Of a stretch of 64,000 bases of DNA, positions 1 through 64,000 are shown in pieces. The stretch covers positions 930,001 to 994,000 of the forward strand of contig NC_007575.1 of NCBI RefSeq assembly GCF_000012965.1, read 5' to 3'. The position numbers and the translations under genes were made by a program. Origin of the DNA: Sulfurimonas denitrificans DSM 1251 (lineage in GTDB: Bacteria; Campylobacterota; Campylobacteria; Campylobacterales; Sulfurimonadaceae). The first letter of the stretch is position 1. Each line of letters begins with the position of its first letter. The notes below the pieces were generated by a model. It saw nothing but the letters and a program-made list of their open reading frames with translations, was not told where the DNA came from and made no database searches.

Positions 1-851
1 TGGGCTTTTTATCAGCACTTATCGTTGGACCTTGCGTTGCTGCTCCTCTTGCAGGTGCGTTGGTTTATATTGGGCAAACAGGCGATGCGCTACTTGGTGG
101 TGCGGCTCTTTTTGCTATGAGTATCGGGATGGGACTTCCACTTATCTTAGTTGGTGTGAGCGCTGGTAAGTTTATGCCTCGCCCTGGCGCATGGATGACT
201 ATGGTTAGCGCTGTATTTGGTGTTATGATGCTTGGTGTTGCTATTTGGATGCTTGAGCGTGTTGTAGATGAGAGTATAATCGCACTTCTTAGTGTAATGC
301 TTGGAATTGGTTTTGCTACCTATTTTGGAGCTTTTGACAAAGAAGCACATGTATTTAGAAGAACTATCTCTATCCTTGTTTTTATCTATTCAGTATCTCT
401 GTTTGTTGGCTTAATGGCAGGAGCTGTAAATATGCAAAAGCCCTTAGAGTTTTTAAAATCTTCTTCTAATGGTAGCGCTCAAAGCGTTAAATCTGCACAT
501 TTAGATTTTAAAAATGTAACCACTATCTCTGAGTTAGATTTACTCTTAAATAAAAATATTGGTAAAAAGATTATTCTTGATTTTAGTGCCGAGTGGTGCG
601 CTGTTTGTAAAGAGCTAGATAAAAAAACATTCTCAGATGAAGCGGTTAAAGCAAAGATGAGTGAGTTTGTACTTATCCGCGCTGATGTTACACAAAATAG
701 TGATGAACAAAAAGCGCTAAGTAAAAAATATGGTGTTTTTGGTCCACCTGTAATCATCTTTTTTGATAAAGAATCAAACGTAATAAGCTCAAAAACAGTA
801 GTTGGTTTTATAGAAGCCGATAAGTTTTTACAACATTTAAATAACATCTAA
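1..851 (+). CDS. dsbD: DsbD, thiol:disulfide interchange protein, 3' part
   Basis: The reading frame is open from base 3, so the gene starts outside the window. The visible part has hydrophobic membrane helices, beginning with the conserved stretch LIVGPCVAAPLAGAL that holds one of the redox cysteines of the DsbD transmembrane core. It then has a C-terminal periplasmic thioredoxin-like domain with the active-site motif AEWCAVCKELDK around bases 585-625. DsbD carries electrons from cytoplasmic thioredoxin across the inner membrane to periplasmic thiol proteins, including those that keep apocytochrome c reduced. That fits the cytochrome c assembly gene (ccsBA) elsewhere in this window. The N-terminal domain cannot be assessed. 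A possible promoter for the next unit lies just after the stop codon. Confidence 0.9.
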   Translation, partial: GFLSALIVGPCVAAPLAGALVYIGQTGDALLGGAALFAMSIGMGLPLILVGVSAGKFMPRPGAWMTMVSAVFGVMMLGVAIWMLERVVDESIIALLSVMLGIGFATYFGAFDKEAHVFRRTISILVFIYSVSLFVGLMAGAVNMQKPLEFLKSSSNGSAQSVKSAHLDFKNVTTISELDLLLNKNIGKKIILDFSAEWCAVCKELDKKTFSDEAVKAKMSEFVLIRADVTQNSDEQKALSKKYGVFGPPVIIFFDKESNVISSKTVVGFIEADKFLQHLNNI

Positions 852-857
852 AAATAA

Positions 858-872
858 AATATGTGCTAGAAT
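858..872 (+). promoter_or_regulatory. Putative extended -10 promoter for the metE leader
   Basis: TGTGCTAGAAT (862-872) is a good extended -10 element (TGn then TAGAAT at 867-872). It has AT-rich sequence upstream and no obvious -35 box, as is usual in Campylobacterota. It would start a transcript near 880, giving metE a leader of roughly 280 bases that includes the small ORF at 901-1092. This is inferred from motif and position only. Confidence 0.45.
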
Positions 873-900
873 TACCAAAAAATTATGAAAAGGAAGAGAT

Positions 901-1092
901 ATGAAGCAAGTTGAAAATGTTTGTGACCTTAAAGTGTTAAAACTTTCTTTACTCTCTAAGCCTTGTTATTGCAATATATTTTTTGCTTTAAAAACAAGAC
1001 TCTCTCTTTTGATAAATCATTTTATCCCTCGTTGCCCATACTACACAACTTACTTTGCGTTTAGACGCACTGGCGTACATCCCCCGCTTTAA
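901..1092 (+). CDS. Small ORF in the metE leader (63 aa), possible leader peptide
   Basis: This 63-residue reading frame has a good ribosome binding site (AGGAAGAG at 891-898) and lies behind a putative extended -10 promoter. It fills most of the 306-base gap between dsbD and metE and ends 65 bases before the metE start. The peptide is hydrophobic to basic, has four cysteines (VCD, PCYC, RCP) and only its initiator methionine, so it does not look like a Met-codon attenuator. It matches no family I recognise. A short perfect hairpin (TGCGT-TTAG-ACGCA, 1056-1069) sits near its 3' end and a run of eight T lies just beyond it. It could be a translated regulatory leader, or the region could be an untranslated RNA element in which this frame is chance. 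Confidence 0.35.
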   Translation: MKQVENVCDLKVLKLSLLSKPCYCNIFFALKTRLSLLINHFIPRCPYYTTYFAFRRTGVHPPL

Positions 1093-1157
1093 ATATCTTT
1101 TTTTTCAAAATCATCATAAAAAACAAAATAAAAAAATAGTAGTACAAGGATATTTAC

Positions 1158-3437
1158 ATGTCAAAAAATTACATAGTTGGTTTTCCAAGAATTGGGGAGC
1201 AAAGAGAGTTAAAAAAGGTTTTAGAAGAGTTTTGGGCTAAAAAATGCTCATTTGAAGATGTACAAACAGTAGCAAAAGAGCTAAAAAAGAGACACTGGGA
1301 GTATCAAAGAGATGCTGGAATTGAGTTTATAAGTTCAAACGATTTTTCTCTCTATGACAATATGCTCGACACCTCTGTTATGTTAGGTGCGATTCCAAAA
1401 AAATTTAAAAACTTAAAAAATGAAGAGCTTTATTTTGCAATGGCAAGAGGCAATGCTTCAAGCGTAGCTATGGAGATGACAAAGTGGTTTAACACAAACT
1501 ACCACTACATAGTTCCAGAGCTTGAGCCAAGTGATAGTTATAAACTTGATGCCTCAAAGATTGTAAATGAGTACAATGAAGCAAAAAGCTTAGGCATAAA
1601 AACAAAGATAAATATCATCGGACCTATAACATATCTTGGGCTTAGTAAAAGAGCAGATGGTGGCGACACTTATGAGCTTTGGGGCAAAATAGTCCCGATT
1701 TATGAGGAGCTTGTTAAAACTATAGCTACTCTTGATGATGAGATTACTATTCAGATAGATGAGCCTATCTTTGTAAAAGAGCCAAACACAAAAGTGCTTA
1801 GTCTTATAAAACCTACTTACGATAGACTTTGCGCAGTTTCACCAAACATAAAAATTGCGGTTGTTACATATTTTGAGCACTCAAACGAAGCGACAAAAGT
1901 TTTAGTTCATACGCCTATCTGGGCACTAGGGCTTGATTTTTTATATGGAGATGAAAATCTAAACTCACTTGAAATTATCGCTTCAAGTGGTAAAAAGGTT
2001 ATAGCTGGAGTGGTTGATGGAAGAAATATTTGGAGATGTGATATAGCAAAAACCATTGCACTTTTACAAAATATCTCAAAAATTGTAAAAAAAGAGAATA
2101 TTTTGCTTAGCTCATCTTGTTCGCTTCTTCACACACCTTTTACTCTAAAGTATGAAGATAAAATGGATAAAGATATAAAAGAGTGGTTAAGCTTTGCTCT
2201 TGAAAAACTCTCTGAAATTTCACTTATCTCAAAAATATTTTTTGATGGTGAGGGTAGCATAAACGAGAGAGAAAAAGAAGCTTTGATAAATAATGAAGAG
2301 GCAAACAAAAGTAGAAAAAACTCGCCTCTTATTCATGATAGAGCTGTGCAAGAGAGAGTGCAAAATCATACTAAATTTCAAAGAGATGGTATATCTAGCG
2401 AAAGAATTGCACTTCAAAGAGAGATTTTTGGATATAAAGATTTAGTCACAACGACTATAGGCTCGTTTCCTCAAACGCCTGAACTTAGACGTACGAGAAG
2501 TGATTTTAAAAACTCTCTTATCTCAAGGGATGAGTATGAAAAAGAGATAAAAAAATATATAGATGAGTGTGTGCTGTTTCAAGAAGAGTGCGGACTTGAA
2601 GTTTTAGTTCACGGTGAGCCAGAGAGAAACGATATGGTTGAGTATTTTGGTGAGCAGTTAAGTGGATACGGATTTACACAAAACGGCTGGGTTCAAAGCT
2701 ATGGAAGCAGATGCGTGAAACCGCCCTTTATCTATGGAGATATTAGCAGACCTAAGCCTATGACTGTGGATTGGACAACTTATGCGCAAAGCAAAACAGA
2801 GCGTATCATGAAGGGAATGTTAACTGGACCTGTGACTATACTTAACTGGTCATTTGTGCGAGATGATATGCCAAGAGGAGAAGTTTCAAAGCAGATAGCT
2901 GTTGCTCTTAGTGATGAGATAGATGATTTGCAAAGAGCAGGTATAAAAATCATACAGGTTGATGAAGCGGCATTTAAAGAGGGGTATCCGCTAAGAAATG
3001 AGAAGATAAAAATATATGAAGCGTGGGCAACAAGAGACTTTAAGATAGCCGTTGGCAGTGCAAAAAAGGAGACGCAAATCCATACTCACATGTGCTATAG
3101 CGAGTTTAACGATATCATAAATACCATAGAAGATATGGATGCAGATGTAATAACAATAGAGACTGCAAGAAGTGGTAATGAGTTGCTTAAAATCTTTAAA
3201 AAAGTAGGATATACAAAAGAGGTAGGTCCAGGAGTTTATGATATACACAGCCCAAGAATCCCAAGTGTAGAGGAGATTGTGTCACAAATAGAACTTCTGC
3301 TTGAGGTTTTGCCAAAAGAACAACTTTGGATAAATCCTGATTGTGGATTAAAAACAAGAAAATGGGAAGAGGTAAAACCAAGTTTAAAAAATATGGTTGA
3401 AGCTGTTAGTATCATAAGAAAAAAGTTAAGCGTTTAA
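1158..3437 (+). CDS. metE: Cobalamin-independent methionine synthase MetE
   Basis: MetE transfers a methyl group from 5-methyltetrahydropteroyl-triglutamate to homocysteine, the last step of methionine synthesis, in the cytoplasm and without vitamin B12. The protein is 759 residues, the normal length. It starts with the typical NYIVGFPRIGEQRELK and has both (beta/alpha)8 halves. The zinc ligands are visible as HTHMC near residue 640 and NPDCGLKTR near residue 729. The start is the ATG preceded by AAGGAT. It is alone downstream of a roughly 280-base leader and ends at a strong bidirectional hairpin shared with the opposing lipid A operon. The leader suggests 5' UTR control, but I recognise no known riboswitch (no B12 box, no SAM-I core). 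Confidence 0.97.
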   Translation: MSKNYIVGFPRIGEQRELKKVLEEFWAKKCSFEDVQTVAKELKKRHWEYQRDAGIEFISSNDFSLYDNMLDTSVMLGAIPKKFKNLKNEELYFAMARGNASSVAMEMTKWFNTNYHYIVPELEPSDSYKLDASKIVNEYNEAKSLGIKTKINIIGPITYLGLSKRADGGDTYELWGKIVPIYEELVKTIATLDDEITIQIDEPIFVKEPNTKVLSLIKPTYDRLCAVSPNIKIAVVTYFEHSNEATKVLVHTPIWALGLDFLYGDENLNSLEIIASSGKKVIAGVVDGRNIWRCDIAKTIALLQNISKIVKKENILLSSSCSLLHTPFTLKYEDKMDKDIKEWLSFALEKLSEISLISKIFFDGEGSINEREKEALINNEEANKSRKNSPLIHDRAVQERVQNHTKFQRDGISSERIALQREIFGYKDLVTTTIGSFPQTPELRRTRSDFKNSLISRDEYEKEIKKYIDECVLFQEECGLEVLVHGEPERNDMVEYFGEQLSGYGFTQNGWVQSYGSRCVKPPFIYGDISRPKPMTVDWTTYAQSKTERIMKGMLTGPVTILNWSFVRDDMPRGEVSKQIAVALSDEIDDLQRAGIKIIQVDEAAFKEGYPLRNEKIKIYEAWATRDFKIAVGSAKKETQIHTHMCYSEFNDIINTIEDMDADVITIETARSGNELLKIFKKVGYTKEVGPGVYDIHSPRIPSVEEIVSQIELLLEVLPKEQLWINPDCGLKTRKWEEVKPSLKNMVEAVSIIRKKLSV

Positions 3438-3449
3438 CTTTAAAAAAAG

Positions 3450-3478
3450 AGTCTCTTTGTAAAAAAAGCAAAGAGACT
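3450..3478. terminator. Bidirectional terminator between metE and the lipid A operon
   Basis: A perfect 10-bp stem (AGTCTCTTTG / CAAAGAGACT) encloses a 9-base A-rich loop. It is flanked by an A-run on the left and a short T-run on the right, so it can act as an intrinsic terminator for metE on the plus strand and for the lpxA-like gene on the minus strand. It lies between the two convergent stop codons. Confidence 0.8.
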
Positions 3479-3483
3479 TTTAT

Positions 3484-4236
3484 CTATTTTATATTGCTAG
3501 AAGCCACAAAAGAGGCTAGTTTTTTGATAAATTCATTAGGATTAGTGTCAGCTATCTCTTGGGCTAGAATTTTATCTGCTCCATCACCGAGTATCTTTTT
3601 AAACACGGCTTTAATATCTTCTATATCGCCTCTGTTTTCAAGTCTGCGTCTAAGACCTATTGCGTTTAAGCCTTTTATAGTGGCTTTGTTGCCCTCAACT
3701 AGCATGAATGGTGGAATATCACTATCTACAACAGATGCACCGCCAATCATAACTCCTGTTCCTATTGTGTTGTTTGCTTCTATCACGCTAAATCCGCCAA
3801 GAATAACTCTATCTTGACATTTCACGTTTTCATAAAGTCTTACCGCATTTGTTACGATACAAAAATCACCAAGCTCTACTCCGCTAAAAACCTGAACATA
3901 GCCCATCAAAAAGTTATTTGCACCGATAATGATTTTTTTGTTGCTTCCATCTTCGCTCTCTTGAGCGCCTATTTGTGTAAACTCTCTGATATGAGTTTTT
4001 TCACCTATTTTGATATCTGAAATATCGCTTCCAATAGTTGAAAAACTGAAAATTTTTACACCCTCATCAACCTCTAGTTTTCCTCTTAATATAATGTTTG
4101 ATTGTAAGATGACACCATCTTTAAGCTCTACATTTTTGCCTATATGACAAAATGGACCTATGATTACGTTAGAAGCTATTTTTGCACCATTTTCAATGAT
4201 AACGCTAGAGTGTATGTTATTTTGGTTTTGTGACAT
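3484..4236 (-). CDS. LpxA-like left-handed beta-helix protein lacking the catalytic histidines
   Basis: This 250-residue hexapeptide-repeat protein has the LpxA layout: repeated [IV]-x-x-x-x coils from residue 8 to about 170, the signature VEGNKATIKGLNAIGLRRR and a helical C-terminus. True LpxA O-acylates (or N-acylates) UDP-GlcNAc(3N) with a hydroxyacyl-ACP as the first step of lipid A synthesis. Aligned by eye with E. coli LpxA, the general base His125 is Ser118 here, His122 is Gln115, Asp126 is Gly119, His144 is Asn137 and His160 is Glu153. It is therefore either an inactive paralogue or an acyltransferase with altered chemistry. It is the last gene of the lpxB-gnnB-gnnA-lpxA-like operon and overlaps gnnA by one base (TAATG). 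A canonical lpxA probably exists elsewhere. Confidence 0.8.
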   Translation of the reverse strand: MSQNQNNIHSSVIIENGAKIASNVIIGPFCHIGKNVELKDGVILQSNIILRGKLEVDEGVKIFSFSTIGSDISDIKIGEKTHIREFTQIGAQESEDGSNKKIIIGANNFLMGYVQVFSGVELGDFCIVTNAVRLYENVKCQDRVILGGFSVIEANNTIGTGVMIGGASVVDSDIPPFMLVEGNKATIKGLNAIGLRRRLENRGDIEDIKAVFKKILGDGADKILAQEIADTNPNEFIKKLASFVASSNIK

Positions 4237-5144
4237 TATTTGCTCGCAATTTCTAATGTAATTATGCTATCTTCAATTGAGGCTAAAGAGCCTCTGTCTC
4301 CACTCTCTAAGTAGTTTATAAACGCTTCAAGCTCATCACTAAGAGCATTGCTTCTATTTACAAAACAGCTTTTAGTTATATGTGAAGATGGATTTATATT
4401 TACACGCTCAGTGAGTGTTTGTGATAGTAAATCAGCTTCAAAAAACTTGATTTTACTATGTTCATCAACTCTACATGTAACACTTATGGCTCTTTTTCTG
4501 TACGGTGTAAGCCAATTTGTGGATATGTCTCCGATGATATTTCCATCTAGTTCAAACGCTAAGATGGCATTGTCTTCATGAGTTTTATGAATTTTTTGAG
4601 ATTTAAAAACAGCACTTTTTACTATCTCTTTTTTTGTGATAAATCTAATCAAATCGCTATCATGAACAGACAAATCCGTCAAAATTCCAACATCAGCAAT
4701 ACGTTCTGGAAAAGAGCCACTTCTAACAATGGAGATAGATAAAATTTCATGCTCTTTTATCTCATTTATAAGAGATTTTACAACAGGATTATATCTCTCA
4801 ATATGTCCTACACAACTTTTTATGCCACTCTTCTTTACTACATGTAGTATCTCTTTTGCATCTGCAACACTAGAAGCTGCTGGCTTTTCTATAAAAATAT
4901 CAACACCACGTAATGCACACTTTAGAGCTGCTTCTTTATGCAGAAATGTTGGTGTTACAATGATGAGAGCATCGGGCTTTATCTCTTCTAACATCAAATC
5001 TAAATCATAGTAAAACGGCTCTTCAAAGTCGCCATTTTTAACAACATCACAAAGAGCAACTATTTTTGTCAAAGGCATCTGCTTTAGCGTGTTGTAGTGG
5101 TTTCTCCCCATTACACCAAGTCCGAGAATTGCAATTTTTCTCAA
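4236..5144 (-). CDS. gnnA: Gfo/Idh/MocA-family dehydrogenase, GnnA-like
   Basis: This 302-residue protein has an N-terminal Rossmann nucleotide-binding motif ([12 protein letters not shown], residues 5-16), the EKPAA motif near residue 91 and the GHIERYNP active-site stretch typical of Gfo/Idh/MocA oxidoreductases. In the known GnnA/GnnB route, GnnA oxidises the 3-OH of UDP-GlcNAc to a 3-keto sugar, which GnnB then aminates to UDP-GlcNAc3N for lipid A with amide-linked acyl chains at position 3. The assignment rests on the order of genes, an LpxA-like gene and lpxB flanking a dehydrogenase/aminotransferase pair, as described in Acidithiobacillus ferrooxidans. It lies 3 bases downstream of gnnB. 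It could instead modify another nucleotide sugar. Confidence 0.8.
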
Positions 5145-5147
5145 TTA

Positions 5148-6239
5148 TTAACCTTTGATAGCTTGAACAACAAAATCTTGTTCCGTTTCACTTAAAAAAG
5201 CGCTCATAGGAAGTGACATAATCTGCGTAGAGATTAATTCGCTAATAGGAAAATCACCCTCGCCATAGCCTAAATGTTTAAAAGCCTCTTGAAGATGAAG
5301 AGGTACAGGGTAGTGAACAGCAGTTGGAACTCCAAGAGCAGATAATTTTGCAACCATCGCCTCTCTATCTTTTACTCTGATTGAGTATTGCGCATATACG
5401 CTTATGTTTCCCTCTGAGATTTTAGGAGTGATAACATCTGCATCTTCAAGTAAATCACTATATCTGCTGCCTATCTCATCCCTTAGGTTCGCTTCTTCTT
5501 CAAAATGTTTCAGTTTAACATTTAAAATTGCTGCTTGAATTGCATCAAGACGACCGTTTATTCCTATATATTTGTGCTTATATCTCTCATTTTGACCATG
5601 ATTTAATAGCATTCTCATTTTTAAGGCTAATTCATCATCACTTGTAAATATGGCTCCGCCATCGCCATAAGCTCCAAGCGGTTTGGAAGGAAAAAAACTT
5701 GTACATGCGATAGTTGAGAGGTTGCATGATTTTTTATCAAAATATGATGCTCCAAAGCTTTGACAAGCATCTTCGATTACTATTAGGTTATGTCTTTTTG
5801 CAATATCATTGATTTTGTCCATGTCTGCACATTGACCATAAAGTGAAACTGGAATAATTGCTTTTGTTCTATCAGTTATAGCCGCTTCAATTTTTGAAGG
5901 GTCTATATTGTAACTCTCTTCATCAATATCAATAAAAACACTCTTAGCACCCAATAGAGCAATAACTTCAGCAGTTGCGATAAAAGTAAATGGAGTTGTA
6001 ATTATCTCATCGCCATCGCCAATATCAAGAGCCATAAGAGCCAAAAGAAGCGCATCTGTTCCGCTGCTGCAACCAATTGCATGTTTTGCACCAGTATAAG
6101 CTGCTAAATTTTTCTCTAATTTGTCTAATTTTTCTCCGCCGATAAACTGCGCTGAATTAAAGACTTCCATAACTTCACTGTTTATCTCTGTCTCGTATTT
6201 TTTGTATTGTGCTTGTAGGTCTATAAAGTTTATTTTCAT
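5148..6239 (-). CDS. gnnB: DegT/DnrJ/EryC1-type aminotransferase, GnnB-like
   Basis: This 363-residue PLP-dependent sugar aminotransferase has the phosphate-binding stretch GCSSGTDALLLAL (56-68), the conserved IEDACQSFGA (155-164) and the PLP lysine K186 in SFFPSKPLGAYGDGGA. GnnB transfers an amino group, from glutamate in the known enzymes, to UDP-3-keto-GlcNAc to give UDP-GlcNAc3N. Its position between lpxB and the GnnA-like dehydrogenase supports the lipid A role. The length and motifs are intact. Confidence 0.83.
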   Translation of the reverse strand: MKINFIDLQAQYKKYETEINSEVMEVFNSAQFIGGEKLDKLEKNLAAYTGAKHAIGCSSGTDALLLALMALDIGDGDEIITTPFTFIATAEVIALLGAKSVFIDIDEESYNIDPSKIEAAITDRTKAIIPVSLYGQCADMDKINDIAKRHNLIVIEDACQSFGASYFDKKSCNLSTIACTSFFPSKPLGAYGDGGAIFTSDDELALKMRMLLNHGQNERYKHKYIGINGRLDAIQAAILNVKLKHFEEEANLRDEIGSRYSDLLEDADVITPKISEGNISVYAQYSIRVKDREAMVAKLSALGVPTAVHYPVPLHLQEAFKHLGYGEGDFPISELISTQIMSLPMSAFLSETEQDFVVQAIKG

Positions 6240-6269
6240 TTAGTTTTTTATCCTAATAATTAAATCTAT

Positions 6270-7316
6270 TTAAGATTTTTCGACGATTTTCGCAACTGTT
6301 TTTGAACTGCCATGTTTCAAATAACCTCTGAGAGATTTTGAATCACTCAAAAATTTCTCTCTATCATACTCATTGTACGATTTTAATAGATTCTCTAGCG
6401 TTACATCTTTTTGTATAAATTCAGGGTGAAGCACTCCGTCTTTAAACTTTGAAAACATAATATTTGCAAGCCCGATATGCTCTAACTTAACAAGTCTGCT
6501 TGCAATAAAATAATCAAGCCCCTTAGCAATAAATGTCAAGATAAAAGGCGTACCAATAAGTGATGCTTCCAACGTTGCCGTTCCGCTACATATAAAAGCA
6601 AAATCAGCTTCAAGGAGCGTCTCATGCGTCTCGTAAGCTATTTTAAAACCTGCAAGATTACCATAAACTTCTTTTATATCTTCTTTAGAAAAGTGTTTTG
6701 GAATAATGATAATTGACTCTGCATCAAGTTTTTTTTGAAGTTCTCTAAAGATAGGAAGAAGCTTTTTTATCTCTGCTTTTCTGCTCCCAGGCATAAAGAC
6801 TATTTTTTTTACTTCTTCTCTTAGAGTCTCTTTGAACTCACATATCTGATCAAGTAGCGGATGTCCAACATAAGTAATTGGCGCAGTTTTAGAGTAGTAA
6901 TCTTTTTCAAATGGTAAGATAGAAGCAAGATGGTCTATGGTTTTTTCTAAGATAGGAATCCGCTTTTTTTTCCAAGCCCACGCTTGAGGCAAGATATAGT
7001 AGATTATCTCTTTGTTGGGGTATTTTTTTTTGATTTTTTTAGCAAGTGGGAGATTAAACCCTGAAGAGTCTATCAGCAAAACTTTATCAACATCTTTAGC
7101 TAAATTAAGCATCTCATTATTTAGTTTTATAAAAAAGAAGAGCTTCTTTATTGCATCTACAAATCCCATGATTGCTAGTGCTCTTAAATCAACTATGCTC
7201 TCGCCCAAATCTCTATCAAAAATCCCGATAAACTCTACATCACTGCTTAACTCTTTTTTTAGAGATTTTAGATGAATATTTGCGGAGTGTTCAAGCGCAC
7301 TTACTAAAATCTTCAT
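6270..7316 (-). CDS. lpxB: Lipid-A-disaccharide synthase LpxB
   Basis: LpxB is a GT19 glycosyltransferase at the inner face of the cytoplasmic membrane. It condenses UDP-diacylglucosamine with lipid X to form the tetraacyl disaccharide of lipid A. The 348-residue protein has the family start MKILVSALEHSANIH, the YYILPQAWAWKKKRI stretch, the FMPGSRKAEI donor-binding motif near residue 175 and CSGTATLEASLIGTPFIL near residue 243. Its start overlaps the stop of the upstream cytochrome gene by 4 bases (ATGA), so the two are probably co-transcribed. It heads the lpxB-gnnB-gnnA-lpxA-like run. Confidence 0.95.
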   Translation of the reverse strand: MKILVSALEHSANIHLKSLKKELSSDVEFIGIFDRDLGESIVDLRALAIMGFVDAIKKLFFFIKLNNEMLNLAKDVDKVLLIDSSGFNLPLAKKIKKKYPNKEIIYYILPQAWAWKKKRIPILEKTIDHLASILPFEKDYYSKTAPITYVGHPLLDQICEFKETLREEVKKIVFMPGSRKAEIKKLLPIFRELQKKLDAESIIIIPKHFSKEDIKEVYGNLAGFKIAYETHETLLEADFAFICSGTATLEASLIGTPFILTFIAKGLDYFIASRLVKLEHIGLANIMFSKFKDGVLHPEFIQKDVTLENLLKSYNEYDREKFLSDSKSLRGYLKHGSSKTVAKIVEKS

Positions 7317-7675
7317 GAGCCACCATCTCCCTCTCTATAAAACTTGTCATCGTACTTTTTTTTACTCTCTTCTTTAACGAACTCATACATATACGTTGTA
7401 AGATTTTCTATATCTTCATCGCTTAAATTCAGAGCAAAAGGAATCATCATATCTTGTTGCTGATTTTCAGATATTTTTGAGCGAAATCTCTTTAGTTTGT
7501 ATGACATGTAGCCTTTTGCACGGTTGGCGAGATATGGATAGTTGTGCATCCCCTCCAAATCTCTTCCATGGCAACTAAAACACCCATTTTTTAGATATAC
7601 ATTTTTTCCTAGCTCGTATGGCGTTGAAGCTTTTGTAAACGAGATAAGGAATAGAAGAAAAAATAAAAAACGCAA
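7313..7675 (-). CDS. Small periplasmic c-type cytochrome (monoheme, class I-like)
   Basis: This 120-residue protein has a signal peptide (MRFLFFLLFLISFTKAS) and one heme-attachment motif, CFSCHGRDLEG, near residue 32. It also has a mid-protein Met candidate for the sixth heme ligand (DMMIPFALNLSDEDIENLT) and a final helix of the cytochrome c fold. It would be exported, loaded with heme by the CcsBA system (20861-23986) and act in periplasmic electron transfer; its partner is unknown. The gene sits 4 bases into the start of lpxB. The upstream gene is divergent, so the promoter must lie within 7676-7743. Confidence 0.85.
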   Translation of the reverse strand: MRFLFFLLFLISFTKASTPYELGKNVYLKNGCFSCHGRDLEGMHNYPYLANRAKGYMSYKLKRFRSKISENQQQDMMIPFALNLSDEDIENLTTYMYEFVKEESKKKYDDKFYREGDGGS

Positions 7676-7743
7676 TTCTAAGCCTTTGTTGTTTATAATT
7701 TTAGCATTATACCAAATCCATTTTTTTAAAGAGGGCAGTGTTT

Positions 7744-8943
7744 ATGATTTTCAAGAGTGCAACTATATGCGAGGCTAACGGCGAGAGAGTCTGTGATGTA
7801 AGAGTAGAAGATGGGATTATTGCAGAGATTGGCACAGATATAAAAGGCGAAAATATAGTAGATGCAAAAGGCTGCTATCTTCTACCGCTTTTGGTTGATA
7901 TAAATATAAAAACACCAGATTCTAATCTAAATGCTAAAAATATAAAAATAGTCTCAACCGAAGCATTAGCTGGTGGAATAGGGCATATTGTACTAAATCC
8001 AGATTCTACTCCTGCAATTGACAATGAGATAGTTTTAGAGTTTGCCCAAAATGGACTCCATGAGCTACGTGGTGCAAAAGTTGATTTGATGATTAACACA
8101 CTAAAAGAGGATACAACACTTAGCAATATTGCAATTTTACTAAAACGTGGAGCCATCTCGCCTTATATGAGTACAATTGCAAAAAATGATGTAGCTATAA
8201 AGATAGCACAGTATGCTCAAATGTATGGAGTAACTATCTTTTGTAAAGCCGAAGATAACTCGCTAATCTCAAGCGGAGTTATGCTAGATGGCGATGTTAG
8301 CTCTAAGTTAGGTCTTGCTGGAATTCCTGATTTGAGTGAAGTGTTACATGTATCTCGTATGATTGAGATTGCAAGACACTTTAAGATAAAGATACTTTTC
8401 AAAGCTATAGCTTCTCCACGCTCAATATATCTTATAAACAAAGCAAAATCTGAGGGTGTAAACGTTACATGTGAAGTCTCTATTCATCATATTTTAAACT
8501 CTGATGAGTCTTGTAAAGGCTTTAACACTACAGCAAAACTAAATCCGCCACTAGCTTCAAAAACAGATATGTTACTTCTTCAAGAAGCACTTAAAAACTC
8601 TCAAATTGACATACTGACAACACTTCATCAACCAAGCTCTCCGCTAAGAAAAGAGGTCGCTTTTTATGACGCTGCTTACGGGTGCGATGGGCTTTTACAT
8701 GCTATGAGTCTTTACTATACCAAGCTTGTAAAGAGTAAGATGATAACAATGAGCAGACTACTAGAGTTGTGTGTGATAAATCCTCTCCAAGCGATAGGGC
8801 AAGATGGCTCAGAGATAAAGGTTGGAGCAAAGGCCTCTTTTATGCTTTTTGACCCAAATAAAAAGGTAATTATAGATGAAAAACTCTCTCTATATAATGG
8901 CGAGGAACTTTATGGAGAAATTAGAGAAGTTTTTAACGACTAA
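7744..8943 (+). CDS. Dihydroorotase-like protein without metal ligands (PyrC' type)
   Basis: This is a 400-residue protein of the amidohydrolase/dihydroorotase fold, using the ATG at 7744 behind GAGGG rather than the GTG six bases earlier. The family hallmark at the end of the first beta strand, DxHxH, is DINIK here (residues 52-56), so the two zinc-binding histidines are gone. The later HxxR-type and Asp ligands are also not obvious. The C-terminal PLQAIG, KVGAKASFMLFDP stretch is well preserved. Known relatives are inactive PyrC' subunits that assemble with aspartate transcarbamoylase (PyrB) and are needed for its structure rather than for catalysis. I infer that role; pyrB is not in this window. 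A catalytic pyrC should exist elsewhere. Confidence 0.8.
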   Translation: MIFKSATICEANGERVCDVRVEDGIIAEIGTDIKGENIVDAKGCYLLPLLVDINIKTPDSNLNAKNIKIVSTEALAGGIGHIVLNPDSTPAIDNEIVLEFAQNGLHELRGAKVDLMINTLKEDTTLSNIAILLKRGAISPYMSTIAKNDVAIKIAQYAQMYGVTIFCKAEDNSLISSGVMLDGDVSSKLGLAGIPDLSEVLHVSRMIEIARHFKIKILFKAIASPRSIYLINKAKSEGVNVTCEVSIHHILNSDESCKGFNTTAKLNPPLASKTDMLLLQEALKNSQIDILTTLHQPSSPLRKEVAFYDAAYGCDGLLHAMSLYYTKLVKSKMITMSRLLELCVINPLQAIGQDGSEIKVGAKASFMLFDPNKKVIIDEKLSLYNGEELYGEIREVFND

Positions 8944-8979
8944 TATGATAATATTCCAAAAAAAATACAAGGAAATAAA

Positions 8980-9216
8980 ATGCTACATGAATACCGTGAT
9001 ATCATAACTCATATGAAAGAGAGTGGAAATGAAAATGCTCATTTTTTAAGAATCTTCAACAAGCATAATGAACTAGATGACAAGATAATAAAAGCTGAAA
9101 AAAATGAAATTATACTTACAGATTTGGAAATTGAGACTCTTAAAAAAGAGAAACTAATGCTTAAAGATGAGGCTTACTCTATTCTTGTAAAATACAAAAA
9201 AGAGCACAATCTATAA
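8980..9216 (+). CDS. DUF465 (YdcH-like) small coiled-coil protein
   Basis: This 78-residue, charged, helical protein shows the DUF465 pattern: an N-terminal HMKESGNENAHFLRIFNKHNE followed by a heptad-rich segment and LKKEKLMLKDEAYSIL. Members are small cytoplasmic proteins of unknown function. The start has a clear AAGGAAAT site upstream and a -10-like TATGATAATATT in the gap. It ends inside a hairpin shared with the opposing tgt gene. Confidence 0.8.
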   Translation: MLHEYRDIITHMKESGNENAHFLRIFNKHNELDDKIIKAEKNEIILTDLEIETLKKEKLMLKDEAYSILVKYKKEHNL

Positions 9217-9233
9217 TCCATCATTATGATGGA

Positions 9234-9235
<2 letters not shown>
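9215..9235. terminator. Hairpin between DUF465 gene and tgt
   Basis: A perfect 10-bp inverted repeat (AATCCATCAT / ATGATGGATT) with a single central base overlaps both convergent stop codons. It can form a hairpin on either strand. The T-runs are short, so termination strength is uncertain. Confidence 0.55.
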
Positions 9236-10680
<1,445 letters not shown>

Positions 10681-11247
10681 ATGGCAACTATTGGAATGGG
10701 TGATATCAAAAAGAATATTCGTCTTATTATTGGTGAAGTACCTTGTAAAGTTATTGAGTTTCAACATGTAAAACCAGGTAAAGGTGCTGCATTTGTTCGT
10801 ATGAAAGCGAAGAGTTTTCTTAATGGAAGAGTTTTTGAGAAGACTGTCCATGCTGGGGATAAGTTTGAAGTTCCTGAGATAACTTTTAAAACTATGCAGT
10901 ATCTTTATGATGATGGCGAGCAGTATCAGTTTATGGATAATGATAGTTATGAGCAGATTGGTCTTAGCTATGAGCAGTGCGATGACGCTTCAAAATGGTT
11001 TAAAGATGGAATCCAAGTTGATATGATTTTTTACAAAGGAAATGCCATCTCTGTAAGTGCTCCTGAAGTTATGGAACTACTTATCACAGATACTCCTCCA
11101 AACTTCAAAGGTGATACTTCAAGTGGAAGTAAGAAACCTGCAACGCTAGAGACTGGCGCAGTTGTTCAAGTACCTTACCATGTTCTTGAGGGCGACACAA
11201 TCAGAGTAAATACTGTTGATTGTGAATATCTAGAAAAAGTAAAATAA
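10681..11247 (+). CDS. efp: Elongation factor P
   Basis: EF-P binds ribosomes stalled at consecutive prolines and promotes peptide-bond formation. The 188-residue protein has the three OB/KOW-like domains and the tip loop HVKPGKGAAFVRMK, with a lysine at the usual modification position. It ends in the typical VVQVPYHVLEGDTIRVNT followed by CEYLEKVK. Standing alone, it is followed by a hairpin. The FecR-domain protein at 31873-35619 has a polyproline tract that would need EF-P for efficient translation. Confidence 0.97.
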   Translation: MATIGMGDIKKNIRLIIGEVPCKVIEFQHVKPGKGAAFVRMKAKSFLNGRVFEKTVHAGDKFEVPEITFKTMQYLYDDGEQYQFMDNDSYEQIGLSYEQCDDASKWFKDGIQVDMIFYKGNAISVSAPEVMELLITDTPPNFKGDTSSGSKKPATLETGAVVQVPYHVLEGDTIRVNTVDCEYLEKVK

Positions 11248-11263
11248 CTACTTTTATATAGTT

Positions 11264-11287
11264 CTGATACGATAACTTTCGTATCAG
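11264..11287 (+). terminator. Hairpin downstream of efp
   Basis: A perfect 9-bp stem (CTGATACGA / TCGTATCAG) with a 6-base loop lies 17 bases after the efp stop. It is followed by AT-rich sequence rather than a clean T-run, so it may be an intrinsic terminator or an mRNA 3' stabiliser. Confidence 0.55.
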
Positions 11288-11385
11288 TATCTAAAAATCT
11301 CTAATTTAACTTAAATTAAGTAAAAAAAAATAATTAATAGATATAATAAATTTTTTCTTAAATAATTTTATATTTGGATTTTAAT

Positions 11386-13932
11386 ATGCCTAAAACATTA
11401 AAAAATTTTATATTTTCAATTAACATCGTTTTGCTCTCGTCCCTCTTTATAGTTGTTTTACTCTTTACCTCATATCTTCATACTAAATTAGCACAAGAAA
11501 ATGCAATAAAACACTCAAATATAGTTTCAAATCAGATATTCTCATCTATGTATCAAGTTATGAAAAAAGGGTGGAGCAGAGAAGATTTAAATGAGTTTAT
11601 GTACTCTATAGAAGAGAATTTTGATGATAGTTACTCTGTTAATATCTATCGTGGAGATAAAATCAAAGAGCTCTTTGGTGAAGTTGAAGAGAAACAAAAA
11701 GATGATCTAGCTGCTTCTGTAATGAAAAGTGGTAAAAAATTTACATCTAGCGATATGGGGAAACTTAGAAATATTTTGCCATTAATTGCAAAAACAGAGT
11801 GCTTAAGCTGTCATGTTAATGCAAAAGAGGGAGATACGCTAGGTGTTATTGATGTTGAGCAGGATTTCGTTGAAATCATAAAAGAGACATTTTTAAATTA
11901 TGTCTATTTTTTCCTTATTGTTCTGCCTATATTTATCTTAGGAGCGTATATTAGCTCTAGATATACTACTTCAAAGATAACTGATTCACTCAAACTCTTT
12001 AACGCAAAAGTGGAGGGAATTAACTCACTTAATGATTTTAAAGAGTTTGATCCTACTGAGATTGACCTTAGATTTGATGAAGTTAATGCAATTATAATTA
12101 ATGTCAATGAACTGGCTAAAAAACTAAGAACAATTGCAGTTGATAAAGACCTCTTAGAGTTTGAGGTACAGCTTTTGGATAAGTTTATAATCACCTCAGA
12201 GGTTGTAAGGGATTGGCGTGATTTTATAAATGAGCTCTTAATTGATATAAATAAAGTTATGCAGACATATACTCTTATGACTATTTTTAGAATTGGAGAC
12301 GATCAGTTTGAAGTTGATATTTTTTGGCATGGAATACCAGATTTAGATGTCAAAGAGAAGTTTGAAGAGTATGTAAGGGTATCGGTTGAGAGTAGCAACC
12401 ACTTTTTAGGATATACAGACTATACAATTCGTCACAACATATCTGAATACAAGATGCATATAGATATAAAAGATTATGAAAAATTTGCGCATAGAACAAA
12501 ATCGTTATTTTTAGATACTCCTAAAATAGGCGGTATAGTTGGGTTGAGTGTCCAATCAGAGATGGCATCAGATCCAATAAAACATATAGTAATTGATAGT
12601 ATTTTGACAACTATGGCAAATCTTGTTGGAAGCGTTAAAGCCATAAATAAATATACAAACGATTTGGAATATTATGCTGCGCATGATCCGCTAACATCTC
12701 TCTTTAACCAGAGAGTTTTTATAGACTTTTTAGAGTATGAGATAAAGCGTGCAGAGTCACATAACTATGAGTTTGCTCTTATGGTTATAGATTGCGATAA
12801 CTTTAAACCGATAAATGATAAATATGGGCATGCTTTTGGAGACCAATTTTTACAAGAGTTCTCAAGAGTTCTTTTTGAGTCAAAAAGAAATGAGGATATT
12901 CTATCTCGTTATGGCGGTGATGAGTTTACTTTGATTTTACCTGAATGCGGTTTGGAATGCGCTCTTGCTGTCGCACATAAAATTGCAAGAGCTATAGAGG
13001 ATTTTAAACTATTGACTGCGGATGGAAACTATACAGGAGTTACTGTCTCTATTGGAATATCTATATATCCAGAACATGCAAAAACTCAAAAAGAGTTATT
13101 TTTAATAGCTGATGGAATGATGTACAAAGCTAAAGAGGATGGCAAAAACAGCATAAGAGTTCCATCAGGCGATGATATTATATCTGTAGTAAAAGAGCAA
13201 AAAGCAAAGAGTGTACTTCTGATGGATGCTGTTGCAAATAATCGTATAGTTCCATATTTTCAACCTATTCAAACCACAGCGAGCGGCAAAAATGAAATTC
13301 ATGAACTTCTTATGAGAATAGAAGTAGATGGAAGGGTTGTATCTGCTTATGAGTTTATAGAGGTTGCTGAGAGCATGAGTATCATAAACCGTATGGATTT
13401 AATGGTTATAGAAAATGCGTTTATTAAAATTAAACAAGAGAATTACAGTGGTATCTTATTTATAAACCTCTCTCCTAAATCTTTGGTTGTTGGCAATTAT
13501 GCAGATGCTATTACTAAGCTTATAAAAGAGTATGATATTTCAAAAGACAATATTGTTTTTGAAATTACTGAGAGAGAGACTGTTAAAAACTTCTCACTTT
13601 TAGAAAAATTTGTAATAAATCTTAAAATGGCTGGTTATAAATTTGCTATTGATGATTTTGGATCTGGATTTTCATCGTTTCACTATATTAAGAAGTTTCC
13701 TATTGATTATCTTAAAATTGATGGTGAGTTTATTATCAATATCAATAAAGATAAAAAAGACAGAGCTTTTGTAAATAGTATCTTAACTCTTGCAAAAGAG
13801 CTAAATGTTAAGACTGTTGCAGAGTATGTTGAGGATGAAGAGATAGTTAAAACACTAAGAGAAATGGGTGTTGATTATCTTCAAGGTTTCCACATAGGAA
13901 GACCGCAAAAGAGCTTTACAATCAGAGATTAA
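11386..13932 (+). CDS. Membrane GGDEF/EAL protein with a periplasmic c-heme motif
   Basis: This 848-residue protein is taken from the ATG at 11386. TM helix 1 is at about residues 8-30. A periplasmic sensor domain follows, with a c-type heme motif CLSCH at 139-143, then TM helix 2 at about 172-192 and a long linker. The GGDEF domain has YGGDEF near 509-514, and the C-terminal EAL-type domain has NLSPKSL, FEITERE, IDDFGSGFSSFHY, KIDGEF and VAEYVEDEE. GGDEF domains make cyclic di-GMP and EAL domains cleave it. The cyclase signature is intact. The EAL signature is ELL here (HELLMRI), with its Glu kept, so phosphodiesterase activity is uncertain. The heme motif suggests redox or gas sensing in the periplasm. 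Confidence 0.9.
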   Translation: MPKTLKNFIFSINIVLLSSLFIVVLLFTSYLHTKLAQENAIKHSNIVSNQIFSSMYQVMKKGWSREDLNEFMYSIEENFDDSYSVNIYRGDKIKELFGEVEEKQKDDLAASVMKSGKKFTSSDMGKLRNILPLIAKTECLSCHVNAKEGDTLGVIDVEQDFVEIIKETFLNYVYFFLIVLPIFILGAYISSRYTTSKITDSLKLFNAKVEGINSLNDFKEFDPTEIDLRFDEVNAIIINVNELAKKLRTIAVDKDLLEFEVQLLDKFIITSEVVRDWRDFINELLIDINKVMQTYTLMTIFRIGDDQFEVDIFWHGIPDLDVKEKFEEYVRVSVESSNHFLGYTDYTIRHNISEYKMHIDIKDYEKFAHRTKSLFLDTPKIGGIVGLSVQSEMASDPIKHIVIDSILTTMANLVGSVKAINKYTNDLEYYAAHDPLTSLFNQRVFIDFLEYEIKRAESHNYEFALMVIDCDNFKPINDKYGHAFGDQFLQEFSRVLFESKRNEDILSRYGGDEFTLILPECGLECALAVAHKIARAIEDFKLLTADGNYTGVTVSIGISIYPEHAKTQKELFLIADGMMYKAKEDGKNSIRVPSGDDIISVVKEQKAKSVLLMDAVANNRIVPYFQPIQTTASGKNEIHELLMRIEVDGRVVSAYEFIEVAESMSIINRMDLMVIENAFIKIKQENYSGILFINLSPKSLVVGNYADAITKLIKEYDISKDNIVFEITERETVKNFSLLEKFVINLKMAGYKFAIDDFGSGFSSFHYIKKFPIDYLKIDGEFIININKDKKDRAFVNSILTLAKELNVKTVAEYVEDEEIVKTLREMGVDYLQGFHIGRPQKSFTIRD

Positions 13933-13987
13933 ACTCATTTTTACTATAATCATAAGCTTTAAACAATAAGTAAAAAAGGTTATAAAA

Positions 13988-16900
13988 ATGAGTCCTCAAC
14001 CATTTACCCATCTCCATCTTCATACAGAATACTCTCTTCTTGATGGTGCAAATAAACTAACAAATTTGGTAAAGCAGGTAAAAGAGCTTGGTATGACGAG
14101 TGTTGCTATGACAGATCATGGCAATATGTTTGGAGCGATTGATTTTTATCAGCAGATGCGAGCCGCTGGGATAAAGCCTATTATCGGGATGGAAGGTTAC
14201 ATTCATAATGGCGGGAGCATGGATGATAAAAGCTCAAAGCAGAGATTTCATATCTGTCTGTTTGCAAAAAACCAAAAAGGTTATGAAAATCTCATGTACC
14301 TCTCTTCAAAAGCTTTCATAGAGGGCTTTTACTACTTCCCACGTATAAATAAAAATGAGCTAAGAGCGCATAGTGAGGGGCTTATATGCACCTCTGCATG
14401 TCTTCAAGGCGAGGTAAATTGGCACCTAAACCTATCAAATGAGAGAAATGTTAAAAACGGCGCTCTTGGATATGATGGTGCAAAAGCCGTTGCTCTGGAG
14501 TACAAAGAGATATTTGGGGATGATTTTTATTTAGAGCTTATGCGTCATGGGATTGGCGATCAGCTCTTTATAGATGAGCAGGTGTTAAAACTATCTAAAG
14601 AGTTAGATATAAAAGTAGTAGCTACAAATGATACACACTATACATTTGCAGAAGATGCACAGTATCATGAAGCTTTTATGTGTATAGGAATGAATAAACT
14701 CTACGACGACCCAAACCGTATGCGTCACTCTGTTCATGAGTTTTATCTAAAGAGCCCAGCACAGATGGCGATGCTTTTTGCAGATATTCCTGAAGCTATT
14801 GAACATACACAAGAGATAGTTGAGAAGTGCAACTTAGAGCTAAAATTGGGCGACCCAGTTCCTCCAAACTTTAAATTTTCTGCAGAGTATGCACGAAATG
14901 ATGGGTTAGAGATAAATGGTAGTGATAAGAATGAGATTGATGCTGAGTATTTTGTTTACCGCTGCAAAATAGGGCTTGAGCATCGTTTAGCACATGTAGC
15001 CGAGGAGAAACATCAAGAGTATAGAGATAGATTAGATTTTGAGATGAATGTCATAAACTCTATGAAGTTTCCTGGTTACATGTTAATCGTTTGGGATTTT
15101 GTCAAAGTTGCCAAAGAGAAGGGCATTGCCGTTGGTCCAGGGCGAGGAAGTGCGGCTGGGAGTTTGGTTGCTTATTCGCTTGAGATTACAGATATTGACC
15201 CGATGAAGTATGATTTGCTTTTTGAGAGATTTTTAAATCCTGAGCGTGTAAGTATGCCCGATATCGATATGGACTTTATGCAGGCTCGTCGAGGTGAAGT
15301 AATAGATTATGTGGTAGAGAAATATGGACGAAATCAAGTAGCGCAAATTATCACTTTTGGTTCACTTTTGGCAAAAGGAGTAATCCGTGATGTTGCTAGA
15401 GTTTTGGATATGCCACTCTCAGAGGCTGACAAAATGGCAAAACTCGTTCCCGATGAGCTTGGAATCACGCTAAATGGAAGAACAAAAAATGGAGAGTTTA
15501 TAGCTGGAGCTTTTCAAAAAGAGCCAAAATTAAAAGAGTTAATAGATAGTGATGCAAATGCTGCAAGAGTTTGGGAGTTTGCAAAAAAACTTGAAGGATT
15601 AAAGAGAAATTCTGGTATTCATGCCGCTGGAGTAGTTATATCAAACGAAGAGTTATGGAAAAAAACGCCTATTTATAAGCCCTCAGGCGAGGATGTTTTT
15701 GTAACTCAGTACTCTCTAAACTACCTTGAAGATGTTGATTTAATCAAGTTTGACTTCTTGGGTTTAAAAACTCTTGATGTAATCGATAACGCTATCAAGC
15801 TTATAAAGTTTCGTTACAACAAAGATGTGATTTGGCACGAGATAGATGAGAATGACCCTAAGGTTTATGATGTGATTCGCGGTGGAAATACGGTTGGAAT
15901 GTTTCAGATAGAGAGCTCTGGTATGCAGGATTTAAATAAGCAGCTAAAACCAGATAGTTTTGAGGATTTAATTGCGGTTTTAGCACTTTACAGACCTGGA
16001 CCGATGGAGTCTGGAATGCTTAAAAGTTTTATAGAAAGAAAGCACGGCAGAGAGAAGATAGAATATACTTTTGATAGTATGGAGCCTATTCTTAAAAATA
16101 CTTACGGAGTCATCGTTTATCAAGAACAGGTAATGCAGATAGTTCAAACTGTGGGCGGATTTTCTCTTGGTTACTCAGATATTATTCGTCGTTCCATGGG
16201 TAAGAAAAAAGATATGTCTGTTTATAACGACGAATTTGCAAAGGGAGCGCAGAGTCAAGGACTTGACTACGCTGAGGCTTCAAAACTCTTTGATATAATC
16301 GAAAAGTTTGCTGGGTACGGTTTTAACAAATCTCACTCTGCTGCTTATGCGATGATTACATTTCAGACTGCATGGCTAAAGACATACTATCCAAACGAGT
16401 TTATGGCGGCACTTCTTACATCAGACAAAGATAACACCGATAAGGTTGTGCGCTATATTGATGAAACAAAAAGAATGGGTATTGAGCTATCGCCTCCAGA
16501 CATTTGTGACTCACAACTTGAGTTTTCTGCAATTACAAAAGATAATAGAGAGATAGTTCTCTTTGGTTTAGGTGCTATAAAAGGTGTTGGTGAGGCAGCA
16601 GTTTTATCCATTCTCGAGACAAGAGCAGATGGCGGAGAGTTTAAATCACTAGAAGATTTTGTAAATAGAATTGAGCCATCAAAGGTAAATAAAAGAGTAG
16701 TTGAGTCCATAATTAAAGCTGGTGGTTTTGATAGATTTGGATTCTCAAGAAAAGCTCTGCTAGATCAGATAGAAAAGATAGTTGACACTGCAAAAGATGC
16801 CTCTATGGCTAAAAAAAATGCAGTTGGAAGTCTTTTTGGAGATGATAGTGAGATAACAAGCGTTGAGCTAAAACTGAGTAATTCGCCAGAGTATGAGCTA

Positions 16901-17548
16901 AAAGAGATTTTAGAGTTTGAAAAAGAGACTATCGGTTTTTATATTTCAGGTCATCCGCTAGATGAGTTTAGAGATAAATTAGATGAGTTGGATTATACGC
17001 TCTCCTCAGAACTTGAGAGCGTAAAAGATGGTACCTATGCTATTTTTATAGGCAAAATTGAAGAGATAGTTAAAAAAACATCTAAAAAAGGGTCTCAATT
17101 TGGCATAGTAAATCTTATGGATTTTCATGGAAATATTGAGCTTATGCTGTTTTCAGACAAAGTTGATGAACTCCAATCAATGAACTTAAACGAGCCAATA
17201 GCCTTTAAGGTAAAGGTAACTCACACAGATATGTTTACAAGAACAAGTGTGAGCAAAATTATGACTCTTAAAGAGGCAAAAAAAGAGACACAAAAGACAA
17301 AAAAAGAGGTACGAGAAGCGCCGCTTGAACCGCAAGAGCCGATAAACCTTGCAATAAGATTAGATACAAACATGAGAGTTTTAGAAGATTTGTACCAACT
17401 AATTAGACAAAATTCAGGAAACAGAGAACTAAAAATCACGATAATATCAAAACTCCAAAACATAGTTATAGAATCAGCAATAAGAGTTGATTCAAAAATT
17501 ATCACTCTCTTAGAGGGCAATGAGAGTGTTGATATTTTAGTTTCATAG
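13988..17548 (+). CDS. dnaE: DNA polymerase III alpha subunit
   Basis: This is the 1186-residue C-family replicative polymerase. It has the N-terminal PHP domain (FTHLHLHTEYSLLDGANK), the palm motifs with catalytic aspartates (PGRGSAAGSLVAYSL and PDIDMDFM, near residues 380-435), the fingers stretch GYGFNKSHSAAYAMI, a helix-hairpin-helix region around residues 830-900 and the C-terminal OB domain. It is preceded by AAAAAGG and followed after 9 bases by a small membrane protein gene. Nothing is missing relative to the family. Confidence 0.98.
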   Translation: MSPQPFTHLHLHTEYSLLDGANKLTNLVKQVKELGMTSVAMTDHGNMFGAIDFYQQMRAAGIKPIIGMEGYIHNGGSMDDKSSKQRFHICLFAKNQKGYENLMYLSSKAFIEGFYYFPRINKNELRAHSEGLICTSACLQGEVNWHLNLSNERNVKNGALGYDGAKAVALEYKEIFGDDFYLELMRHGIGDQLFIDEQVLKLSKELDIKVVATNDTHYTFAEDAQYHEAFMCIGMNKLYDDPNRMRHSVHEFYLKSPAQMAMLFADIPEAIEHTQEIVEKCNLELKLGDPVPPNFKFSAEYARNDGLEINGSDKNEIDAEYFVYRCKIGLEHRLAHVAEEKHQEYRDRLDFEMNVINSMKFPGYMLIVWDFVKVAKEKGIAVGPGRGSAAGSLVAYSLEITDIDPMKYDLLFERFLNPERVSMPDIDMDFMQARRGEVIDYVVEKYGRNQVAQIITFGSLLAKGVIRDVARVLDMPLSEADKMAKLVPDELGITLNGRTKNGEFIAGAFQKEPKLKELIDSDANAARVWEFAKKLEGLKRNSGIHAAGVVISNEELWKKTPIYKPSGEDVFVTQYSLNYLEDVDLIKFDFLGLKTLDVIDNAIKLIKFRYNKDVIWHEIDENDPKVYDVIRGGNTVGMFQIESSGMQDLNKQLKPDSFEDLIAVLALYRPGPMESGMLKSFIERKHGREKIEYTFDSMEPILKNTYGVIVYQEQVMQIVQTVGGFSLGYSDIIRRSMGKKKDMSVYNDEFAKGAQSQGLDYAEASKLFDIIEKFAGYGFNKSHSAAYAMITFQTAWLKTYYPNEFMAALLTSDKDNTDKVVRYIDETKRMGIELSPPDICDSQLEFSAITKDNREIVLFGLGAIKGVGEAAVLSILETRADGGEFKSLEDFVNRIEPSKVNKRVVESIIKAGGFDRFGFSRKALLDQIEKIVDTAKDASMAKKNAVGSLFGDDSEITSVELKLSNSPEYELKEILEFEKETIGFYISGHPLDEFRDKLDELDYTLSSELESVKDGTYAIFIGKIEEIVKKTSKKGSQFGIVNLMDFHGNIELMLFSDKVDELQSMNLNEPIAFKVKVTHTDMFTRTSVSKIMTLKEAKKETQKTKKEVREAPLEPQEPINLAIRLDTNMRVLEDLYQLIRQNSGNRELKITIISKLQNIVIESAIRVDSKIITLLEGNESVDILVS

Positions 17549-17557
17549 AGGATAGAT

Positions 17558-17869
17558 ATGAGAGAGAAAATTAAAAGAAAAGCAAAAGAGATGGCTTCAA
17601 ATCCAAACACAAAAAAGGCACTTCTTTCAATGAAGCCAGAGAAGAATTTTTGGGGAATTAGCGGTGTGGTTATATTTCTTATACTTCCAGAAATTATTGC
17701 CTATATCTGGGGAGCGGATATTACTTTATATGCAAATAGAGAGCTTTTAGTAGCAGAAAGTTTTTTAGATAAACAGTACTTTGAGATGCTAATAATGCTC
17801 TTTGAAGATGGGATGAGTTATATAAATCTTCTCATTGGCATAGTGCTTTTTATTTGGCTTTTTTTCTAA
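17558..17869 (+). CDS. Small two-TM membrane protein of unknown function
   Basis: This 103-residue protein has a basic N-terminus (MREKIKRKAKEMASNPNTKK), one hydrophobic segment at about 33-55 (GISGVVIFLILPEIIAYIWG) and another at the C-terminus (INLLIGIVLFIWLFF). It starts 9 bases after dnaE with GAGGATAG upstream, and its stop overlaps the next start by one base (TAATG). Translational coupling with dnaE and the YggU-type gene is likely. I do not recognise the family. Confidence 0.7.
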   Translation: MREKIKRKAKEMASNPNTKKALLSMKPEKNFWGISGVVIFLILPEIIAYIWGADITLYANRELLVAESFLDKQYFEMLIMLFEDGMSYINLLIGIVLFIWLFF

Positions 17870-18174
17870 TGAAATCACGAGATTTGGAGCATCTTTTTTA
17901 TGAGTGGGATGGTGATGTTTTGGTTTTAAATATACTGGGAACCCCATCAGCAAAGAGAGATGTTATAGGCAAAGTAAGAGCAAACCAGCTAAAAGTAAGT
18001 GTTAGGGCGCAACCTGAGGGCGGAAAAGCAACGGACTATATGGTAGGCTTTTTAGCAAAAGAGTTTGGAGTTAGTGTCTCAAGCATAGAGGTAGTTTATG
18101 GACGAGAGAGTATCCACAAACAACTCCGCATAAAAGCACCAAAAAAGCTTCCAAATAGTATAGAATTTGAGTGA
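17869..18174 (+). CDS. DUF167/YggU-family protein
   Basis: This 101-residue protein starts at the ATG in the TAATG overlap with the upstream membrane protein. It shows the DUF167 core: LNILGTPSAKRDVIGKV, LKVSVRAQPEGGKATDYMV, FLAKEFGVSVSSIEVVYG and KQLRIKAP. Members are small alpha/beta proteins of unknown biochemical role, common in bacteria. It is complete. Confidence 0.85.
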   Translation: MKSRDLEHLFYEWDGDVLVLNILGTPSAKRDVIGKVRANQLKVSVRAQPEGGKATDYMVGFLAKEFGVSVSSIEVVYGRESIHKQLRIKAPKKLPNSIEFE

Positions 18175-18198
18175 AAAAAAGAGATAGGAGATATTTAT

Positions 18199-19458
18199 AT
18201 GAATAGAGAAGATTTTAATGAAGGTTTACTAGGCTTTTTGGACGCTTCGCCGACTCCTTTTCATGCAACGCAAAATATGGCTGGGATGTTTGAAAATGCT
18301 GGATTTACAAGGCTTCATGAGGTTCAAAAGTGGAACTTAAAGCAAGGCGAGAAGTACTATGTTACTCGTAATGACTCCTCTATCATCGCTTTTACATATC
18401 CAAAAAGTAAAAACTATGTGATGATTGGAGCGCATACCGATTCGCCAAATCTGAAGCTAAAGCCAAATCCTGTTATAAAAGAGCATGGAGTTGTAAAGTT
18501 TGGGGTTGAGCCTTATGGCGGGGTTTTGTTAAATACTTGGTTTGATAGAGACCTCTCTTTGGCTGGGCGTATCTCTTATCTGGATTCACAAAACATGATA
18601 AAAGATTCTCTTGTAGATGCTAAAAAATCTATTGCAATTATCCCCTCTCTTGCGATTCATCTTGATCGTGAAGTAAATGAGAAGAAGAGCGTTAATGCAC
18701 AAACTGATATCTGCCCGATACTCTCAACTAACAAAGAGTTTAATTTTGAGAATTTTTTAAAATGGCTTTTAGTGAGTGGCGGAGCAGAGGATATAAAAGA
18801 GATATACGCAAATGAGCTTAGTTTTTATGATACTCAAAATGCCTCTTACATTGGGCTTGAGAGTGAGTTTATAGCCAGTGCAAGGCTGGATAATCTTCTT
18901 AGCTGTTATGTTGGGATGCTGTCTATTTGCAGTGTTGATGCTCTCTCTCCTATGCTTTTTATCGCAAGTGATCATGAAGAGGTTGGAAGCGAGTCGGCGA
19001 GTGGGGCAGGTGGGAGCTTTTTAGAGAGTACTCTAAAGAGGATGTTTAGCGATTTTGAAGAGTATACGCAGATGATTCGTTCCTCAATACTTATAAGTGC
19101 GGACAACGCTCATGCAGTGCATCCAAACTTTGCGAGTAAACATGATGCAAACCATGCACCGCTTATAAATGGTGGTGTTGTTATAAAGGTAAATGCAAAT
19201 CAGCGTTACGCTTCAAGCTCTAAAACGATTTCAAGGTTTATGAATGTTGCCTCATCTTTAGGTGAACCTATACAAAACTTCGTAACTAGAAGCGATATGG
19301 GATGTGGCTCTACCATCGGACCAATAACCGCTTCAAGGATTGGAATTGACACCATAGATATTGGGCTTCCAACTTACGCTATGCACTCAATTCGTGAGCT
19401 TTGCGGAAGTTATGATGCTTATAGTCTTTATAAAATTATCTTAGGATTTAGTGAGTAA
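18199..19458 (+). CDS. M18 family aminopeptidase
   Basis: This is a cytoplasmic di-zinc metallopeptidase that removes N-terminal residues. The 419-residue protein has the M18 motifs: IGAHTDSPNLKLKPNP (first zinc His/Asp), SARLDNLLSCYVGML (bridging Asp), SDHEEVGSESASGAG (catalytic Glu pair) and the C-terminal PTYAMHSIRELCGSYD (His ligand). It is full length. Its stop overlaps the flgS start by one base (TAATG). Confidence 0.93.
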   Translation: MNREDFNEGLLGFLDASPTPFHATQNMAGMFENAGFTRLHEVQKWNLKQGEKYYVTRNDSSIIAFTYPKSKNYVMIGAHTDSPNLKLKPNPVIKEHGVVKFGVEPYGGVLLNTWFDRDLSLAGRISYLDSQNMIKDSLVDAKKSIAIIPSLAIHLDREVNEKKSVNAQTDICPILSTNKEFNFENFLKWLLVSGGAEDIKEIYANELSFYDTQNASYIGLESEFIASARLDNLLSCYVGMLSICSVDALSPMLFIASDHEEVGSESASGAGGSFLESTLKRMFSDFEEYTQMIRSSILISADNAHAVHPNFASKHDANHAPLINGGVVIKVNANQRYASSSKTISRFMNVASSLGEPIQNFVTRSDMGCGSTIGPITASRIGIDTIDIGLPTYAMHSIRELCGSYDAYSLYKIILGFSE

Positions 19459-20441
19459 TGTCTGCGATTTCTTCAGAAGAGTTAAATCTTTTAATAGAGC
19501 AGACATACAAGGTTGAAAAAGAGTTTAGTGAGTTAAGGGCCTCTTACATGCATCTTCAAGATACTGTTGAAGAGGTTGTAGAATTTCTGCCAAATGCGAT
19601 TTGGATTTTGGATAAAAACGGAGATATATTCTTACAAAACTCTCAAGCAAAATCACTTGGTAAACTTTTTTTGCTCTTAGAGTCTAAAAAAAATGATTAT
19701 GAGGTCACTTTTAACACAAAATCTTATCTGGTTAAAAGCTCTTCTTACAAAGAGAAGATAATGCTAAGTGCCACTGATATAACAGAGCAAAAAAGAAAAG
19801 AGAACTTAGCTATTATGGGGCAGATGGCAGCGCATCTCTCTCATGAGATACGCAATCCAATAGGCTCTATTTCACTTCTTAGTTCAACTCTAAAAAAAAG
19901 AGTAATGCCAGAGAATATCGCTATTGTAGAAGAGATACAAAAATCGGTTTCTAGAATTGAGCGTATTATAAAAGCTACTCTTATGTTCTCTAAAGGTGTA
20001 CATGCAAATAAAGCATCTTTCATGTGGGGCGAGCTTCAAGATGCACTTAACATGTCGGTGGGATATTATGGTTATACAAAAGAGATAACATTTATATTTC
20101 CAGAGAAAAATTTTGAGATAAATGCAGATAAGGATCTTCTTGAGATGCTCTTTTCTAACTTTTTAACAAATGCCATAGATGCTATAGAACTCGATGATAA
20201 CGAGAGTGGAGAGGTTGAGATGGTTTATGATAGAGATGAAAAATTTCATAAGTTTCGCATCTATGACAGCGGTATCATGATAGAGAATACAAAAGAGCTT
20301 TTTGAGGCATTTAAAAGTACAAAAGTAAAAGGAAATGGCTTAGGTTTAGTACTCTCACGCCAGATAGCATCTGCACATGGAGGAAGTGTGGAATTTCTTC
20401 TTGGAGATAGAAAAGGCTTTGAGATAAAACTTGCTATATGA
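19458..20441 (+). CDS. flgS: FlgS-like flagellar sensor histidine kinase
   Basis: This soluble kinase has 327 residues and no membrane helix. It has a coiled N-terminus, a PAS-like segment (FLPNAIWILDKNGDIFLQNS), a dimerisation/phosphoacceptor helix with MAAHLSHEIRNPIGSISLLSS (His near residue 129) and a HATPase domain ending GLGLVLSRQIASAHGGSVEF. In Campylobacter and Helicobacter, FlgS phosphorylates FlgR to switch on sigma54-dependent flagellar genes. The extended H-box with LSHEIRNPIGSISLL is characteristic of that family. No partner regulator is adjacent, as in H. pylori. Confidence 0.8.
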   Translation: MSAISSEELNLLIEQTYKVEKEFSELRASYMHLQDTVEEVVEFLPNAIWILDKNGDIFLQNSQAKSLGKLFLLLESKKNDYEVTFNTKSYLVKSSSYKEKIMLSATDITEQKRKENLAIMGQMAAHLSHEIRNPIGSISLLSSTLKKRVMPENIAIVEEIQKSVSRIERIIKATLMFSKGVHANKASFMWGELQDALNMSVGYYGYTKEITFIFPEKNFEINADKDLLEMLFSNFLTNAIDAIELDDNESGEVEMVYDRDEKFHKFRIYDSGIMIENTKELFEAFKSTKVKGNGLGLVLSRQIASAHGGSVEFLLGDRKGFEIKLAI

Positions 20442-20496
20442 CAAGTTTTTAAGCGTTTAAGAGTGATAAAATAAGTTTTTAAAAAAGGAGAATAAA

Positions 20497-20784
20497 ATGC
20501 AAAAAGAGTTGATAACAGTTGCTAGAGCAACGCTAGATTTTTACAAATATGAAGAGGATGGTCTAACCATCTATGAGTATGATGCTACAAAGTGTCAACC
20601 GCCTGAACCAATGGTAAATACTATGGTAGGATTGTCTCTTTTAAAGAGCAAAAATGATAGACTCGTAGGTATATTTTTTCACGAACCATTTCCACTTTAT
20701 GACAGAATCCCTTTAACAATTTCACATGAAGCAAAGCAGCTTGATAGCGGAGATTTTAGGATTACATTTAAGCTAGAAGAGTAA
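20497..20784 (+). CDS. Conserved hypothetical protein (95 aa)
   Basis: This small, soluble, acidic protein has a good AAAAAGGAG site 7 bases upstream. It contains ATKCQPPEPMVNTMVGLSLL and HEPFPLYDRIPLTISHEA, with one cysteine and no signal or membrane segment. I do not recognise the family. It lies between flgS and the cytochrome c assembly gene and seems to be its own unit. Confidence 0.7.
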   Translation: MQKELITVARATLDFYKYEEDGLTIYEYDATKCQPPEPMVNTMVGLSLLKSKNDRLVGIFFHEPFPLYDRIPLTISHEAKQLDSGDFRITFKLEE

Positions 20785-20860
20785 ATTTAGGCTTTAGTCG
20801 TTATTTAATCTTCTATTATCTTACTTTTACTAGAATATCCTTTTTAAACTAAGGATATAT

Positions 20861-23800
20861 ATGAAGAAATTTCTTTCGATTTTTGGCTCTATGAATGGCA
20901 TGGTTATTATGATGCTCATTTTTGCAGCAGCTATTGGTTATGCTACTTTTATAGAGAACGATTATGGGACAATGACTGCAAAAGCAGAAGTATTTAATGC
21001 CCTTTGGTTTGAGGTGCTAATGGCACTCTTAGCCATAAACCTAATGATAAACATGTACAAGTTTAAAATGTTTAGCGTTAAAAAAGCCCCTATTTTTATC
21101 TTTCATCTCTCTTTTTTAATCATTCTTCTTGGTGCTGCAATAACTAGATATGCAGGATATGAGGGAACTATGCACATCCGTGAGGGCGAAGTTGCAACTA
21201 CTATGATAAGTATGGAAAATTATTTCAACGTATCTGCTAAAGTAGGCGATAAAGTTGAATCAACCTCAAAGCCTATTTTTCTATCAAAAAAGAGCCAAAA
21301 CACTCTCTCCTCAAACTTGGAGATTGATTCAAAAAAAGTTGAAGTTGATTTGATTAAATATATTCCAGATGCCATTGAGATGCTTGAAGAGTCAACTGAG
21401 GGTGGAGTTGAAGCTCTTGATATGATGGTTGCTGCAAATGATTCTAGTGAACCAATTAGGCTAAAAAAAGGTGAATTTTATGAAAATGATGAGTTCGCAA
21501 TAGATTTCGAATCAGGAAAAATCTTCTTAAGACCAACAATCTCTATCTTTTCAAAAGATGGTGAAGTATATATGAAACATGATATGACTCTAAAATTTCT
21601 TAAGATGGATAGCAAAGAGCAGGGAGAAATTACTCCCTCGCCAATGAGCAAGTTAGAGCTAAGAACTCTTTTTGGTACTCAAAGTAGTAATTTTGTTGTT
21701 CGTAAACATTACAAGCATGCAACAGTTAAAATAGTTTCAAACCCTAACGCTTCAGCTATGAAACCATCTAAAGACGCATTTGTGTTTAATATAAAAGTTG
21801 GAGACATTTCACAAGAGGCGATGATTTTTGCTCAAGCTGGAAGAATGGCAAAAGAGAATCACTATGATATAAATGGAGTACATGTAGATATTTCATACGG
21901 AGCGAAACTGCTTAATCTCCCTTTTGGCATAAAACTACTTGATTTTCAGCTTGATAGATATCCAGGGTCTATGTCTCCAGCATCTTATGCTAGTGAAGTT
22001 GAACTTGTAGATGAGGAGAAAAATATACATATGCCATATAGAATTTTTATGAACAATATTTTAGAACACCGTGGTTATAGATTTTTCCAATCTTCATATG
22101 ATCAAGATGAGATGGGAACAGTTCTCTCTGTAAACAATGATCCAGGAACCTTGCCATCTTACATAGGTTATATACTTCTAGGAATCGGTATGTTCTGGTC
22201 AATATTTTCAAGAGGTAACAGATTTTCTCAACTCTCTAAAAAAGCAAGAGAGGCAAGCTCAACAAGAGCACTTAGCCTACTATTTGCTTCAGGGTTGCTC
22301 TTTAGCGTTGCACCATCTTATGCAGAGGATTTAAATCCAGCTATAAAAACTGTTTTAGCTTTTGATAAAGAGCATGCTGCAAAATTTGGCGAGTTGATTA
22401 TTCAAGATAGTGGCGGAAGAATGAAGCCTCTTGACACACTCTCAACAGAGATAGTTGCAAAGATACATAAAAAAGCTTATGTAAATGTAGGCGAAGAGAA
22501 GTTAAACGCAAACCAAGTTATTCTTGGAATGATGAGTAAACCAGATATCTATAAAAACTTAAAAATTATCTCTACAAAAAATGAAGAACTCAATAAAATG
22601 ATTGGTGTAGAAAATAGCGCAAAATATGCCTCTTTTTCTCAGTTTTTTACAAGTCCAGAAACCTTAGAAGGGTACAAAATAGCAGTGGCAGTAGATGAAG
22701 CTGTAAGAAAAGAGCCTAAGCATAGAGACCTTTTTGACAAAGCTGTTTTAGAAGTTGATGAGCGTGTAAATATCTCGTATGCTGTATTTTCAGGAGCGTT
22801 AATAAAAATATGGCCAAAGCCAAATGATGTAAACAACAAATGGCATGAGACTATGGAAGCGCTTCAAGATTTTGATCCTAAAACATCTCAAAAAATTAGA
22901 GATATTGCTTTTGAATACTTTAGCGCTATAGAAAATTCACTTAAAAGCGGCGATTGGACTGAAGCAAACAGAGCAATAGATAAAATTGTGAACTATCAAA
23001 GATTTTACGGCTCATCTGTTCTTCCAGCTGATGAGAGAATTAAAGCAGAGGTGTTTTACAACGAGGCAAATATTTTTGAGAGAATTTACCCTCTATATTT
23101 TCTTATAGGATTTGTTCTTTTAATTGCTAGTTTTATAAAGATTTTAAAACCAACTCTTAAAATAAATCTCTTATCAAAAATCTCTCTGTTTTCATTAACT
23201 CTGCTCTTTATCGCCCATACTGTAGGTTTAGGACTTAGATGGTACATCTCTGGTCACGCTCCTTGGTCTGATGGATATGAGTCTATGATATATATTAGCT
23301 GGGCAACTATTTTAGCTGGTTTTATCTTCTCAAAACGCTCATCTATGACTATGGCTTCAACTGCAGTACTAACTGGGCTTATCCTCTTTGTAGCGCATCT
23401 CAACTGGATGAATCCACAAGTTACAAACCTAGTTCCAGTTTTAAACTCTTACTGGTTAAGCATACATGTTGCGGTAATTACTGCGAGTTATGGCTTTTTA
23501 GGGCTTGGCGCACTTTTAGGATTTATTACTATTTTACTATTCGTATTTAAGACAGAGAATAATCAAAAACATATCTCATCTTCCATCAAAGAGCTTAACT
23601 CAATTAATGAGATGAGCCTAATGATTGGTCTTGCATTTTTAACACTTGGTAACTTTATCGGCGGTGTTTGGGCAAATGAGAGTTGGGGTAGATATTGGGG
23701 TTGGGATCCAAAAGAGACATGGGCGCTAGTTACAATTTTAGTTTATGCCGCTGTAATTCATCTTAGATTTATCAAGTCTTTATATAGCGAGTTTAATTTT

Positions 23801-23986
23801 AGTGTAATATCGCTTCTGTCTTATACATCAGTAATCATGACTTACTTTGGAGTAAACTACTATCTAGCGGGAATGCACTCATACGCAAAAGGCGACCCTG
23901 TGCCAATCCCAGACTTTGTACCGATAACTTATGCGATACTCTTTATAACAATAGCAATTGCTTCGAGAAATAGAAAATTGGCTTGA
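20861..23986 (+). CDS. ccsBA: Fused ResB-CcsA cytochrome c assembly protein (System II)
   Basis: This 1041-residue membrane protein joins CcsB/ResB and CcsA/ResC, the fused form known from Campylobacterota. The N-terminal helices and large periplasmic domain (about 100-430) form the ResB part, and a middle periplasmic section follows. The C-terminal polytopic CcsA part carries AHTVGLGLRWYISGHAPW (first external His), the heme-handling WWD motif SWGRYWGWDPKETWAL and YLAGMHSYAKGDP (second external His). It moves heme to the periplasm and ligates it to CxxCH motifs. Clients in this window include the cytochrome at 7313-7675 and the heme-motif GGDEF/EAL protein. DsbD at the window start would help keep client cysteines reduced. 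Confidence 0.95.
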   Translation: MKKFLSIFGSMNGMVIMMLIFAAAIGYATFIENDYGTMTAKAEVFNALWFEVLMALLAINLMINMYKFKMFSVKKAPIFIFHLSFLIILLGAAITRYAGYEGTMHIREGEVATTMISMENYFNVSAKVGDKVESTSKPIFLSKKSQNTLSSNLEIDSKKVEVDLIKYIPDAIEMLEESTEGGVEALDMMVAANDSSEPIRLKKGEFYENDEFAIDFESGKIFLRPTISIFSKDGEVYMKHDMTLKFLKMDSKEQGEITPSPMSKLELRTLFGTQSSNFVVRKHYKHATVKIVSNPNASAMKPSKDAFVFNIKVGDISQEAMIFAQAGRMAKENHYDINGVHVDISYGAKLLNLPFGIKLLDFQLDRYPGSMSPASYASEVELVDEEKNIHMPYRIFMNNILEHRGYRFFQSSYDQDEMGTVLSVNNDPGTLPSYIGYILLGIGMFWSIFSRGNRFSQLSKKAREASSTRALSLLFASGLLFSVAPSYAEDLNPAIKTVLAFDKEHAAKFGELIIQDSGGRMKPLDTLSTEIVAKIHKKAYVNVGEEKLNANQVILGMMSKPDIYKNLKIISTKNEELNKMIGVENSAKYASFSQFFTSPETLEGYKIAVAVDEAVRKEPKHRDLFDKAVLEVDERVNISYAVFSGALIKIWPKPNDVNNKWHETMEALQDFDPKTSQKIRDIAFEYFSAIENSLKSGDWTEANRAIDKIVNYQRFYGSSVLPADERIKAEVFYNEANIFERIYPLYFLIGFVLLIASFIKILKPTLKINLLSKISLFSLTLLFIAHTVGLGLRWYISGHAPWSDGYESMIYISWATILAGFIFSKRSSMTMASTAVLTGLILFVAHLNWMNPQVTNLVPVLNSYWLSIHVAVITASYGFLGLGALLGFITILLFVFKTENNQKHISSSIKELNSINEMSLMIGLAFLTLGNFIGGVWANESWGRYWGWDPKETWALVTILVYAAVIHLRFIKSLYSEFNFSVISLLSYTSVIMTYFGVNYYLAGMHSYAKGDPVPIPDFVPITYAILFITIAIASRNRKLA

Positions 23987-23997
23987 GGTAAATAGGT

Positions 23998-24699
23998 TTG
24001 GAATTTCAAGGATTTTGTGGGGCAATCCCTTTTTTGGAGGCTATTCGTAAAAACAACACTAGAGAGTTTTTTGAGGCTAATAGAGATGAGTATGAGAGAG
24101 TTATACTAAACCCCTCAAAAGCTTTTGTGGTTGAGATGGGTGAGCATTTAATGGCGTTGGAGCCTCGTGTAACTCCTGAGCCAAAGATAAACAAGTCTCT
24201 TTTTAAGATGTATAGAGATATACGCAGAATGGGTGCAAATAAAGAGCCTATGAAGTCAAAAGTAGGCATCATCATACCTCAAGATGGCTGGGATGGATGC
24301 AGACTTCAAAAATCATCTTTTTACATGCACTTCTCACCAGATGAACTATTTGTTGCGGTTGGTGTTAGATGGTTTAACAAACCCATGCTTGATGCTTATC
24401 GTGAATATATAAGAGATGAAAGACGAAGAGTAGAACTTGATACTCTGCTAAAAAACCTAAACTCTAAGGGATATTCAACCATAGAACAAGGTTATAAAAG
24501 ATATCCAAAAGGTTTTAGTGAAGATATGCCAAGCGTTGATTTAAGCCTTCAAAAAGGGATGGCAACATACAAAGTTTTACCTCCAAAAACCATAGAAGAT
24601 GGAGTTTTGTTGGTGGATACACTATATAAAATTTATGAAGATATGCTACCTCTTCAAAAGATAGTTTATGAGATAAGCAAAAGAGCAAAAGAGGAGTGA
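23998..24699 (+). CDS. DUF2461 family protein
   Basis: This 233-residue soluble protein begins at a TTG with a well-placed GAGGT (23985-23989); no in-frame ATG fits better. It shows the DUF2461 pattern: FLEAIRKNNTREFFEANRDEY at the N-terminus, KSLFKMYRDIRRMGANKEPMK, FYMHFSPDELFVAVGVRWF and KRYPKGFSEDMPSVDLSLQK. The function of the family is not known. Its stop lies 3 bases before the hemH start, so the two are probably co-transcribed. Confidence 0.85.
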   Translation: MEFQGFCGAIPFLEAIRKNNTREFFEANRDEYERVILNPSKAFVVEMGEHLMALEPRVTPEPKINKSLFKMYRDIRRMGANKEPMKSKVGIIIPQDGWDGCRLQKSSFYMHFSPDELFVAVGVRWFNKPMLDAYREYIRDERRRVELDTLLKNLNSKGYSTIEQGYKRYPKGFSEDMPSVDLSLQKGMATYKVLPPKTIEDGVLLVDTLYKIYEDMLPLQKIVYEISKRAKEE

Positions 24700-24701
24700 A
24701 G

Positions 24702-25652
24702 ATGAAAAAAGAGGCGATAATTTTACTTAATATGGGTGGTCCAAACAACCTAGAAGAGGTTGAAGTTTTTTTAACAAATATGTTTAATGATAAAAATATT
24801 ATCACTGTAAAAAGCTCACTTCTTAGAAAGCTTATAGCGACTTTGATAACTTTTAGCAGAACAGAAAAATCACAAGAGATATACAATCAAATTGGCGGGA
24901 AATCTCCTATTGTTGGGCATACAAAAAAACTAGTAGAGAAACTTCAAAACAGAGTAGGGGAGAATATTATAGTTGATTTTGCTATGCGATATACTCCGCC
25001 TTTTGTTTCTGAGGCAATAGAGAGACTTAGTGATAAAAATATAGAAAAAATCTATCTTATACCGCTCTATCCGCAGTACTCAACAACTACTACAAAATCT
25101 TCACTAGAAGATTTTGAAGAGCAGTATCACTTGAGTAGCGGAGATGCTATTTTAGTTGAGATAAAGCACTTTTTTCAAAATAAAAACTACAACATGGCTA
25201 TCTTAGAGCGCATAAAAGAGAGAGTCTCGCTTGAAGAGATGAGTGAGTTTGACCTGATATTTTCTGCGCACGGACTTCCTCTAAAAGTGATTCAAAGAGG
25301 CGACACATATCAACTACATGTACAAAAACATATCTCGATTTTAGAGCAGATGATGCAAAAAGAGGGTATGACTTTTAAAAACATACATCTTGCATATCAG
25401 TCTAAAGTAGGACCTATGGAGTGGTTAAAGCCATCTTTAGAGGATAAACTAAGAGAGATAAAAAACAGAAAAGTTATAATTTTTCCAATAGCTTTTACGA
25501 TAGATAACTCTGAGACTGATTACGAGCTTGAGATTGAGTATCGTGAAGTTGCTCATGAGATGGGTTATGAAGAGTATAGAGTTTGCAGATGTCCAAATGA
25601 TAGTGAGTATTTTGTAGAGGCACTTGTTGACATATACGCAAAGATGAGATAG
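24702..25652 (+). CDS. hemH: Ferrochelatase
   Basis: HemH inserts Fe2+ into protoporphyrin IX, the last step of this heme route. The 316-residue protein starts at the ATG at 24702 with GAGGAG upstream. Motifs include ILLNMGGPNNLEEVEVFL, the PLYPQYSTTTTKSS stretch, the metal-binding His in IFSAHGLPLKVI, QSKVGPMEWLKPSLED and the Glu-rich SETDYELEIEYREVA. It lies 8 bases before the HAD phosphatase gene. Heme supply fits the cytochrome assembly gene just upstream. Confidence 0.96.
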   Translation: MKKEAIILLNMGGPNNLEEVEVFLTNMFNDKNIITVKSSLLRKLIATLITFSRTEKSQEIYNQIGGKSPIVGHTKKLVEKLQNRVGENIIVDFAMRYTPPFVSEAIERLSDKNIEKIYLIPLYPQYSTTTTKSSLEDFEEQYHLSSGDAILVEIKHFFQNKNYNMAILERIKERVSLEEMSEFDLIFSAHGLPLKVIQRGDTYQLHVQKHISILEQMMQKEGMTFKNIHLAYQSKVGPMEWLKPSLEDKLREIKNRKVIIFPIAFTIDNSETDYELEIEYREVAHEMGYEEYRVCRCPNDSEYFVEALVDIYAKMR

Positions 25653-25660
25653 TAAGCATT

Positions 25661-26290
25661 ATGAAAGTAGTTATTTTTGACATGGACGGTACACTTCTTG
25701 ACTCCAAAAAGGATATAACAAGCTCTGTAAATTATGTAAGAAAAATGAATCATAATCTCCCAGAGATAACAGAAGAGTATGTTGTTGAGGCTATAAATAT
25801 GGAGGTTAGAAATCTATCCGAACTCTTTTATGAGACTCCAATTTATAGAGATATAGATAGAGAACTCTTTGAGAGCCACTATGATAGCGAGTGCATAAAA
25901 AGTGTCTATCTTTATGATGGCGTTAAAGAGCTGCTTCTTGAGCTAGTGCAAAGAGATATAAAAATATCAGTTGCAACAAATGCTCCAACTCAGTTTGCAC
26001 TTCGTATGTTAGAGCATTTGGAAGTAAAAAGCCTCTTTGACATAATCATCGGTGCAGATATGGTTACAAACTCAAAACCAAGCCCTGAGATGCTTGAGTA
26101 TATACTAAAATATTATAAATTTGATAAAAACTCTCATAAAGCATGGATGGTTGGAGATAACTCAAAAGATATACTAAGTGCAAATGCAGCTGGAATAGAG
26201 TCTATCTTCGTTACTTGGGGATTTACACCATTTAGTGCACAAAAGGTAATCGCTAAAAAACCACCCGACGTGCTGGAGATAGTTTTATAA
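25661..26290 (+). CDS. HAD-family phosphatase, phosphoglycolate phosphatase-like
   Basis: This 209-residue HAD hydrolase has motif I VVIFDMDGTLLDSKKD (nucleophile Asp), motif II SVATNA, a motif III Lys in NSKPSPEMLEYIL and motif IV WMVGDNSKDILSANAAGI. The alpha-helical cap between residues 15 and 85 marks the Gph/PGMB-type subfamily. The substrate cannot be assigned; phosphoglycolate is the usual annotation. It follows hemH by 8 bases. Confidence 0.87.
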   Translation: MKVVIFDMDGTLLDSKKDITSSVNYVRKMNHNLPEITEEYVVEAINMEVRNLSELFYETPIYRDIDRELFESHYDSECIKSVYLYDGVKELLLELVQRDIKISVATNAPTQFALRMLEHLEVKSLFDIIIGADMVTNSKPSPEMLEYILKYYKFDKNSHKAWMVGDNSKDILSANAAGIESIFVTWGFTPFSAQKVIAKKPPDVLEIVL

Positions 26291-26334
26291 AAATTTATGC
26301 TAGAATGTTCTGATTCCATTTAGAGGATAAAGAG

Positions 26335-27579
26335 ATGTTTGATATTGATTTACTTGTTGCATTTGCTTTTATGGGACTTCTATTTTTAAGACAGATATCA
26401 ATTATAAAACAGCCAAACAAGATAAACTACGCTCCCTTAATGGTAGGCATTGGCTCTATTAGCGGCACAATCCATTTCATAGTTCATCCAGAAGCCACTC
26501 AATCTTTTCTTGTTTTAAAAGAGAGCCTCTTTCCTATTTTAGTCTCTTTGATTTTATACGTTATTATGAATATTTTGCATCAGACACAACAGGCTCAATA
26601 TGCCAAAGTAGAGGATGAGTCCACAAAAGGTCTCCTAGCTCAGATTACATATCTAAGAGAGTTTAGTGCAGAGTTAGAGAGGAGGATGATTCAAAATCAA
26701 AATGAAGAGAGAGAATCAGAAGATCATCTTAGAGAGAAATTTAAACATGATATAAAGATGCTAGATACAATCCTTGAGAATCAAAACAAATTTTTAGAAA
26801 ATTTTGAACAGATGCGTGATTGGTATAAAAATGTAAGCAAATCGTTTGAAAAATTTACAGAGGTTCAACTCCCTTCCCTTGATAGTGTCGTGCATAAACA
26901 TATAGATATACTCCGCATAGCAGAGCAAGATCACTTTAACAAAGTAAAAACCACACTATCAAAAGCTATAGAGAGTAGAGAGAGCATAAAAAATGAGCTC
27001 GAAGAGCTAAGAGAGAGTTTACATGCAATTAGCACTATCTCTCAAACTATAGCTAAGAGCGTAACAAAGCATACAAATGAGCAGTTATCAGAGGTTATCA
27101 GACCTTTTGAAAAAGAGATTATTTCACTAAAATCACATACCGAGGGGGTAAATACTTCCCTATATGAGAGCGAGAGCAAACTTCACAATATTCAAGAGAG
27201 AAGCGAGCTTATAATGAATCAGATGAATCTCTCTTCTAAAAAGATGCAAGAGCTGCAAAGTCAAAACAGCTCTTTACATGATATATATGCAATGATGAGA
27301 GATTTGATGAGAGATATTGAGATTATAAAGTCCGAATATGTAAAATCACAATCTCAACTTAGTATAATTGTAGATGATTTTAAAGAGATAAAAGAGGATG
27401 ATAGAGCTGCTTATAAAGCGCAGACGGATGATTTTTTATCTAAATTAAATAGCGAAGTAGAGACGATAATGCAAAAGTTAAACACACATAGCACGCAGAC
27501 AGAAGATGTAGCTTCAAATTTAAAATTTTTATCTAAACAGGCTCAGCTTAAAAATAGATACTCTGATTTAGATAGCTAG
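26335..27579 (+). CDS. Membrane-anchored coiled-coil protein, unknown function
   Basis: This 414-residue protein has two or three hydrophobic segments in the first 85 residues (VAFAFMGLLFLRQISI; GIGSISGTIHFIV; LFPILVSLILYVIMNIL). About 330 residues of heptad-like, charged helix rich in Glu, Lys and Gln follow. The architecture resembles RmuC-like or chemoreceptor-type coiled coils, but I see no nuclease or MA-domain motif. It has its own extended -10-like TGCTAGAAT (26297-26305) and a GAGGATAAAG site. Its 3' end overlaps the opposing gene by 12 bases. Confidence 0.75.
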   Translation: MFDIDLLVAFAFMGLLFLRQISIIKQPNKINYAPLMVGIGSISGTIHFIVHPEATQSFLVLKESLFPILVSLILYVIMNILHQTQQAQYAKVEDESTKGLLAQITYLREFSAELERRMIQNQNEERESEDHLREKFKHDIKMLDTILENQNKFLENFEQMRDWYKNVSKSFEKFTEVQLPSLDSVVHKHIDILRIAEQDHFNKVKTTLSKAIESRESIKNELEELRESLHAISTISQTIAKSVTKHTNEQLSEVIRPFEKEIISLKSHTEGVNTSLYESESKLHNIQERSELIMNQMNLSSKKMQELQSQNSSLHDIYAMMRDLMRDIEIIKSEYVKSQSQLSIIVDDFKEIKEDDRAAYKAQTDDFLSKLNSEVETIMQKLNTHSTQTEDVASNLKFLSKQAQLKNRYSDLDS

Positions 27580-27999
27580 ATAGATAAGAAAAGGGTAGAT
27601 AAAAAGCCCCATATATGGTAAAAAACTATCAATTGGGGCAAGAAGTACAAGAGAGAGTTCATGAGAGAGCTTTTTCTTTGTAAATATCTGCTCTATTAAG
27701 AGTATTTTTGTGGCAATGTCGGCTGTCTTTAAAAGTAGTAAAATCATCGCATAGAGGTTATACTCACTTAGTAGAGCAAACCCTATAGCAAAGTAAAAAG
27801 TTGGGTGCATAAGTAAAAAGAGAAATATGCTCTTAGAGTAATATCTCTGCATTTTAATAATCATGCCCATTATGCTTGAGGCTCTTTGCCACCAAATTTC
27901 ATAAGTTTCAAGAAAAACAAAAAGAAGTATGTAATTTAAAATTAAATCATCTATCATGGGTAAAATGGTACTATAAATAGCTAAAAAATGAGTCCACAA
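27568..27999 (-). CDS. Polytopic membrane protein of unknown function
   Basis: This protein of up to 143 residues has about four hydrophobic segments (DLILNYILLFVFLETYEIWW; SIFLFLLMHPTFYFAIGFAL; LYAMILLLLKTADIATKILL; SFLPYMGLFIYPFLIYLAI). The longest frame begins with TTG at 27999. The ATG at 27957 (MIDDLILNY) would give 129 residues. Neither has a clear ribosome binding site, so the start is uncertain. It overlaps the end of the convergent coiled-coil gene and is divergent from the cation efflux gene. I do not recognise the family. Confidence 0.6.
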   Translation of the reverse strand: MWTHFLAIYSTILPMIDDLILNYILLFVFLETYEIWWQRASSIMGMIIKMQRYYSKSIFLFLLMHPTFYFAIGFALLSEYNLYAMILLLLKTADIATKILLIEQIFTKKKLSHELSLVLLAPIDSFLPYMGLFIYPFLIYLAI

Positions 28000-28013
28000 A
28001 AGAGGTAGTTTAG

Positions 28014-28925
28014 ATGAATTTACATGAGAAAAAAAATAAGATACTAAAAAAAGTCATATTTTTAAATATTTTTCTCGTAGTTGCTGAGATTTTTGCTGGT
28101 ATATATAGCGGTTCAATGGCTCTCTTAGCAGATGCACTTCATAATCTAGGCGATGTTTTAGCTCTGTTTATCTCCCTTGTAGCAGTAGTTTATGGTACAA
28201 AGAAGGCAGATGATTTTATGACTTTTGGATATATAAAAGCTGAGATGATGGCAGCTTTTGTAAATTCAATATTTTTAGTAATCACTATGCTTTTTATCTT
28301 GCTTGAGTCAATTGAGCGCCTCTTTACACCAAATTCAATAGATGCTCCCGTTGTCATAGTTGCTTCACTTGTTGCACTTTTGATAAATGGTTTTAGCTCG
28401 TGGCTCTTGGGCAGAAGCAATATAGAGCATGAGCATCACCATCATCACGACCATGAAGATATGAATATGAAATCAGCATATCTTCACATGCTCAGTGATG
28501 CTGTAATCTCTTTTAGTGTGGCAGTTGGAGGTGTTTTAATCTACTTCTTTGGCATAGTTGCAATTGATTCTATTTTATCAATTCTCTTTAGTATATATAT
28601 AATTTTAGAGACATATCCTCTACTTAAAAAATCGTTCTACTCACTTATGGATTCAAATGTTGATGATATTAAAGAGGTTGAGGCTATTATACTCTGCTTT
28701 GATGAAGTTTTGTCTATTCATGACCTTCATCTATACCGCCCAAGTTCAAGAGAATTTTATGGTTCTGTTCATATAGTTTTTAAAAATGATTTGCTCTTAA
28801 GTGAGGTAGATAAACTCTCAAATCTTATTAGAGAGAGGCTCTGTGATGAGGGAATTACACATTTTGTAATTCAGCCAGAGAGCGTAGAATTTGCTAAAAA
28901 CTCTACATGTAGTGCTCTTCATTAG
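28014..28925 (+). CDS. Cation diffusion facilitator (CDF) metal efflux protein
   Basis: This 303-residue inner-membrane antiporter exports divalent metals such as Zn2+ (ZitB/CzcD class). It has six TM helices with the two metal-site motifs SMALLADALHNLGDV (TM2) and YLHMLSDAVISFSV (TM5). A histidine-rich cytoplasmic loop lies between TM4 and TM5 (EHEHHHHHDHED, near residues 140-150), and a C-terminal ferredoxin-like domain includes SIHDLHLYRPS. The HxxxD-type pattern and His-rich loop favour zinc. It is complete. Confidence 0.93.
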   Translation: MNLHEKKNKILKKVIFLNIFLVVAEIFAGIYSGSMALLADALHNLGDVLALFISLVAVVYGTKKADDFMTFGYIKAEMMAAFVNSIFLVITMLFILLESIERLFTPNSIDAPVVIVASLVALLINGFSSWLLGRSNIEHEHHHHHDHEDMNMKSAYLHMLSDAVISFSVAVGGVLIYFFGIVAIDSILSILFSIYIILETYPLLKKSFYSLMDSNVDDIKEVEAIILCFDEVLSIHDLHLYRPSSREFYGSVHIVFKNDLLLSEVDKLSNLIRERLCDEGITHFVIQPESVEFAKNSTCSALH

Positions 28926-28946
28926 TAAAATAATTGGACTGTTTTT

Positions 28947-28970
28947 CATTATATATTAAGTTATATAACG
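28947..28970. promoter_or_regulatory. ModE-like operator upstream of the molybdate operon
   Basis: An inverted repeat CATTATATA (28947-28955), 6-base spacer, TATATAACG (28962-28970) has one mismatch between arms. It matches the known ModE box pattern CGnTATATA-N6-TATATAACG. It lies 47 bases before the modA start, where AT-rich -10 candidates are, so ModE-Mo binding would repress transcription. No modE gene with a helix-turn-helix domain is in this window. Confidence 0.7.
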
Positions 28971-29016
28971 CTAAAGTCTTTAACTTTAAAAAATGCAATA
29001 TATAAGGAAAAAATAG

Positions 29017-29763
29017 ATGAAAAAAGTCATAACTGTAGTCGCACTGTTTTTAAGCTTGAGCGGCTCTCTCTTAGCAGATACAATAAATGTTTTTGCGGCA
29101 TCGAGCACCAAACTCGCAATGCAAAAAGTGATTGATAAATTTAAAATTGCAAACCCAAATGATGAGATAGTTATAACCTTTAGCTCAACAGGTAAGGCTT
29201 ATGCGCAGTTTAGTAATGGATTTGCGTATGATATTTTTATGGCAGCAGATAGCACCTATCCAGCTAAGATAGATGAGGATGAAAATGCCATCACAAAACC
29301 TGAGATTTACGCACTTGGAGCTGTAGCACTGTTTAGTACAGATAAAGAGCTTATAAAAAAGGGTTTAGAGGCTCTAAGAGATGAGAGAGTAAAACATATA
29401 TCTATAGCAAATCCTCGCCTTGCCCCTTATGGAGTTGCGGCAATGGAGATAATAAAAAACTACTCATTAGAAGATGTTGCCAAGTCTAAACTTGTTTTGG
29501 GTGACAATATAGCTCAAAGTGTTCAGTTTGTAGATTCTGGAGCTGCTGAGATAGGTCTTGTAGCATACTCGCTTATTAAGAGTTTAAGAAGCACAGATGA
29601 GTACATGTTGATTGATAAAACAAAATACTCAACAATGGAGCAAGCTTTTGTTCTAACAAAATATGCAAAAGACAAGCCTCTAGCAAAAAAGTTTGCAGAG
29701 TTTATTTTAAGTGATGAGTCGCAGAATACTTTTGAAGAGTTTGGATTTGGTAGAGTTAAATGA
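29017..29763 (+). CDS. modA: Molybdate ABC transporter periplasmic binding protein
   Basis: ModA captures molybdate (or tungstate) in the periplasm and delivers it to ModB. The 248-residue precursor has a signal peptide ending near SGSLLADTINV and the family start NVFAASSTKLAMQKV, with oxyanion-binding serines. Further motifs are FSSTGKAYAQF, IANPRLAPYGVAAMEI, GDNIAQSVQFVDSGAAEIGLVAYSL and a C-terminal FGRVK. An AAGGAAAAAA site precedes it, and it overlaps the next start by 4 bases. Confidence 0.95.
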   Translation: MKKVITVVALFLSLSGSLLADTINVFAASSTKLAMQKVIDKFKIANPNDEIVITFSSTGKAYAQFSNGFAYDIFMAADSTYPAKIDEDENAITKPEIYALGAVALFSTDKELIKKGLEALRDERVKHISIANPRLAPYGVAAMEIIKNYSLEDVAKSKLVLGDNIAQSVQFVDSGAAEIGLVAYSLIKSLRSTDEYMLIDKTKYSTMEQAFVLTKYAKDKPLAKKFAEFILSDESQNTFEEFGFGRVK

Positions 29764-30164
29764 ACAGAGTAAGTGGGGTAATTAAAGAGATAAAAAAGAG
29801 TGGTGAGATAGAACATCTAATCATCGATACTAAAAATGAACTCTTTAGCGCCCTTATTTTGAGTGGTAATGAGAGTTATAAAATCGGACAAAGTGTTTAT
29901 CTTCTCTTTAAAGAAAGTGAGGTGATGATAGCAACGTTAGAGTCTATGGTGAGTGCTAGAAACTCTTTTATCTCAAAAATAATAGAGATAGAGGAGGGCG
30001 AGATTTTAGCAAATGTGACTTTTGATTTTTATGGCTCAAAAATATCATCTATTATCACAAAAGATGCACTAAGAGAGTTTACATGTAGAGTTGGAGACGA
30101 AAAAAGATGGTTTGTAAAATCAAACGAAATCTCAATTTTACTCGGAAAATCAGATGAAATCTAA
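29760..30164 (+). CDS. TOBE/Mop-type molybdate-binding protein
   Basis: This 134-residue protein seems to hold two Mop-like beta domains (MNRVSGVIKEIKKSGEIEHL; ARNSFISKIIEIEEGEILANVTF), the fold used by ModE, ModC and molbindins to bind molybdate. There is no helix-turn-helix segment, so it is not a full ModE. Located between modA and modB with a 4-base overlap with modA, it may store molybdate or report it to a regulator. This placement of a stand-alone TOBE gene is known in Campylobacterota mod operons. Confidence 0.75.
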   Translation: MNRVSGVIKEIKKSGEIEHLIIDTKNELFSALILSGNESYKIGQSVYLLFKESEVMIATLESMVSARNSFISKIIEIEEGEILANVTFDFYGSKISSIITKDALREFTCRVGDEKRWFVKSNEISILLGKSDEI

Positions 30165-30183
30165 AAGTTAACTAGGAGAGAAT

Positions 30184-30864
30184 ATGGAAGAGAGTTTTTT
30201 TCAAACTATGAAGTTAACCTTTGAGCTAGCTGGTATTACAACACTTATTTTACTTTTTATTGGGATACCTCTTGCTTACTATCTCTCACAAACAAAATCA
30301 AAGTTTAAACCAGCGATAGAGGCTTTAGTCTCCATGCCTCTAGTTCTTCCACCGTCTGTTTTAGGGTTTTATCTGCTTCTTGCTTTTAGCCCTCAAAATG
30401 CTTTTGGTGCTTGGCTTGATAGAGTGTTTGATGTAAAGCTTGTATTTAGTTTTGAGGGTCTTGTTATCGCTTCAATCATCTTTAGTTTGCCTTTTATGGT
30501 TCATCCTATACAGAGTGGTTTTAGCTCACTATCAAGCTCTTTGAGTGAGGCTTCATATACTCTTGGAAAGAGTAAAATGGCTACTCTTTGGTATGTACTT
30601 TTACCAAATATTAAACCATCTCTACTTAGTGCAAGTGTTATCACTTTTGCTCATACAGTTGGCGAATTTGGAGTAGTTTTGATGATAGGAGGCAACATTG
30701 CAGGAGAGACAAAGGTTGCTAGTATTGCTATATATGACGAGGTTGAAGCCCTCAACTACGGAGTTGCAAACCAGTATGCTCTTACTCTTTTTATCATCAC
30801 ATTCTCTATTTTGCTCCTTGTTTATGCTATAAATAAAAATATGATAAGAAGTGAGCTTAGATGA
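30184..30864 (+). CDS. modB: Molybdate ABC transporter permease
   Basis: ModB forms the transmembrane channel of the importer. The 226-residue protein has five TM helices, the SMPLVLPPSVLGFYLLL stretch after TM2, and the coupling motif EASYTLGKSKMATLWYVLLP, the EAA loop that docks to ModC. An AGGAGAG site lies 7 bases upstream. Its stop overlaps the modC start by 4 bases. Confidence 0.95.
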   Translation: MEESFFQTMKLTFELAGITTLILLFIGIPLAYYLSQTKSKFKPAIEALVSMPLVLPPSVLGFYLLLAFSPQNAFGAWLDRVFDVKLVFSFEGLVIASIIFSLPFMVHPIQSGFSSLSSSLSEASYTLGKSKMATLWYVLLPNIKPSLLSASVITFAHTVGEFGVVLMIGGNIAGETKVASIAIYDEVEALNYGVANQYALTLFIITFSILLLVYAINKNMIRSELR

Positions 30865-31733
30865 TAGAGATAAATATAATAAAGCCCTTAAATACAGCAG
30901 ATGGAGAGATAAATCTAGCAGTAGATAAAAAAATAGAAGATGGTGAATTTTTAACTCTTTTTGGAAAAAGTGGAAGCGGAAAAACAACACTTTTGCGAAT
31001 AATTGCAGGTCTAGAAGTTCCAGAGAGTGGCTACATAAAAGTTGATAATGAAGTTTGGTTTGATAGTAAGAGAGGCATAAACATACCTCCGCAGAGACGA
31101 AATGTAGGCTTTGTTTTTCAAGACTACGCACTATTTCCAAATATGAGTGTGGAGGATAATCTAAAATTTGCTCTTCAAGATAAAAATAAGTTTAAAAAAG
31201 TTGATGATATCTTAAAAATAATGGAGATACAAAATCTCTCTAAGATGAAACCACAGCACTTAAGCGGTGGACAAAAACAGAGAGTAGCAGTTGCTAGAGC
31301 ACTTATGAGAGAGCCTAAAATACTTCTTCTTGATGAACCATTATCAGCGCTTGATAGCACAATGAGACAAAAACTCCAAGATGAACTTTTTTTCATACAC
31401 CAAAAATTTGGCATTATCTCTTTACTTGTCAGCCATGATATAGGTGAGATTTTTAGGCTCTCAAGTAGAGTTTTTAAAATCTCAAGTGGAGAGATAACCC
31501 ATGATGGCTCGCCGAGTGAGGTATTTGCAAATCAAAATATTAGTGGAAAGTTTAAAATACTCGGCGAGGTTTTAAGCATCAAAAAAAGTGATATTTTATA
31601 TATAGTAGAAGTCTTGGCACACAATGAAATCATCAAAGTAACAGCTATAAAAGATGAGATAAAAGAGCTCTTAGTAGGTGATAAAATACTCCTCTCAAGC
31701 AAAGCATTTAACCCAATTTTAACAAAAATATAA
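30861..31733 (+). CDS. modC: Molybdate ABC transporter ATP-binding protein
   Basis: This 290-residue ATPase has Walker A GKSGSGKTTLL near residue 35, a Q-loop in VGFVFQDYALFPNMSV, the ABC signature HLSGGQKQRVAVARAL, Walker B KILLLDEPLSALD and the switch His in LLVSHDIGEI. The C-terminal 70 residues (from about 225) form a single TOBE-like domain. It energises ModB. An AT-only palindrome (31743-31759) follows the operon. Confidence 0.95.
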   Translation: MIEINIIKPLNTADGEINLAVDKKIEDGEFLTLFGKSGSGKTTLLRIIAGLEVPESGYIKVDNEVWFDSKRGINIPPQRRNVGFVFQDYALFPNMSVEDNLKFALQDKNKFKKVDDILKIMEIQNLSKMKPQHLSGGQKQRVAVARALMREPKILLLDEPLSALDSTMRQKLQDELFFIHQKFGIISLLVSHDIGEIFRLSSRVFKISSGEITHDGSPSEVFANQNISGKFKILGEVLSIKKSDILYIVEVLAHNEIIKVTAIKDEIKELLVGDKILLSSKAFNPILTKI

Positions 31734-31872
31734 ACTACATGTAATAATAAATTATTATTTATGGAGTAAGTGTTATAAAATTCATTAATTTCTTAACTAT
31801 TTATTTTTTATTTTAGTTAAGTTTGATATTATATAATAGAGTTAAAAGTAGTTATTTTAAAGGAGGCGTATC

Positions 31873-34800
31873 ATGTCTTTTATTTTTCGTATATTTATTT
31901 TATCTTTGTTGTTTGGCTACTCTTTGCTCTTTGCATCAATAGGAAGTGTTTCACTACTTAAAGGTGAAGCTTCACTAGAGAGAGAGGGAACAGTTTTAGG
32001 TGTAAAAAATGGCATGAATCTTGAGGAGAGAGATAGTATAAAAACTACTAAAGGCTCGCAGATACAGCTTATTTTTACAGATAAAACAGTTATCACTCTA
32101 GGAAGTGAGAGCCATTTTAAAGTAGATGAGTATCTAAGTGAGGGAAGTAACCCTAAAGCAAAGTTTAAATTTAATCAAGGTACTTTTAAAACCATAACTG
32201 GACGCATTGGAAAAAGTGCTCCAGAGAACTTTACGCTTGAAACTAAAACTGCTACCATTGGAATTAGAGGAACTGTCATAGGTGGAAATGTTCCTCAATC
32301 ATCATCAGCACCTGATACTATTATCTGTTTAGGCGGACGAATCACAGCGACATCACTTCAAACGGGAGTTACAGTAAATCTGCCAACTGGAACAGTAACA
32401 GTCGTCCCAGTGAGTGGACCTCCCTCGCCTCCAAGACAGGCAACGCCGCAGGATATAGCACAGTTTAACGAAAGCTTAGGAACGCCACCTCCATCTAATT
32501 CACCTGCGGAGAGTTCAAACTCTCCACAAGATGGCGGCGGTTCATCTGCAGCGCAAAATGGGGCTCCAGCTACGCAAGGTGATGAGGGCGGATTTCAATC
32601 TCCAGCTGGTAATGCTCCAGCAGCAGCACCACAAACATTCTCTCCAACAGCTGCAGCAGCTGCACAGCAGACAAATCAGCAAAATTCAACTCAAGGTGGA
32701 GTTGTTGAAAATTTATCACAAGGGTTAGGTGTGCCTGTAGGGCAGATTCAACAACAAATTGCTTCAAATAATCCAACGCCTCCAACTGTTGTTACCCCTC
32801 CACCGCCAGTTGAGCCAACTCCACCGCCAGTTGTTCCAACACCTCCACCTGTTGAGCCAACTCCACCGCCAGTTATACCTACTACACCACCAGTAGTTAC
32901 TCCTCCATCAAACGGTAGTGGTGGAGGCTATACTCCACCACCTCACCCAGCTTCATATACGACACTATTTTCAAATATGTCTGCTTCAAATGGTGCAAGT
33001 TCAACAGTTCTGTTCCCTGAGAACGTAACAAAAACAATGCTCTTTGATGCAACAAATAGACTATGGGTATCAAGCGATAACGCATATATAGCAACAACAT
33101 CAGTAGATGGAAATTTTAGCTATATTAACAGTGAACTAGCTAATGCTCAAAAAATGTATATTAAATCTCAAGACTATGAAAATCCTGTTTTGTTTAAATC
33201 TTTTCCAAGTGATTCAGGGGCAAGTGGGTATGTAGAGGGTCTTAGTGGATTAAAACCTATCGCTTCTACTTGGCATGAGTTAGTTACAAGTGCTAAGGGT
33301 GTTATGAATCAAAATTTTTCTGATGTTATAAAATATGAGGAAAATAGTCATTACGATACAAGAAAATGGAATTATAATACTAATTTAAAAATCTTTAATG
33401 AGCTTTATTACATTGAAGATGACTGGACATCTATAAATAGCTACGCAGCACTTTATAGCGATATATCAAATAATGATACTATCTATCAAAATTCTTTAAG
33501 TAGCGCCCTGTCGGACTATATGAATGGTGCCAACTTTTACATCCATGGAGTACCAGAAGCCAATCAAAATATTAAAAGCTATGGAACCCTACAAGATGGC
33601 GGAAAATGGTACTTTATTTATAATAATGTCAACAGTGACTTTAATAATACTGTTTCTGTATATGGAACTCTACCTATAACAGACGCTGTAGCTGTATCAT
33701 CTGATAGCAATAGTGTGCCTTTTATGCAAACAACAACAGATTATCCGATTTATATCGTAGATCGCTCTGGATCAAAAGAGATGTACAGCATCAAAAATTT
33801 TGATAGTATCTCAAATGATATGTTTAATTATGTAAATAATCATTTTTTAGAAATAAACACTGATTATGTAACTGTAGATGGGTCTAATATTACTTATACT
33901 CATCTATCTCCAGAATACCAACAAAATGTCTATCTCTTTTATAAGATAGATGATAATGGCACTTTAGTAGAAGATGCAAGAAATGGCAAAATGGTAAATC
34001 CTATAACAGGAAATGTATTACATGTATATACAAATTATCATACACCAACTGTTGATAATGGAACTATGGTTGTTGGAGATTTTGCATTTGGCGTAATTGA
34101 TAATCCGCTTATGAACAATGAGATATTTCCAACGCCAACAGATGTGAATAATACAATATCTTATGGTAACGGTATTTTTTCTAATGATTTAAATATGACT
34201 ACACCTGCAGTTGGTGCTAATTATAGAAAATTAGCTATAGAAAAAGCATTATGGAGTGATAAACCAGTAGATGCAAAGGTTTATGTTTATAGCGATTATG
34301 GTACAAATTTAGCAAATAGAGATTTTGATGAACTATATAACACTGGAACATTTATCAAATTTCCATCAAGCGGAAATGGCATTATGATGGAGAGTTATTT
34401 TGATGTTTTAGAAGAAAAAAGTGGTTCTACCGTTGTAAAAAACTACTTTACAGGCTCCATCACAACAGGAAGAGTTGTTGCTGATGGTACTGACAATAAG
34501 ATTGTTTTCAAACATTTTGAGAGTTTGGGTGGTGTAACAACGTCAGATTCAGTTGATGTAACCAATCATAACTTCTATCTCTTTAATGAAAATGCTCAGT
34601 TTATCAATGCAGATAATGGCGGACTTGATAATAATAAAGCTGGTACAGAAAAATACAACTGGTTAGCACATGAAGAGGTAAATGCAGCTTCGTCAGAAAC
34701 TCTTAATGTTGGACTTATGAAAAAAGTAACTGATAGTAGTGATGTAAATCTTTTTAAAGGCGTTACTGACTACAACACCTCTTTTGCTACAGGAGCTATG

Positions 34801-35619
34801 AAGGGCTTTATCATAGGTGCGGACACTAGTACTACGCCAAATATTTGGATGGGAGATATTACTACTTTTAATATAAATCCAATTGAAGGAGGGGAATTGA
34901 ATATTACAGTAGCAGCAAATAACTTAGGAATTACAACGCCTATCTCTATGGCTGACCTAAGTCAAACAAATAGCGCTGAAGCCATCCCTAGCTCCTCTTA
35001 TCTTGGAGAAGATATGCAAGCTATGATTATTGAGAGTAAAACCGTAAATGGAAAAACTTATGACTTTGCTATGGCTACACTTCCTGATAAGGTAGAGGCA
35101 ACAGGTAAGTATAGCTATCAAAATGATTACACTTCATGGGGATATTGGGTTGCAACTGAAAAAGCACCTACAGCAGGCGGTTCTTACGCTCAAGGGTACT
35201 GGGTTGCAGGATATGAAACTCCAGTTAGTTCAATACCAACAAGTACAACATATAACTACAGCGGAAATATTTTAGGTACCATAACACATGGAACAATGGC
35301 TAGTCCGATATTGCTAGACGAAACTAACTCTTTTAAAGCAGCTATTCAATTTGGAGCAACTAATCCTATAACTATTACAGAGATGAAATTTAATACTAAA
35401 GATTTAGGTGCTGTAACTGGAATTGGAACAGCAACAACACCATCAAATTCTATAATTGACAACACTTTTTCAGGGACACATACTAATGGAACTACAGCAT
35501 TAGACTTTAAAGGAAAATTCTTCGGACCAGCTGCTGAGGCTATCGGCGGTGCATGGAGTGGAACATTTAATAATGCAGCCTTGAGCGGAACAGGCGTATT
35601 TAAAGGGGTTAAAGAATGA
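31873..35619 (+). CDS. Large secreted FecR-domain protein with polyproline linker
   Basis: This 1248-residue exported protein starts at a strong AAAGGAGG site. A signal peptide (about 1-22) is followed by a FecR domain (about 23-150: SVSLLKGEASLEREG, ITLGSESHFKVDEY, FKTITGRIGK, TKTATIGIRGTVIGG). A low-complexity Pro/Gln/Ala segment (about 175-360) contains repeated PTPPPV units. The remaining ~890 residues are rich in Asn, Thr, Ser and Gly with almost no Cys, typical of surface-exposed passengers; its C-terminus (KGKFFGPAAEAIGGAWSG) resembles the transferrin-binding-protein-like beta-barrel of surface lipoproteins. It overlaps the next gene, a TPR/outer-membrane protein, by 4 bases, suggesting that protein helps display it. 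Function unknown. Confidence 0.85.
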   Translation: MSFIFRIFILSLLFGYSLLFASIGSVSLLKGEASLEREGTVLGVKNGMNLEERDSIKTTKGSQIQLIFTDKTVITLGSESHFKVDEYLSEGSNPKAKFKFNQGTFKTITGRIGKSAPENFTLETKTATIGIRGTVIGGNVPQSSSAPDTIICLGGRITATSLQTGVTVNLPTGTVTVVPVSGPPSPPRQATPQDIAQFNESLGTPPPSNSPAESSNSPQDGGGSSAAQNGAPATQGDEGGFQSPAGNAPAAAPQTFSPTAAAAAQQTNQQNSTQGGVVENLSQGLGVPVGQIQQQIASNNPTPPTVVTPPPPVEPTPPPVVPTPPPVEPTPPPVIPTTPPVVTPPSNGSGGGYTPPPHPASYTTLFSNMSASNGASSTVLFPENVTKTMLFDATNRLWVSSDNAYIATTSVDGNFSYINSELANAQKMYIKSQDYENPVLFKSFPSDSGASGYVEGLSGLKPIASTWHELVTSAKGVMNQNFSDVIKYEENSHYDTRKWNYNTNLKIFNELYYIEDDWTSINSYAALYSDISNNDTIYQNSLSSALSDYMNGANFYIHGVPEANQNIKSYGTLQDGGKWYFIYNNVNSDFNNTVSVYGTLPITDAVAVSSDSNSVPFMQTTTDYPIYIVDRSGSKEMYSIKNFDSISNDMFNYVNNHFLEINTDYVTVDGSNITYTHLSPEYQQNVYLFYKIDDNGTLVEDARNGKMVNPITGNVLHVYTNYHTPTVDNGTMVVGDFAFGVIDNPLMNNEIFPTPTDVNNTISYGNGIFSNDLNMTTPAVGANYRKLAIEKALWSDKPVDAKVYVYSDYGTNLANRDFDELYNTGTFIKFPSSGNGIMMESYFDVLEEKSGSTVVKNYFTGSITTGRVVADGTDNKIVFKHFESLGGVTTSDSVDVTNHNFYLFNENAQFINADNGGLDNNKAGTEKYNWLAHEEVNAASSETLNVGLMKKVTDSSDVNLFKGVTDYNTSFATGAMKGFIIGADTSTTPNIWMGDITTFNINPIEGGELNITVAANNLGITTPISMADLSQTNSAEAIPSSSYLGEDMQAMIIESKTVNGKTYDFAMATLPDKVEATGKYSYQNDYTSWGYWVATEKAPTAGGSYAQGYWVAGYETPVSSIPTSTTYNYSGNILGTITHGTMASPILLDETNSFKAAIQFGATNPITITEMKFNTKDLGAVTGIGTATTPSNSIIDNTFSGTHTNGTTALDFKGKFFGPAAEAIGGAWSGTFNNAALSGTGVFKGVKE
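32772..32910 (+). repeat. Polyproline-coding tandem repeat inside the FecR-domain gene
   Basis: The stretch encodes about ten Pro-rich units of the type PTPPPVEP / PTPPPVVP. At DNA level an exact 24-base block occurs at 32809-32832 and again at 32851-32874, a 42-base period (14 residues). Such repeats are prone to copy-number change in frame. The peptide is probably an extended linker between the FecR and passenger parts. Confidence 0.8.
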
Positions 35620-36911
35620 AATTTTCATATGTCACAGCTATATTACTACTATCTATAAACCTCTTCGCAGATGAGAGCAGTTACAAAGATGCCATACAGA
35701 GTTATAACGCAAAAGAGTTTGCTAAGGCGTATCCTGTTTTTGAGGAGCTGAGTCTAAAGTCGCCAGCAAATGCGGAGTTAAACTTCTTTTTAGGTCGCTC
35801 TGCACTAGAGCTAAAGAGATATGATGAGGCACTTACAGCTTTTGATAGGGTGCTTATGCTAAATCCCTCGCACACAAGAACGCACATGGAGTTGGCACGT
35901 CTTTATTATGAGACAGGGCAGCTTGAGCTCTCTCAAGGAGAGTTGGATTTGGTGTTAAAAGAGAACCTTCCTCAAAATATTCGTGATGTAGCACTCGCTT
36001 TTAAAACAAGAATCAGTGAGCAGATGAAGCGTCACACTTTTGGCGGTGCGTTTATAGTCGGTATGGGATATGACAGCAATGCGAACAATGATATTGGGCG
36101 CAAGGAGTTCATTATTCCACTCTTTAATATGCCTATTGAGGGTAATGAAAAAGTGTCTGATACAAATCTTTTTGCAACTTTTGTTCTAAATCACAGCTAT
36201 GATTTTGGAGATAGAAAAGGTTGGATGCTTGAGAGCTCATTTGTAGCATATACAAAACTATATAAAGAGTATGGTGAAAATGACCTCTCACTTTTCTCGC
36301 TAAGTGTGGCTCCAACTTGGAGTGAAAATAGCTATAAACTCTCATTTCCACTCACATATGACCGTATATTTTTAGATAACGATGGATATCTATATAATTT
36401 AAGTTCAGGCATAAGAGCAACTTACATGTTAAGTTCAATCTCTTTTCTTGAGGGTGGATATACATACAAAAGAGGCTACTATGATGAGGATAAAACTCAA
36501 GATAGCAACAGCCACACAATTAGTGCCTCTTACAAAAGAGCAATTGGTGAAGACCCTATTTTGTTCTCTCTAAATACGAGCTATGTGCAAACCTCTGAGG
36601 TAAATAGTGGCAGAACTGATGTTGAGAGCAGCGGCTGGAGAGTTGGAGGTGAGATAGCCAAGATGTTTAAAAATGGTGTAAGAACATCTATCGGTTATAC
36701 AAGAAATGAAACGGATTATGAGAAATTTGACCCACTCTTTCAAGCAAAGAGATCGGATGAACGTCATGAGTATGAGTTTGGTTTGGGCTATAGCCTCAGT
36801 AACAGCATTATGTTAAATGCAACGCTCTCTTATGTAGAAAATAACTCAAATCAAGATCCGTTTAATTATGACAAAATTACAGCAATAACAAATGCAATAA
36901 TAAGTTTTTAA
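35616..36911 (+). CDS. TPR plus outer-membrane beta-barrel protein (SLAM/DUF560-like)
   Basis: This 431-residue exported protein has a signal peptide (1-18). TPR-type helices follow at about 20-130 (AYPVFEELSLKSPANAELNFFLGRSALEL, ALTAFDRVLMLNPSH, MELARLYYETGQLE). A region of alternating beta strands then runs to the C-terminal aromatic residue (NAIISF), the pattern of an outer-membrane barrel. GGAFIVGMGYDSNANNDIG begins the barrel. The layout matches surface lipoprotein assembly modulator (SLAM, DUF560) proteins, which move surface proteins across the outer membrane. Its substrate would be the large protein encoded just upstream with a 4-base overlap. Confidence 0.8.
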   Translation: MKFSYVTAILLLSINLFADESSYKDAIQSYNAKEFAKAYPVFEELSLKSPANAELNFFLGRSALELKRYDEALTAFDRVLMLNPSHTRTHMELARLYYETGQLELSQGELDLVLKENLPQNIRDVALAFKTRISEQMKRHTFGGAFIVGMGYDSNANNDIGRKEFIIPLFNMPIEGNEKVSDTNLFATFVLNHSYDFGDRKGWMLESSFVAYTKLYKEYGENDLSLFSLSVAPTWSENSYKLSFPLTYDRIFLDNDGYLYNLSSGIRATYMLSSISFLEGGYTYKRGYYDEDKTQDSNSHTISASYKRAIGEDPILFSLNTSYVQTSEVNSGRTDVESSGWRVGGEIAKMFKNGVRTSIGYTRNETDYEKFDPLFQAKRSDERHEYEFGLGYSLSNSIMLNATLSYVENNSNQDPFNYDKITAITNAIISF

Positions 36912-36915
36912 TCTT

Positions 36916-39132
36916 ATGAAAAAATCCTTAGCTCAGCTCTTTGTTGCTCTGCTTATAGCTTTTATGAGTACTTTGGCTTACATGTACACATCTGAATTTT
37001 ATCTTCCTTTTGAAAATAAGATAAAAGATTTGATGTTTAAAGCCAGAGGCGAGATTGTAGGCGATAAAGAGATAATCATAATTGATATAGATGAGAAAAG
37101 CCTAAAAGAGCTAGGGCAGTGGCCATGGAGCAGGGATGTTGTCTCTAAACTTTTGCAAAATTTAGCAGAGTATGAGGTTGGTATAGTTGGGCTTGATATA
37201 GTTTTTGCAGAGCCTGATAACAGCTCACCAAAAAAGGTTTTTCAAAAACTAGGACTCTCGACTCAAGGGGTTGTGGATTATGATGCTCTTTTAGCTGAGA
37301 CTATAGCGCAGACACCTACTATAGTTGGTTATGTTTTTGCTCTCTCAAACGATGGAATCGCTCCAGAGTCATCCCCAAAATCAAACGCTATCATAGTTGA
37401 GCAAAATCGTCCAAAGAGCTCATCTCTAGTAAAGCCTTATCGCACTATTTTAAACATTGAAGCGATTCAAGAGAGCGCTTATTCAAGTGGCTATTTTAAT
37501 ACTATTCCAGACAATGATGGCGTTGTCCGCTCTATACCGCTTGTTATGGAATATGATGGAATACTCTATCCATCTCTTAGTTTAGAGATGGTGCGTATTA
37601 TGCTAGATGAGAAAAAAATCACAATCGTATATGATGATAATGGAGCCTCACATGTAGAGCTTGGTGAGACTATGATACCTACAGATTTTTTTGCTCGCAT
37701 GCAGATTAACTACAGAGGTAAACAAAATAGTTATCGCTATATCTCTGCTGTTGATGTTTATAATAAAACTGAAGATGCTTCTCATATAGCGGGGAAAATT
37801 GCACTTCTTGGAACTTCTGCTGCGGGGCTTATGGATTTGAGAAGTACACCATTTGATAGTGTATTTGCTGGAGTTGAAGTACATGCGAATGCGATTGACA
37901 ATATTATAAATGCAGACTTCATAGCTAAACCTATCTGGAGTGTTGGTGTTGATATGGCATCATTTAGCATTTTGGCACTGCTTACTTTTGCTATTTTACT
38001 ACTTCCCTCAGCTGTGCTTAGTTTTATCTCTCTTGTTTTTATAAATGCTATTATTATAGGAGTTCACTACTATTTTATGGTGTATGAGGGAGCTATTCTT
38101 CATACGTTTCTTCTTCTTGTGAGCGTAAATGCACTCTTTGTTCTAGGTCAAGCAATCAACTACTTTTTGGAAATAAGACAAAAAGAGATGATAAAGGGCA
38201 AATTTGCAAGTAAAGTAAGTTCGGCTGTTATGGATGATTTGCTCTCTGTAGAGGGGGATATATTTGCAGGAAAGGAGAGAGAGATTTCCATCTTTTTCTC
38301 TGATGTGAGAGGTTTTACAAACCTCTCAGAAGCTATGGGAGACCCACGAAGTTTAATTCATCTTATGAATGCTTATATGGACCCTATGACGGATATTGTT
38401 ATAAAATCAAAAGGAACTGTTGATAAATTTATAGGTGATGCTATTATGGCATACTGGAATGCTCCAAATGAGGTTGAAAATCATGCAGATGTAGCTGTAT
38501 CTGCGGCGCTAGACCAACTCCATGCCTTAAGAGAGTTAAATGAGCAGATACGATTAAATCCAGAGTTTAAAAACGCAGTGCTAATGTCGGATAAAAAAGG
38601 GATTCCTATCATCGATATTGGTATTGGGATAAATACGGGGGTAGCTATTGTTGGAGAGATGGGTTCTAGTAGCAGAAGTGATTATACGGTTATAGGCGAC
38701 CCAATAAATCTCGGCTCTCGCCTTGAATCACTCTGTAAATACTACTCTTCAAAACTAAATATCTCAAACTTTACAAAAGAGCAACTAAAAGGTAGTTATA
38801 TCTTTCGCTTTTTAGATTTAGTGACTGTAAAGGGTAAGAGTGTTCCCATAGAGATTTGGCAGATTCATGATTATGATGACGCTTTAGAGACTCCTCTATA
38901 TAATGTGACAAAAGAGGAGCTAGAAGAGGAGCTAAAAATCTATCATCATGCTATTGCTCTTTATAAAGATACTAAATTTAGTGAGGCACTAGAAATATTT
39001 GAAACACTAGATGCAAACGAGAATAAAACAAATAAAACAATCTATAGCATTTATATAGAGAGATGTCATCACTATATAGAGATGCCACCAATCAACTTTA
39101 ATGGTGTGTTCGAACACACAAGCAAGGGATAA
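36916..39132 (+). CDS. CHASE2-domain adenylate/guanylate cyclase
   Basis: This 738-residue membrane protein has an N-terminal TM helix, a periplasmic CHASE2 domain (about 35-330, with IIIIDIDEKSLKELGQWPWSRDV and PDNDGVVRSIPLVMEYDG) and three TM helices at about 340-420. A class III cyclase domain follows at about 455-640: FFSDVRGFTNLSEAMG (metal Asp), GTVDKFIGDAIMAYW (Lys and second Asp) and SDYTVIGDPINLGSRLE. The Lys favours ATP as substrate, hence cAMP. It follows the TPR/barrel gene by 4 bases, and its stop precedes the metallo-hydrolase/HD-GYP gene by 1 base, so all four genes look like one operon. Confidence 0.92.
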   Translation: MKKSLAQLFVALLIAFMSTLAYMYTSEFYLPFENKIKDLMFKARGEIVGDKEIIIIDIDEKSLKELGQWPWSRDVVSKLLQNLAEYEVGIVGLDIVFAEPDNSSPKKVFQKLGLSTQGVVDYDALLAETIAQTPTIVGYVFALSNDGIAPESSPKSNAIIVEQNRPKSSSLVKPYRTILNIEAIQESAYSSGYFNTIPDNDGVVRSIPLVMEYDGILYPSLSLEMVRIMLDEKKITIVYDDNGASHVELGETMIPTDFFARMQINYRGKQNSYRYISAVDVYNKTEDASHIAGKIALLGTSAAGLMDLRSTPFDSVFAGVEVHANAIDNIINADFIAKPIWSVGVDMASFSILALLTFAILLLPSAVLSFISLVFINAIIIGVHYYFMVYEGAILHTFLLLVSVNALFVLGQAINYFLEIRQKEMIKGKFASKVSSAVMDDLLSVEGDIFAGKEREISIFFSDVRGFTNLSEAMGDPRSLIHLMNAYMDPMTDIVIKSKGTVDKFIGDAIMAYWNAPNEVENHADVAVSAALDQLHALRELNEQIRLNPEFKNAVLMSDKKGIPIIDIGIGINTGVAIVGEMGSSSRSDYTVIGDPINLGSRLESLCKYYSSKLNISNFTKEQLKGSYIFRFLDLVTVKGKSVPIEIWQIHDYDDALETPLYNVTKEELEEELKIYHHAIALYKDTKFSEALEIFETLDANENKTNKTIYSIYIERCHHYIEMPPINFNGVFEHTSKG

Positions 39133-39133
39133 C

Positions 39134-41524
39134 ATGGATACAATAAAGGTACTAGGAGCACAAGGCGGCAGAAGCAAAGACTCCTTTACAACATCTATTA
39201 TGGTTACAAAAAATACAGTTATTGATGCTGGAAATATTATGCAAGCACTTGATAGGGATGCAAAAAATATAAATAAAATCTTCTTCTCGCACTCCCATCT
39301 TGATCATATAGTAGATAGTGCTTTTTTGATAGATAACAGTTTTGCCACAAGAGAGGAACCTCTTTATCTATATGGACTTCCACAAACCATAAAAGCATTA
39401 AAAAAGCATCTCTTTAACTCTGAAATTTGGCCAGATTTTAGTGAAATAAATCTAATAAACACTAAAACCCCCTCTGTTGTCTATGTAGAGTTGGAGCTCT
39501 ATAAAAAGTATGAGCTAGAAGAGGGAGTCTCTCTAACTCCCCTGGAGGCAAATCATACTGTAGAGTGCTGTGGTTATCTCATAGAGGGTAAAAAAGGCTC
39601 GATTCTCTTCTCGGGAGACACTTTTAAAAACCCTAAACTGTGGGATATTATAAATAGTAATGAGTCTATAAAAGCTCTTATAATCGATGTCTCTTTTCCA
39701 AATAAACTTACTAAAATCGCACAACATAGTAAACATTTGACCCCACACTTTTTAAGAGAAGAGCTAGAGTTGCTAAAACGCAAAGATGTTAAGATTTATA
39801 TAAATCATCTTAAACCTTTCTACCATGAAGAGATAATAGAAGAACTTTTTGAGATTGGAATTTCTAGAGATAGAGTTTTAAATGATTCTGAGGAAATTTG
39901 TTTTAAAAACGGTCTTATTAAGAGAGTCTCTATGCAATACACAACTGAGCAGAAGATACAAAAACTAAATAAAATAGGCACAGCGCTCTCAGCTGAGACT
40001 AACATAGATGCTCTTTTGGAGATTATAGTAACAGAAGCTAAGATACTCTCTAATGCGGATGCTGGAACACTTTATATTTTAGAAGATAAACATCTACACT
40101 TTAAAGTAGCTCAAACAGACTCTTTAGGTATAAAAATGGGCGGAATAAGCGGAGCTATAACATGGCCACCACTTCCATTATATCTTCAAGATTCTACACC
40201 AAACAATAAAATGGTGGCAGCTACATGTGCGCTTAGCGATATAGTTATAAATATTCCAGATGTTTATGAAGCTGAAGGATTCTCCTTTGATGGGACTAGA
40301 AAATTTGATGAGGGAACTGGTTATCGCTCAAAATCGATGCTAGTTATTCCATTAAAAAATCATGAGTCTGAAATAATAGGAGTTCTACAACTTTTAAATA
40401 AGTATGATGATAACAATGAAACTATCGCTTTTGACAAAGAAGATGAAGAGCTGACTCTATCTTTAGCATCACAAGCCGCAATTGCTATTACAAATACAAC
40501 ACTTATCCAAGGACTTGAAACTCTTCTTGAAGCATTTTTGCAAAGTATTATTTTTGCTATAGGCAAAAAATCTCCATATACCGCTGGACATATAGAGCGG
40601 ATGGTTAAGTTAACAGTTATGATAGCTGAGGCAATCGATAAAGACAAAGGTGTATTTAGTGCCAAGAGTTTTAGTGCACAAGAGCTAAAACAGATAAATT
40701 TTGCAGCACTTATGCACGATATAGGCAAGCTTGCAACTCCAGAACAAGTTGTAGATAAATCTACGAAACTTGAAACTATTTTTGATCGCATAGAAGTTGT
40801 TAAAGGTCGTATTGAAATTATTAAAAAGGCTCTTGAGATAGAACTTTTAAATCAAAAAATAACACTTTTACAGAGTGGAAAAACTTTACATGTAGAGCTT
40901 GAGAGTGAATTTAGTAAAAAAACTGATTTGCTCGATAGTTACTTTGAAGTAATCCAAAAGAGCAACAGAGGCACAGAGTTTACAAACGATGAGCAGATTG
41001 CAATTATACAAAATATAGCAAGTCAAAATTGGGAGATAGATGGCAAAAGTTATCTCATCCTAACGGAAAATGAAGCGTATAATTTAAGTGTACAAAAGGG
41101 AACACTAACATCACAAGAAAGAGCTATTATCAATGAGCATGCAAAGATAAGCATCGATATTTTAAATAAGCTCCCTTTCCCTAAAAAGTACAAAGAGATT
41201 CCACAAATCTCTGGAAATCACCATGAAAAGATAAATGGAAAAGGGTATCCACTAGGGTTAAGTGGCGATGAGATAAGTTTTGAGGCTAGAATTTTGGCAG
41301 TGGCTGATGTATTTGAAGCTCTAACAGCAAGTGACCGCCCATACAAGAAAGGAAATCCACTCTCAAGCGCTATGAAAATTCTCTACTTTATGGCAAAAGA
41401 TGATGATTTAGATAGAGATATAGTTAAGTTTTTCTACAACTCAGGACTATATCTCCAATACGCAAAAAAACTACTCCCCAAAGAGAGCATAGACGAGGTT
41501 ACAACGGACTTTAGTTCGCTGTAA
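39134..41524 (+). CDS. Metallo-beta-lactamase fold + GAF + HD-GYP signalling protein
   Basis: This 796-residue protein starts at the ATG at 39134 behind AAGGGAT; a longer frame reaching back into the cyclase gene is not needed. Residues 1-270 form a metallo-hydrolase of class II cyclic-nucleotide phosphodiesterase type: FFSHSHLDHIVDSAF (H53xHxDH58), EANHTVECCGYLI, ILFSGDTF and YINHLKPF. Residues about 290-455 form a GAF domain. From about 460 there is an HD-GYP-like domain with MHDIGKLATP, GNHHEKINGKGYPLGL and LAVADVFEALTASDRPYK, the type that cleaves cyclic di-GMP. So one polypeptide may degrade cAMP and c-di-GMP. It is encoded 1 base after a cAMP-type cyclase, pointing to a local cyclic-nucleotide circuit. 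Confidence 0.88.
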   Translation: MDTIKVLGAQGGRSKDSFTTSIMVTKNTVIDAGNIMQALDRDAKNINKIFFSHSHLDHIVDSAFLIDNSFATREEPLYLYGLPQTIKALKKHLFNSEIWPDFSEINLINTKTPSVVYVELELYKKYELEEGVSLTPLEANHTVECCGYLIEGKKGSILFSGDTFKNPKLWDIINSNESIKALIIDVSFPNKLTKIAQHSKHLTPHFLREELELLKRKDVKIYINHLKPFYHEEIIEELFEIGISRDRVLNDSEEICFKNGLIKRVSMQYTTEQKIQKLNKIGTALSAETNIDALLEIIVTEAKILSNADAGTLYILEDKHLHFKVAQTDSLGIKMGGISGAITWPPLPLYLQDSTPNNKMVAATCALSDIVINIPDVYEAEGFSFDGTRKFDEGTGYRSKSMLVIPLKNHESEIIGVLQLLNKYDDNNETIAFDKEDEELTLSLASQAAIAITNTTLIQGLETLLEAFLQSIIFAIGKKSPYTAGHIERMVKLTVMIAEAIDKDKGVFSAKSFSAQELKQINFAALMHDIGKLATPEQVVDKSTKLETIFDRIEVVKGRIEIIKKALEIELLNQKITLLQSGKTLHVELESEFSKKTDLLDSYFEVIQKSNRGTEFTNDEQIAIIQNIASQNWEIDGKSYLILTENEAYNLSVQKGTLTSQERAIINEHAKISIDILNKLPFPKKYKEIPQISGNHHEKINGKGYPLGLSGDEISFEARILAVADVFEALTASDRPYKKGNPLSSAMKILYFMAKDDDLDRDIVKFFYNSGLYLQYAKKLLPKESIDEVTTDFSSL

Positions 41525-41670
41525 CTTTACCTGCTTAACACCCTATTAACTCACTTGAGCTATTTTTAGTTCAAATAATTGCTTATGATTATGAAACGAC
41601 ATTAAATAAGTACTAAAGTAATTCTGTTTTTTGTAAAATACATTAACTTACTCGTAATAAAGGATTTAAA

Positions 41671-41937
41671 ATGTTAAAAGATTTAGTATATGCAGGTATT
41701 GGTGCGGCGGTTGTTATGAGAGACAAAGTTGAAGAAGAGGTTAGAAAACTTCAGGAGCAGGGGAAGATTAAAACAACAGATGCTAAGAGTTTTTTGGAAT
41801 CGATTGAAAAAAAAGGTCAAGAGGAACATATAAGAGTAAAAGATGAACTCAAAGCAGCGCTTAGAGAGATTATAGATGAATTAGGTCTTGCTACAAAAGC
41901 AGATATAGAAAAGCTCAAAGATGATTTAAGTAAATAA
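41671..41937 (+). CDS. Phasin-like small helical protein
   Basis: This 88-residue protein resembles PHA-granule-associated (phasin-related) proteins. It has a short hydrophobic start (LVYAGIGAAVVMRDKVEEEV), an amphipathic helix and a C-terminal coiled segment (LGLATKADIEKLKDDLSK) with the family's KADIEKL signature. It lies 4 bases before an AarF/UbiB-type kinase gene, a pairing seen widely. A role in lipid or granule association is possible but not shown. Confidence 0.75.
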   Translation: MLKDLVYAGIGAAVVMRDKVEEEVRKLQEQGKIKTTDAKSFLESIEKKGQEEHIRVKDELKAALREIIDELGLATKADIEKLKDDLSK

Positions 41938-41941
41938 ACTT

Positions 41942-43486
41942 ATGAAAAATCTAAGCTTCTACACACCTCTACGACTCTATAGCGTTTTTGCTTTTTTACT
42001 CACTATCTATTTAGTTATAAAAAAAAGAAAGAGCCTCTTAGGTATGAAGCCTTTGTCTCCCATTTTGTTAAAAGAGACTATAACTTATCTTGGAGCTAGT
42101 TTTATAAAGTTAGCTCAAGTTTTAGCAACAAGGTCTGATTTTTTTGATAAAGAGTATCTTGATGAGCTAAAAGAGTTGCACGACCAACTCCCAGCTATGA
42201 GCGACAAAGACTTTGATGAGGTTTTTAATAGGGCGTTTGATGAGAATAGTTTTGCATCATTTGAGATTGTACCTATTGCTTGTGCATCTATTGGACAAGT
42301 ACATGTAGCTTATACTCATGAGGGGAAAAAGGTAGCTGTAAAACTTCGTCGCTTGTCAATTGAAGCGCAGGTAAAAGCGGACATAAAAATCATATCTGCT
42401 TTTAATGCTCTTTTTCGTCCTCTCTTTTCGCACTATACAAAAAACTCCATTGAAGCGGTAATTGGAGAGTTTTCAAAAATGATTCTTCAAGAAGTTAGTT
42501 TAACTCATGAACTAAACAATCTCATAAAATTCTCAAGCGTTTACAAAGATAGTGGTATAAAGTTTCCAAAGCCTTTTGTAGAGCTCTGTTGTGATGATGC
42601 TTTAGTTATGAGTTTTATGGAGGGTTTTCGTTTTGATGATAAAGAGAGCCTTTTAAAATATGATATAGATTTTAGAGCAATAATCTCAAAACTTGTAGAT
42701 TTTTATACAACTCAGATGTTAATAAAAGGCTATTTTCACGCAGATCCACATCCTGGAAACTTGTTAGTTTCAAAAGAAGCAGAGCTCATACTTCTTGACT
42801 TTGGGATGCTAAAGAGTGTTCCAAACAGCTCAAGAGTTGCAATTATTGAGCTTATAAAGGCAGCAAATGAGAAGGATTATGAATCATATATCGCTGCAAA
42901 TAAAAAGCTAGGAACTATTGCTTATGAGGCTCCAACTGCTGAGCTTGCAGAGTTTAGTGAAAAAATGTTTGAGATATTTTCAAATGATAATCTTAATAGT
43001 GAGTCGATGCAACAGTTGGCGTTTGATGTCTTAGAATCGACAAGAAATCTGCCTTTTAAACTTCCAAGTGATGCTATATATATTTTACGTGTAAGTGCCA
43101 TTATTGAAGGTTTAGGCACTACTTACATAGAAAATTTCAATGGTGTTAAAGATATTTTGCCAATTTTACAAAAAAATATTCCAAAGGCACTTGGAGCAAA
43201 AGAGTCTATTATTGAAACATTGATAGATGAGATAAAAGATATACCGTTTTTAGCAAAAAATTTTAAGAGTGCTATTAAAAAAATTAGCTCAAATGAGTTA
43301 CATGTAGAGATTTCAAACGACCAACTAGGATGGATAAAAAAAGATTTAAAGGAGGCTGTGAAATTTTATGCGCTAAGTTTTGTGATGATGCTTGGCTCTA
43401 TATTTTTACTTCTTTTAGATAAAGATTATAAAAGTGCAGCTTTAATTCTCTTTGTTTTGGGCGCTCTTAGAATATTTTACAGATAA
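41942..43486 (+). CDS. ABC1/AarF/UbiB-family atypical kinase
   Basis: This 514-residue protein has an N-terminal hydrophobic stretch, the kinase-like core and a C-terminal two-helix membrane anchor (FYALSFVMMLGSIFLLLL, AALILFVLGALRIFY). Conserved pieces are the A-rich loop ACASIGQVH, the Lys in KKVAVKLRR, HADPHPGNLLV and LLDFGML. The family's KxGQ signature is KLAQ here (residues 56-59), so the glycine is alanine. UbiB/AarF proteins aid isoprenoid-quinone metabolism or lipid distribution through an ATPase activity. This organism would use menaquinone, so the exact role is open. Confidence 0.87.
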   Translation: MKNLSFYTPLRLYSVFAFLLTIYLVIKKRKSLLGMKPLSPILLKETITYLGASFIKLAQVLATRSDFFDKEYLDELKELHDQLPAMSDKDFDEVFNRAFDENSFASFEIVPIACASIGQVHVAYTHEGKKVAVKLRRLSIEAQVKADIKIISAFNALFRPLFSHYTKNSIEAVIGEFSKMILQEVSLTHELNNLIKFSSVYKDSGIKFPKPFVELCCDDALVMSFMEGFRFDDKESLLKYDIDFRAIISKLVDFYTTQMLIKGYFHADPHPGNLLVSKEAELILLDFGMLKSVPNSSRVAIIELIKAANEKDYESYIAANKKLGTIAYEAPTAELAEFSEKMFEIFSNDNLNSESMQQLAFDVLESTRNLPFKLPSDAIYILRVSAIIEGLGTTYIENFNGVKDILPILQKNIPKALGAKESIIETLIDEIKDIPFLAKNFKSAIKKISSNELHVEISNDQLGWIKKDLKEAVKFYALSFVMMLGSIFLLLLDKDYKSAALILFVLGALRIFYR

Positions 43487-43558
43487 AGTGACAAATATAC
43501 GCTACCAAAAATATGAAATAAATCATAAAATCTTTTAAAATTGTAACTACAGGATTTT

Positions 43559-44983
43559 ATGATGTTTGAATACGCAGTCGTTGGCTCTGGAATAGGCGGT
43601 AGCTCCATTGCATCTTACTTGAACTCTAAGAAAAAAGATGTTGCACTATTTGAAAAAGAGCCATATCTTGGAGGGTGTAGCTCAACTTTTAGACATAAAA
43701 ATTTTAACTATAACACAGGTGCTACAACTCTTAGCGGGTATGAAGATGGATTTGTTGTAAAAGAGATGTTTGACTCTATTGGTTTTAGTCCAAAACTTAT
43801 ACAAACAGATCCAACTATTGTAGTTATTCAAAATAAAAAAGCAACACCACGCTATAAAGATTTTGAGAAGTTTTTAAACGTCTTAGAGACAAACTATCCT
43901 CATCCAAAAAATAGAGAGTTTTGGGCTCTGATACATAAAATAAATAGCGATTTTTATAAGCACAATGGACACTACTACTCAAATAAAAATCTATTTTCAA
44001 AAATTTGCTCATTAGCTAGCTTTACTCCATTAGGCTTATCGTTTTTTAAATATTTAGCAGTAAGTGCATCTCATTTTATAGATGATTTTTTTGGTGGCAT
44101 TGATGAAGAGTATCTGCAATTTTTGGAGTCTCAAATTCTCATAGTAGCCCAAGCTCCAGCAAAAGAGATAAATTTTCTAACAGCAGCACTCTCTCTTGGT
44201 TACACTTTTAATGTTAACCACTATGTAGTTGGCGGTTTTAGCCGTCTATTTGATGATATGACTAAAAATATAAAAAATATTTATAGAGATAGTGAGATAC
44301 TAAGCATCGAAAAAAAGAGCGATAGTTTTGAACTTTATACAAAAGATGAAATTTTTAGGGCTAAAAAAGTGATTTTAAACTCCACAGTTTATGATAGTGC
44401 AAAGCTCTTTAGTGATGCCAAAATTAAAGAGTACTATAAATATTACGAAAAACTAAACAACAATCAAAGCTCCTTTATGCTCTACTTAACCATAAAGAGT
44501 GAGCAAAAATTTCACCACCATTATCAACTTATTCAAAAAGAGAAGTTTGCAAATACTCTCTCTTGCGCCCTTTTTGTGTCGTTCTCAGATATAGATGATT
44601 TGAATCTCGCTCCTAGTGGACACTATAGCATCACGGCTTCTATTCATACAAATGTTCAATTTTGGCAGAATCCACAAACATATAAAGCACAAAAAAAAGA
44701 GCTTAAAAATCTGCTTTTAGATACAATTTTAAATCAACTCAGCATTAAAAAAGAGGAAGTTATTCAAAGCTTTGCAGCAACTCCAAAGAGTTTTAATCGC
44801 TATCTAAATCGTTCACAACTTGGAGGAAATGCAATCAGTATGGAAAATTTTCTACCATTTCTACCATCAAACGATACTAAAATAAATGGACTTTACAATG
44901 TCGGAGATAGTGTTTATGCAGCGCAAGGATGGCCTGGCGTTATGCTTGGTGTAAAAAACTTACAAAGACTCTTACATGTATAG
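43559..44983 (+). CDS. CrtI/CrtISO-type FAD-dependent oxidoreductase
   Basis: This 474-residue flavoprotein has an N-terminal dinucleotide-binding motif VVGSGIGGSSIASYLNSKKKDVALFE written here only in part (VVGSGIGGSS, residues 7-16), followed by KEPYLGGCSSTFRHKNFNYNTG. The C-terminal FAD motif is GLYNVGDSVYAAQGWPGVMLG. This is the phytoene desaturase/carotenoid isomerase/all-trans-retinol saturase group. No carotenoid genes are adjacent, so the substrate is unknown. Its stop overlaps the next start by 8 bases, coupling it to the LytS-type kinase. An alternative start is 43562 (second Met). Confidence 0.85.
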   Translation: MMFEYAVVGSGIGGSSIASYLNSKKKDVALFEKEPYLGGCSSTFRHKNFNYNTGATTLSGYEDGFVVKEMFDSIGFSPKLIQTDPTIVVIQNKKATPRYKDFEKFLNVLETNYPHPKNREFWALIHKINSDFYKHNGHYYSNKNLFSKICSLASFTPLGLSFFKYLAVSASHFIDDFFGGIDEEYLQFLESQILIVAQAPAKEINFLTAALSLGYTFNVNHYVVGGFSRLFDDMTKNIKNIYRDSEILSIEKKSDSFELYTKDEIFRAKKVILNSTVYDSAKLFSDAKIKEYYKYYEKLNNNQSSFMLYLTIKSEQKFHHHYQLIQKEKFANTLSCALFVSFSDIDDLNLAPSGHYSITASIHTNVQFWQNPQTYKAQKKELKNLLLDTILNQLSIKKEEVIQSFAATPKSFNRYLNRSQLGGNAISMENFLPFLPSNDTKINGLYNVGDSVYAAQGWPGVMLGVKNLQRLLHV

Positions 44984-45986
44984 TGTAGCACTCCACATAA
45001 AAACAGAAGATTGGTTATATATCTTAGCCATAGGGATTGTTTTTGCAATGGTACTCTCAAGCTTAGGTTATGGGCTTTTTGAGTTCTCACTTCTTGATGG
45101 TGCTATTTTTGGAGTTATTTTAGGTTTTAGCATAACTATTTTTTCACTTATTTTTGTATCAAATATGAACAAGATAATATTGCCAAATGTAAAAGAGTTT
45201 TACTGGCTGCCGCTTTCTATTTTATTCTCTTTTTTGTCTGGATTTTTGGGAACTTATTTTGGTGTATATGTAGCCCAAAATATAAATATTGAAATTATCC
45301 CAGCATTTAAAAACACTCTTAGCACTATCTCTGTTGCAATTGGGATTTTGACATATATTATTGGTGCACTTTTGTATAGATTTGTAAAAATGAGAAATCA
45401 AAAAGATGTGATAGACAAAGAGTATGTTCAAAGTCGCCTTCGCTCACTTGAGACGCAACTAAATCCTCATTTTTTATTTAACGCACTAAACTCAATCGCC
45501 GAGTTAATTCATCAAGACCCACAAAAAGCGGAGATGGCGGTTTTAAAACTATCTTCATTCTTGAGAAATAGTATGAACGAAACAGCACTTCTTAATTTAG
45601 GAGATGAGATTAGTAATCTTAGTGACTATGTAGAACTTGAAAATATTCGCTTTTCTCAAAAAATAAAACTACATGTACAAAGAGATATACCTGCATGTAA
45701 AGTGCCAAAATTTTCTCTTCAGTTACTTGTTGAAAATGCCATAAAACACGGCTTTAAAAACTTAAATGTAGATCTTAATATTTGGATATCTTTTGATGAG
45801 AGGACAAAAACACTCATCGTTAGAAATGATGGAGATAAGATGAAATCTACAAAATTTGGAGTAGGGCTTAACAACCTAAAACAGCGTATAGAGCTGTTGT
45901 GCGGAGGAAGTATTAAAGTTGCAAATAGTGAGGAAGTGACTTTTCTTATAATTTTAGGAGATTGCAGTGAAAATATTAATCGTTGA
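44976..45986 (+). CDS. LytS-type membrane sensor histidine kinase
   Basis: This 336-residue protein has four hydrophobic helices in the first 140 residues. A His_kinase (PF06580-type) domain follows with the phosphoacceptor motif ETQLNPHFLFNALNSIAELIH near residue 165. A short HATPase domain has LQLLVENAIKHGF and GVGLNNLKQRIELL. The membrane part lacks a recognised ligand domain. It overlaps the LytTR response regulator gene by 20 bases, so the two form one two-component system. Confidence 0.92.
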   Translation: MYSVALHIKTEDWLYILAIGIVFAMVLSSLGYGLFEFSLLDGAIFGVILGFSITIFSLIFVSNMNKIILPNVKEFYWLPLSILFSFLSGFLGTYFGVYVAQNINIEIIPAFKNTLSTISVAIGILTYIIGALLYRFVKMRNQKDVIDKEYVQSRLRSLETQLNPHFLFNALNSIAELIHQDPQKAEMAVLKLSSFLRNSMNETALLNLGDEISNLSDYVELENIRFSQKIKLHVQRDIPACKVPKFSLQLLVENAIKHGFKNLNVDLNIWISFDERTKTLIVRNDGDKMKSTKFGVGLNNLKQRIELLCGGSIKVANSEEVTFLIILGDCSENINR

Positions 45987-46665
45987 TGATGAAGAGTTAG
46001 CTAGAAAAAGGTTGATTCGTATGCTTTTAACTCTGAAATATACAGAGGTACAAGAGGCTTGGGATGCAGATGAAGCTAGAGAGATTTTTAAGAAAGATAG
46101 CTTTGATATAGTTTTTTTAGATATAAATATGCCTCGTGTAAGTGGCATAGAGTTAGGTTATGAGTTGAAATATTTGAACCCAGATGTTGGCATAATATTT
46201 CAAACAGCCTACGAGGAGCATGCTCTGAAGGCTTTTGATATTGGTGCGGTTGCCTATCTTGTTAAACCTTATAGCATCGAGCAGCTGCAAGGCTCTATTA
46301 GACGCATAAAAGCTCCTTTAATCCAAAAGAGAGAGTTTAAAATTTTAAGTAAATTTGGAGATAGCTATCTGCTTTTAAAGCCTCAAGAGATTTATTATGT
46401 CAAAGCTGATTTATCTGAGGTAATGTTGCGAACTAGCAAGGGGTTTTCTTATTATGGAGAAAAGATTTCTAATCTACATGTAAAGCTGGAGAGTTTTGGT
46501 TTTATTCAGATTCACCGTTCATATCTTATAAACAGCAATGAAATCAAAGATATACAAACCATAGAGCAGAGCAAACTGCGTTTTTCATTTAAAAATAGCT
46601 CTGATACCATAGAGTCTAGTAAAGATGGAGCAAAAGCTTTTAGAGAAAAATTTGCCTTTTTATAG
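45967..46665 (+). CDS. LytTR-family response regulator
   Basis: This 232-residue protein has an N-terminal receiver domain (ILIVDDEELARKR, phosphorylated Asp in VFLDINMPRVSG, Lys in AYLVKPY). A C-terminal LytTR DNA-binding domain follows (IYYVKADLSEVMLRTSKGF, FIQIHRSYLINSNEI). It would receive phosphate from the overlapping LytS-type kinase and bind direct-repeat promoter sites. The stop is followed after 10 bases by the start of a truncated thiD. Confidence 0.93.
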   Translation: MKILIVDDEELARKRLIRMLLTLKYTEVQEAWDADEAREIFKKDSFDIVFLDINMPRVSGIELGYELKYLNPDVGIIFQTAYEEHALKAFDIGAVAYLVKPYSIEQLQGSIRRIKAPLIQKREFKILSKFGDSYLLLKPQEIYYVKADLSEVMLRTSKGFSYYGEKISNLHVKLESFGFIQIHRSYLINSNEIKDIQTIEQSKLRFSFKNSSDTIESSKDGAKAFREKFAFL

Positions 46666-46675
46666 GAGAAAAAAA

Positions 46676-46708
46676 ATGAGAGTAGTACTAAGTATAGCAG
46701 GGTCTTGA
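46676..46708 (+). pseudogene. thiD: 5' stub of thiD, cut at the island junction
   Basis: Behind a good TATAGGAGAAAA site, an ATG opens the frame MRVVLSIAGS and then stops. These ten residues are the usual start of hydroxymethylpyrimidine(-phosphate) kinase ThiD, whose next residues would be the DSSGGAG phosphate-binding segment. After codon ten the sequence is unrelated. The gene was therefore broken here, most simply by arrival of the island to the right. The rest of thiD is not in the window. Confidence 0.65.
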
Positions 46709-46828
46709 CCTTTGCTTAACAATACTAAAGCTAATGATAATCGATTAATTCTGTTATTAAAATTCATATTTCATTTTATCTTTTAGCACATAACGAGTTA
46801 CTTAGTTAAGTAATCAAATAATATGATT

Positions 46829-46942
46829 TTATATCACACCTAGTTTTCTCAAAAGAATATCTATCTTTCGTGCTATAGCACTTTTACTAAGCCCATCTTT
46901 GAGCATTTTATGAATCATTTTTACTTCACCTTTTTTAAGCAC
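46829..46942 (-). pseudogene. IS21-family istA transposase remnant (N-terminus only)
   Basis: A GTG start behind a strong GGAAGGAGA site opens 37 codons reading LKKGEVKMIHKMLKDGLSKSAIARKI. This is the N-terminal helix-turn-helix of IS21 IstA transposases (pattern GxSKSAIARxLGIS). The frame then diverges after ARKID and stops at 46829. The DDE catalytic part and istB are missing, so it is a dead fragment. It lies in a 352-base stretch with no other gene between the thiD stub and the first island frame. Confidence 0.6.
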
Positions 46943-47060
46943 TTGTCTCCTTCCAATTTTTTGAAAAAAGACTTTAACAAAATTAATTTGTTTCTTTAAG
47001 CTTTTGGTTGTAAAAACTACTTTTTAGCAGCTTTTCATACTGCCTATTTTAACTCCGCCG

Positions 47061-47537
47061 TTGACATTTAACTCTTGTATCTTGCTTCATCCTCAAAAAG
47101 CGAGTCATTATGACATCACGGGAAAAGCATATCTCACAAACAATAGAAAAATTGACAAAGAAGTGGACTATGACACTTTTAACATAAGTCAAAGAGAATC
47201 AAAATTTGTGATGTATGTACTTGATGCACTAGAAGATGGCGAGATGAACCAAAGTGAGGTTTTATCCTATCTTGAAAAAGTGAAGTTTTTAAGTGAGTAT
47301 AAAGTAGGGCAGAAAAAAGCTATCAAATGGCTCCAAGTGTGGGGAGATAAAGGCAAATGGATATATGAGCAAAGACCAAGTGAAAAAAATGCAATTTTCT
47401 ATCGACTAGAGAGCGAAGCTGAAAAACTTGCCAAAGTTCGAATTAAGACCAATCGAAGAGCTAAAACTTTTTTAAATTATGAATATATACAAAGAATTGG
47501 AGGAAAAATATGTTTGAAGATCTTGAAAACACATTAA
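47061..47537 (+). CDS. Hypothetical island protein, probably an N-terminally truncated fragment
   Basis: This frame of up to 158 residues has no good start: the first candidate is a TTG without a ribosome binding site, and the frame is open back to 47025. The middle (SQRESKFVMYVLDALEDGEMNQSEVLSYLEK) and following helices look like a winged-helix domain at the end of a larger DNA-processing protein, such as a primase or helicase. That is a guess from shape only. The C-terminal tail (RRAKTFLNYEYIQRIGG) may be out of its original context. It lies just upstream of the excisionase/integrase pair. Confidence 0.4.
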   Translation: MTFNSCILLHPQKASHYDITGKAYLTNNRKIDKEVDYDTFNISQRESKFVMYVLDALEDGEMNQSEVLSYLEKVKFLSEYKVGQKKAIKWLQVWGDKGKWIYEQRPSEKNAIFYRLESEAEKLAKVRIKTNRRAKTFLNYEYIQRIGGKICLKILKTH

Positions 47538-47587
47538 AAGATATTAGAAGTGAACTAAGCCTTTATAGATAACTTTTTGCATTAAGC

Positions 47588-47857
47588 ATGACAACATTGA
47601 GCACAAAAAAGCAAGTTGCAAAATTTTTGGGTGTATCTACATCAACAGTATCAAAATATATCGAAGATGGTCGTTTCACAGAGGAGATAGACTATTTTTA
47701 TAACCATGATGGTAAAGAGGAGTTTATCCCAGAGGGAATTATAAAATTCAAGCAAGAGTTGAAGCACCGTAAATATGAGGTTAAAAAAGTAGAAAAAACT
47801 TTAAATCCAATTGCCTCAAAATTTTTGAATAATCGAAAGGTTGTTTCAAATGGCTAA
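47588..47857 (+). CDS. Excisionase/AlpA-like helix-turn-helix protein
   Basis: This 89-residue DNA-binding protein has an N-terminal helix-turn-helix (STKKQVAKFLGVSTSTVSKYI, residues 5-25) and a basic C-terminus. Size, fold and position directly before an integrase suggest an excisionase or directionality factor. Its last 8 bases overlap the integrase start. No strong ribosome binding site is seen. Confidence 0.7.
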   Translation: MTTLSTKKQVAKFLGVSTSTVSKYIEDGRFTEEIDYFYNHDGKEEFIPEGIIKFKQELKHRKYEVKKVEKTLNPIASKFLNNRKVVSNG

Positions 47858-49031
47858 AAGTATCAAATATGTTTATGGCGAACTAAAATTTACTATCAAA
47901 GAGCAATTTGGTCATTGGTATTTGGATTTTTATTTGCCATCTGGAGAAAGGCAAAGAGGTACGACTAAGCTACGAGCAACTGCTGAAAATCTCAAAGTCA
48001 TCAAACGACAAGTAATTCCTGATATTTACGAAGGATTAGGAAAAGAGCCTATTGGTATAGAAGAGGAGGCTAAAACTTGGACACTACAAGATTTTGCAGA
48101 GGAGTTTTTTGAGTTGCAAAAAACACAAATCAGACCACATACTTTGGAACGAAATATTATGCACTATAATAATCATATCGCACCATATTTTGGCAAAAGA
48201 GAACTAGGAAGAATTACACCTTTAGAGATAGAAAGATGGCAAAATCAACTTTTGCAAAAGTACAAACACCTAACGGTTCAAAAGTTTCGATCTATTTTGT
48301 TTTCTATCTATGATAAAGCGCTTCATAATGATCTTGTTTTAAAAAACCCACTAGAAAAAGTAACGGCACCAAAAGTGCAAAACAATATCAAAATAGAAGA
48401 GATTAATCCATTTACCGAAAAAGAACTCAATCAAATCATAGAACATGCAAATGGATATATGAAAAATTTTATTAAACTAATGGCAGCAACAGGTATGCGA
48501 CCAGGGGAAATCATTGCTCTAAAATGGAGTGATATAGACTTTGAAAAAAGAACCATAAAAGTAGAAAGAACTAGGCTTCGAGCTAAAAAAGGAGAGGATA
48601 TAGTTGATGGGCTAACAAAAATAAAGTCCAGTAACCGTTTTGTTGATATGCTCAATGCAACTCATGATTCATTGATGGCTCAATTGGAGCTTACAAGCAA
48701 TAGTGAGTACATCTTTTTAAATCAATCAAATATGCCATTTTATAATCACGATATCATCGGAGTAAACTTTAGAAAAATCTTAAAGCAAAGCGGTGTAAAA
48801 GCCAGGCCTCTGTATAATTTAAGACATACTTTTGCCTCTCAGATGATTAGTAAAGGGGCAGATATAACTTGGGTTTCTAAGATGCTAGGTCATAAAGATG
48901 TTTCAATCACACTTAAAATTTATACAAAATTTATTCAAGAAGATGATGAAACGAGATTGAAAAAAATCGCTCAAATGGACAAGTTTATGGTCAAGTTTGA
49001 TAATAGCGATGATAAGAATACCGATAAATAG
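47850..49031 (+). CDS. Tyrosine-family site-specific integrase
   Basis: This 393-residue recombinase starts at the ATG at 47850; a TTG nine bases earlier is less likely. It has an Arm-type N-terminal beta domain (LKFTIKEQFGHWYLDFYLPSG), a SAM-like core-binding domain (about 80-175) and a catalytic domain. Catalytic residues are Arg217 in AATGMRPGE, Arg325 in YNLRHTFAS (the usual first His of HxxR is Tyr322, as in many relatives), His348 in MLGHKDVS and nucleophile Tyr358 in LKIYTKF. It probably inserted the island. Integration into thiD would be unusual, since relatives prefer tRNA genes. Confidence 0.93.
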   Translation: MAKSIKYVYGELKFTIKEQFGHWYLDFYLPSGERQRGTTKLRATAENLKVIKRQVIPDIYEGLGKEPIGIEEEAKTWTLQDFAEEFFELQKTQIRPHTLERNIMHYNNHIAPYFGKRELGRITPLEIERWQNQLLQKYKHLTVQKFRSILFSIYDKALHNDLVLKNPLEKVTAPKVQNNIKIEEINPFTEKELNQIIEHANGYMKNFIKLMAATGMRPGEIIALKWSDIDFEKRTIKVERTRLRAKKGEDIVDGLTKIKSSNRFVDMLNATHDSLMAQLELTSNSEYIFLNQSNMPFYNHDIIGVNFRKILKQSGVKARPLYNLRHTFASQMISKGADITWVSKMLGHKDVSITLKIYTKFIQEDDETRLKKIAQMDKFMVKFDNSDDKNTDK

Positions 49032-49091
49032 GGGTTTAGAAAGTGCAGATACGAGTTTATTACGAATAGGCTACTTATACTTTTTTTATAG

Positions 49092-49116
49092 AAAAAGCCT
49101 TTAAAAAAGGGTTTTT
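49092..49116 (+). terminator. Hairpin downstream of the integrase
   Basis: AAAAAGCCTTT and AAAGGGTTTTT can pair around a 3-base loop with one G-G mismatch, ending in a T-run. It lies 60 bases after the integrase stop and is a plausible weak intrinsic terminator. Confidence 0.45.
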
Positions 49117-49194
49117 AACGTTTTCAATTTCTTTTACTTTCTCTATTTAAGATCTAATTTTGGAGCGAAAATAGAGCGAATGGTCTTTAACATA

Positions 49195-49289
49195 TCTCGT
49201 GTAGCTCGTGCATATATTTTAGACTATATTAAGTTTTATTCAAATATACTTCTCGTGTAGCTCGTGCATATATTTTAGATTATATTAAG
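49195..49289 (+). repeat. Pair of 39-bp direct repeats upstream of the HipA-like gene
   Basis: Two 39-base copies, at 49195-49233 and 49251-49289, differ at one position (C in AGACTAT versus T in AGATTAT). They are offset by 56 bases. Each begins with the internal tandem CTCGTG-TAG-CTCGTG, so CTCGTG occurs four times. The second copy ends on the AAGG of the ribosome binding site for the TTG start at 49298. Likely an operator for the HipA-family protein, or integrase arm sites. A shorter tandem GAGCGAA pair (49163-49169, 49174-49180) lies just upstream. Confidence 0.85.
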
Positions 49290-49297
49290 GATTAAGC

Positions 49298-50881
49298 TTG
49301 AAACAACTCTCTCTTGATATTTTACAGATTTTAGCTTCAAATGTTGATACTTACATATCTCGTAGCGATATAGAAAATAAATTAGAAAGAGTTTCTAAAA
49401 GGGCTATTTTAAATGAGTTAAAACTTCTTCTTACTCAAAAAAGAGTCAAAATTGTTGGACAAAGTTCACAAACAGCATATAAAATATCAAATGCTTATTA
49501 TGAAGAGTATCCGGAACTTCTTTATATCTATCAAAATCAAATTTTAGTTGGTTATCTTGGATTTAATTATCAAGCTTACTATTTTACTTACGACACCAAC
49601 TATTTAACTAGTGGCAAATATATCGCGAAATTTCAAATGCCCTTTAGCTTAGAAACATTTGTTCAAGAATCATGTTTTATAGATTTTGAAGAGTGTCTTC
49701 CAGAGGGGATTGATAGAAAAATATTGATTGATAAAGTTGGAAATGCCACAGAGTTTTTTTTATTGGCTCACAATGACTATAGTAAAAATGATTTGATTTT
49801 TTCTTCTAAACCTCTAATATTTACAGGAGAGCTAAGAGCTCAAAGTTATCTAGTCAACAAAGAGAAAATTCTAGGTAAAAACAAATTTCCAAATATTTTA
49901 AAGTATGACATAGATATTGATGATATTTCACTTTTTCCTACTCTTCATATGGATGAAACCGAAGAATTAAAACATGTACGAACCATGAGTTTATCTGGTT
50001 ATCAGCACAAACTTCAAGTGGTGGTTGATGGGGATACAATCAGAACTCCAAAAAACGGTGAGGATGCAAACTTTTTTATAAAGCCATATGACCCTATAAA
50101 GGCTGATGAGAATAGTGAATATTACTTTCCACATATCGCTATCAATGAACATCTTCATATGAGTTTTGCTAAAAATGAACTAGGCTTTGATGTTCCTATG
50201 AGTGGTATTTTTAAAAGAGAGAGAGACAGAGAGTATCACTACTTTATAAAGTATTTTGATAGAGTTGGAAGCTATAAATTTCAAAGAAAAGAGTTTTCAA
50301 CTTTTATGGGATTAAATAGTGACAACAAATATAAAACAAGCTCTGAAAAACTTTTTGAAACTGCTGCAAAAATATTTCCAAGAGTTAGTGATAGACTAAG
50401 AATGTTAGAATACTATTTTTACTCTTTTGTAATCAGACATGAAGATATGCACACCAAAAATATATCTGCAATATATGACAATGACAAAGTTTTTATAGCT
50501 CCTTTGTATGATATAGCAAGTACAGGGTTTTATAATGGTATTAGAAATTTTGAATCACATCTGACTATCAACGGCAAACAAACAAATATAAGATACAACG
50601 ACTTTTTGAAACTTGTAAGCAAAGCAAAGGTAGATAAAAACGATTTTAAAGAAACAGCTTCAAAGATAGTAAAAGCTTATGTGCAAAAGATGCCAACTTA
50701 CATCAAAAAAATATCAAAACTTGAAAATATCGAGTTTTTTATAAAAGAAAAACCAAATGCACAAGATAAAAAAGTCAAAATCAAATCACAAACAATTTTA
50801 GTTCTTGTAATGATGAAACATTATGAAAATAGATGCGAAACTCTAAAACAAAATGGCTGGTTTGAAAAACTTAGTATTTGA
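49298..50881 (+). CDS. HipA-family serine/threonine kinase with fused N-terminal wHTH
   Basis: This 527-residue protein starts at a TTG preceded by AAGGA. Residues 1-66 form a winged-helix-type segment (SRSDIENKLERVSKRAILNELKLL), followed by a HipA_N-like beta region (ILVGYLGFNYQAYYFTYD, 82-99). The HipA kinase fold has the P-loop-like SLSGYQHKLQVV (231-242), FFIKPYDP (259-266), the catalytic HEDMHTKN (381-388) and the metal Asp in APLYDIAS (401-408). HipA kinases phosphorylate targets such as glutamyl-tRNA synthetase and cause dormancy. There is no separate HipB antitoxin gene; the fused DNA-binding segment and the paired repeats upstream suggest self-regulation. It may be a toxin, or a defence kinase. 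Confidence 0.85.
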   Translation: MKQLSLDILQILASNVDTYISRSDIENKLERVSKRAILNELKLLLTQKRVKIVGQSSQTAYKISNAYYEEYPELLYIYQNQILVGYLGFNYQAYYFTYDTNYLTSGKYIAKFQMPFSLETFVQESCFIDFEECLPEGIDRKILIDKVGNATEFFLLAHNDYSKNDLIFSSKPLIFTGELRAQSYLVNKEKILGKNKFPNILKYDIDIDDISLFPTLHMDETEELKHVRTMSLSGYQHKLQVVVDGDTIRTPKNGEDANFFIKPYDPIKADENSEYYFPHIAINEHLHMSFAKNELGFDVPMSGIFKRERDREYHYFIKYFDRVGSYKFQRKEFSTFMGLNSDNKYKTSSEKLFETAAKIFPRVSDRLRMLEYYFYSFVIRHEDMHTKNISAIYDNDKVFIAPLYDIASTGFYNGIRNFESHLTINGKQTNIRYNDFLKLVSKAKVDKNDFKETASKIVKAYVQKMPTYIKKISKLENIEFFIKEKPNAQDKKVKIKSQTILVLVMMKHYENRCETLKQNGWFEKLSI

Positions 50882-50975
50882 AAATCTTTGTTTGGCAAGT
50901 TTGACAGTTTGGCAAATAGTTTTTTTCTAAAAATTATGAATACCTATAAAGATATTTATAAAAAGGAAGAAAACA

Positions 50976-51194
50976 ATGAACGATATAAACCCAACTACAG
51001 GCTTACCGATGTCAAGTGGTGGTATTGATGTAAGTGGTACACCTTATGGAAGCAACTCAGATAGTTTTGATGATGGAGCAAGTGAATCAGGCTATGATGG
51101 TTTCAATAATATTGCTAACTACTGGAGTTGGAAAGTTGATGTTGTTCTAATACTTTCTGTTATAGCTATTAACATTTATGTATTTAATAGTTGA
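50976..51194 (+). CDS. Small single-TM protein of unknown function
   Basis: This 72-residue protein has AAAAAGGAAG upstream of the ATG. The first 50 residues are Gly/Ser/Asp-rich and probably disordered. The C-terminus is one membrane helix (WKVDVVLILSVIAINIYVF). It lies alone between the HipA-family gene and the restriction operon promoter. I do not recognise it; tail-anchored small proteins in defence islands are sometimes toxins or effectors, but nothing here proves that. Confidence 0.55.
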   Translation: MNDINPTTGLPMSSGGIDVSGTPYGSNSDSFDDGASESGYDGFNNIANYWSWKVDVVLILSVIAINIYVFNS

Positions 51195-51198
51195 TATT

Positions 51199-51216
51199 GT
51201 ATTATTTTTATAATAC
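51199..51216. promoter_or_regulatory. Upstream inverted repeat of the restriction operon promoter
   Basis: A perfect 7-bp inverted repeat GTATTAT-N4-ATAATAC ends 12 bases before the -35 box. Its left arm with one more base (TGTATTAT, 51198-51205) is identical to the left arm of the repeat downstream of the -10 box, so one dimeric regulator could bind both. Confidence 0.5.
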
Positions 51217-51228
51217 GACAAAAAACTC

Positions 51229-51257
51229 TTGACAATCAAATTTTCATCTGATATACT
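51229..51257 (+). promoter_or_regulatory. Near-consensus sigma70 promoter of the restriction operon
   Basis: TTGACA at 51229-51234 and TATACT at 51252-51257 are separated by exactly 17 bases. This is a canonical -35/-10 pair, rare in Campylobacterota where -35 boxes are usually absent. Transcription would start near 51264, about 47 bases before the first gene. Confidence 0.75.
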
Positions 51258-51268
51258 TCTAGAGTTAA

Positions 51269-51291
51269 TGTATTATTATATGAATGATACA
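51269..51291. promoter_or_regulatory. Downstream operator-like inverted repeat of the restriction operon
   Basis: TGTATTATT-N5-AATGATACA is a 9-bp inverted repeat with one mismatch just downstream of the expected transcription start. A bound protein would block initiation or early elongation. Its centre is 72.5 bases from that of the upstream repeat, close to seven helical turns. Confidence 0.55.
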
Positions 51292-51310
51292 AAAAATACA
51301 AGGTGTATAG

Positions 51311-51898
51311 GTGAAAATAAAACTAAACGACATAGCCGAGATAAAAACTGGACTTGTGCTTAACAGAAAAAAAGCTGATATGAGCAAGGATCAAAAGTTA
51401 TATTATAGTGTTGTATCTCTCAAGTCTTTTAATGAAGATGCCGTCTATGATAATACTTTTGCAGATGAGTTTATCTCAAATGAGCAAATCAAAGAGGATT
51501 ATCTAGTAAAACAAGGCGATATACTCTTAAGACTTCGAGAACCAAACTTTGCTGTATATATAGATAAAGAGTACGAAAATCTTATCTATCCATCTTTGAT
51601 GGTTCGAGTAAAAATTCAAGATACTAGACTTGATCCACATTTCATAGCTCATTATCTTAATAGCACTATTGTCAGAAGAGCTTTATCTACAGAGCTATCA
51701 GGTACAACGATACCTATGATAAAAGTGGCAGATGTAAATAAGATAAAAATACCGCTTATAAACCTAGATAAACAAAAAAAGATAGTAGAATACTTAAAAC
51801 TTGCTCATCAAGAAAACGAGCTTTTACAAAACCTAATAAACCAAAAACAAAAATATTCAAAAGAGATATTTGAAACATTAGCATTACAAGGAGAATAA
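51311..51898 (+). CDS. Half-length HsdS-like specificity protein (single TRD)
   Basis: This 195-residue protein starts at a GTG. It resembles one half of HsdS: a target recognition domain (MKIKLNDIAEIKTGLVLNRK ... LVKQGDILLRLREPNFAV) and a conserved coiled helix at the end (LDKQKKIVEYLKLAHQENEL). HsdS subunits guide type I enzymes to bipartite DNA sites. A full-length HsdS with two TRDs is encoded downstream, so this is an extra half-site module, able in principle to dimerise. It is first in the operon, 4 bases before hsdM. Confidence 0.8.
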   Translation: MKIKLNDIAEIKTGLVLNRKKADMSKDQKLYYSVVSLKSFNEDAVYDNTFADEFISNEQIKEDYLVKQGDILLRLREPNFAVYIDKEYENLIYPSLMVRVKIQDTRLDPHFIAHYLNSTIVRRALSTELSGTTIPMIKVADVNKIKIPLINLDKQKKIVEYLKLAHQENELLQNLINQKQKYSKEIFETLALQGE

Positions 51899-51902
51899 TT
51901 AA

Positions 51903-53390
51903 ATGCAAAAAACGACTCAAAGCACAATCAACAATGTAGTATGGAAAGCTTGCGATACATTCAGAGGTACGATGGATGGAAGTGATTATAAAGATTATGT
52001 TCTTACAATGCTATTTGTGAAGTATCTTTCTGATTTTTACAAAGAGAAACTTGACCTTCTGAAAGCAGAGTACGGTGATAAGACGGATAGAATCGAAGCA
52101 AAGCTAAAAAGAGAAAAATTCAGACTTGATGAGAGTTGCACATTTGATTATTTGATTAAACACAAAGAGGCTCCAAACCTTGGTGAGATAATGAATAAAG
52201 TGCTTGAGAGAATCGAAGAGGACAATAGAGATAAACTAGAAGGTATCTTTAGAAGCATAGACTTCAACAACAAAAACAAACTAGGTGACACTAAAGAGAG
52301 AAATACAATACTCAAAAATCTTATTGAAGATTTTAGTGACACAAGACTTGATCTAAGACCTTCAAGGTTAGAGGGCAATGATGTCATCGGAGATGCTTAT
52401 GAATATCTTATCTCACACTTTGCAAGTGATGCTGGAAAAAAAGGTGGAGAGTTTTATACTCCAAGCGAAGTATCAACTCTTTTAGCAAAACTAGTTGAAC
52501 CAAAAGAGGGAGAGATGATCTATGACCCTACATGTGGTTCTGGTTCACTCCTTATAAAAGCATCAAAAGAGATAGGAAGTAAAAACTTCCGTCTTTATGG
52601 GCAAGAGAAAAACGGACAAACTCAAGCACTTTGTAAGATGAATATGTTTTTGCATGAGATAAACGATGCAGTTATCGAGTGGGGAGATACTATAAGAAAT
52701 CCACTACATCTACAAGATAATCTTCTTAAGACTTTTGATGTCGTAGTAGCCAACCCACCGTTTAGCCTTGATAAATGGGGTGAAGAGATTGCCTCTGATG
52801 ATAGCTTTGGAAGGTTCAAATATGGAACACCACCAAAAAGCAAAGGGGATTATGCTTTTGTATTACACATGATAAGCTCTCTTAATTCTCATGGGAAAAT
52901 GGGAGTTATATTACCTCATGGGGTACTCTTTAGAGGAGCAAGTGAAGGGAAAATCAGAGAAAAACTAATCGAGCAAAACTTACTTGATACAGTTATTGGA
53001 CTTCCTTCAAATCTCTTTTTTGGAACTTCAATCCCTGCATGTATTTTGATATTCAAAAAAAATAGAGTTCATAATGATATTCTTTTTATCGATGCAAGTC
53101 GTGAATTTGAAAAAGGGAAAAATCAAAACAACCTTACAGATGAGCATATAGCAAAGATATTTGATACTTATAAAAATAGAAGTGAGATAGAGAAGTACTC
53201 ACATGTAGCGACACTAGAAGAGATACAAGAAAATGACTATAACCTAAATATCCCTAGATATGTAGATACATTTGAAGAAGAGGAAATCATCGATTTAGAT
53301 GCTACCAAAACAAATATAGCAACTATTGAAATTGAGTTAGTAGAGATAAAATCTAAAATGAATGGGTATCTAAAAGAGTTGGGGCTATAA
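51903..53390 (+). CDS. hsdM: Type I restriction-modification methyltransferase subunit HsdM
   Basis: HsdM is the N6-adenine methyltransferase of the system. The 495-residue protein has the helical N-terminal domain (NNVVWKACDTFRGTMDGSDY), the AdoMet motif I DPTCGSGSLLIKA and the catalytic motif IV NPPFSLDKW. A C-terminal helix for HsdS contact follows. It is complete and lies 1 base before dinD. Confidence 0.96.
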   Translation: MQKTTQSTINNVVWKACDTFRGTMDGSDYKDYVLTMLFVKYLSDFYKEKLDLLKAEYGDKTDRIEAKLKREKFRLDESCTFDYLIKHKEAPNLGEIMNKVLERIEEDNRDKLEGIFRSIDFNNKNKLGDTKERNTILKNLIEDFSDTRLDLRPSRLEGNDVIGDAYEYLISHFASDAGKKGGEFYTPSEVSTLLAKLVEPKEGEMIYDPTCGSGSLLIKASKEIGSKNFRLYGQEKNGQTQALCKMNMFLHEINDAVIEWGDTIRNPLHLQDNLLKTFDVVVANPPFSLDKWGEEIASDDSFGRFKYGTPPKSKGDYAFVLHMISSLNSHGKMGVILPHGVLFRGASEGKIREKLIEQNLLDTVIGLPSNLFFGTSIPACILIFKKNRVHNDILFIDASREFEKGKNQNNLTDEHIAKIFDTYKNRSEIEKYSHVATLEEIQENDYNLNIPRYVDTFEEEEIIDLDATKTNIATIEIELVEIKSKMNGYLKELGL

Positions 53391-53391
53391 G

Positions 53392-54237
53392 ATGAAAAAA
53401 GATATTGAACTACAACACCACCAAACATTTGAAGAGATAAAACAAATAGACAAAAATGGCAATGAGTTTTGGTATGCAAGGGCTTTAGGAAAACTTCTTG
53501 ATTATACAGATTTTAGAAACTTTACAAAAGTAATAGACAAAGCAAAAGAAGCTTGTGTAAATAGTGGTTTTGATGTAAATGATCACATCGTTGAAGTCAA
53601 CGAGGAGATAACACACGGAAAAGGTGCAAAAAATAGCTATCCATCTTTTGCACTTTCACGATATGCATGTTATTTAGTTGTACAAAATGCAGACCCAAGT
53701 AAACCAGTAGTAGCAAGTGGGCAAACATATTTTGCTATACAAACCAGAAGACAAGAGCTACAAAACGATGAAGCATTTGCACAGCTTAGAGAAGATGAAA
53801 AAAGGGTGTTTTTACGAAATGAACTTAAAGAACATAATAAACAGCTAGTAGAAACGGCACAACTTGCAGGGGTTGAGACTGATTTAGATTTTGCGATATT
53901 TCAAAATCATGGATACAAAGGTTTATATGGTGGACTTGATGCAAAAGGGATACATGAGAAAAAAGGACTAAAAAAATCTCACAAAATCCTTGACTACATG
54001 GGAAGTACAGAACTAGCAGCCAATCTATTCCGTGCTACACAAACAGAAGAAAAACTAAAAAGAGACAATATCCACGGCAAAACAAAAGCCAACCAAACCC
54101 ACTATGAAGTAGGCAAAAAAGTAAGAGAAACTATAGCTGAACTAGGCGGAACTATGCCAGAGGATTTACCAACTCCAAAAGAAAGTGTAAGTAAGATAGA
54201 AAAGTCACACAAAAGCCTTGAGGACAAAAAGTCATGA
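53392..54237 (+). CDS. dinD: DinD-like DNA-damage-inducible protein
   Basis: This 281-residue protein has a Bro-N/KilA-N-like start (KNGNEFWYARALGKLLDYTDF), the conserved SYPSFALSRYACYLVVQNADPSKPVVASGQTYFA region (written here as SRYACYLVVQNADPSKP), the linker VFLRNELKEHNKQL and a C-terminal domain with FQNHGYKGLYGGLDAKGI. In E. coli, DinD inhibits RecA filament function and is SOS-induced. In islands it often sits between hsdM and hsdS. It overlaps hsdS by 4 bases. Its role in restriction is unproven. Confidence 0.9.
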   Translation: MKKDIELQHHQTFEEIKQIDKNGNEFWYARALGKLLDYTDFRNFTKVIDKAKEACVNSGFDVNDHIVEVNEEITHGKGAKNSYPSFALSRYACYLVVQNADPSKPVVASGQTYFAIQTRRQELQNDEAFAQLREDEKRVFLRNELKEHNKQLVETAQLAGVETDLDFAIFQNHGYKGLYGGLDAKGIHEKKGLKKSHKILDYMGSTELAANLFRATQTEEKLKRDNIHGKTKANQTHYEVGKKVRETIAELGGTMPEDLPTPKESVSKIEKSHKSLEDKKS

Positions 54238-55496
54238 GTGAAATCAAACAAGGCTATAAGCAAACAAAAGTGGGGATTATTCCTGAGGATTGGGAGGTTG
54301 TGAAAATCAAGGAAGCAACAAGTTATGTGGATTACAGAGGTAAAACACCAATTAAAACGGGAAAAGGGATTTTTTTAGTTACTGCAAAAAACATTAAACA
54401 AGGTTTTATTGATTATGAAGCTTCTTCAGAATTTGTATCTGAAGTAGAATATCATGAAATCATGAAAAGAGGAATGCCAAAAATTGGTGATATTCTTATT
54501 ACAACAGAAGCACCATTAGGTAATGTTGCACAGATAGATAAAGAAAATATTGCCTTAGCACAAAGAGTTATAAAGTTTAGAAGTAAAAAGAATGTTAAAA
54601 ATGATTTTTTGAAGCATTATTTTTTAAGTAATAGATTCCAATCATATTTATATAGAATGGCAATTGGAACAACAGTTTTAGGAATTCAAGGTAAAGAACT
54701 CCATAATATGTCTATCGTACTCCCACCCCTAAAAGAGCAAGAAAAAATAGCCCAGATTTTGACAACTTGGGACGAAGCCATCACTAAACAAACCGAGCTT
54801 TTAGAAGCAAAAGAACTACTTAAAAAAGCCCTTATGCAAAAGCTTTTAAGCGGTGAAGTTCGTTTTAGTGGATTTAGTGATGAGTGGGAAGAAGCTAGGC
54901 TTGATAAACTTGTATTTTTTCAAGAAGGTCCAGGAGTGCGAAATACACAGTATCGAAAAAGTGGTGTGAAGCTATTAAATGTAGGGAATCTAAATAACAA
55001 TACTTTAAATCTTAGTTCAACTGAAACTTATATAAGTGAAGAAGAGGCTTATGGGGCATATAAACATTTTTTAATTGATGAAGGAGATTTATTAATATCG
55101 TGTTCAGGTATTAATTCTGAAAGTTTTAAAAAGAAAATAGCATTTGCTAAAAAAGAAGATTTGCCTTTATGTATGAATACAAGCACAATGAGATTTAAAA
55201 ACTTGAAAAATAAATTACTCTTGGAATATTTATATTTTTTCTTTCAAACTTTATTTTTTGAAAAACAAGTTTTTGGGGTTTTAACAGGTTCCGCACAATT
55301 TAATTTTGGTCCAACTCATATTAAGTGGTTTAAAATCAAACTCCCAACACTTCCAGAACAACAGAAAATAGCCGAAGTTTTAAGCGTTGCTGATGATGAG
55401 ATAAATCAACTCAAAAGTGAACTTGAAGAACTAAAACTACAAAAAAAAGCACTTATGCAACAACTACTAACTGGACAAGTGAGGGTTAAGGTGTGA
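54234..55496 (+). CDS. hsdS: Type I restriction specificity subunit HsdS
   Basis: This 420-residue protein has two target recognition domains (about 1-160 and 205-370), each followed by a conserved helix: ILTTWDEAITKQTELLEAKE then KKALMQKLLSGEVRF after the first; LSVADDEINQLKSELEELK then KKALMQQLLTGQVRV after the second. The matching KALMQxLLxGxVR repeats are the two central/distal conserved regions. The TRDs are AT-rich as is common for exchangeable domains. The GTGA overlap at 55493-55496 couples it to the CD-NTase gene. Confidence 0.95.
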   Translation: MSEIKQGYKQTKVGIIPEDWEVVKIKEATSYVDYRGKTPIKTGKGIFLVTAKNIKQGFIDYEASSEFVSEVEYHEIMKRGMPKIGDILITTEAPLGNVAQIDKENIALAQRVIKFRSKKNVKNDFLKHYFLSNRFQSYLYRMAIGTTVLGIQGKELHNMSIVLPPLKEQEKIAQILTTWDEAITKQTELLEAKELLKKALMQKLLSGEVRFSGFSDEWEEARLDKLVFFQEGPGVRNTQYRKSGVKLLNVGNLNNNTLNLSSTETYISEEEAYGAYKHFLIDEGDLLISCSGINSESFKKKIAFAKKEDLPLCMNTSTMRFKNLKNKLLLEYLYFFFQTLFFEKQVFGVLTGSAQFNFGPTHIKWFKIKLPTLPEQQKIAEVLSVADDEINQLKSELEELKLQKKALMQQLLTGQVRVKV

Positions 55497-56764
55497 ATAA
55501 TCAATTTAAAATCTTTAATGAAAGTATTAGATTAACAACTAATCAGGAAAATGATGCAAAAATAAAATATGATGGGGTAGCTAAGACTTTACATAACTAT
55601 TATTATACTAATGCATATAATGGAAGTAGTAAGTTTTTGTTTGGTTCTTATAAGAAAAAAACAAATATTAGACCTTTTACAGCTCTACAAGATGTTGATT
55701 TAATATTTAAAATGCCAAGTAGTGAATTTACTAAATATGATAATTATACAAGTAACGGACAATCTGCATTATTAACAAAAATAAAAGATATTTTGAAAGA
55801 TACTTATACTACAACAGATACTATAAAGGGTTGGGGAAAAGTAGTATTAGTAAAATTTGCTGAGAATACTCATAATATTGAAGTTTTACCTGCATGGGAA
55901 AATGAAAATGGAACTTTTACAATACCTAATACTGAAAATGGCGGGAGTTGGGAAGAATTTAACCCAAGAAATGATTTAAACATTTTTAGTACTTCAAATA
56001 ATTTAACAGCAGGAACTACTTCAAAACTTACAAGAATGATAAAAAGTTGGAAAAGAAATACTTCCTCTTTAAAAATAAAATCATTTGAATTAGAAAATTA
56101 CATTATTGATTTTTTAAGTGAAAATAATGATGAAGATTTGAATGATTCAGAATTAATAAGAAGCTTTTTTGAATATTTAATTGATAATGTAGATGAAAAT
56201 AATAAATCTTTTGTTCAATCTGCTTTAAATCGTTCAAATAAAGCAATAGATTTTGAATCAAAAGGTAGATATTATAAGTCTTGTGAAGAGTGGAGAAAAA
56301 TTTTTGGAAAAAAATTTCCCAAATGGAAAGATAGTATTAGATTTAAGTCCTTGGATGAAGATTATTCTTTTAGTGAAGAGTACATTGAAGATTTATTTAC
56401 ACAAAAATTAGATCCTAATTATAAATTAAAAATAGGATGCACTGTAACTCAAAAAGGCTTTCAGCAAAAAACACCATTATTAGAATTATTAAAAAAATAT
56501 ATTTTAATACCTCAAAAAAGATTAGAATTTTATATCCAAAACAATACTGTTCCAAAGCCATATAGTGTTTATTGGAAAGTTAGAAATTTTGGAATTGAAG
56601 CTAAAAATGATTTGAGAGGTGAAATCACTCTTGACGATGGTTCAGAAACTAAAATTGAAAATACAAGATATAAAGGTGAACACTATGTTGAATGTTACAT
56701 TATAAAAGATGGAATTTGTGTAGCAAGAGAAAGAGTTGACATCCCAATAAGTAAGGAAGAATAA
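55493..56764 (+). CDS. CD-NTase (SMODS nucleotidyltransferase with AGS-C sensor domain)
   Basis: This 423-residue protein starts at the GTG inside the GTGA overlap with hsdS. The polymerase-beta-like catalytic core is visible as FGSYKKKT (residues 50-57), DVD (67-69) and the third acidic residue in IEVLPAW (E130). A helical oligo-adenylate-synthase-type domain follows to about 310. The C-terminal 85 residues (about 335-420: VYWKVRNFGIEAKNDLRG, RYKGEHYVECYII, VARERVDIPI) match the AGS-C predicted ligand-sensor domain. Such enzymes make cyclic oligonucleotides upon phage infection and activate an adjacent effector, here the SLATT membrane protein one base on. There are no Cap2/Cap3 genes. Three 60-base rows across this gene and the next count 20-27% GC, against 32-37% in two rows from hsdM and hsdR. 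Confidence 0.88.
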   Translation: MNNQFKIFNESIRLTTNQENDAKIKYDGVAKTLHNYYYTNAYNGSSKFLFGSYKKKTNIRPFTALQDVDLIFKMPSSEFTKYDNYTSNGQSALLTKIKDILKDTYTTTDTIKGWGKVVLVKFAENTHNIEVLPAWENENGTFTIPNTENGGSWEEFNPRNDLNIFSTSNNLTAGTTSKLTRMIKSWKRNTSSLKIKSFELENYIIDFLSENNDEDLNDSELIRSFFEYLIDNVDENNKSFVQSALNRSNKAIDFESKGRYYKSCEEWRKIFGKKFPKWKDSIRFKSLDEDYSFSEEYIEDLFTQKLDPNYKLKIGCTVTQKGFQQKTPLLELLKKYILIPQKRLEFYIQNNTVPKPYSVYWKVRNFGIEAKNDLRGEITLDDGSETKIENTRYKGEHYVECYIIKDGICVARERVDIPISKEE

Positions 56765-57309
56765 TGGACAATAATAACTTTGAAATAATTAAACAAGCAT
56801 TAGGTAATGTGATTTACACACAAAAAACACATGAAATGGCAATCACAAGGAAAAGTAATTATGTTACTTGTATTAAATGGTTAAATATAATCTTGGTGGG
56901 TATTGTATTTTTTGTACTTTTTTTACAAATTTTCAATCAAGATGATAAAGATTATTTGTATGCTGGAATTTTTTTTACTGTTATTGAAGCTCTTTTTTTA
57001 ATTTTTCAATTAAGCTTTAATCCTGAAAAAGAGGTATTAGAACATAGAAATACGGCAAATAGATTATGGTTAATGAGGGAAAAGCATTTAAATTTATTAA
57101 CTGATATAAAAAATGAGATTTTTGATTTTAATCAAAATGCTATTAAAAGAGATGAGCTAACTAATGAATTAAATGAAATTTATAAAAATGCTCCTAGAAC
57201 AAATAGTGATGATTATGAAAAAGCTTCTAAAGCATTAAATGGAAATCAAAAACCAAAAGCCGATGAAGATGAAATGATTAATTTTCTTCCTAAAAATCTT
57301 CAAAGTTAA
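56764..57309 (+). CDS. SLATT-domain two-TM effector
   Basis: This 181-residue membrane protein starts at the ATG in a TAATG overlap with the CD-NTase gene. It has an N-terminal helix (MDNNNFEIIKQALGNVIYTQK), TM1 at about 33-57 (CIKWLNIILVGIVFFVLFLQIF), TM2 at about 66-87 (LYAGIFFTVIEALFLIFQLSF) and a cytoplasmic helical tail with EVLEHRNTANRLWLMREK. This layout is the SLATT family (SMODS and SLOG-associating two-TM effector), predicted to form pores when triggered by the nucleotide signal. Expected outcome is membrane damage and abortive infection. Confidence 0.85.
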   Translation: MDNNNFEIIKQALGNVIYTQKTHEMAITRKSNYVTCIKWLNIILVGIVFFVLFLQIFNQDDKDYLYAGIFFTVIEALFLIFQLSFNPEKEVLEHRNTANRLWLMREKHLNLLTDIKNEIFDFNQNAIKRDELTNELNEIYKNAPRTNSDDYEKASKALNGNQKPKADEDEMINFLPKNLQS

Positions 57310-57319
57310 GAGTTGACAA

Positions 57320-58660
57320 ATGAAACTACAAATTAACGAATCACAAAACATAGAGTTTAAACAAACTTGGAGAGATGAGTATATCAAATGGCTTAGTGCA
57401 TTTGGCAATACTGACGGTGGGAAGCTATATATCGGTGTGGATGATGATGGCGGAATCAAAGGCATCGACAATGCCAAAAAACTACTTGAAGATATACCAA
57501 ACAAAGTACGAGATATCTTAGGCATCATGGTAGATGTCAATCTTTTGCAAGATGAAGATAAAGAGTACATTGAAATTATCACTGATAAATACCCATATCC
57601 TATAAGCTATAAAGGTTCATATTACTACAGAAGTGGAAGCACAACACAAGAGCTAAAAGGTGTTGCACTTGATAAGTTTTTACTTAGAACACAAGGCAAA
57701 ACTTGGGATAGTGTGCCAGTACCTTATTTTGGAGATACAGATTTAGACCCTTATGCTTTTAAACTTTTTAGAGACAAAGCCTCTAAAAAGAAGAGAATAG
57801 ATCCTGAACTTTTAAAAGAGAGTGATGATGTTTTAGTAGATAAATTGAGACTGCGAGAGGGTGATTATCTCAAGCGAGCGACTGCACTACTTTTTGCAAA
57901 AGAGCCTATGAAATATGTCATGGGGAGTATGATCAAGATAGGATACTTTAAATCAAACACTGATTTAGTCTATCAAGATGTGATAGAGGGTAATCTTTTT
58001 GAGCAAGTAGATAAAGCTATTGAACTAATCTTTACAAAATATCTCAGTGCTTTTATAACTTATGAAGGTATTCAAAGGGTGGAGAGCTTTCCTATTTCAG
58101 AATTAGCATTTAGAGAAGCTCTTATCAATGCAGTTGTTCATAAAGATTATAGTTCACAAAACAGCATCCAAATAAGTGTATATGATGATAAGCTTCTCAT
58201 GTGGAATGCAGGAGATTTACCGCCACACTGGACTATAGATACACTTTTGCGAAAACATACATCCGAGCCACATAATCCTCTAGTTGCTTATCCTTTTTTC
58301 TTAGCTGGTTATATAGAGTCTTGGGGAAGAGGAATAGAAAAAATCATAGAAGAATCACAAAAGTTTAATGGCATTACTCCACAATTTAGATGGGAAAATG
58401 GTTTGTGGGTGGAATTTTATTTTAATAATACCCCTAATAAAATAGAAAATACTGAAACTAGGGTAAAAGCTAGGGTAAAAACTAGGGAGAAAATTTTGGA
58501 GCTTATTAGTGTGAATCCAAATATTACCAATCAAGAGTTGGCAGATACACTAGAACTTACTGTTAAAGGTATTGAGTGGCAAATTAAAAAACTAAAAGAA
58601 GATGGTAAGCTTGAAAGAATTGGCGGTGCGAAAGGCGGACATTGGGAGATTTTAAAATGA
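57320..58660 (+). CDS. AlbA_2 / ATPase / winged-helix regulator-like protein
   Basis: This 446-residue protein has an N-terminal Schlafen AlbA_2 domain (IEFKQTWRDEYIKWLSAF, GGKLYIGVDDDGGIKGID, residues 12-51). A middle GHKL-like HATPase_c_4 domain follows (FPISELAFREALINAVVHKDY, FFLAGYIESWGRGIEKI), then a linker with repeated ARVKTRE words and a C-terminal winged helix (ITNQELADTLELTVKGIEWQI). Such proteins are common in defence islands and within type I loci. The DNA-binding end makes it a candidate regulator of this operon and of the repeats at its promoter. It overlaps hsdR by 4 bases. Confidence 0.85.
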   Translation: MKLQINESQNIEFKQTWRDEYIKWLSAFGNTDGGKLYIGVDDDGGIKGIDNAKKLLEDIPNKVRDILGIMVDVNLLQDEDKEYIEIITDKYPYPISYKGSYYYRSGSTTQELKGVALDKFLLRTQGKTWDSVPVPYFGDTDLDPYAFKLFRDKASKKKRIDPELLKESDDVLVDKLRLREGDYLKRATALLFAKEPMKYVMGSMIKIGYFKSNTDLVYQDVIEGNLFEQVDKAIELIFTKYLSAFITYEGIQRVESFPISELAFREALINAVVHKDYSSQNSIQISVYDDKLLMWNAGDLPPHWTIDTLLRKHTSEPHNPLVAYPFFLAGYIESWGRGIEKIIEESQKFNGITPQFRWENGLWVEFYFNNTPNKIENTETRVKARVKTREKILELISVNPNITNQELADTLELTVKGIEWQIKKLKEDGKLERIGGAKGGHWEILK

Positions 58661-61600
58661 ATGATAACATTACACTTGAACAAGTAATACAACAAAACTG
58701 TATCAATCTTTTAAGCCATAAAGAGTTTGGATATAAGTTTATAACCAAAGAAGATAATCTTATTTTTAGAGAAAATAAAACCTCCACCGTGCTTTTAAAA
58801 AAGATGCTTATAGAGAGACTTTATGCCTTAAATAGCTATGAGTACAAAGGGCAAAACTATAAGTTTAGTGCTAATAATATAGCCAAAGCAGTTGAAGACT
58901 TGGATGTATCTTTAAATGAGGGATTAATAGTAGCAAATGAGAAAATCACCAATCATCTACTTTTAGGTACTAGTTACGAAGAGAACCTTGATGATGGCAC
59001 TAAAAAAAGTTTCTCTTTTAGATACATCGACTTTGAAAACATTGAAAATAACCACTTTTTTGTAACAGAAGAGTTTATAGTGGATCGTGCTAACCAAAAC
59101 GAAATTACAAAAACTAGAAGACCTGATTTGATGGTGTTTGTAAATGGCATCCCACTAGTGGTAATTGAGCTAAAAAAATCAAGTCTAAATTATGAAAATG
59201 GTATCAAGCAGCTTGAAAAAGAGCAAAAAAAAGATGAAATACCGCATCTGTTTAAATATATCCAACTAACTATTGCAGCAAATAGTAATGAAGCTAGATA
59301 TGGAACCATGGGAACACCTTTAAAGTTTTATAGCTTGTGGAAAGAGGAAGAGAGCGAAAAGGCAAAAACAACTCTAAAAACGATGATACAAAATAGAGAA
59401 GTAACTAGTCTGGACCTTACTTTATTTGCGCTTTTATCGAAAGATAGGCTGTTAAGACTTATAAGACACTATATTTTATTTGATAAAAAAGTAAAAAAAG
59501 TGAGCCGTTATCAACAGTTCTTTGGAATTGAAAAGACACTTAAAAGAGTAGAAAAGATAACAGATGGTATAAGAGCTGGTGGACTTATCTGGCATACTCA
59601 AGGAAGTGGTAAATCTCTGACAATGGTAATGCTTACAAAACTTCTAAAATTAACTTACACTAATGCAAAAATCATAGTAGTAACCGATAGAGTTGATTTG
59701 GATGAGCAGATTCATAAAACTTTTGAAAATACTGACATCAAAGCAGGAAGAGCAAGTAGTGGAAGTGATTTGATAGAAAAACTTCAAAGCGGTATAAGTG
59801 TGATTACAACACTTGTACATAAGTTTGAAAAGGTAAGAAACTCAAAAACTGTTATCAATGATAACAATGTATTCGTGCTAGTAGATGAGTCTCACCGTAC
59901 TCAAGGTGGAGATTTGCACAATGCTATGAAAAAAGCTCTACCTCTTGCTTGTTATCTTGGATTTACAGGAACACCACTTCTTAAAAAAGAGAAAAATAAA
60001 AACAGTTTTTTAAAGTTTGGTGGTGAAATACATAGATATACCATAGATGACGCTGTAAAAGATGGAGCAGTTTTACCATTGCTCTATGAAGGAAGGCTTG
60101 TAGATCAAGAGGTACTTAGTCCGGATGGATTGGTGCGAAAGTTCAACATGATCGCAAGAGAGTTAAGTGATGATGCAAAAAGAGATTTGCAGCACAAATG
60201 GGCGAGGTTTCAAAAAGTTGCATCAAGTGAGCAAAGACTTGAACTAATAGCACTAGATATTAATGAGCACTTCAAAAAAACTTTAAAAATGTCAAATAGT
60301 GGATTTAAAGCGATGTTTGCGACAAGTAGCAAGTATGAAGCTATAAAATATCATGAGATTTTTGAAGAGTATGGAGATATACGAACTGCTTATGTAATTT
60401 CAAGCAATGAACATGAAGAACTAGATGGTGGAAATAAAGAATATGTGGCAAAAGCATGGCAAGAGACTATCAAAAACTATGGAAGTGAAGAAGAATATCT
60501 AAAATATGTAAAAAATGAATTTATTCATGGTGATGAGATAGATTTACTGATTGTTGTAGATAAGCTTTTAACTGGTTTTGATGCCCCAAGAGCAAGTACG
60601 CTTTATATAGATAAACAACTAAAAGAACATAACCTTTTACAAGCAATTGCAAGGGTAAATAGACTTTATGATGGAAAAGATTATGGGTATATTGTTGATT
60701 ATAGAGGGCTTCTAGGAGAACTAGACCAGGCTTTGACAAATTATGCTTCACTTGATGGCTTTGATCCAGAGGATTTGACGGGAGCTGTAGTAGATGTAAG
60801 AAGTGAAATAGCAAAAGCTAAAACTTATTACACCCATTTAGAAGACCTTTTTAGTGATGTTAAATTCAAAGATGATTTAGAAAGTTATGTAGTTGTATTA
60901 GCAGATATTCAAAAAAGAGATGATTTTAAAGAGTGGTTATCACACTTCTCTCGTGCTTTTAAATTAGGACTTTCTAGTGAAAAAATCGATGACATTTTAA
61001 GTGAGAATGAAATCAAGCTATACAAGAAAAAAATCAAATTTTACAATGAACTCAGAAAAGTAGTGCAGCTACGATATCACGAAACTTGTGATTTTGGAAA
61101 ATATGAAGAGCAGATGCAAAAGCTACTTGACACCTTTGTAAGTGCCAAAGAGGTGAATGAGCTTACAAAGCTTGTAAATATCTTTGAAACAGAGTTTGAA
61201 GAAGAGGTGCAAAGGGTTGAGGGTAAAAGTGCAAAAGCAGACACAATTTTGAGTGCTGTAAGTGCTGTTGTAAAAGAAAAAATGGAATCAAATCCAGCAT
61301 TTTATAAGTCAATTGCCCAGCAAATAGAAGATGTAATCAATGAATATAACGCTAAAAGACTAAGCGAAGAGGAAAAATTAGCAAAAGCAAAACAATTAAA
61401 AGACTTAATGACAGGTATGTCCAAACCAAATGAAGACAAATATCCAAAAGAGTTTGAAAATAAAAAAACTCTACTAGCTATATATGATAATTTAGGTGAC
61501 ATTTTGGGTAACTTAGAAGTTGTTGATTTTGAACTGATTGTTAAAAATTTGACTTTGAAATTTGATGAAATTTATTCAGGAGCTTCTAAAAAACCTGAAT

Positions 61601-61749
61601 GGCATAAAAATAAAGATGTTGAAAATGAAATAACAAGTGCAATGGAAGATGTTCTTTGGGATATAGAGGATGAATATGATATATCAATCGAAAACAAAGA
61701 AAAAATTTATCAAACTATTAGAGGTATAGGGATAAGTTTTTATGCTTGA
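58657..61749 (+). CDS. hsdR: Type I restriction endonuclease subunit HsdR
   Basis: This 1030-residue translocase/nuclease starts at the ATG in the ATGA overlap with the upstream gene; an earlier TTG is unlikely. The N-terminal PD-(D/E)xK nuclease has RPDLMVFVNGIPLVVIELKK (residues about 163-182). The SF2 motor has Walker A HTQGSGKSLTM, DESH box LVDESHRTQGG, motif III GFTGTP and motif VI QAIARVNRLYDG. A helical C-terminal domain contacts HsdM. It cuts unmodified invading DNA after translocation. It is complete, so the system looks functional. Confidence 0.96.
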   Translation: MNDNITLEQVIQQNCINLLSHKEFGYKFITKEDNLIFRENKTSTVLLKKMLIERLYALNSYEYKGQNYKFSANNIAKAVEDLDVSLNEGLIVANEKITNHLLLGTSYEENLDDGTKKSFSFRYIDFENIENNHFFVTEEFIVDRANQNEITKTRRPDLMVFVNGIPLVVIELKKSSLNYENGIKQLEKEQKKDEIPHLFKYIQLTIAANSNEARYGTMGTPLKFYSLWKEEESEKAKTTLKTMIQNREVTSLDLTLFALLSKDRLLRLIRHYILFDKKVKKVSRYQQFFGIEKTLKRVEKITDGIRAGGLIWHTQGSGKSLTMVMLTKLLKLTYTNAKIIVVTDRVDLDEQIHKTFENTDIKAGRASSGSDLIEKLQSGISVITTLVHKFEKVRNSKTVINDNNVFVLVDESHRTQGGDLHNAMKKALPLACYLGFTGTPLLKKEKNKNSFLKFGGEIHRYTIDDAVKDGAVLPLLYEGRLVDQEVLSPDGLVRKFNMIARELSDDAKRDLQHKWARFQKVASSEQRLELIALDINEHFKKTLKMSNSGFKAMFATSSKYEAIKYHEIFEEYGDIRTAYVISSNEHEELDGGNKEYVAKAWQETIKNYGSEEEYLKYVKNEFIHGDEIDLLIVVDKLLTGFDAPRASTLYIDKQLKEHNLLQAIARVNRLYDGKDYGYIVDYRGLLGELDQALTNYASLDGFDPEDLTGAVVDVRSEIAKAKTYYTHLEDLFSDVKFKDDLESYVVVLADIQKRDDFKEWLSHFSRAFKLGLSSEKIDDILSENEIKLYKKKIKFYNELRKVVQLRYHETCDFGKYEEQMQKLLDTFVSAKEVNELTKLVNIFETEFEEEVQRVEGKSAKADTILSAVSAVVKEKMESNPAFYKSIAQQIEDVINEYNAKRLSEEEKLAKAKQLKDLMTGMSKPNEDKYPKEFENKKTLLAIYDNLGDILGNLEVVDFELIVKNLTLKFDEIYSGASKKPEWHKNKDVENEITSAMEDVLWDIEDEYDISIENKEKIYQTIRGIGISFYA

Positions 61750-62401
61750 AAACATCCAAATTACTAAAAAAGATGTAAAAAATATCACTTTAAAAGTAAA
61801 ACCATCTGGAGAAGTAATTTTAACTGCTCCAAAGATGACTAGTGATGAGCATATAAAATTTATAATCAAAAAAAGAGCCAAGTGGATTGAAAAAAAGAAA
61901 GAATTTTTTGCATCATTTCAATTAACAGAAAAAGAGTATGTAAGTGGCGAAGATTTCAAATATCTAGGTCGAAGTTACAGGCTGAAAGTAATTGAATCAA
62001 ATAAAGAAACTGTTAAGCTTCAAAGAGGCTATTTAGAAATCTATGTTAAAAATAAAAATGATTTAAAACGAAAACAAAATTTGGTTTACGAGTGGTATTA
62101 TGAAAAAGCATTGCTTCATTTTTTTAATATTTTGCAAGAGTTTAATAAAATTGTTAAACAAGAGATAAAGGATATAAAAATAAGACAAATGAAAACAAGA
62201 TGGGGGAGCTGTAATTCTCATAAATCATATATCAATCTTAATATTGAGCTTATAAAAAAGCCAAAGATCTGTATAGAATATGTAGTTTTCCACGAATTGG
62301 TTCATTTACTTTATCCAAACCATTCTAAGCAATTTTACGATTATTTAGCTCTTTATATGAGTGATTGGGAAAAACGAAAAGAGATTTTAGAGAAAGTTTA
62401 A
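61742..62401 (+). CDS. YgjP-like (DUF45) zinc metallopeptidase
   Basis: This 219-residue protein has the zinc site HELVH (184-188) with a third His in YPNHSKQF (194), and the conserved QMKTRWGSC (149-157). Genes of this family very often end type I restriction operons. Its job there is unknown. It overlaps hsdR by 8 bases, so it belongs to the operon, and it is the last gene. A weak inverted repeat (AGCCCT / AGGGCT, 62408-62447) follows. Confidence 0.88.
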   Translation: MLENIQITKKDVKNITLKVKPSGEVILTAPKMTSDEHIKFIIKKRAKWIEKKKEFFASFQLTEKEYVSGEDFKYLGRSYRLKVIESNKETVKLQRGYLEIYVKNKNDLKRKQNLVYEWYYEKALLHFFNILQEFNKIVKQEIKDIKIRQMKTRWGSCNSHKSYINLNIELIKKPKICIEYVVFHELVHLLYPNHSKQFYDYLALYMSDWEKRKEILEKV

Positions 62402-62487
62402 TTTTTCAGCCCTCAAGAACTAGCAGAGTCGCTCCCGTCTTAGGGCTTGATATTCAAAGCAAATTTTACCAAAATTTAGCTCAAATT

Positions 62488-62691
62488 TCAACCAATTCGC
62501 ACTCCAAAATCTTCTGGCTTTATATGAAAGTATGATGATATTTTGTGATACATCACTTCATTCACTTCACTTAAAATACCCTCACTTTGCTCATCTACTA
62601 TTTTGTCTTTGATGTCATAGGCGAATAGAAGTTGATTTTCTTCATCAAGCTTGATAGCCGTTAAATATTCATTTATGATAAGTGGTTCCAT
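62488..62691 (-). CDS. Small hypothetical protein downstream of the recombinase
   Basis: This 67-residue acidic protein has a good AAAGGAAAA site upstream of its ATG and lies 29 bases after the recombinase gene on the same strand. It includes LIINEYLTAIKLDEENQLLFAYDIKDKIVDEQ written here in part (EYLTAIKLDEENQLLFA). I do not recognise a family. It could be an accessory or antitoxin-like factor of the recombinase unit. Confidence 0.6.
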   Translation of the reverse strand: MEPLIINEYLTAIKLDEENQLLFAYDIKDKIVDEQSEGILSEVNEVMYHKISSYFHIKPEDFGVRIG

Positions 62692-62720
62692 TTTTATTTT
62701 TCCTTTGTAATGATTTATTT

Positions 62721-63662
62721 TTAGTGTCCAAGATAGTGTTCAGTGATGTTCGCTCTAAAGTGTTTCATCTCCCAGCTAACCCCTTGTAAAGCTTGCTCAT
62801 AAGTGTAGCCGTGATTTTGATACTCCCTTACACGATTTTGTGCAAAAGTCCATCTAAAGCCGTGTGATTCATGATGAGTGATATTTAATTTTTGGCATGT
62901 GGTTTTGATATCATCTATATACTCTTGATAAGAGATTTTGAAATATGAAGTGTTGTTTTGTAAAAAGAAGTTTTGCAAAGTTTCATAGGTTTTAGTTGAG
63001 ATAAACACATCACCAACTTTGCCACCTTTTTCTTTGGTTTCTATTACTCCAACGCTTTTGTTGGTAATCTCATCGATTTTTATATCTTTTAGCTGCTCTT
63101 TTTTGATAAGTGTCACTCCTTCACTTCTAGCTCCACCTTCAAGCTGTATGGTTGCAGCTAATTGGTGTTTTGGATTGGAGAGATTTTCAATGATAAGAAG
63201 TGGATTATCATATACTCTGTTATGATAGTTATTTGCCACAAGCTTTAAATCTCTAGCATTATTTAATAGTTTTTGTCTTATTTTAAAATCATAGATAATT
63301 TGAAATTGGTATTTCTCTTTTGAGTAGCGATTAAGTGCAATTTCTAGTTTACCAAGAGCAGATATGATTTTTTCTAAGTATTGTTTTGAAGGGTAATATT
63401 CTATTTTATATTCAATGTAGCTTTTGATATGCTCATCAGTGATAAGTTCACAGTTTTTGAGTTTAAAATGCTCTTGTAGATAGTTAAAAAAATTATTCCA
63501 CACATTTCTATAACTCTCCATCGTTTTAAAAGATGATACACATCCATAGTGTTCATGATTTGGATTTACTCTATCAGATTTTTTTGCACCTTCAAAGAAG
63601 ATGAGCTTTGTAAGCACTGCTGTTTGATAATATACACTTCCTCTCATTTTTGCTTTTTCCAT
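62721..63662 (-). CDS. Tyrosine recombinase-like protein
   Basis: This 313-residue protein has an N-terminal core-binding-like domain (about 40-150) and a C-terminal catalytic domain. The catalytic set is recognisable: Arg179 and Glu181 in EGGARSEGV, Lys215 in KEKGGKVGD, His267 and Arg270 in ESHGFRWTFA, His301 in MKHFRANITEHY and Tyr310 three residues from the end. The HFRxxITEHYL pattern fits a subgroup of mobile-element recombinases. It faces the opposite way to the left-end integrase, so it may belong to a different element or to the other border. Confidence 0.8.
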   Translation of the reverse strand: MEKAKMRGSVYYQTAVLTKLIFFEGAKKSDRVNPNHEHYGCVSSFKTMESYRNVWNNFFNYLQEHFKLKNCELITDEHIKSYIEYKIEYYPSKQYLEKIISALGKLEIALNRYSKEKYQFQIIYDFKIRQKLLNNARDLKLVANNYHNRVYDNPLLIIENLSNPKHQLAATIQLEGGARSEGVTLIKKEQLKDIKIDEITNKSVGVIETKEKGGKVGDVFISTKTYETLQNFFLQNNTSYFKISYQEYIDDIKTTCQKLNITHHESHGFRWTFAQNRVREYQNHGYTYEQALQGVSWEMKHFRANITEHYLGH

Positions 63663-64000
63663 TTATCTATAATTTTTCTTTTTCCTGCCTCTATTTACAG
63701 GTATGTGTTGAGTCCTTCTACTTTTTTTCACTTTGAAAGCATCAAACAAAGATTAGATTTTTGATAGATCTAATAAAACTAAATTTAGGTGTTTCTCCTA
63801 CTACCAAGGTGGCTATACAGTTTTGAAAAGTATCTGAGAACTTTACATTTTGCTTCACAGTTTTTAAATAGTCTAGAAAGAAAAGATTCTGGTAAACTCT
63901 TCCACCTAGCTCAACTTTAGTCATTGTTTGAATCAATGCTTACTTTTCGTAAGGGTTATAAAAAAGAAAATTCTAACACCAAATTTGTCAAGTATAACCG
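63663..64000. other. 338-base end region with one doubtful small ORF
   Basis: On the minus strand 63742-63924 could encode 60 residues (MTKVELGGRVYQNLFFLDYL ...), but no clear ribosome binding site or family is seen. The rest is AT-rich and holds the recombinase promoter region. I see no tRNA, no copy of the thiD remainder, and no repeat of the left junction. Confidence 0.35.

Follow-up and report, generated by a model that had tools for sequence, protein, structure and literature searches.

The gene set examined here has a published precedent. A study of Campylobacterota (PMC9239204, mBio 2022) described a cluster comprising a CHASE2 cyclase, a cAMP phosphodiesterase, a FecR outer-membrane protein and a TPR protein, that is, the same four genes, and presented it as one likely pathway that had been horizontally transferred. 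Thus, the cluster itself is not new. The main text of that study, however, does not identify the TPR protein as a barrel of the type XI secretion system (T11SS), and it mentions neither a TbpB-type barrel in the FecR protein nor the part of the phosphodiesterase made up of GAF and HD-GYP.

Four other systems resemble parts of this locus. T11SS/Slam (DUF560) outer-membrane proteins consist of an N-terminal TPR domain and a 14-strand barrel (16 strands in PgaA; PMC8406197), and their genes adjoin those of cargo proteins whose C-terminal barrel, TbpBBD, serves as the targeting part (PMC8406197, PMC12282271). The locus described here shares this arrangement but differs in that the candidate cargo opens with a FecR domain and that a cyclase and a predicted dual phosphodiesterase adjoin; neither T11SS paper uses FecR, CHASE2, cyclase or Campylobacter in its main text. 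Coupling of cAMP to c-di-GMP turnover through a GAF or cNMP domain, as we propose below, has been described for Tlr0485 of Thermosynechococcus, a cAMP-activated GAF-HD-GYP protein (cited in PMC8846402), and for Bd1971 (EAL) and Lcd1 (GGDEF). Unlike Tlr0485, the gene 4 product adds an MBL domain resembling class II phosphodiesterases and is encoded next door to a cyclase, and its cAMP binding is a prediction. The BiofilmReg operon of Burkholderia contaminans (PMC5192318), which has a biofilm phenotype, likewise places a FecR-domain envelope protein beside a CHASE2 sensor, but its output is a histidine kinase/response regulator and it contains no T11SS, cyclase or phosphodiesterase. Finally, the outer-membrane barrel NsrA of S. 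meliloti feeds the CHASE2 cyclases CyaD1/D2/K; there, cAMP acts via the CRP-family regulator Clr, and no dual phosphodiesterase is described in what PMC13001267 cites of the system. The reading of the present locus as a secretion-coupled relay appears to be new, as its proposed secretion identity and HD-GYP wiring are absent from the main text of PMC9239204 and from the T11SS papers cited above.

Gene organisation of the locus

The window (the whole 64,000-nucleotide stretch of the sulfur-oxidising Sulfurimonas denitrificans DSM 1251 that was analysed) contains, according to its ORF listing, four co-oriented genes on the + strand spanning positions 31873 to 41524, with 1248, 431, 738 and 807 codons, respectively (Table 1). 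Genes 1 and 2 overlap by 4 bases (35616–35619), and a 4-base gap separates genes 2 and 3 (36911/36916). Gene 4 is listed with a start at 39101 and a 32-base overlap with gene 3. This overlap was rejected in favour of the ATG at 39134, because homologues start at codon 12 or beyond of the listed ORF and a Shine-Dalgarno sequence precedes that ATG; the listed overlap is thus probably a start-codon artefact, and the junction becomes +1 base after the stop of gene 3. With this start, the tight spacing claimed in the preliminary description is borne out in position and strand, the junctions being -4, +4 and +1. A promoter scan yielded sites no commoner than in shuffled sequence, and terminator-like matches, which exceeded the shuffles but were mostly intragenic, were given no weight.

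Table 1. Coordinates of the genes, predicted domains and sequence motifs within the window
Feature	Position	Strand	Evidence
Shine-Dalgarno AAGGAGG of gene 1	31860..31866	+	read directly, before ATG 31873
Gene 1, 1248-aa exported protein, candidate soluble T11SS cargo	31873..35619	+	ORF, domain searches
FecR domain, residues 54-145	32032..32307	+	PF04773 2.9e-10 (Pfam)
Gene 1 central region, residues 356-1080, fold unassigned	32938..35112	+	relatives only in G202/L158, L094
TbpB_B_D barrel, residues 1121-1244, predicted T11SS cargo export signal	35233..35604	+	PF01298 4.8e-7
Gene 2, predicted T11SS/Slam-type outer-membrane protein, TPR + 14-strand barrel	35616..36911	+	PF04575, structure model
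Gene 3, predicted CHASE2 class III adenylate cyclase	36916..39132	+	Pfam, 70-sequence alignment
CHASE2 domain, residues 22-358	36979..37989	+	PF05226 2.3e-62
Class III cyclase domain	38275..38865	+	Guanylate_cyc 2.2e-19; D463, D508, K504/T591, N598/R602
Shine-Dalgarno AAGGGA, preferred gene 4 start 39134	39124..39129	+	sequence reading
Gene 4, predicted dual phosphodiesterase MBL-GAF-HD-GYP	39134..41524	+	Pfam, homologue alignment
MBL/PDEase_II domain, HSHLDH + all metal ligands	39194..39778	+	PF02112 1.3e-15
GAF domain	40004..40489	+	Pfam GAF 1.6e-13; best solved relative CyaB2 1ykd 4.7e-17
NKFDE motif N433-K434...F444...D448-E449	40397-40447	+	conservation among homologues
HD-GYP domain, HHEKINGKGYP, all metal ligands	40568..41419	+	PF13487 (HD_5) 3.9e-38

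Domain architecture of the predicted proteins

The gene 1 product comprises a signal peptide, a FecR domain, a Pro-rich linker, a central region and a C-terminal barrel. The FecR domain had been recognised in the preliminary description and is confirmed by Pfam; the barrel had not, and its PF01298 match exceeds the Pfam cut-off, while the slam_lipo model NF041636 matches the same region at 2.4e-7, under that model's own cut-off. AlphaFold yielded no fold for the central region (pLDDT about 30 there and 38 overall), and given this low confidence no function is claimed for the centre; the barrel was modelled with about 8 strands at moderate confidence (pLDDT 50–80). A relative of gene 1 (66% over the central region) is present in the draft genome G202 on a contig that ends just beyond it; a search of this draft turned up no cyclase. 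A C-terminal TbpB-type eight-strand barrel encoded by a gene adjoining a Slam is the hallmark of T11SS cargo, and it makes the gene 1 product a candidate for an exported protein of this kind. No lipobox Cys follows the signal peptide near the N-terminus, as a lipoprotein-type cargo would have, so the protein would belong, if anything, to the soluble type.

SlipAM (PF04575) matches the gene 2 product at 1.1e-6, with 28.8 bits against a curated cut-off of 22, and the structure model (pLDDT 91.6) shows TPR helices followed by 14 strands, the topology of T11SS proteins. Its closest folds are CymA and OmpG for the barrel and SycD/PcrH for the TPR part; no solved Slam structure was among the fold matches, which does not count against a Slam identity. 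At E 0.01, neighbouring orthologues matched SlipAM in 9 of 20 cases and TPR_Slam in 12 of 20. Comparative evidence thus supports the prediction that gene 2 encodes a Slam-type exporter, in agreement with the SLAM-like TPR/barrel protein proposed from the sequence at the outset.

Gene 3 encodes the only protein of the genome with a Guanylate_cyc domain. Its catalytic residues, namely the metal-binding D463 and D508, the adenine specifiers K504/T591 and the Asn-Arg pair N598/R602, are the set expected of a class III adenylate cyclase, and each is present in 68–70 of 70 aligned sequences (both metal Asp residues and K504/T591 in all 70). The CHASE2 cyclase of the preliminary description is therefore upheld with its catalytic residues intact, and from these residues gene 3 looks like an active adenylate cyclase.

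The fusion previously claimed for gene 4, a class II cAMP-phosphodiesterase-like MBL domain with an HD-GYP domain, was likewise found in one polypeptide, with a GAF domain between them. Among solved structures, yeast PDE1 (4ojv, 2e-12) comes closest to the MBL region, and the metal ligands that mark class II cAMP phosphodiesterases are kept in 61–63 of 63 fused homologues. The nearest solved relative of the GAF domain, CyaB2, binds cAMP. In the fused family, the Lys position of the NKFDE motif is K/R in 63/63 and the Asp is kept in 62/63, whereas the Lys position is Ala in 12 of 27 related GAF-HD-GYP proteins lacking a fused MBL. NKFDE-like motifs also occur in GAF domains away from cyclase loci (K/R in 8/19 controls). 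Likeness can deceive, as Dcsbis resembles cAMP/cGMP GAFs yet binds neither nucleotide, and the motif does not prove cyclic-nucleotide binding either; the GAF domain is nevertheless predicted to be the likely cAMP-sensing joint of the protein. The HD-GYP domain, in which an insertion of roughly 100 residues separates the HD and HHE motifs, retains its metal ligands in 63/63 fused homologues and mostly also the GYP. The Asp of the HHExxDGxGYP motif is replaced by Asn (N712) in 55/63, a change to which no effect is assigned. The best solved relative of this domain was the cGAMP-specific V-cGAP3 (5z7c) with a single-sequence query and the c-di-GMP enzyme PmGH (4mcw) with a profile.

Recurrence of the gene set across genomes

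We examined the neighbourhoods of 41 CHASE2-cyclase loci from the order of the host (Campylobacterales) for partners within 7.5 kb. A FecR gene was found near 27, a Slam-like gene near 23 and an MBL enzyme near 23; all three accompanied the cyclase at 17 loci, belonging to 7 families and showing varied gene orders and orientations, and 7 loci had no partner. Hence, of the expected conservation of the four-gene order, the set itself is kept in at least 7 families, but order and orientation are reshuffled. The number of complete loci, their spread over families and their shuffled arrangements point to an association beyond chance, and this comparative evidence supports a functional link among the four genes. 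The set also occurs in the same order in Thiomicrospira, and its distribution is patchy. In relatives, large adhesin-like genes occur as neighbours, in keeping with the relay proposed below. A FecR-CHASE2-cyclase fusion at one locus (L093), a Rosetta-stone candidate, was discarded as an assembly artefact, its ORF crossing an N run and switching frame in a repeat.

The full MBL-GAF-HD-GYP protein is encoded in 46 genomes, 44 of which also contain a CHASE2 cyclase (adjacent in 35); the two others are drafts that are 79–81% complete. Within cyclase loci the domains are arranged as MBL-GAF-HD, as GAF-HD-MBL or in split genes, and GAF-HD-GYP remains linked to the cyclase where MBL is a separate gene. 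A close MBL relative is kept alone in cyclase-free genomes, adjoining tuf in several, so the MBL substrate may not be cAMP alone. Furthermore, all 35 FecR proteins with a TbpB-type barrel adjoin a Slam, and none of the 18 FecR proteins without a Slam carries this barrel; in 12 FecR proteins encoded close to a Slam it was likewise undetected. Where the output of a CHASE2 protein is HD-GYP, a FecR gene lay one or two genes away in 10/10 cases, indicating that FecR tracks CHASE2 and that CHASE2 also drives HD-GYP directly.

A proposed relay and its alternatives

We propose an envelope-sensing relay tied to a T11SS pair, in which FecR and CHASE2 gate the cAMP signal, cAMP acts on the hydrolysis of c-di-GMP, and a cAMP phosphodiesterase within the relay resets it; we place about even confidence in this reading. 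By the rules of the family, the gene 1 protein would enter the periplasm, from where its TbpB-type barrel would let gene 2 pass it through the outer membrane. The recurrent FecR-CHASE2 pairing suggests that CHASE2 of gene 3 reads, in the periplasm, the FecR domain or the export state of gene 1, FecR being its likely partner there, and CHASE2 would then control the rate of cAMP synthesis by the predicted cyclase. Binding of cAMP to the GAF domain of gene 4 would change c-di-GMP hydrolysis by HD-GYP, and the MBL domain would degrade cAMP and so reset the switch. In this genome, with one cyclase domain, 39 GGDEF proteins and five cNMP-binding proteins, the role of cAMP would be chiefly that of a short-range wire to the c-di-GMP network, and not that of a ligand for a classical CRP; the likely output would be surface display or attachment.

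The strongest competitor, though still rather unlikely, keeps the sensor and cyclase but lets cAMP act on some other receptor, such as a divergent CRP-like regulator, with the GAF domain binding another ligand or dimerising and gene 4 ending the signal. The five cNMP_binding proteins, the NKFDE-like GAFs lacking a nearby cyclase and the precedent of Dcsbis favour it. However, the CRP Arg, sought by inspection in all five proteins and in the strongest also by alignment, occurs in none; moreover, cyclic-nucleotide binders are the nearest solved relatives of the GAF domain, and the invariant HD-GYP metal ligands and the linkage of GAF-HD-GYP to the cyclase even with a separate MBL also speak against it. 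That the MBL domain cuts another phosphodiester and HD-GYP cuts 3'3'-cGAMP or a similar molecule is improbable: the lone MBL of cyclase-free genomes and the single-sequence match to V-cGAP3 speak for it, against the joint occurrence of full-length enzyme and cyclase in 44/46 genomes, the relatedness to yeast PDE1, the profile match to PmGH and the abundance of GGDEF proteins.

Two further alternatives concern the envelope components. Gene 1 might not be secreted but form, with the TPR-barrel protein, an outer-membrane sensor whose barrel is read by CHASE2, as with NsrA. Reported signalling from an outer-membrane barrel to CHASE2 in S. meliloti, the FecR partners missing a barrel and the predictive basis of gene 1 secretion are compatible with such a fixed sensor, which we consider no likelier than a different nucleotide substrate, as the gene 1 barrel lies over the Pfam cut-off, barrel and Slam strictly co-occur, and this barrel is the cargo targeting part in the T11SS papers. 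Least probable by far is that the neighbours merely moved together in a horizontally transferred block; the patchy distribution, the Thiomicrospira order and the transfer proposed in PMC9239204 fit this idea, but the set persists through many reshufflings, identical domains are fused in different ways, and FecR pairs with CHASE2 outside the four-gene cluster as well.

Returning to the cAMP relay, we count against it the seven partnerless cyclase loci, N712, the lone MBL, the NKFDE-like motifs elsewhere, the 12 barrel-less FecR proteins and a non-CRP cAMP receptor that may exist elsewhere. A more specific version is tentative and, in our estimation, probably goes too far: the T11SS pair would report on itself, with cargo export or surface engagement signalling through CHASE2 and cAMP, made by the genome's sole class III cyclase, to the GAF domain of a protein bearing both degrading enzymes, without CRP, as a private wire from the outer membrane to c-di-GMP.

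If true, the relay would couple a T11SS to second-messenger signalling and would suggest what FecR-CHASE2 pairs do. Furthermore, gene 4 offers a single enzyme in which cross-talk between cAMP and c-di-GMP could be measured in vitro. The relay would also hint at the purpose of cAMP in free-living Campylobacterota, which possess a cyclase; in this genome, no CRP-like protein carries the Arg that binds cAMP.

Gene set and domain architecture

Sulfurimonas denitrificans DSM 1251 is a sulfur-oxidising member of the Campylobacterota, and the genome around the window forms one contig of 2,201,561 bases. Domain matches to the four plus-strand genes at 31873-41524 (genes 1-4) reproduced the architectures named in the preliminary description, i.e. 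a FecR protein, a TPR/barrel protein, a CHASE2 cyclase and an MBL-GAF-HD-GYP protein; the residues needed for catalysis and the conservation of the linkage can likewise be read from sequence. For gene 4 the preferred start, one base past the gene 3 stop, is preceded by AAGGGA and agrees with the starts of its homologues.

Features of the window
Feature	Position	Strand	Size	Content
Gene 1		+	1248 aa	signal peptide without lipobox, FecR, Pro-rich linker, long central region, C-terminal TbpB_B_D barrel
Gene 1 FecR domain	residues 54-145	+		Pfam match
Gene 1 TbpB_B_D barrel	residues 1121-1244	+		above Pfam cut-off
Gene 2		+	431 aa	TPRs, SlipAM domain
Gene 3		+	738 aa	CHASE2, class III cyclase
Gene 4	start 39134	+		MBL (PDEase_II)-GAF-HD-GYP
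GGDEF-EAL protein	11374-13932			about 18 kb upstream of the four-gene cluster
ORF	26335-27579		414 aa	sole Pfam match weak, below cut-off (ATG17-like)
His_kinase-family sensor gene and next gene	44976-46665			overlapping; next gene 45967-46665; amine oxidase-like gene upstream

The four-gene cluster is already known (PMC9239204), and the identity of gene 2 with the type XI secretion system (T11SS) and the HD-GYP half of gene 4 go beyond the main text of that study, which mentions neither. The main texts of the T11SS papers (PMC8406197, PMC12282271) contain no FecR, CHASE2, cyclases or Campylobacter.

Gene 2 and its candidate cargo

The suggestion that gene 2 encodes a SLAM-like protein was supported by its SlipAM domain and by its model (AlphaFold, 20 orthologues, pLDDT 91.6), in which TPR helices precede 14 barrel strands, matching the T11SS topology of a TPR region plus a 14-strand barrel (16 strands in PgaA; PMC8406197). 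The nearest solved structures were CymA and OmpG for the barrel (Z 21-23) and the type III chaperones SycD/PcrH for the TPRs (Z 18-19).

T11SS cargos end in an eight-strand TbpB-type barrel (PMC8406197), and the C-terminus of gene 1 was modelled, with moderate confidence, as about eight strands; the model gave no reliable structure for the central region. Gene 1 matched the NCBIfam Slam-dependent surface lipoprotein model at 2.4e-7, under that model's own cut-off. A profile of the gene 1 barrel, built iteratively from the very loci on which it was scored, matched 35/47 FecR proteins with a Slam gene within 12 kb and 0/18 without one, a restriction expected if the cargo depends on its translocon. 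At three relatives' loci (L033, L034 and L084) a tandem pair of barrel-bearing genes, FecR cargos in the first two, adjoins one Slam, which points to duplication and divergence of cargos. At L159:6606-11430, Slam has as its neighbour a barrel-bearing protein of 1165 aa that looks VWA-like by eye, and the locus has no cyclase close to it; thus T11SS also exists in the Campylobacterales without the relay proposed below.

Linkage of the gene set and the FecR-CHASE2 pair

Using the cyclase as query against 249 genomes of the order, 40 neighbourhoods were read, giving 41 loci with the window. FecR lay near the cyclase at 27 of them, a Slam-like gene at 23, MBL at 23 and GAF-HD-GYP at 24; FecR, Slam and MBL were all present at 17, from seven families. 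Conservation of the set thus held, while that of the four-gene order did not: order and strand vary nearly everywhere, with divergent and convergent arrangements, which argues that selection maintains the linkage rather than simple inheritance of one operon. The seven loci without any partner nearby count against the relay reading. The cyclase was present in 44 of 46 genomes with a full-length MBL-GAF-HD-GYP protein (adjacent in 35), the two exceptions being drafts 79-81% complete; Fisher p values for this co-occurrence (e.g. 5e-28) are too strong because the genomes are related. In a scan of named genomes the set recurred in relatives from Sulfurospirillum, Arcobacter and Nautiliales. Thiomicrospira sp. 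WB1 (L083), a gammaproteobacterium, has the four genes arranged as in the window, probably through horizontal transfer.

Elsewhere in the order CHASE2 is fused directly to HD-GYP, and at 10/10 such loci examined a FecR gene (139-158 aa) lay one or two genes away, the separating gene being OmpA-family in 2/2 tested. These compact operons (L165-L174, e.g. L168:5371-8301) appear to be a counterpart of the window's sensor with direct c-di-GMP output. The BiofilmReg operon of Burkholderia likewise places a FecR-LysM protein next to a CHASE2 histidine kinase (PMC5192318). Because FecR accompanies CHASE2 whatever the output, the two are a probable sensing pair. Since CHASE2 in some cases drives HD-GYP directly, the window's cyclase resembles a cAMP step added between an input and an output that are otherwise the same. 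An apparent FecR-CHASE2-cyclase fusion (L093:11804-15070) was rejected as an assembly-gap artefact, a run of N within a repeat.

A proposed path from cAMP to c-di-GMP

Gene 3, the sole Guanylate_cyc-domain protein of the genome, retains D463 and D508 (metal), K504 and T591 (adenine specification), N598 and R602, conserved in 68-70/70 sequences; given what is established about class III cyclases, it is predicted to be an adenylate cyclase.

The proposed fusion of MBL and HD-GYP domains in gene 4 was upheld, ligands of both being kept across fused homologues (MBL 61-63/63, HD-GYP metals 63/63), with Asn replacing the Asp of HHExxDGxGYP in 55/63. The best solved relatives were yeast PDE1 (4ojv) for MBL, PmGH (4mcw, by profile) or V-cGAP3 (5z7c, by single sequence) for HD-GYP, and, for GAF, the GAF pair of Anabaena CyaB2, which binds cAMP, with PDE5 and PDE2 next. 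The GAF has an intact NKFDE motif, with Lys/Arg at the Lys position in 63/63 fused homologues and Asp in 62/63; Ala takes the Lys position in 12/27 related GAF-HD-GYPs without fused MBL. Against the relay reading, 8/19 GAF controls away from cyclases still carry Lys or Arg in the motif. Domain order differs by lineage (MBL-GAF-HD in the window, GAF-HD-MBL in L162/L164, separate genes in L163/L176), and this repeated joining supports a common task. Counting likewise against the relay reading, the MBL enzyme persists alone in complete or near-complete genomes without the cyclase, in some instances beside tuf, so it may act on more than cAMP. Stand-alone or GAF-HD-fused, it is conserved beside the EF-Tu gene at L177, L178, L181 and L184; the genomes of L177 and L181 have no class III cyclase.

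The CRP phosphate-binding cassette Arg is absent from all five cNMP_binding proteins of the genome: the strongest aligns Tyr-Pro with the Arg-Ser of CRP, and the other four were judged by eye. The 39 GGDEF proteins of the genome make c-di-GMP the plausible currency downstream. Gene 2 would export gene 1, CHASE2 would read FecR or the export state of the gene 1 protein, and the cyclase would then make cAMP; the gene 4 GAF would sense it, changing HD-GYP activity, and the MBL domain would reset the signal. A precedent for a cAMP-activated GAF-HD-GYP is Tlr0485, as covered in a review (PMC8846402).

Among the proteins encoded in relatives' neighbourhoods are large ones bearing Ig-like, cadherin, PKD, laminin-G, FG-GAP or RTX domains. 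Beside the cyclase cluster, candidate adhesins (L048:2514-9506, L053:205-5538, L059:8339-13567, L077:2535-5495 and L032:8010-9959) carry RCC1/laminin-G, PKD, Ig-like, cadherin/FG-GAP or RTX domains. Such adhesin-like neighbours are indirect evidence, in keeping with surface attachment as the field in which the relay would act.
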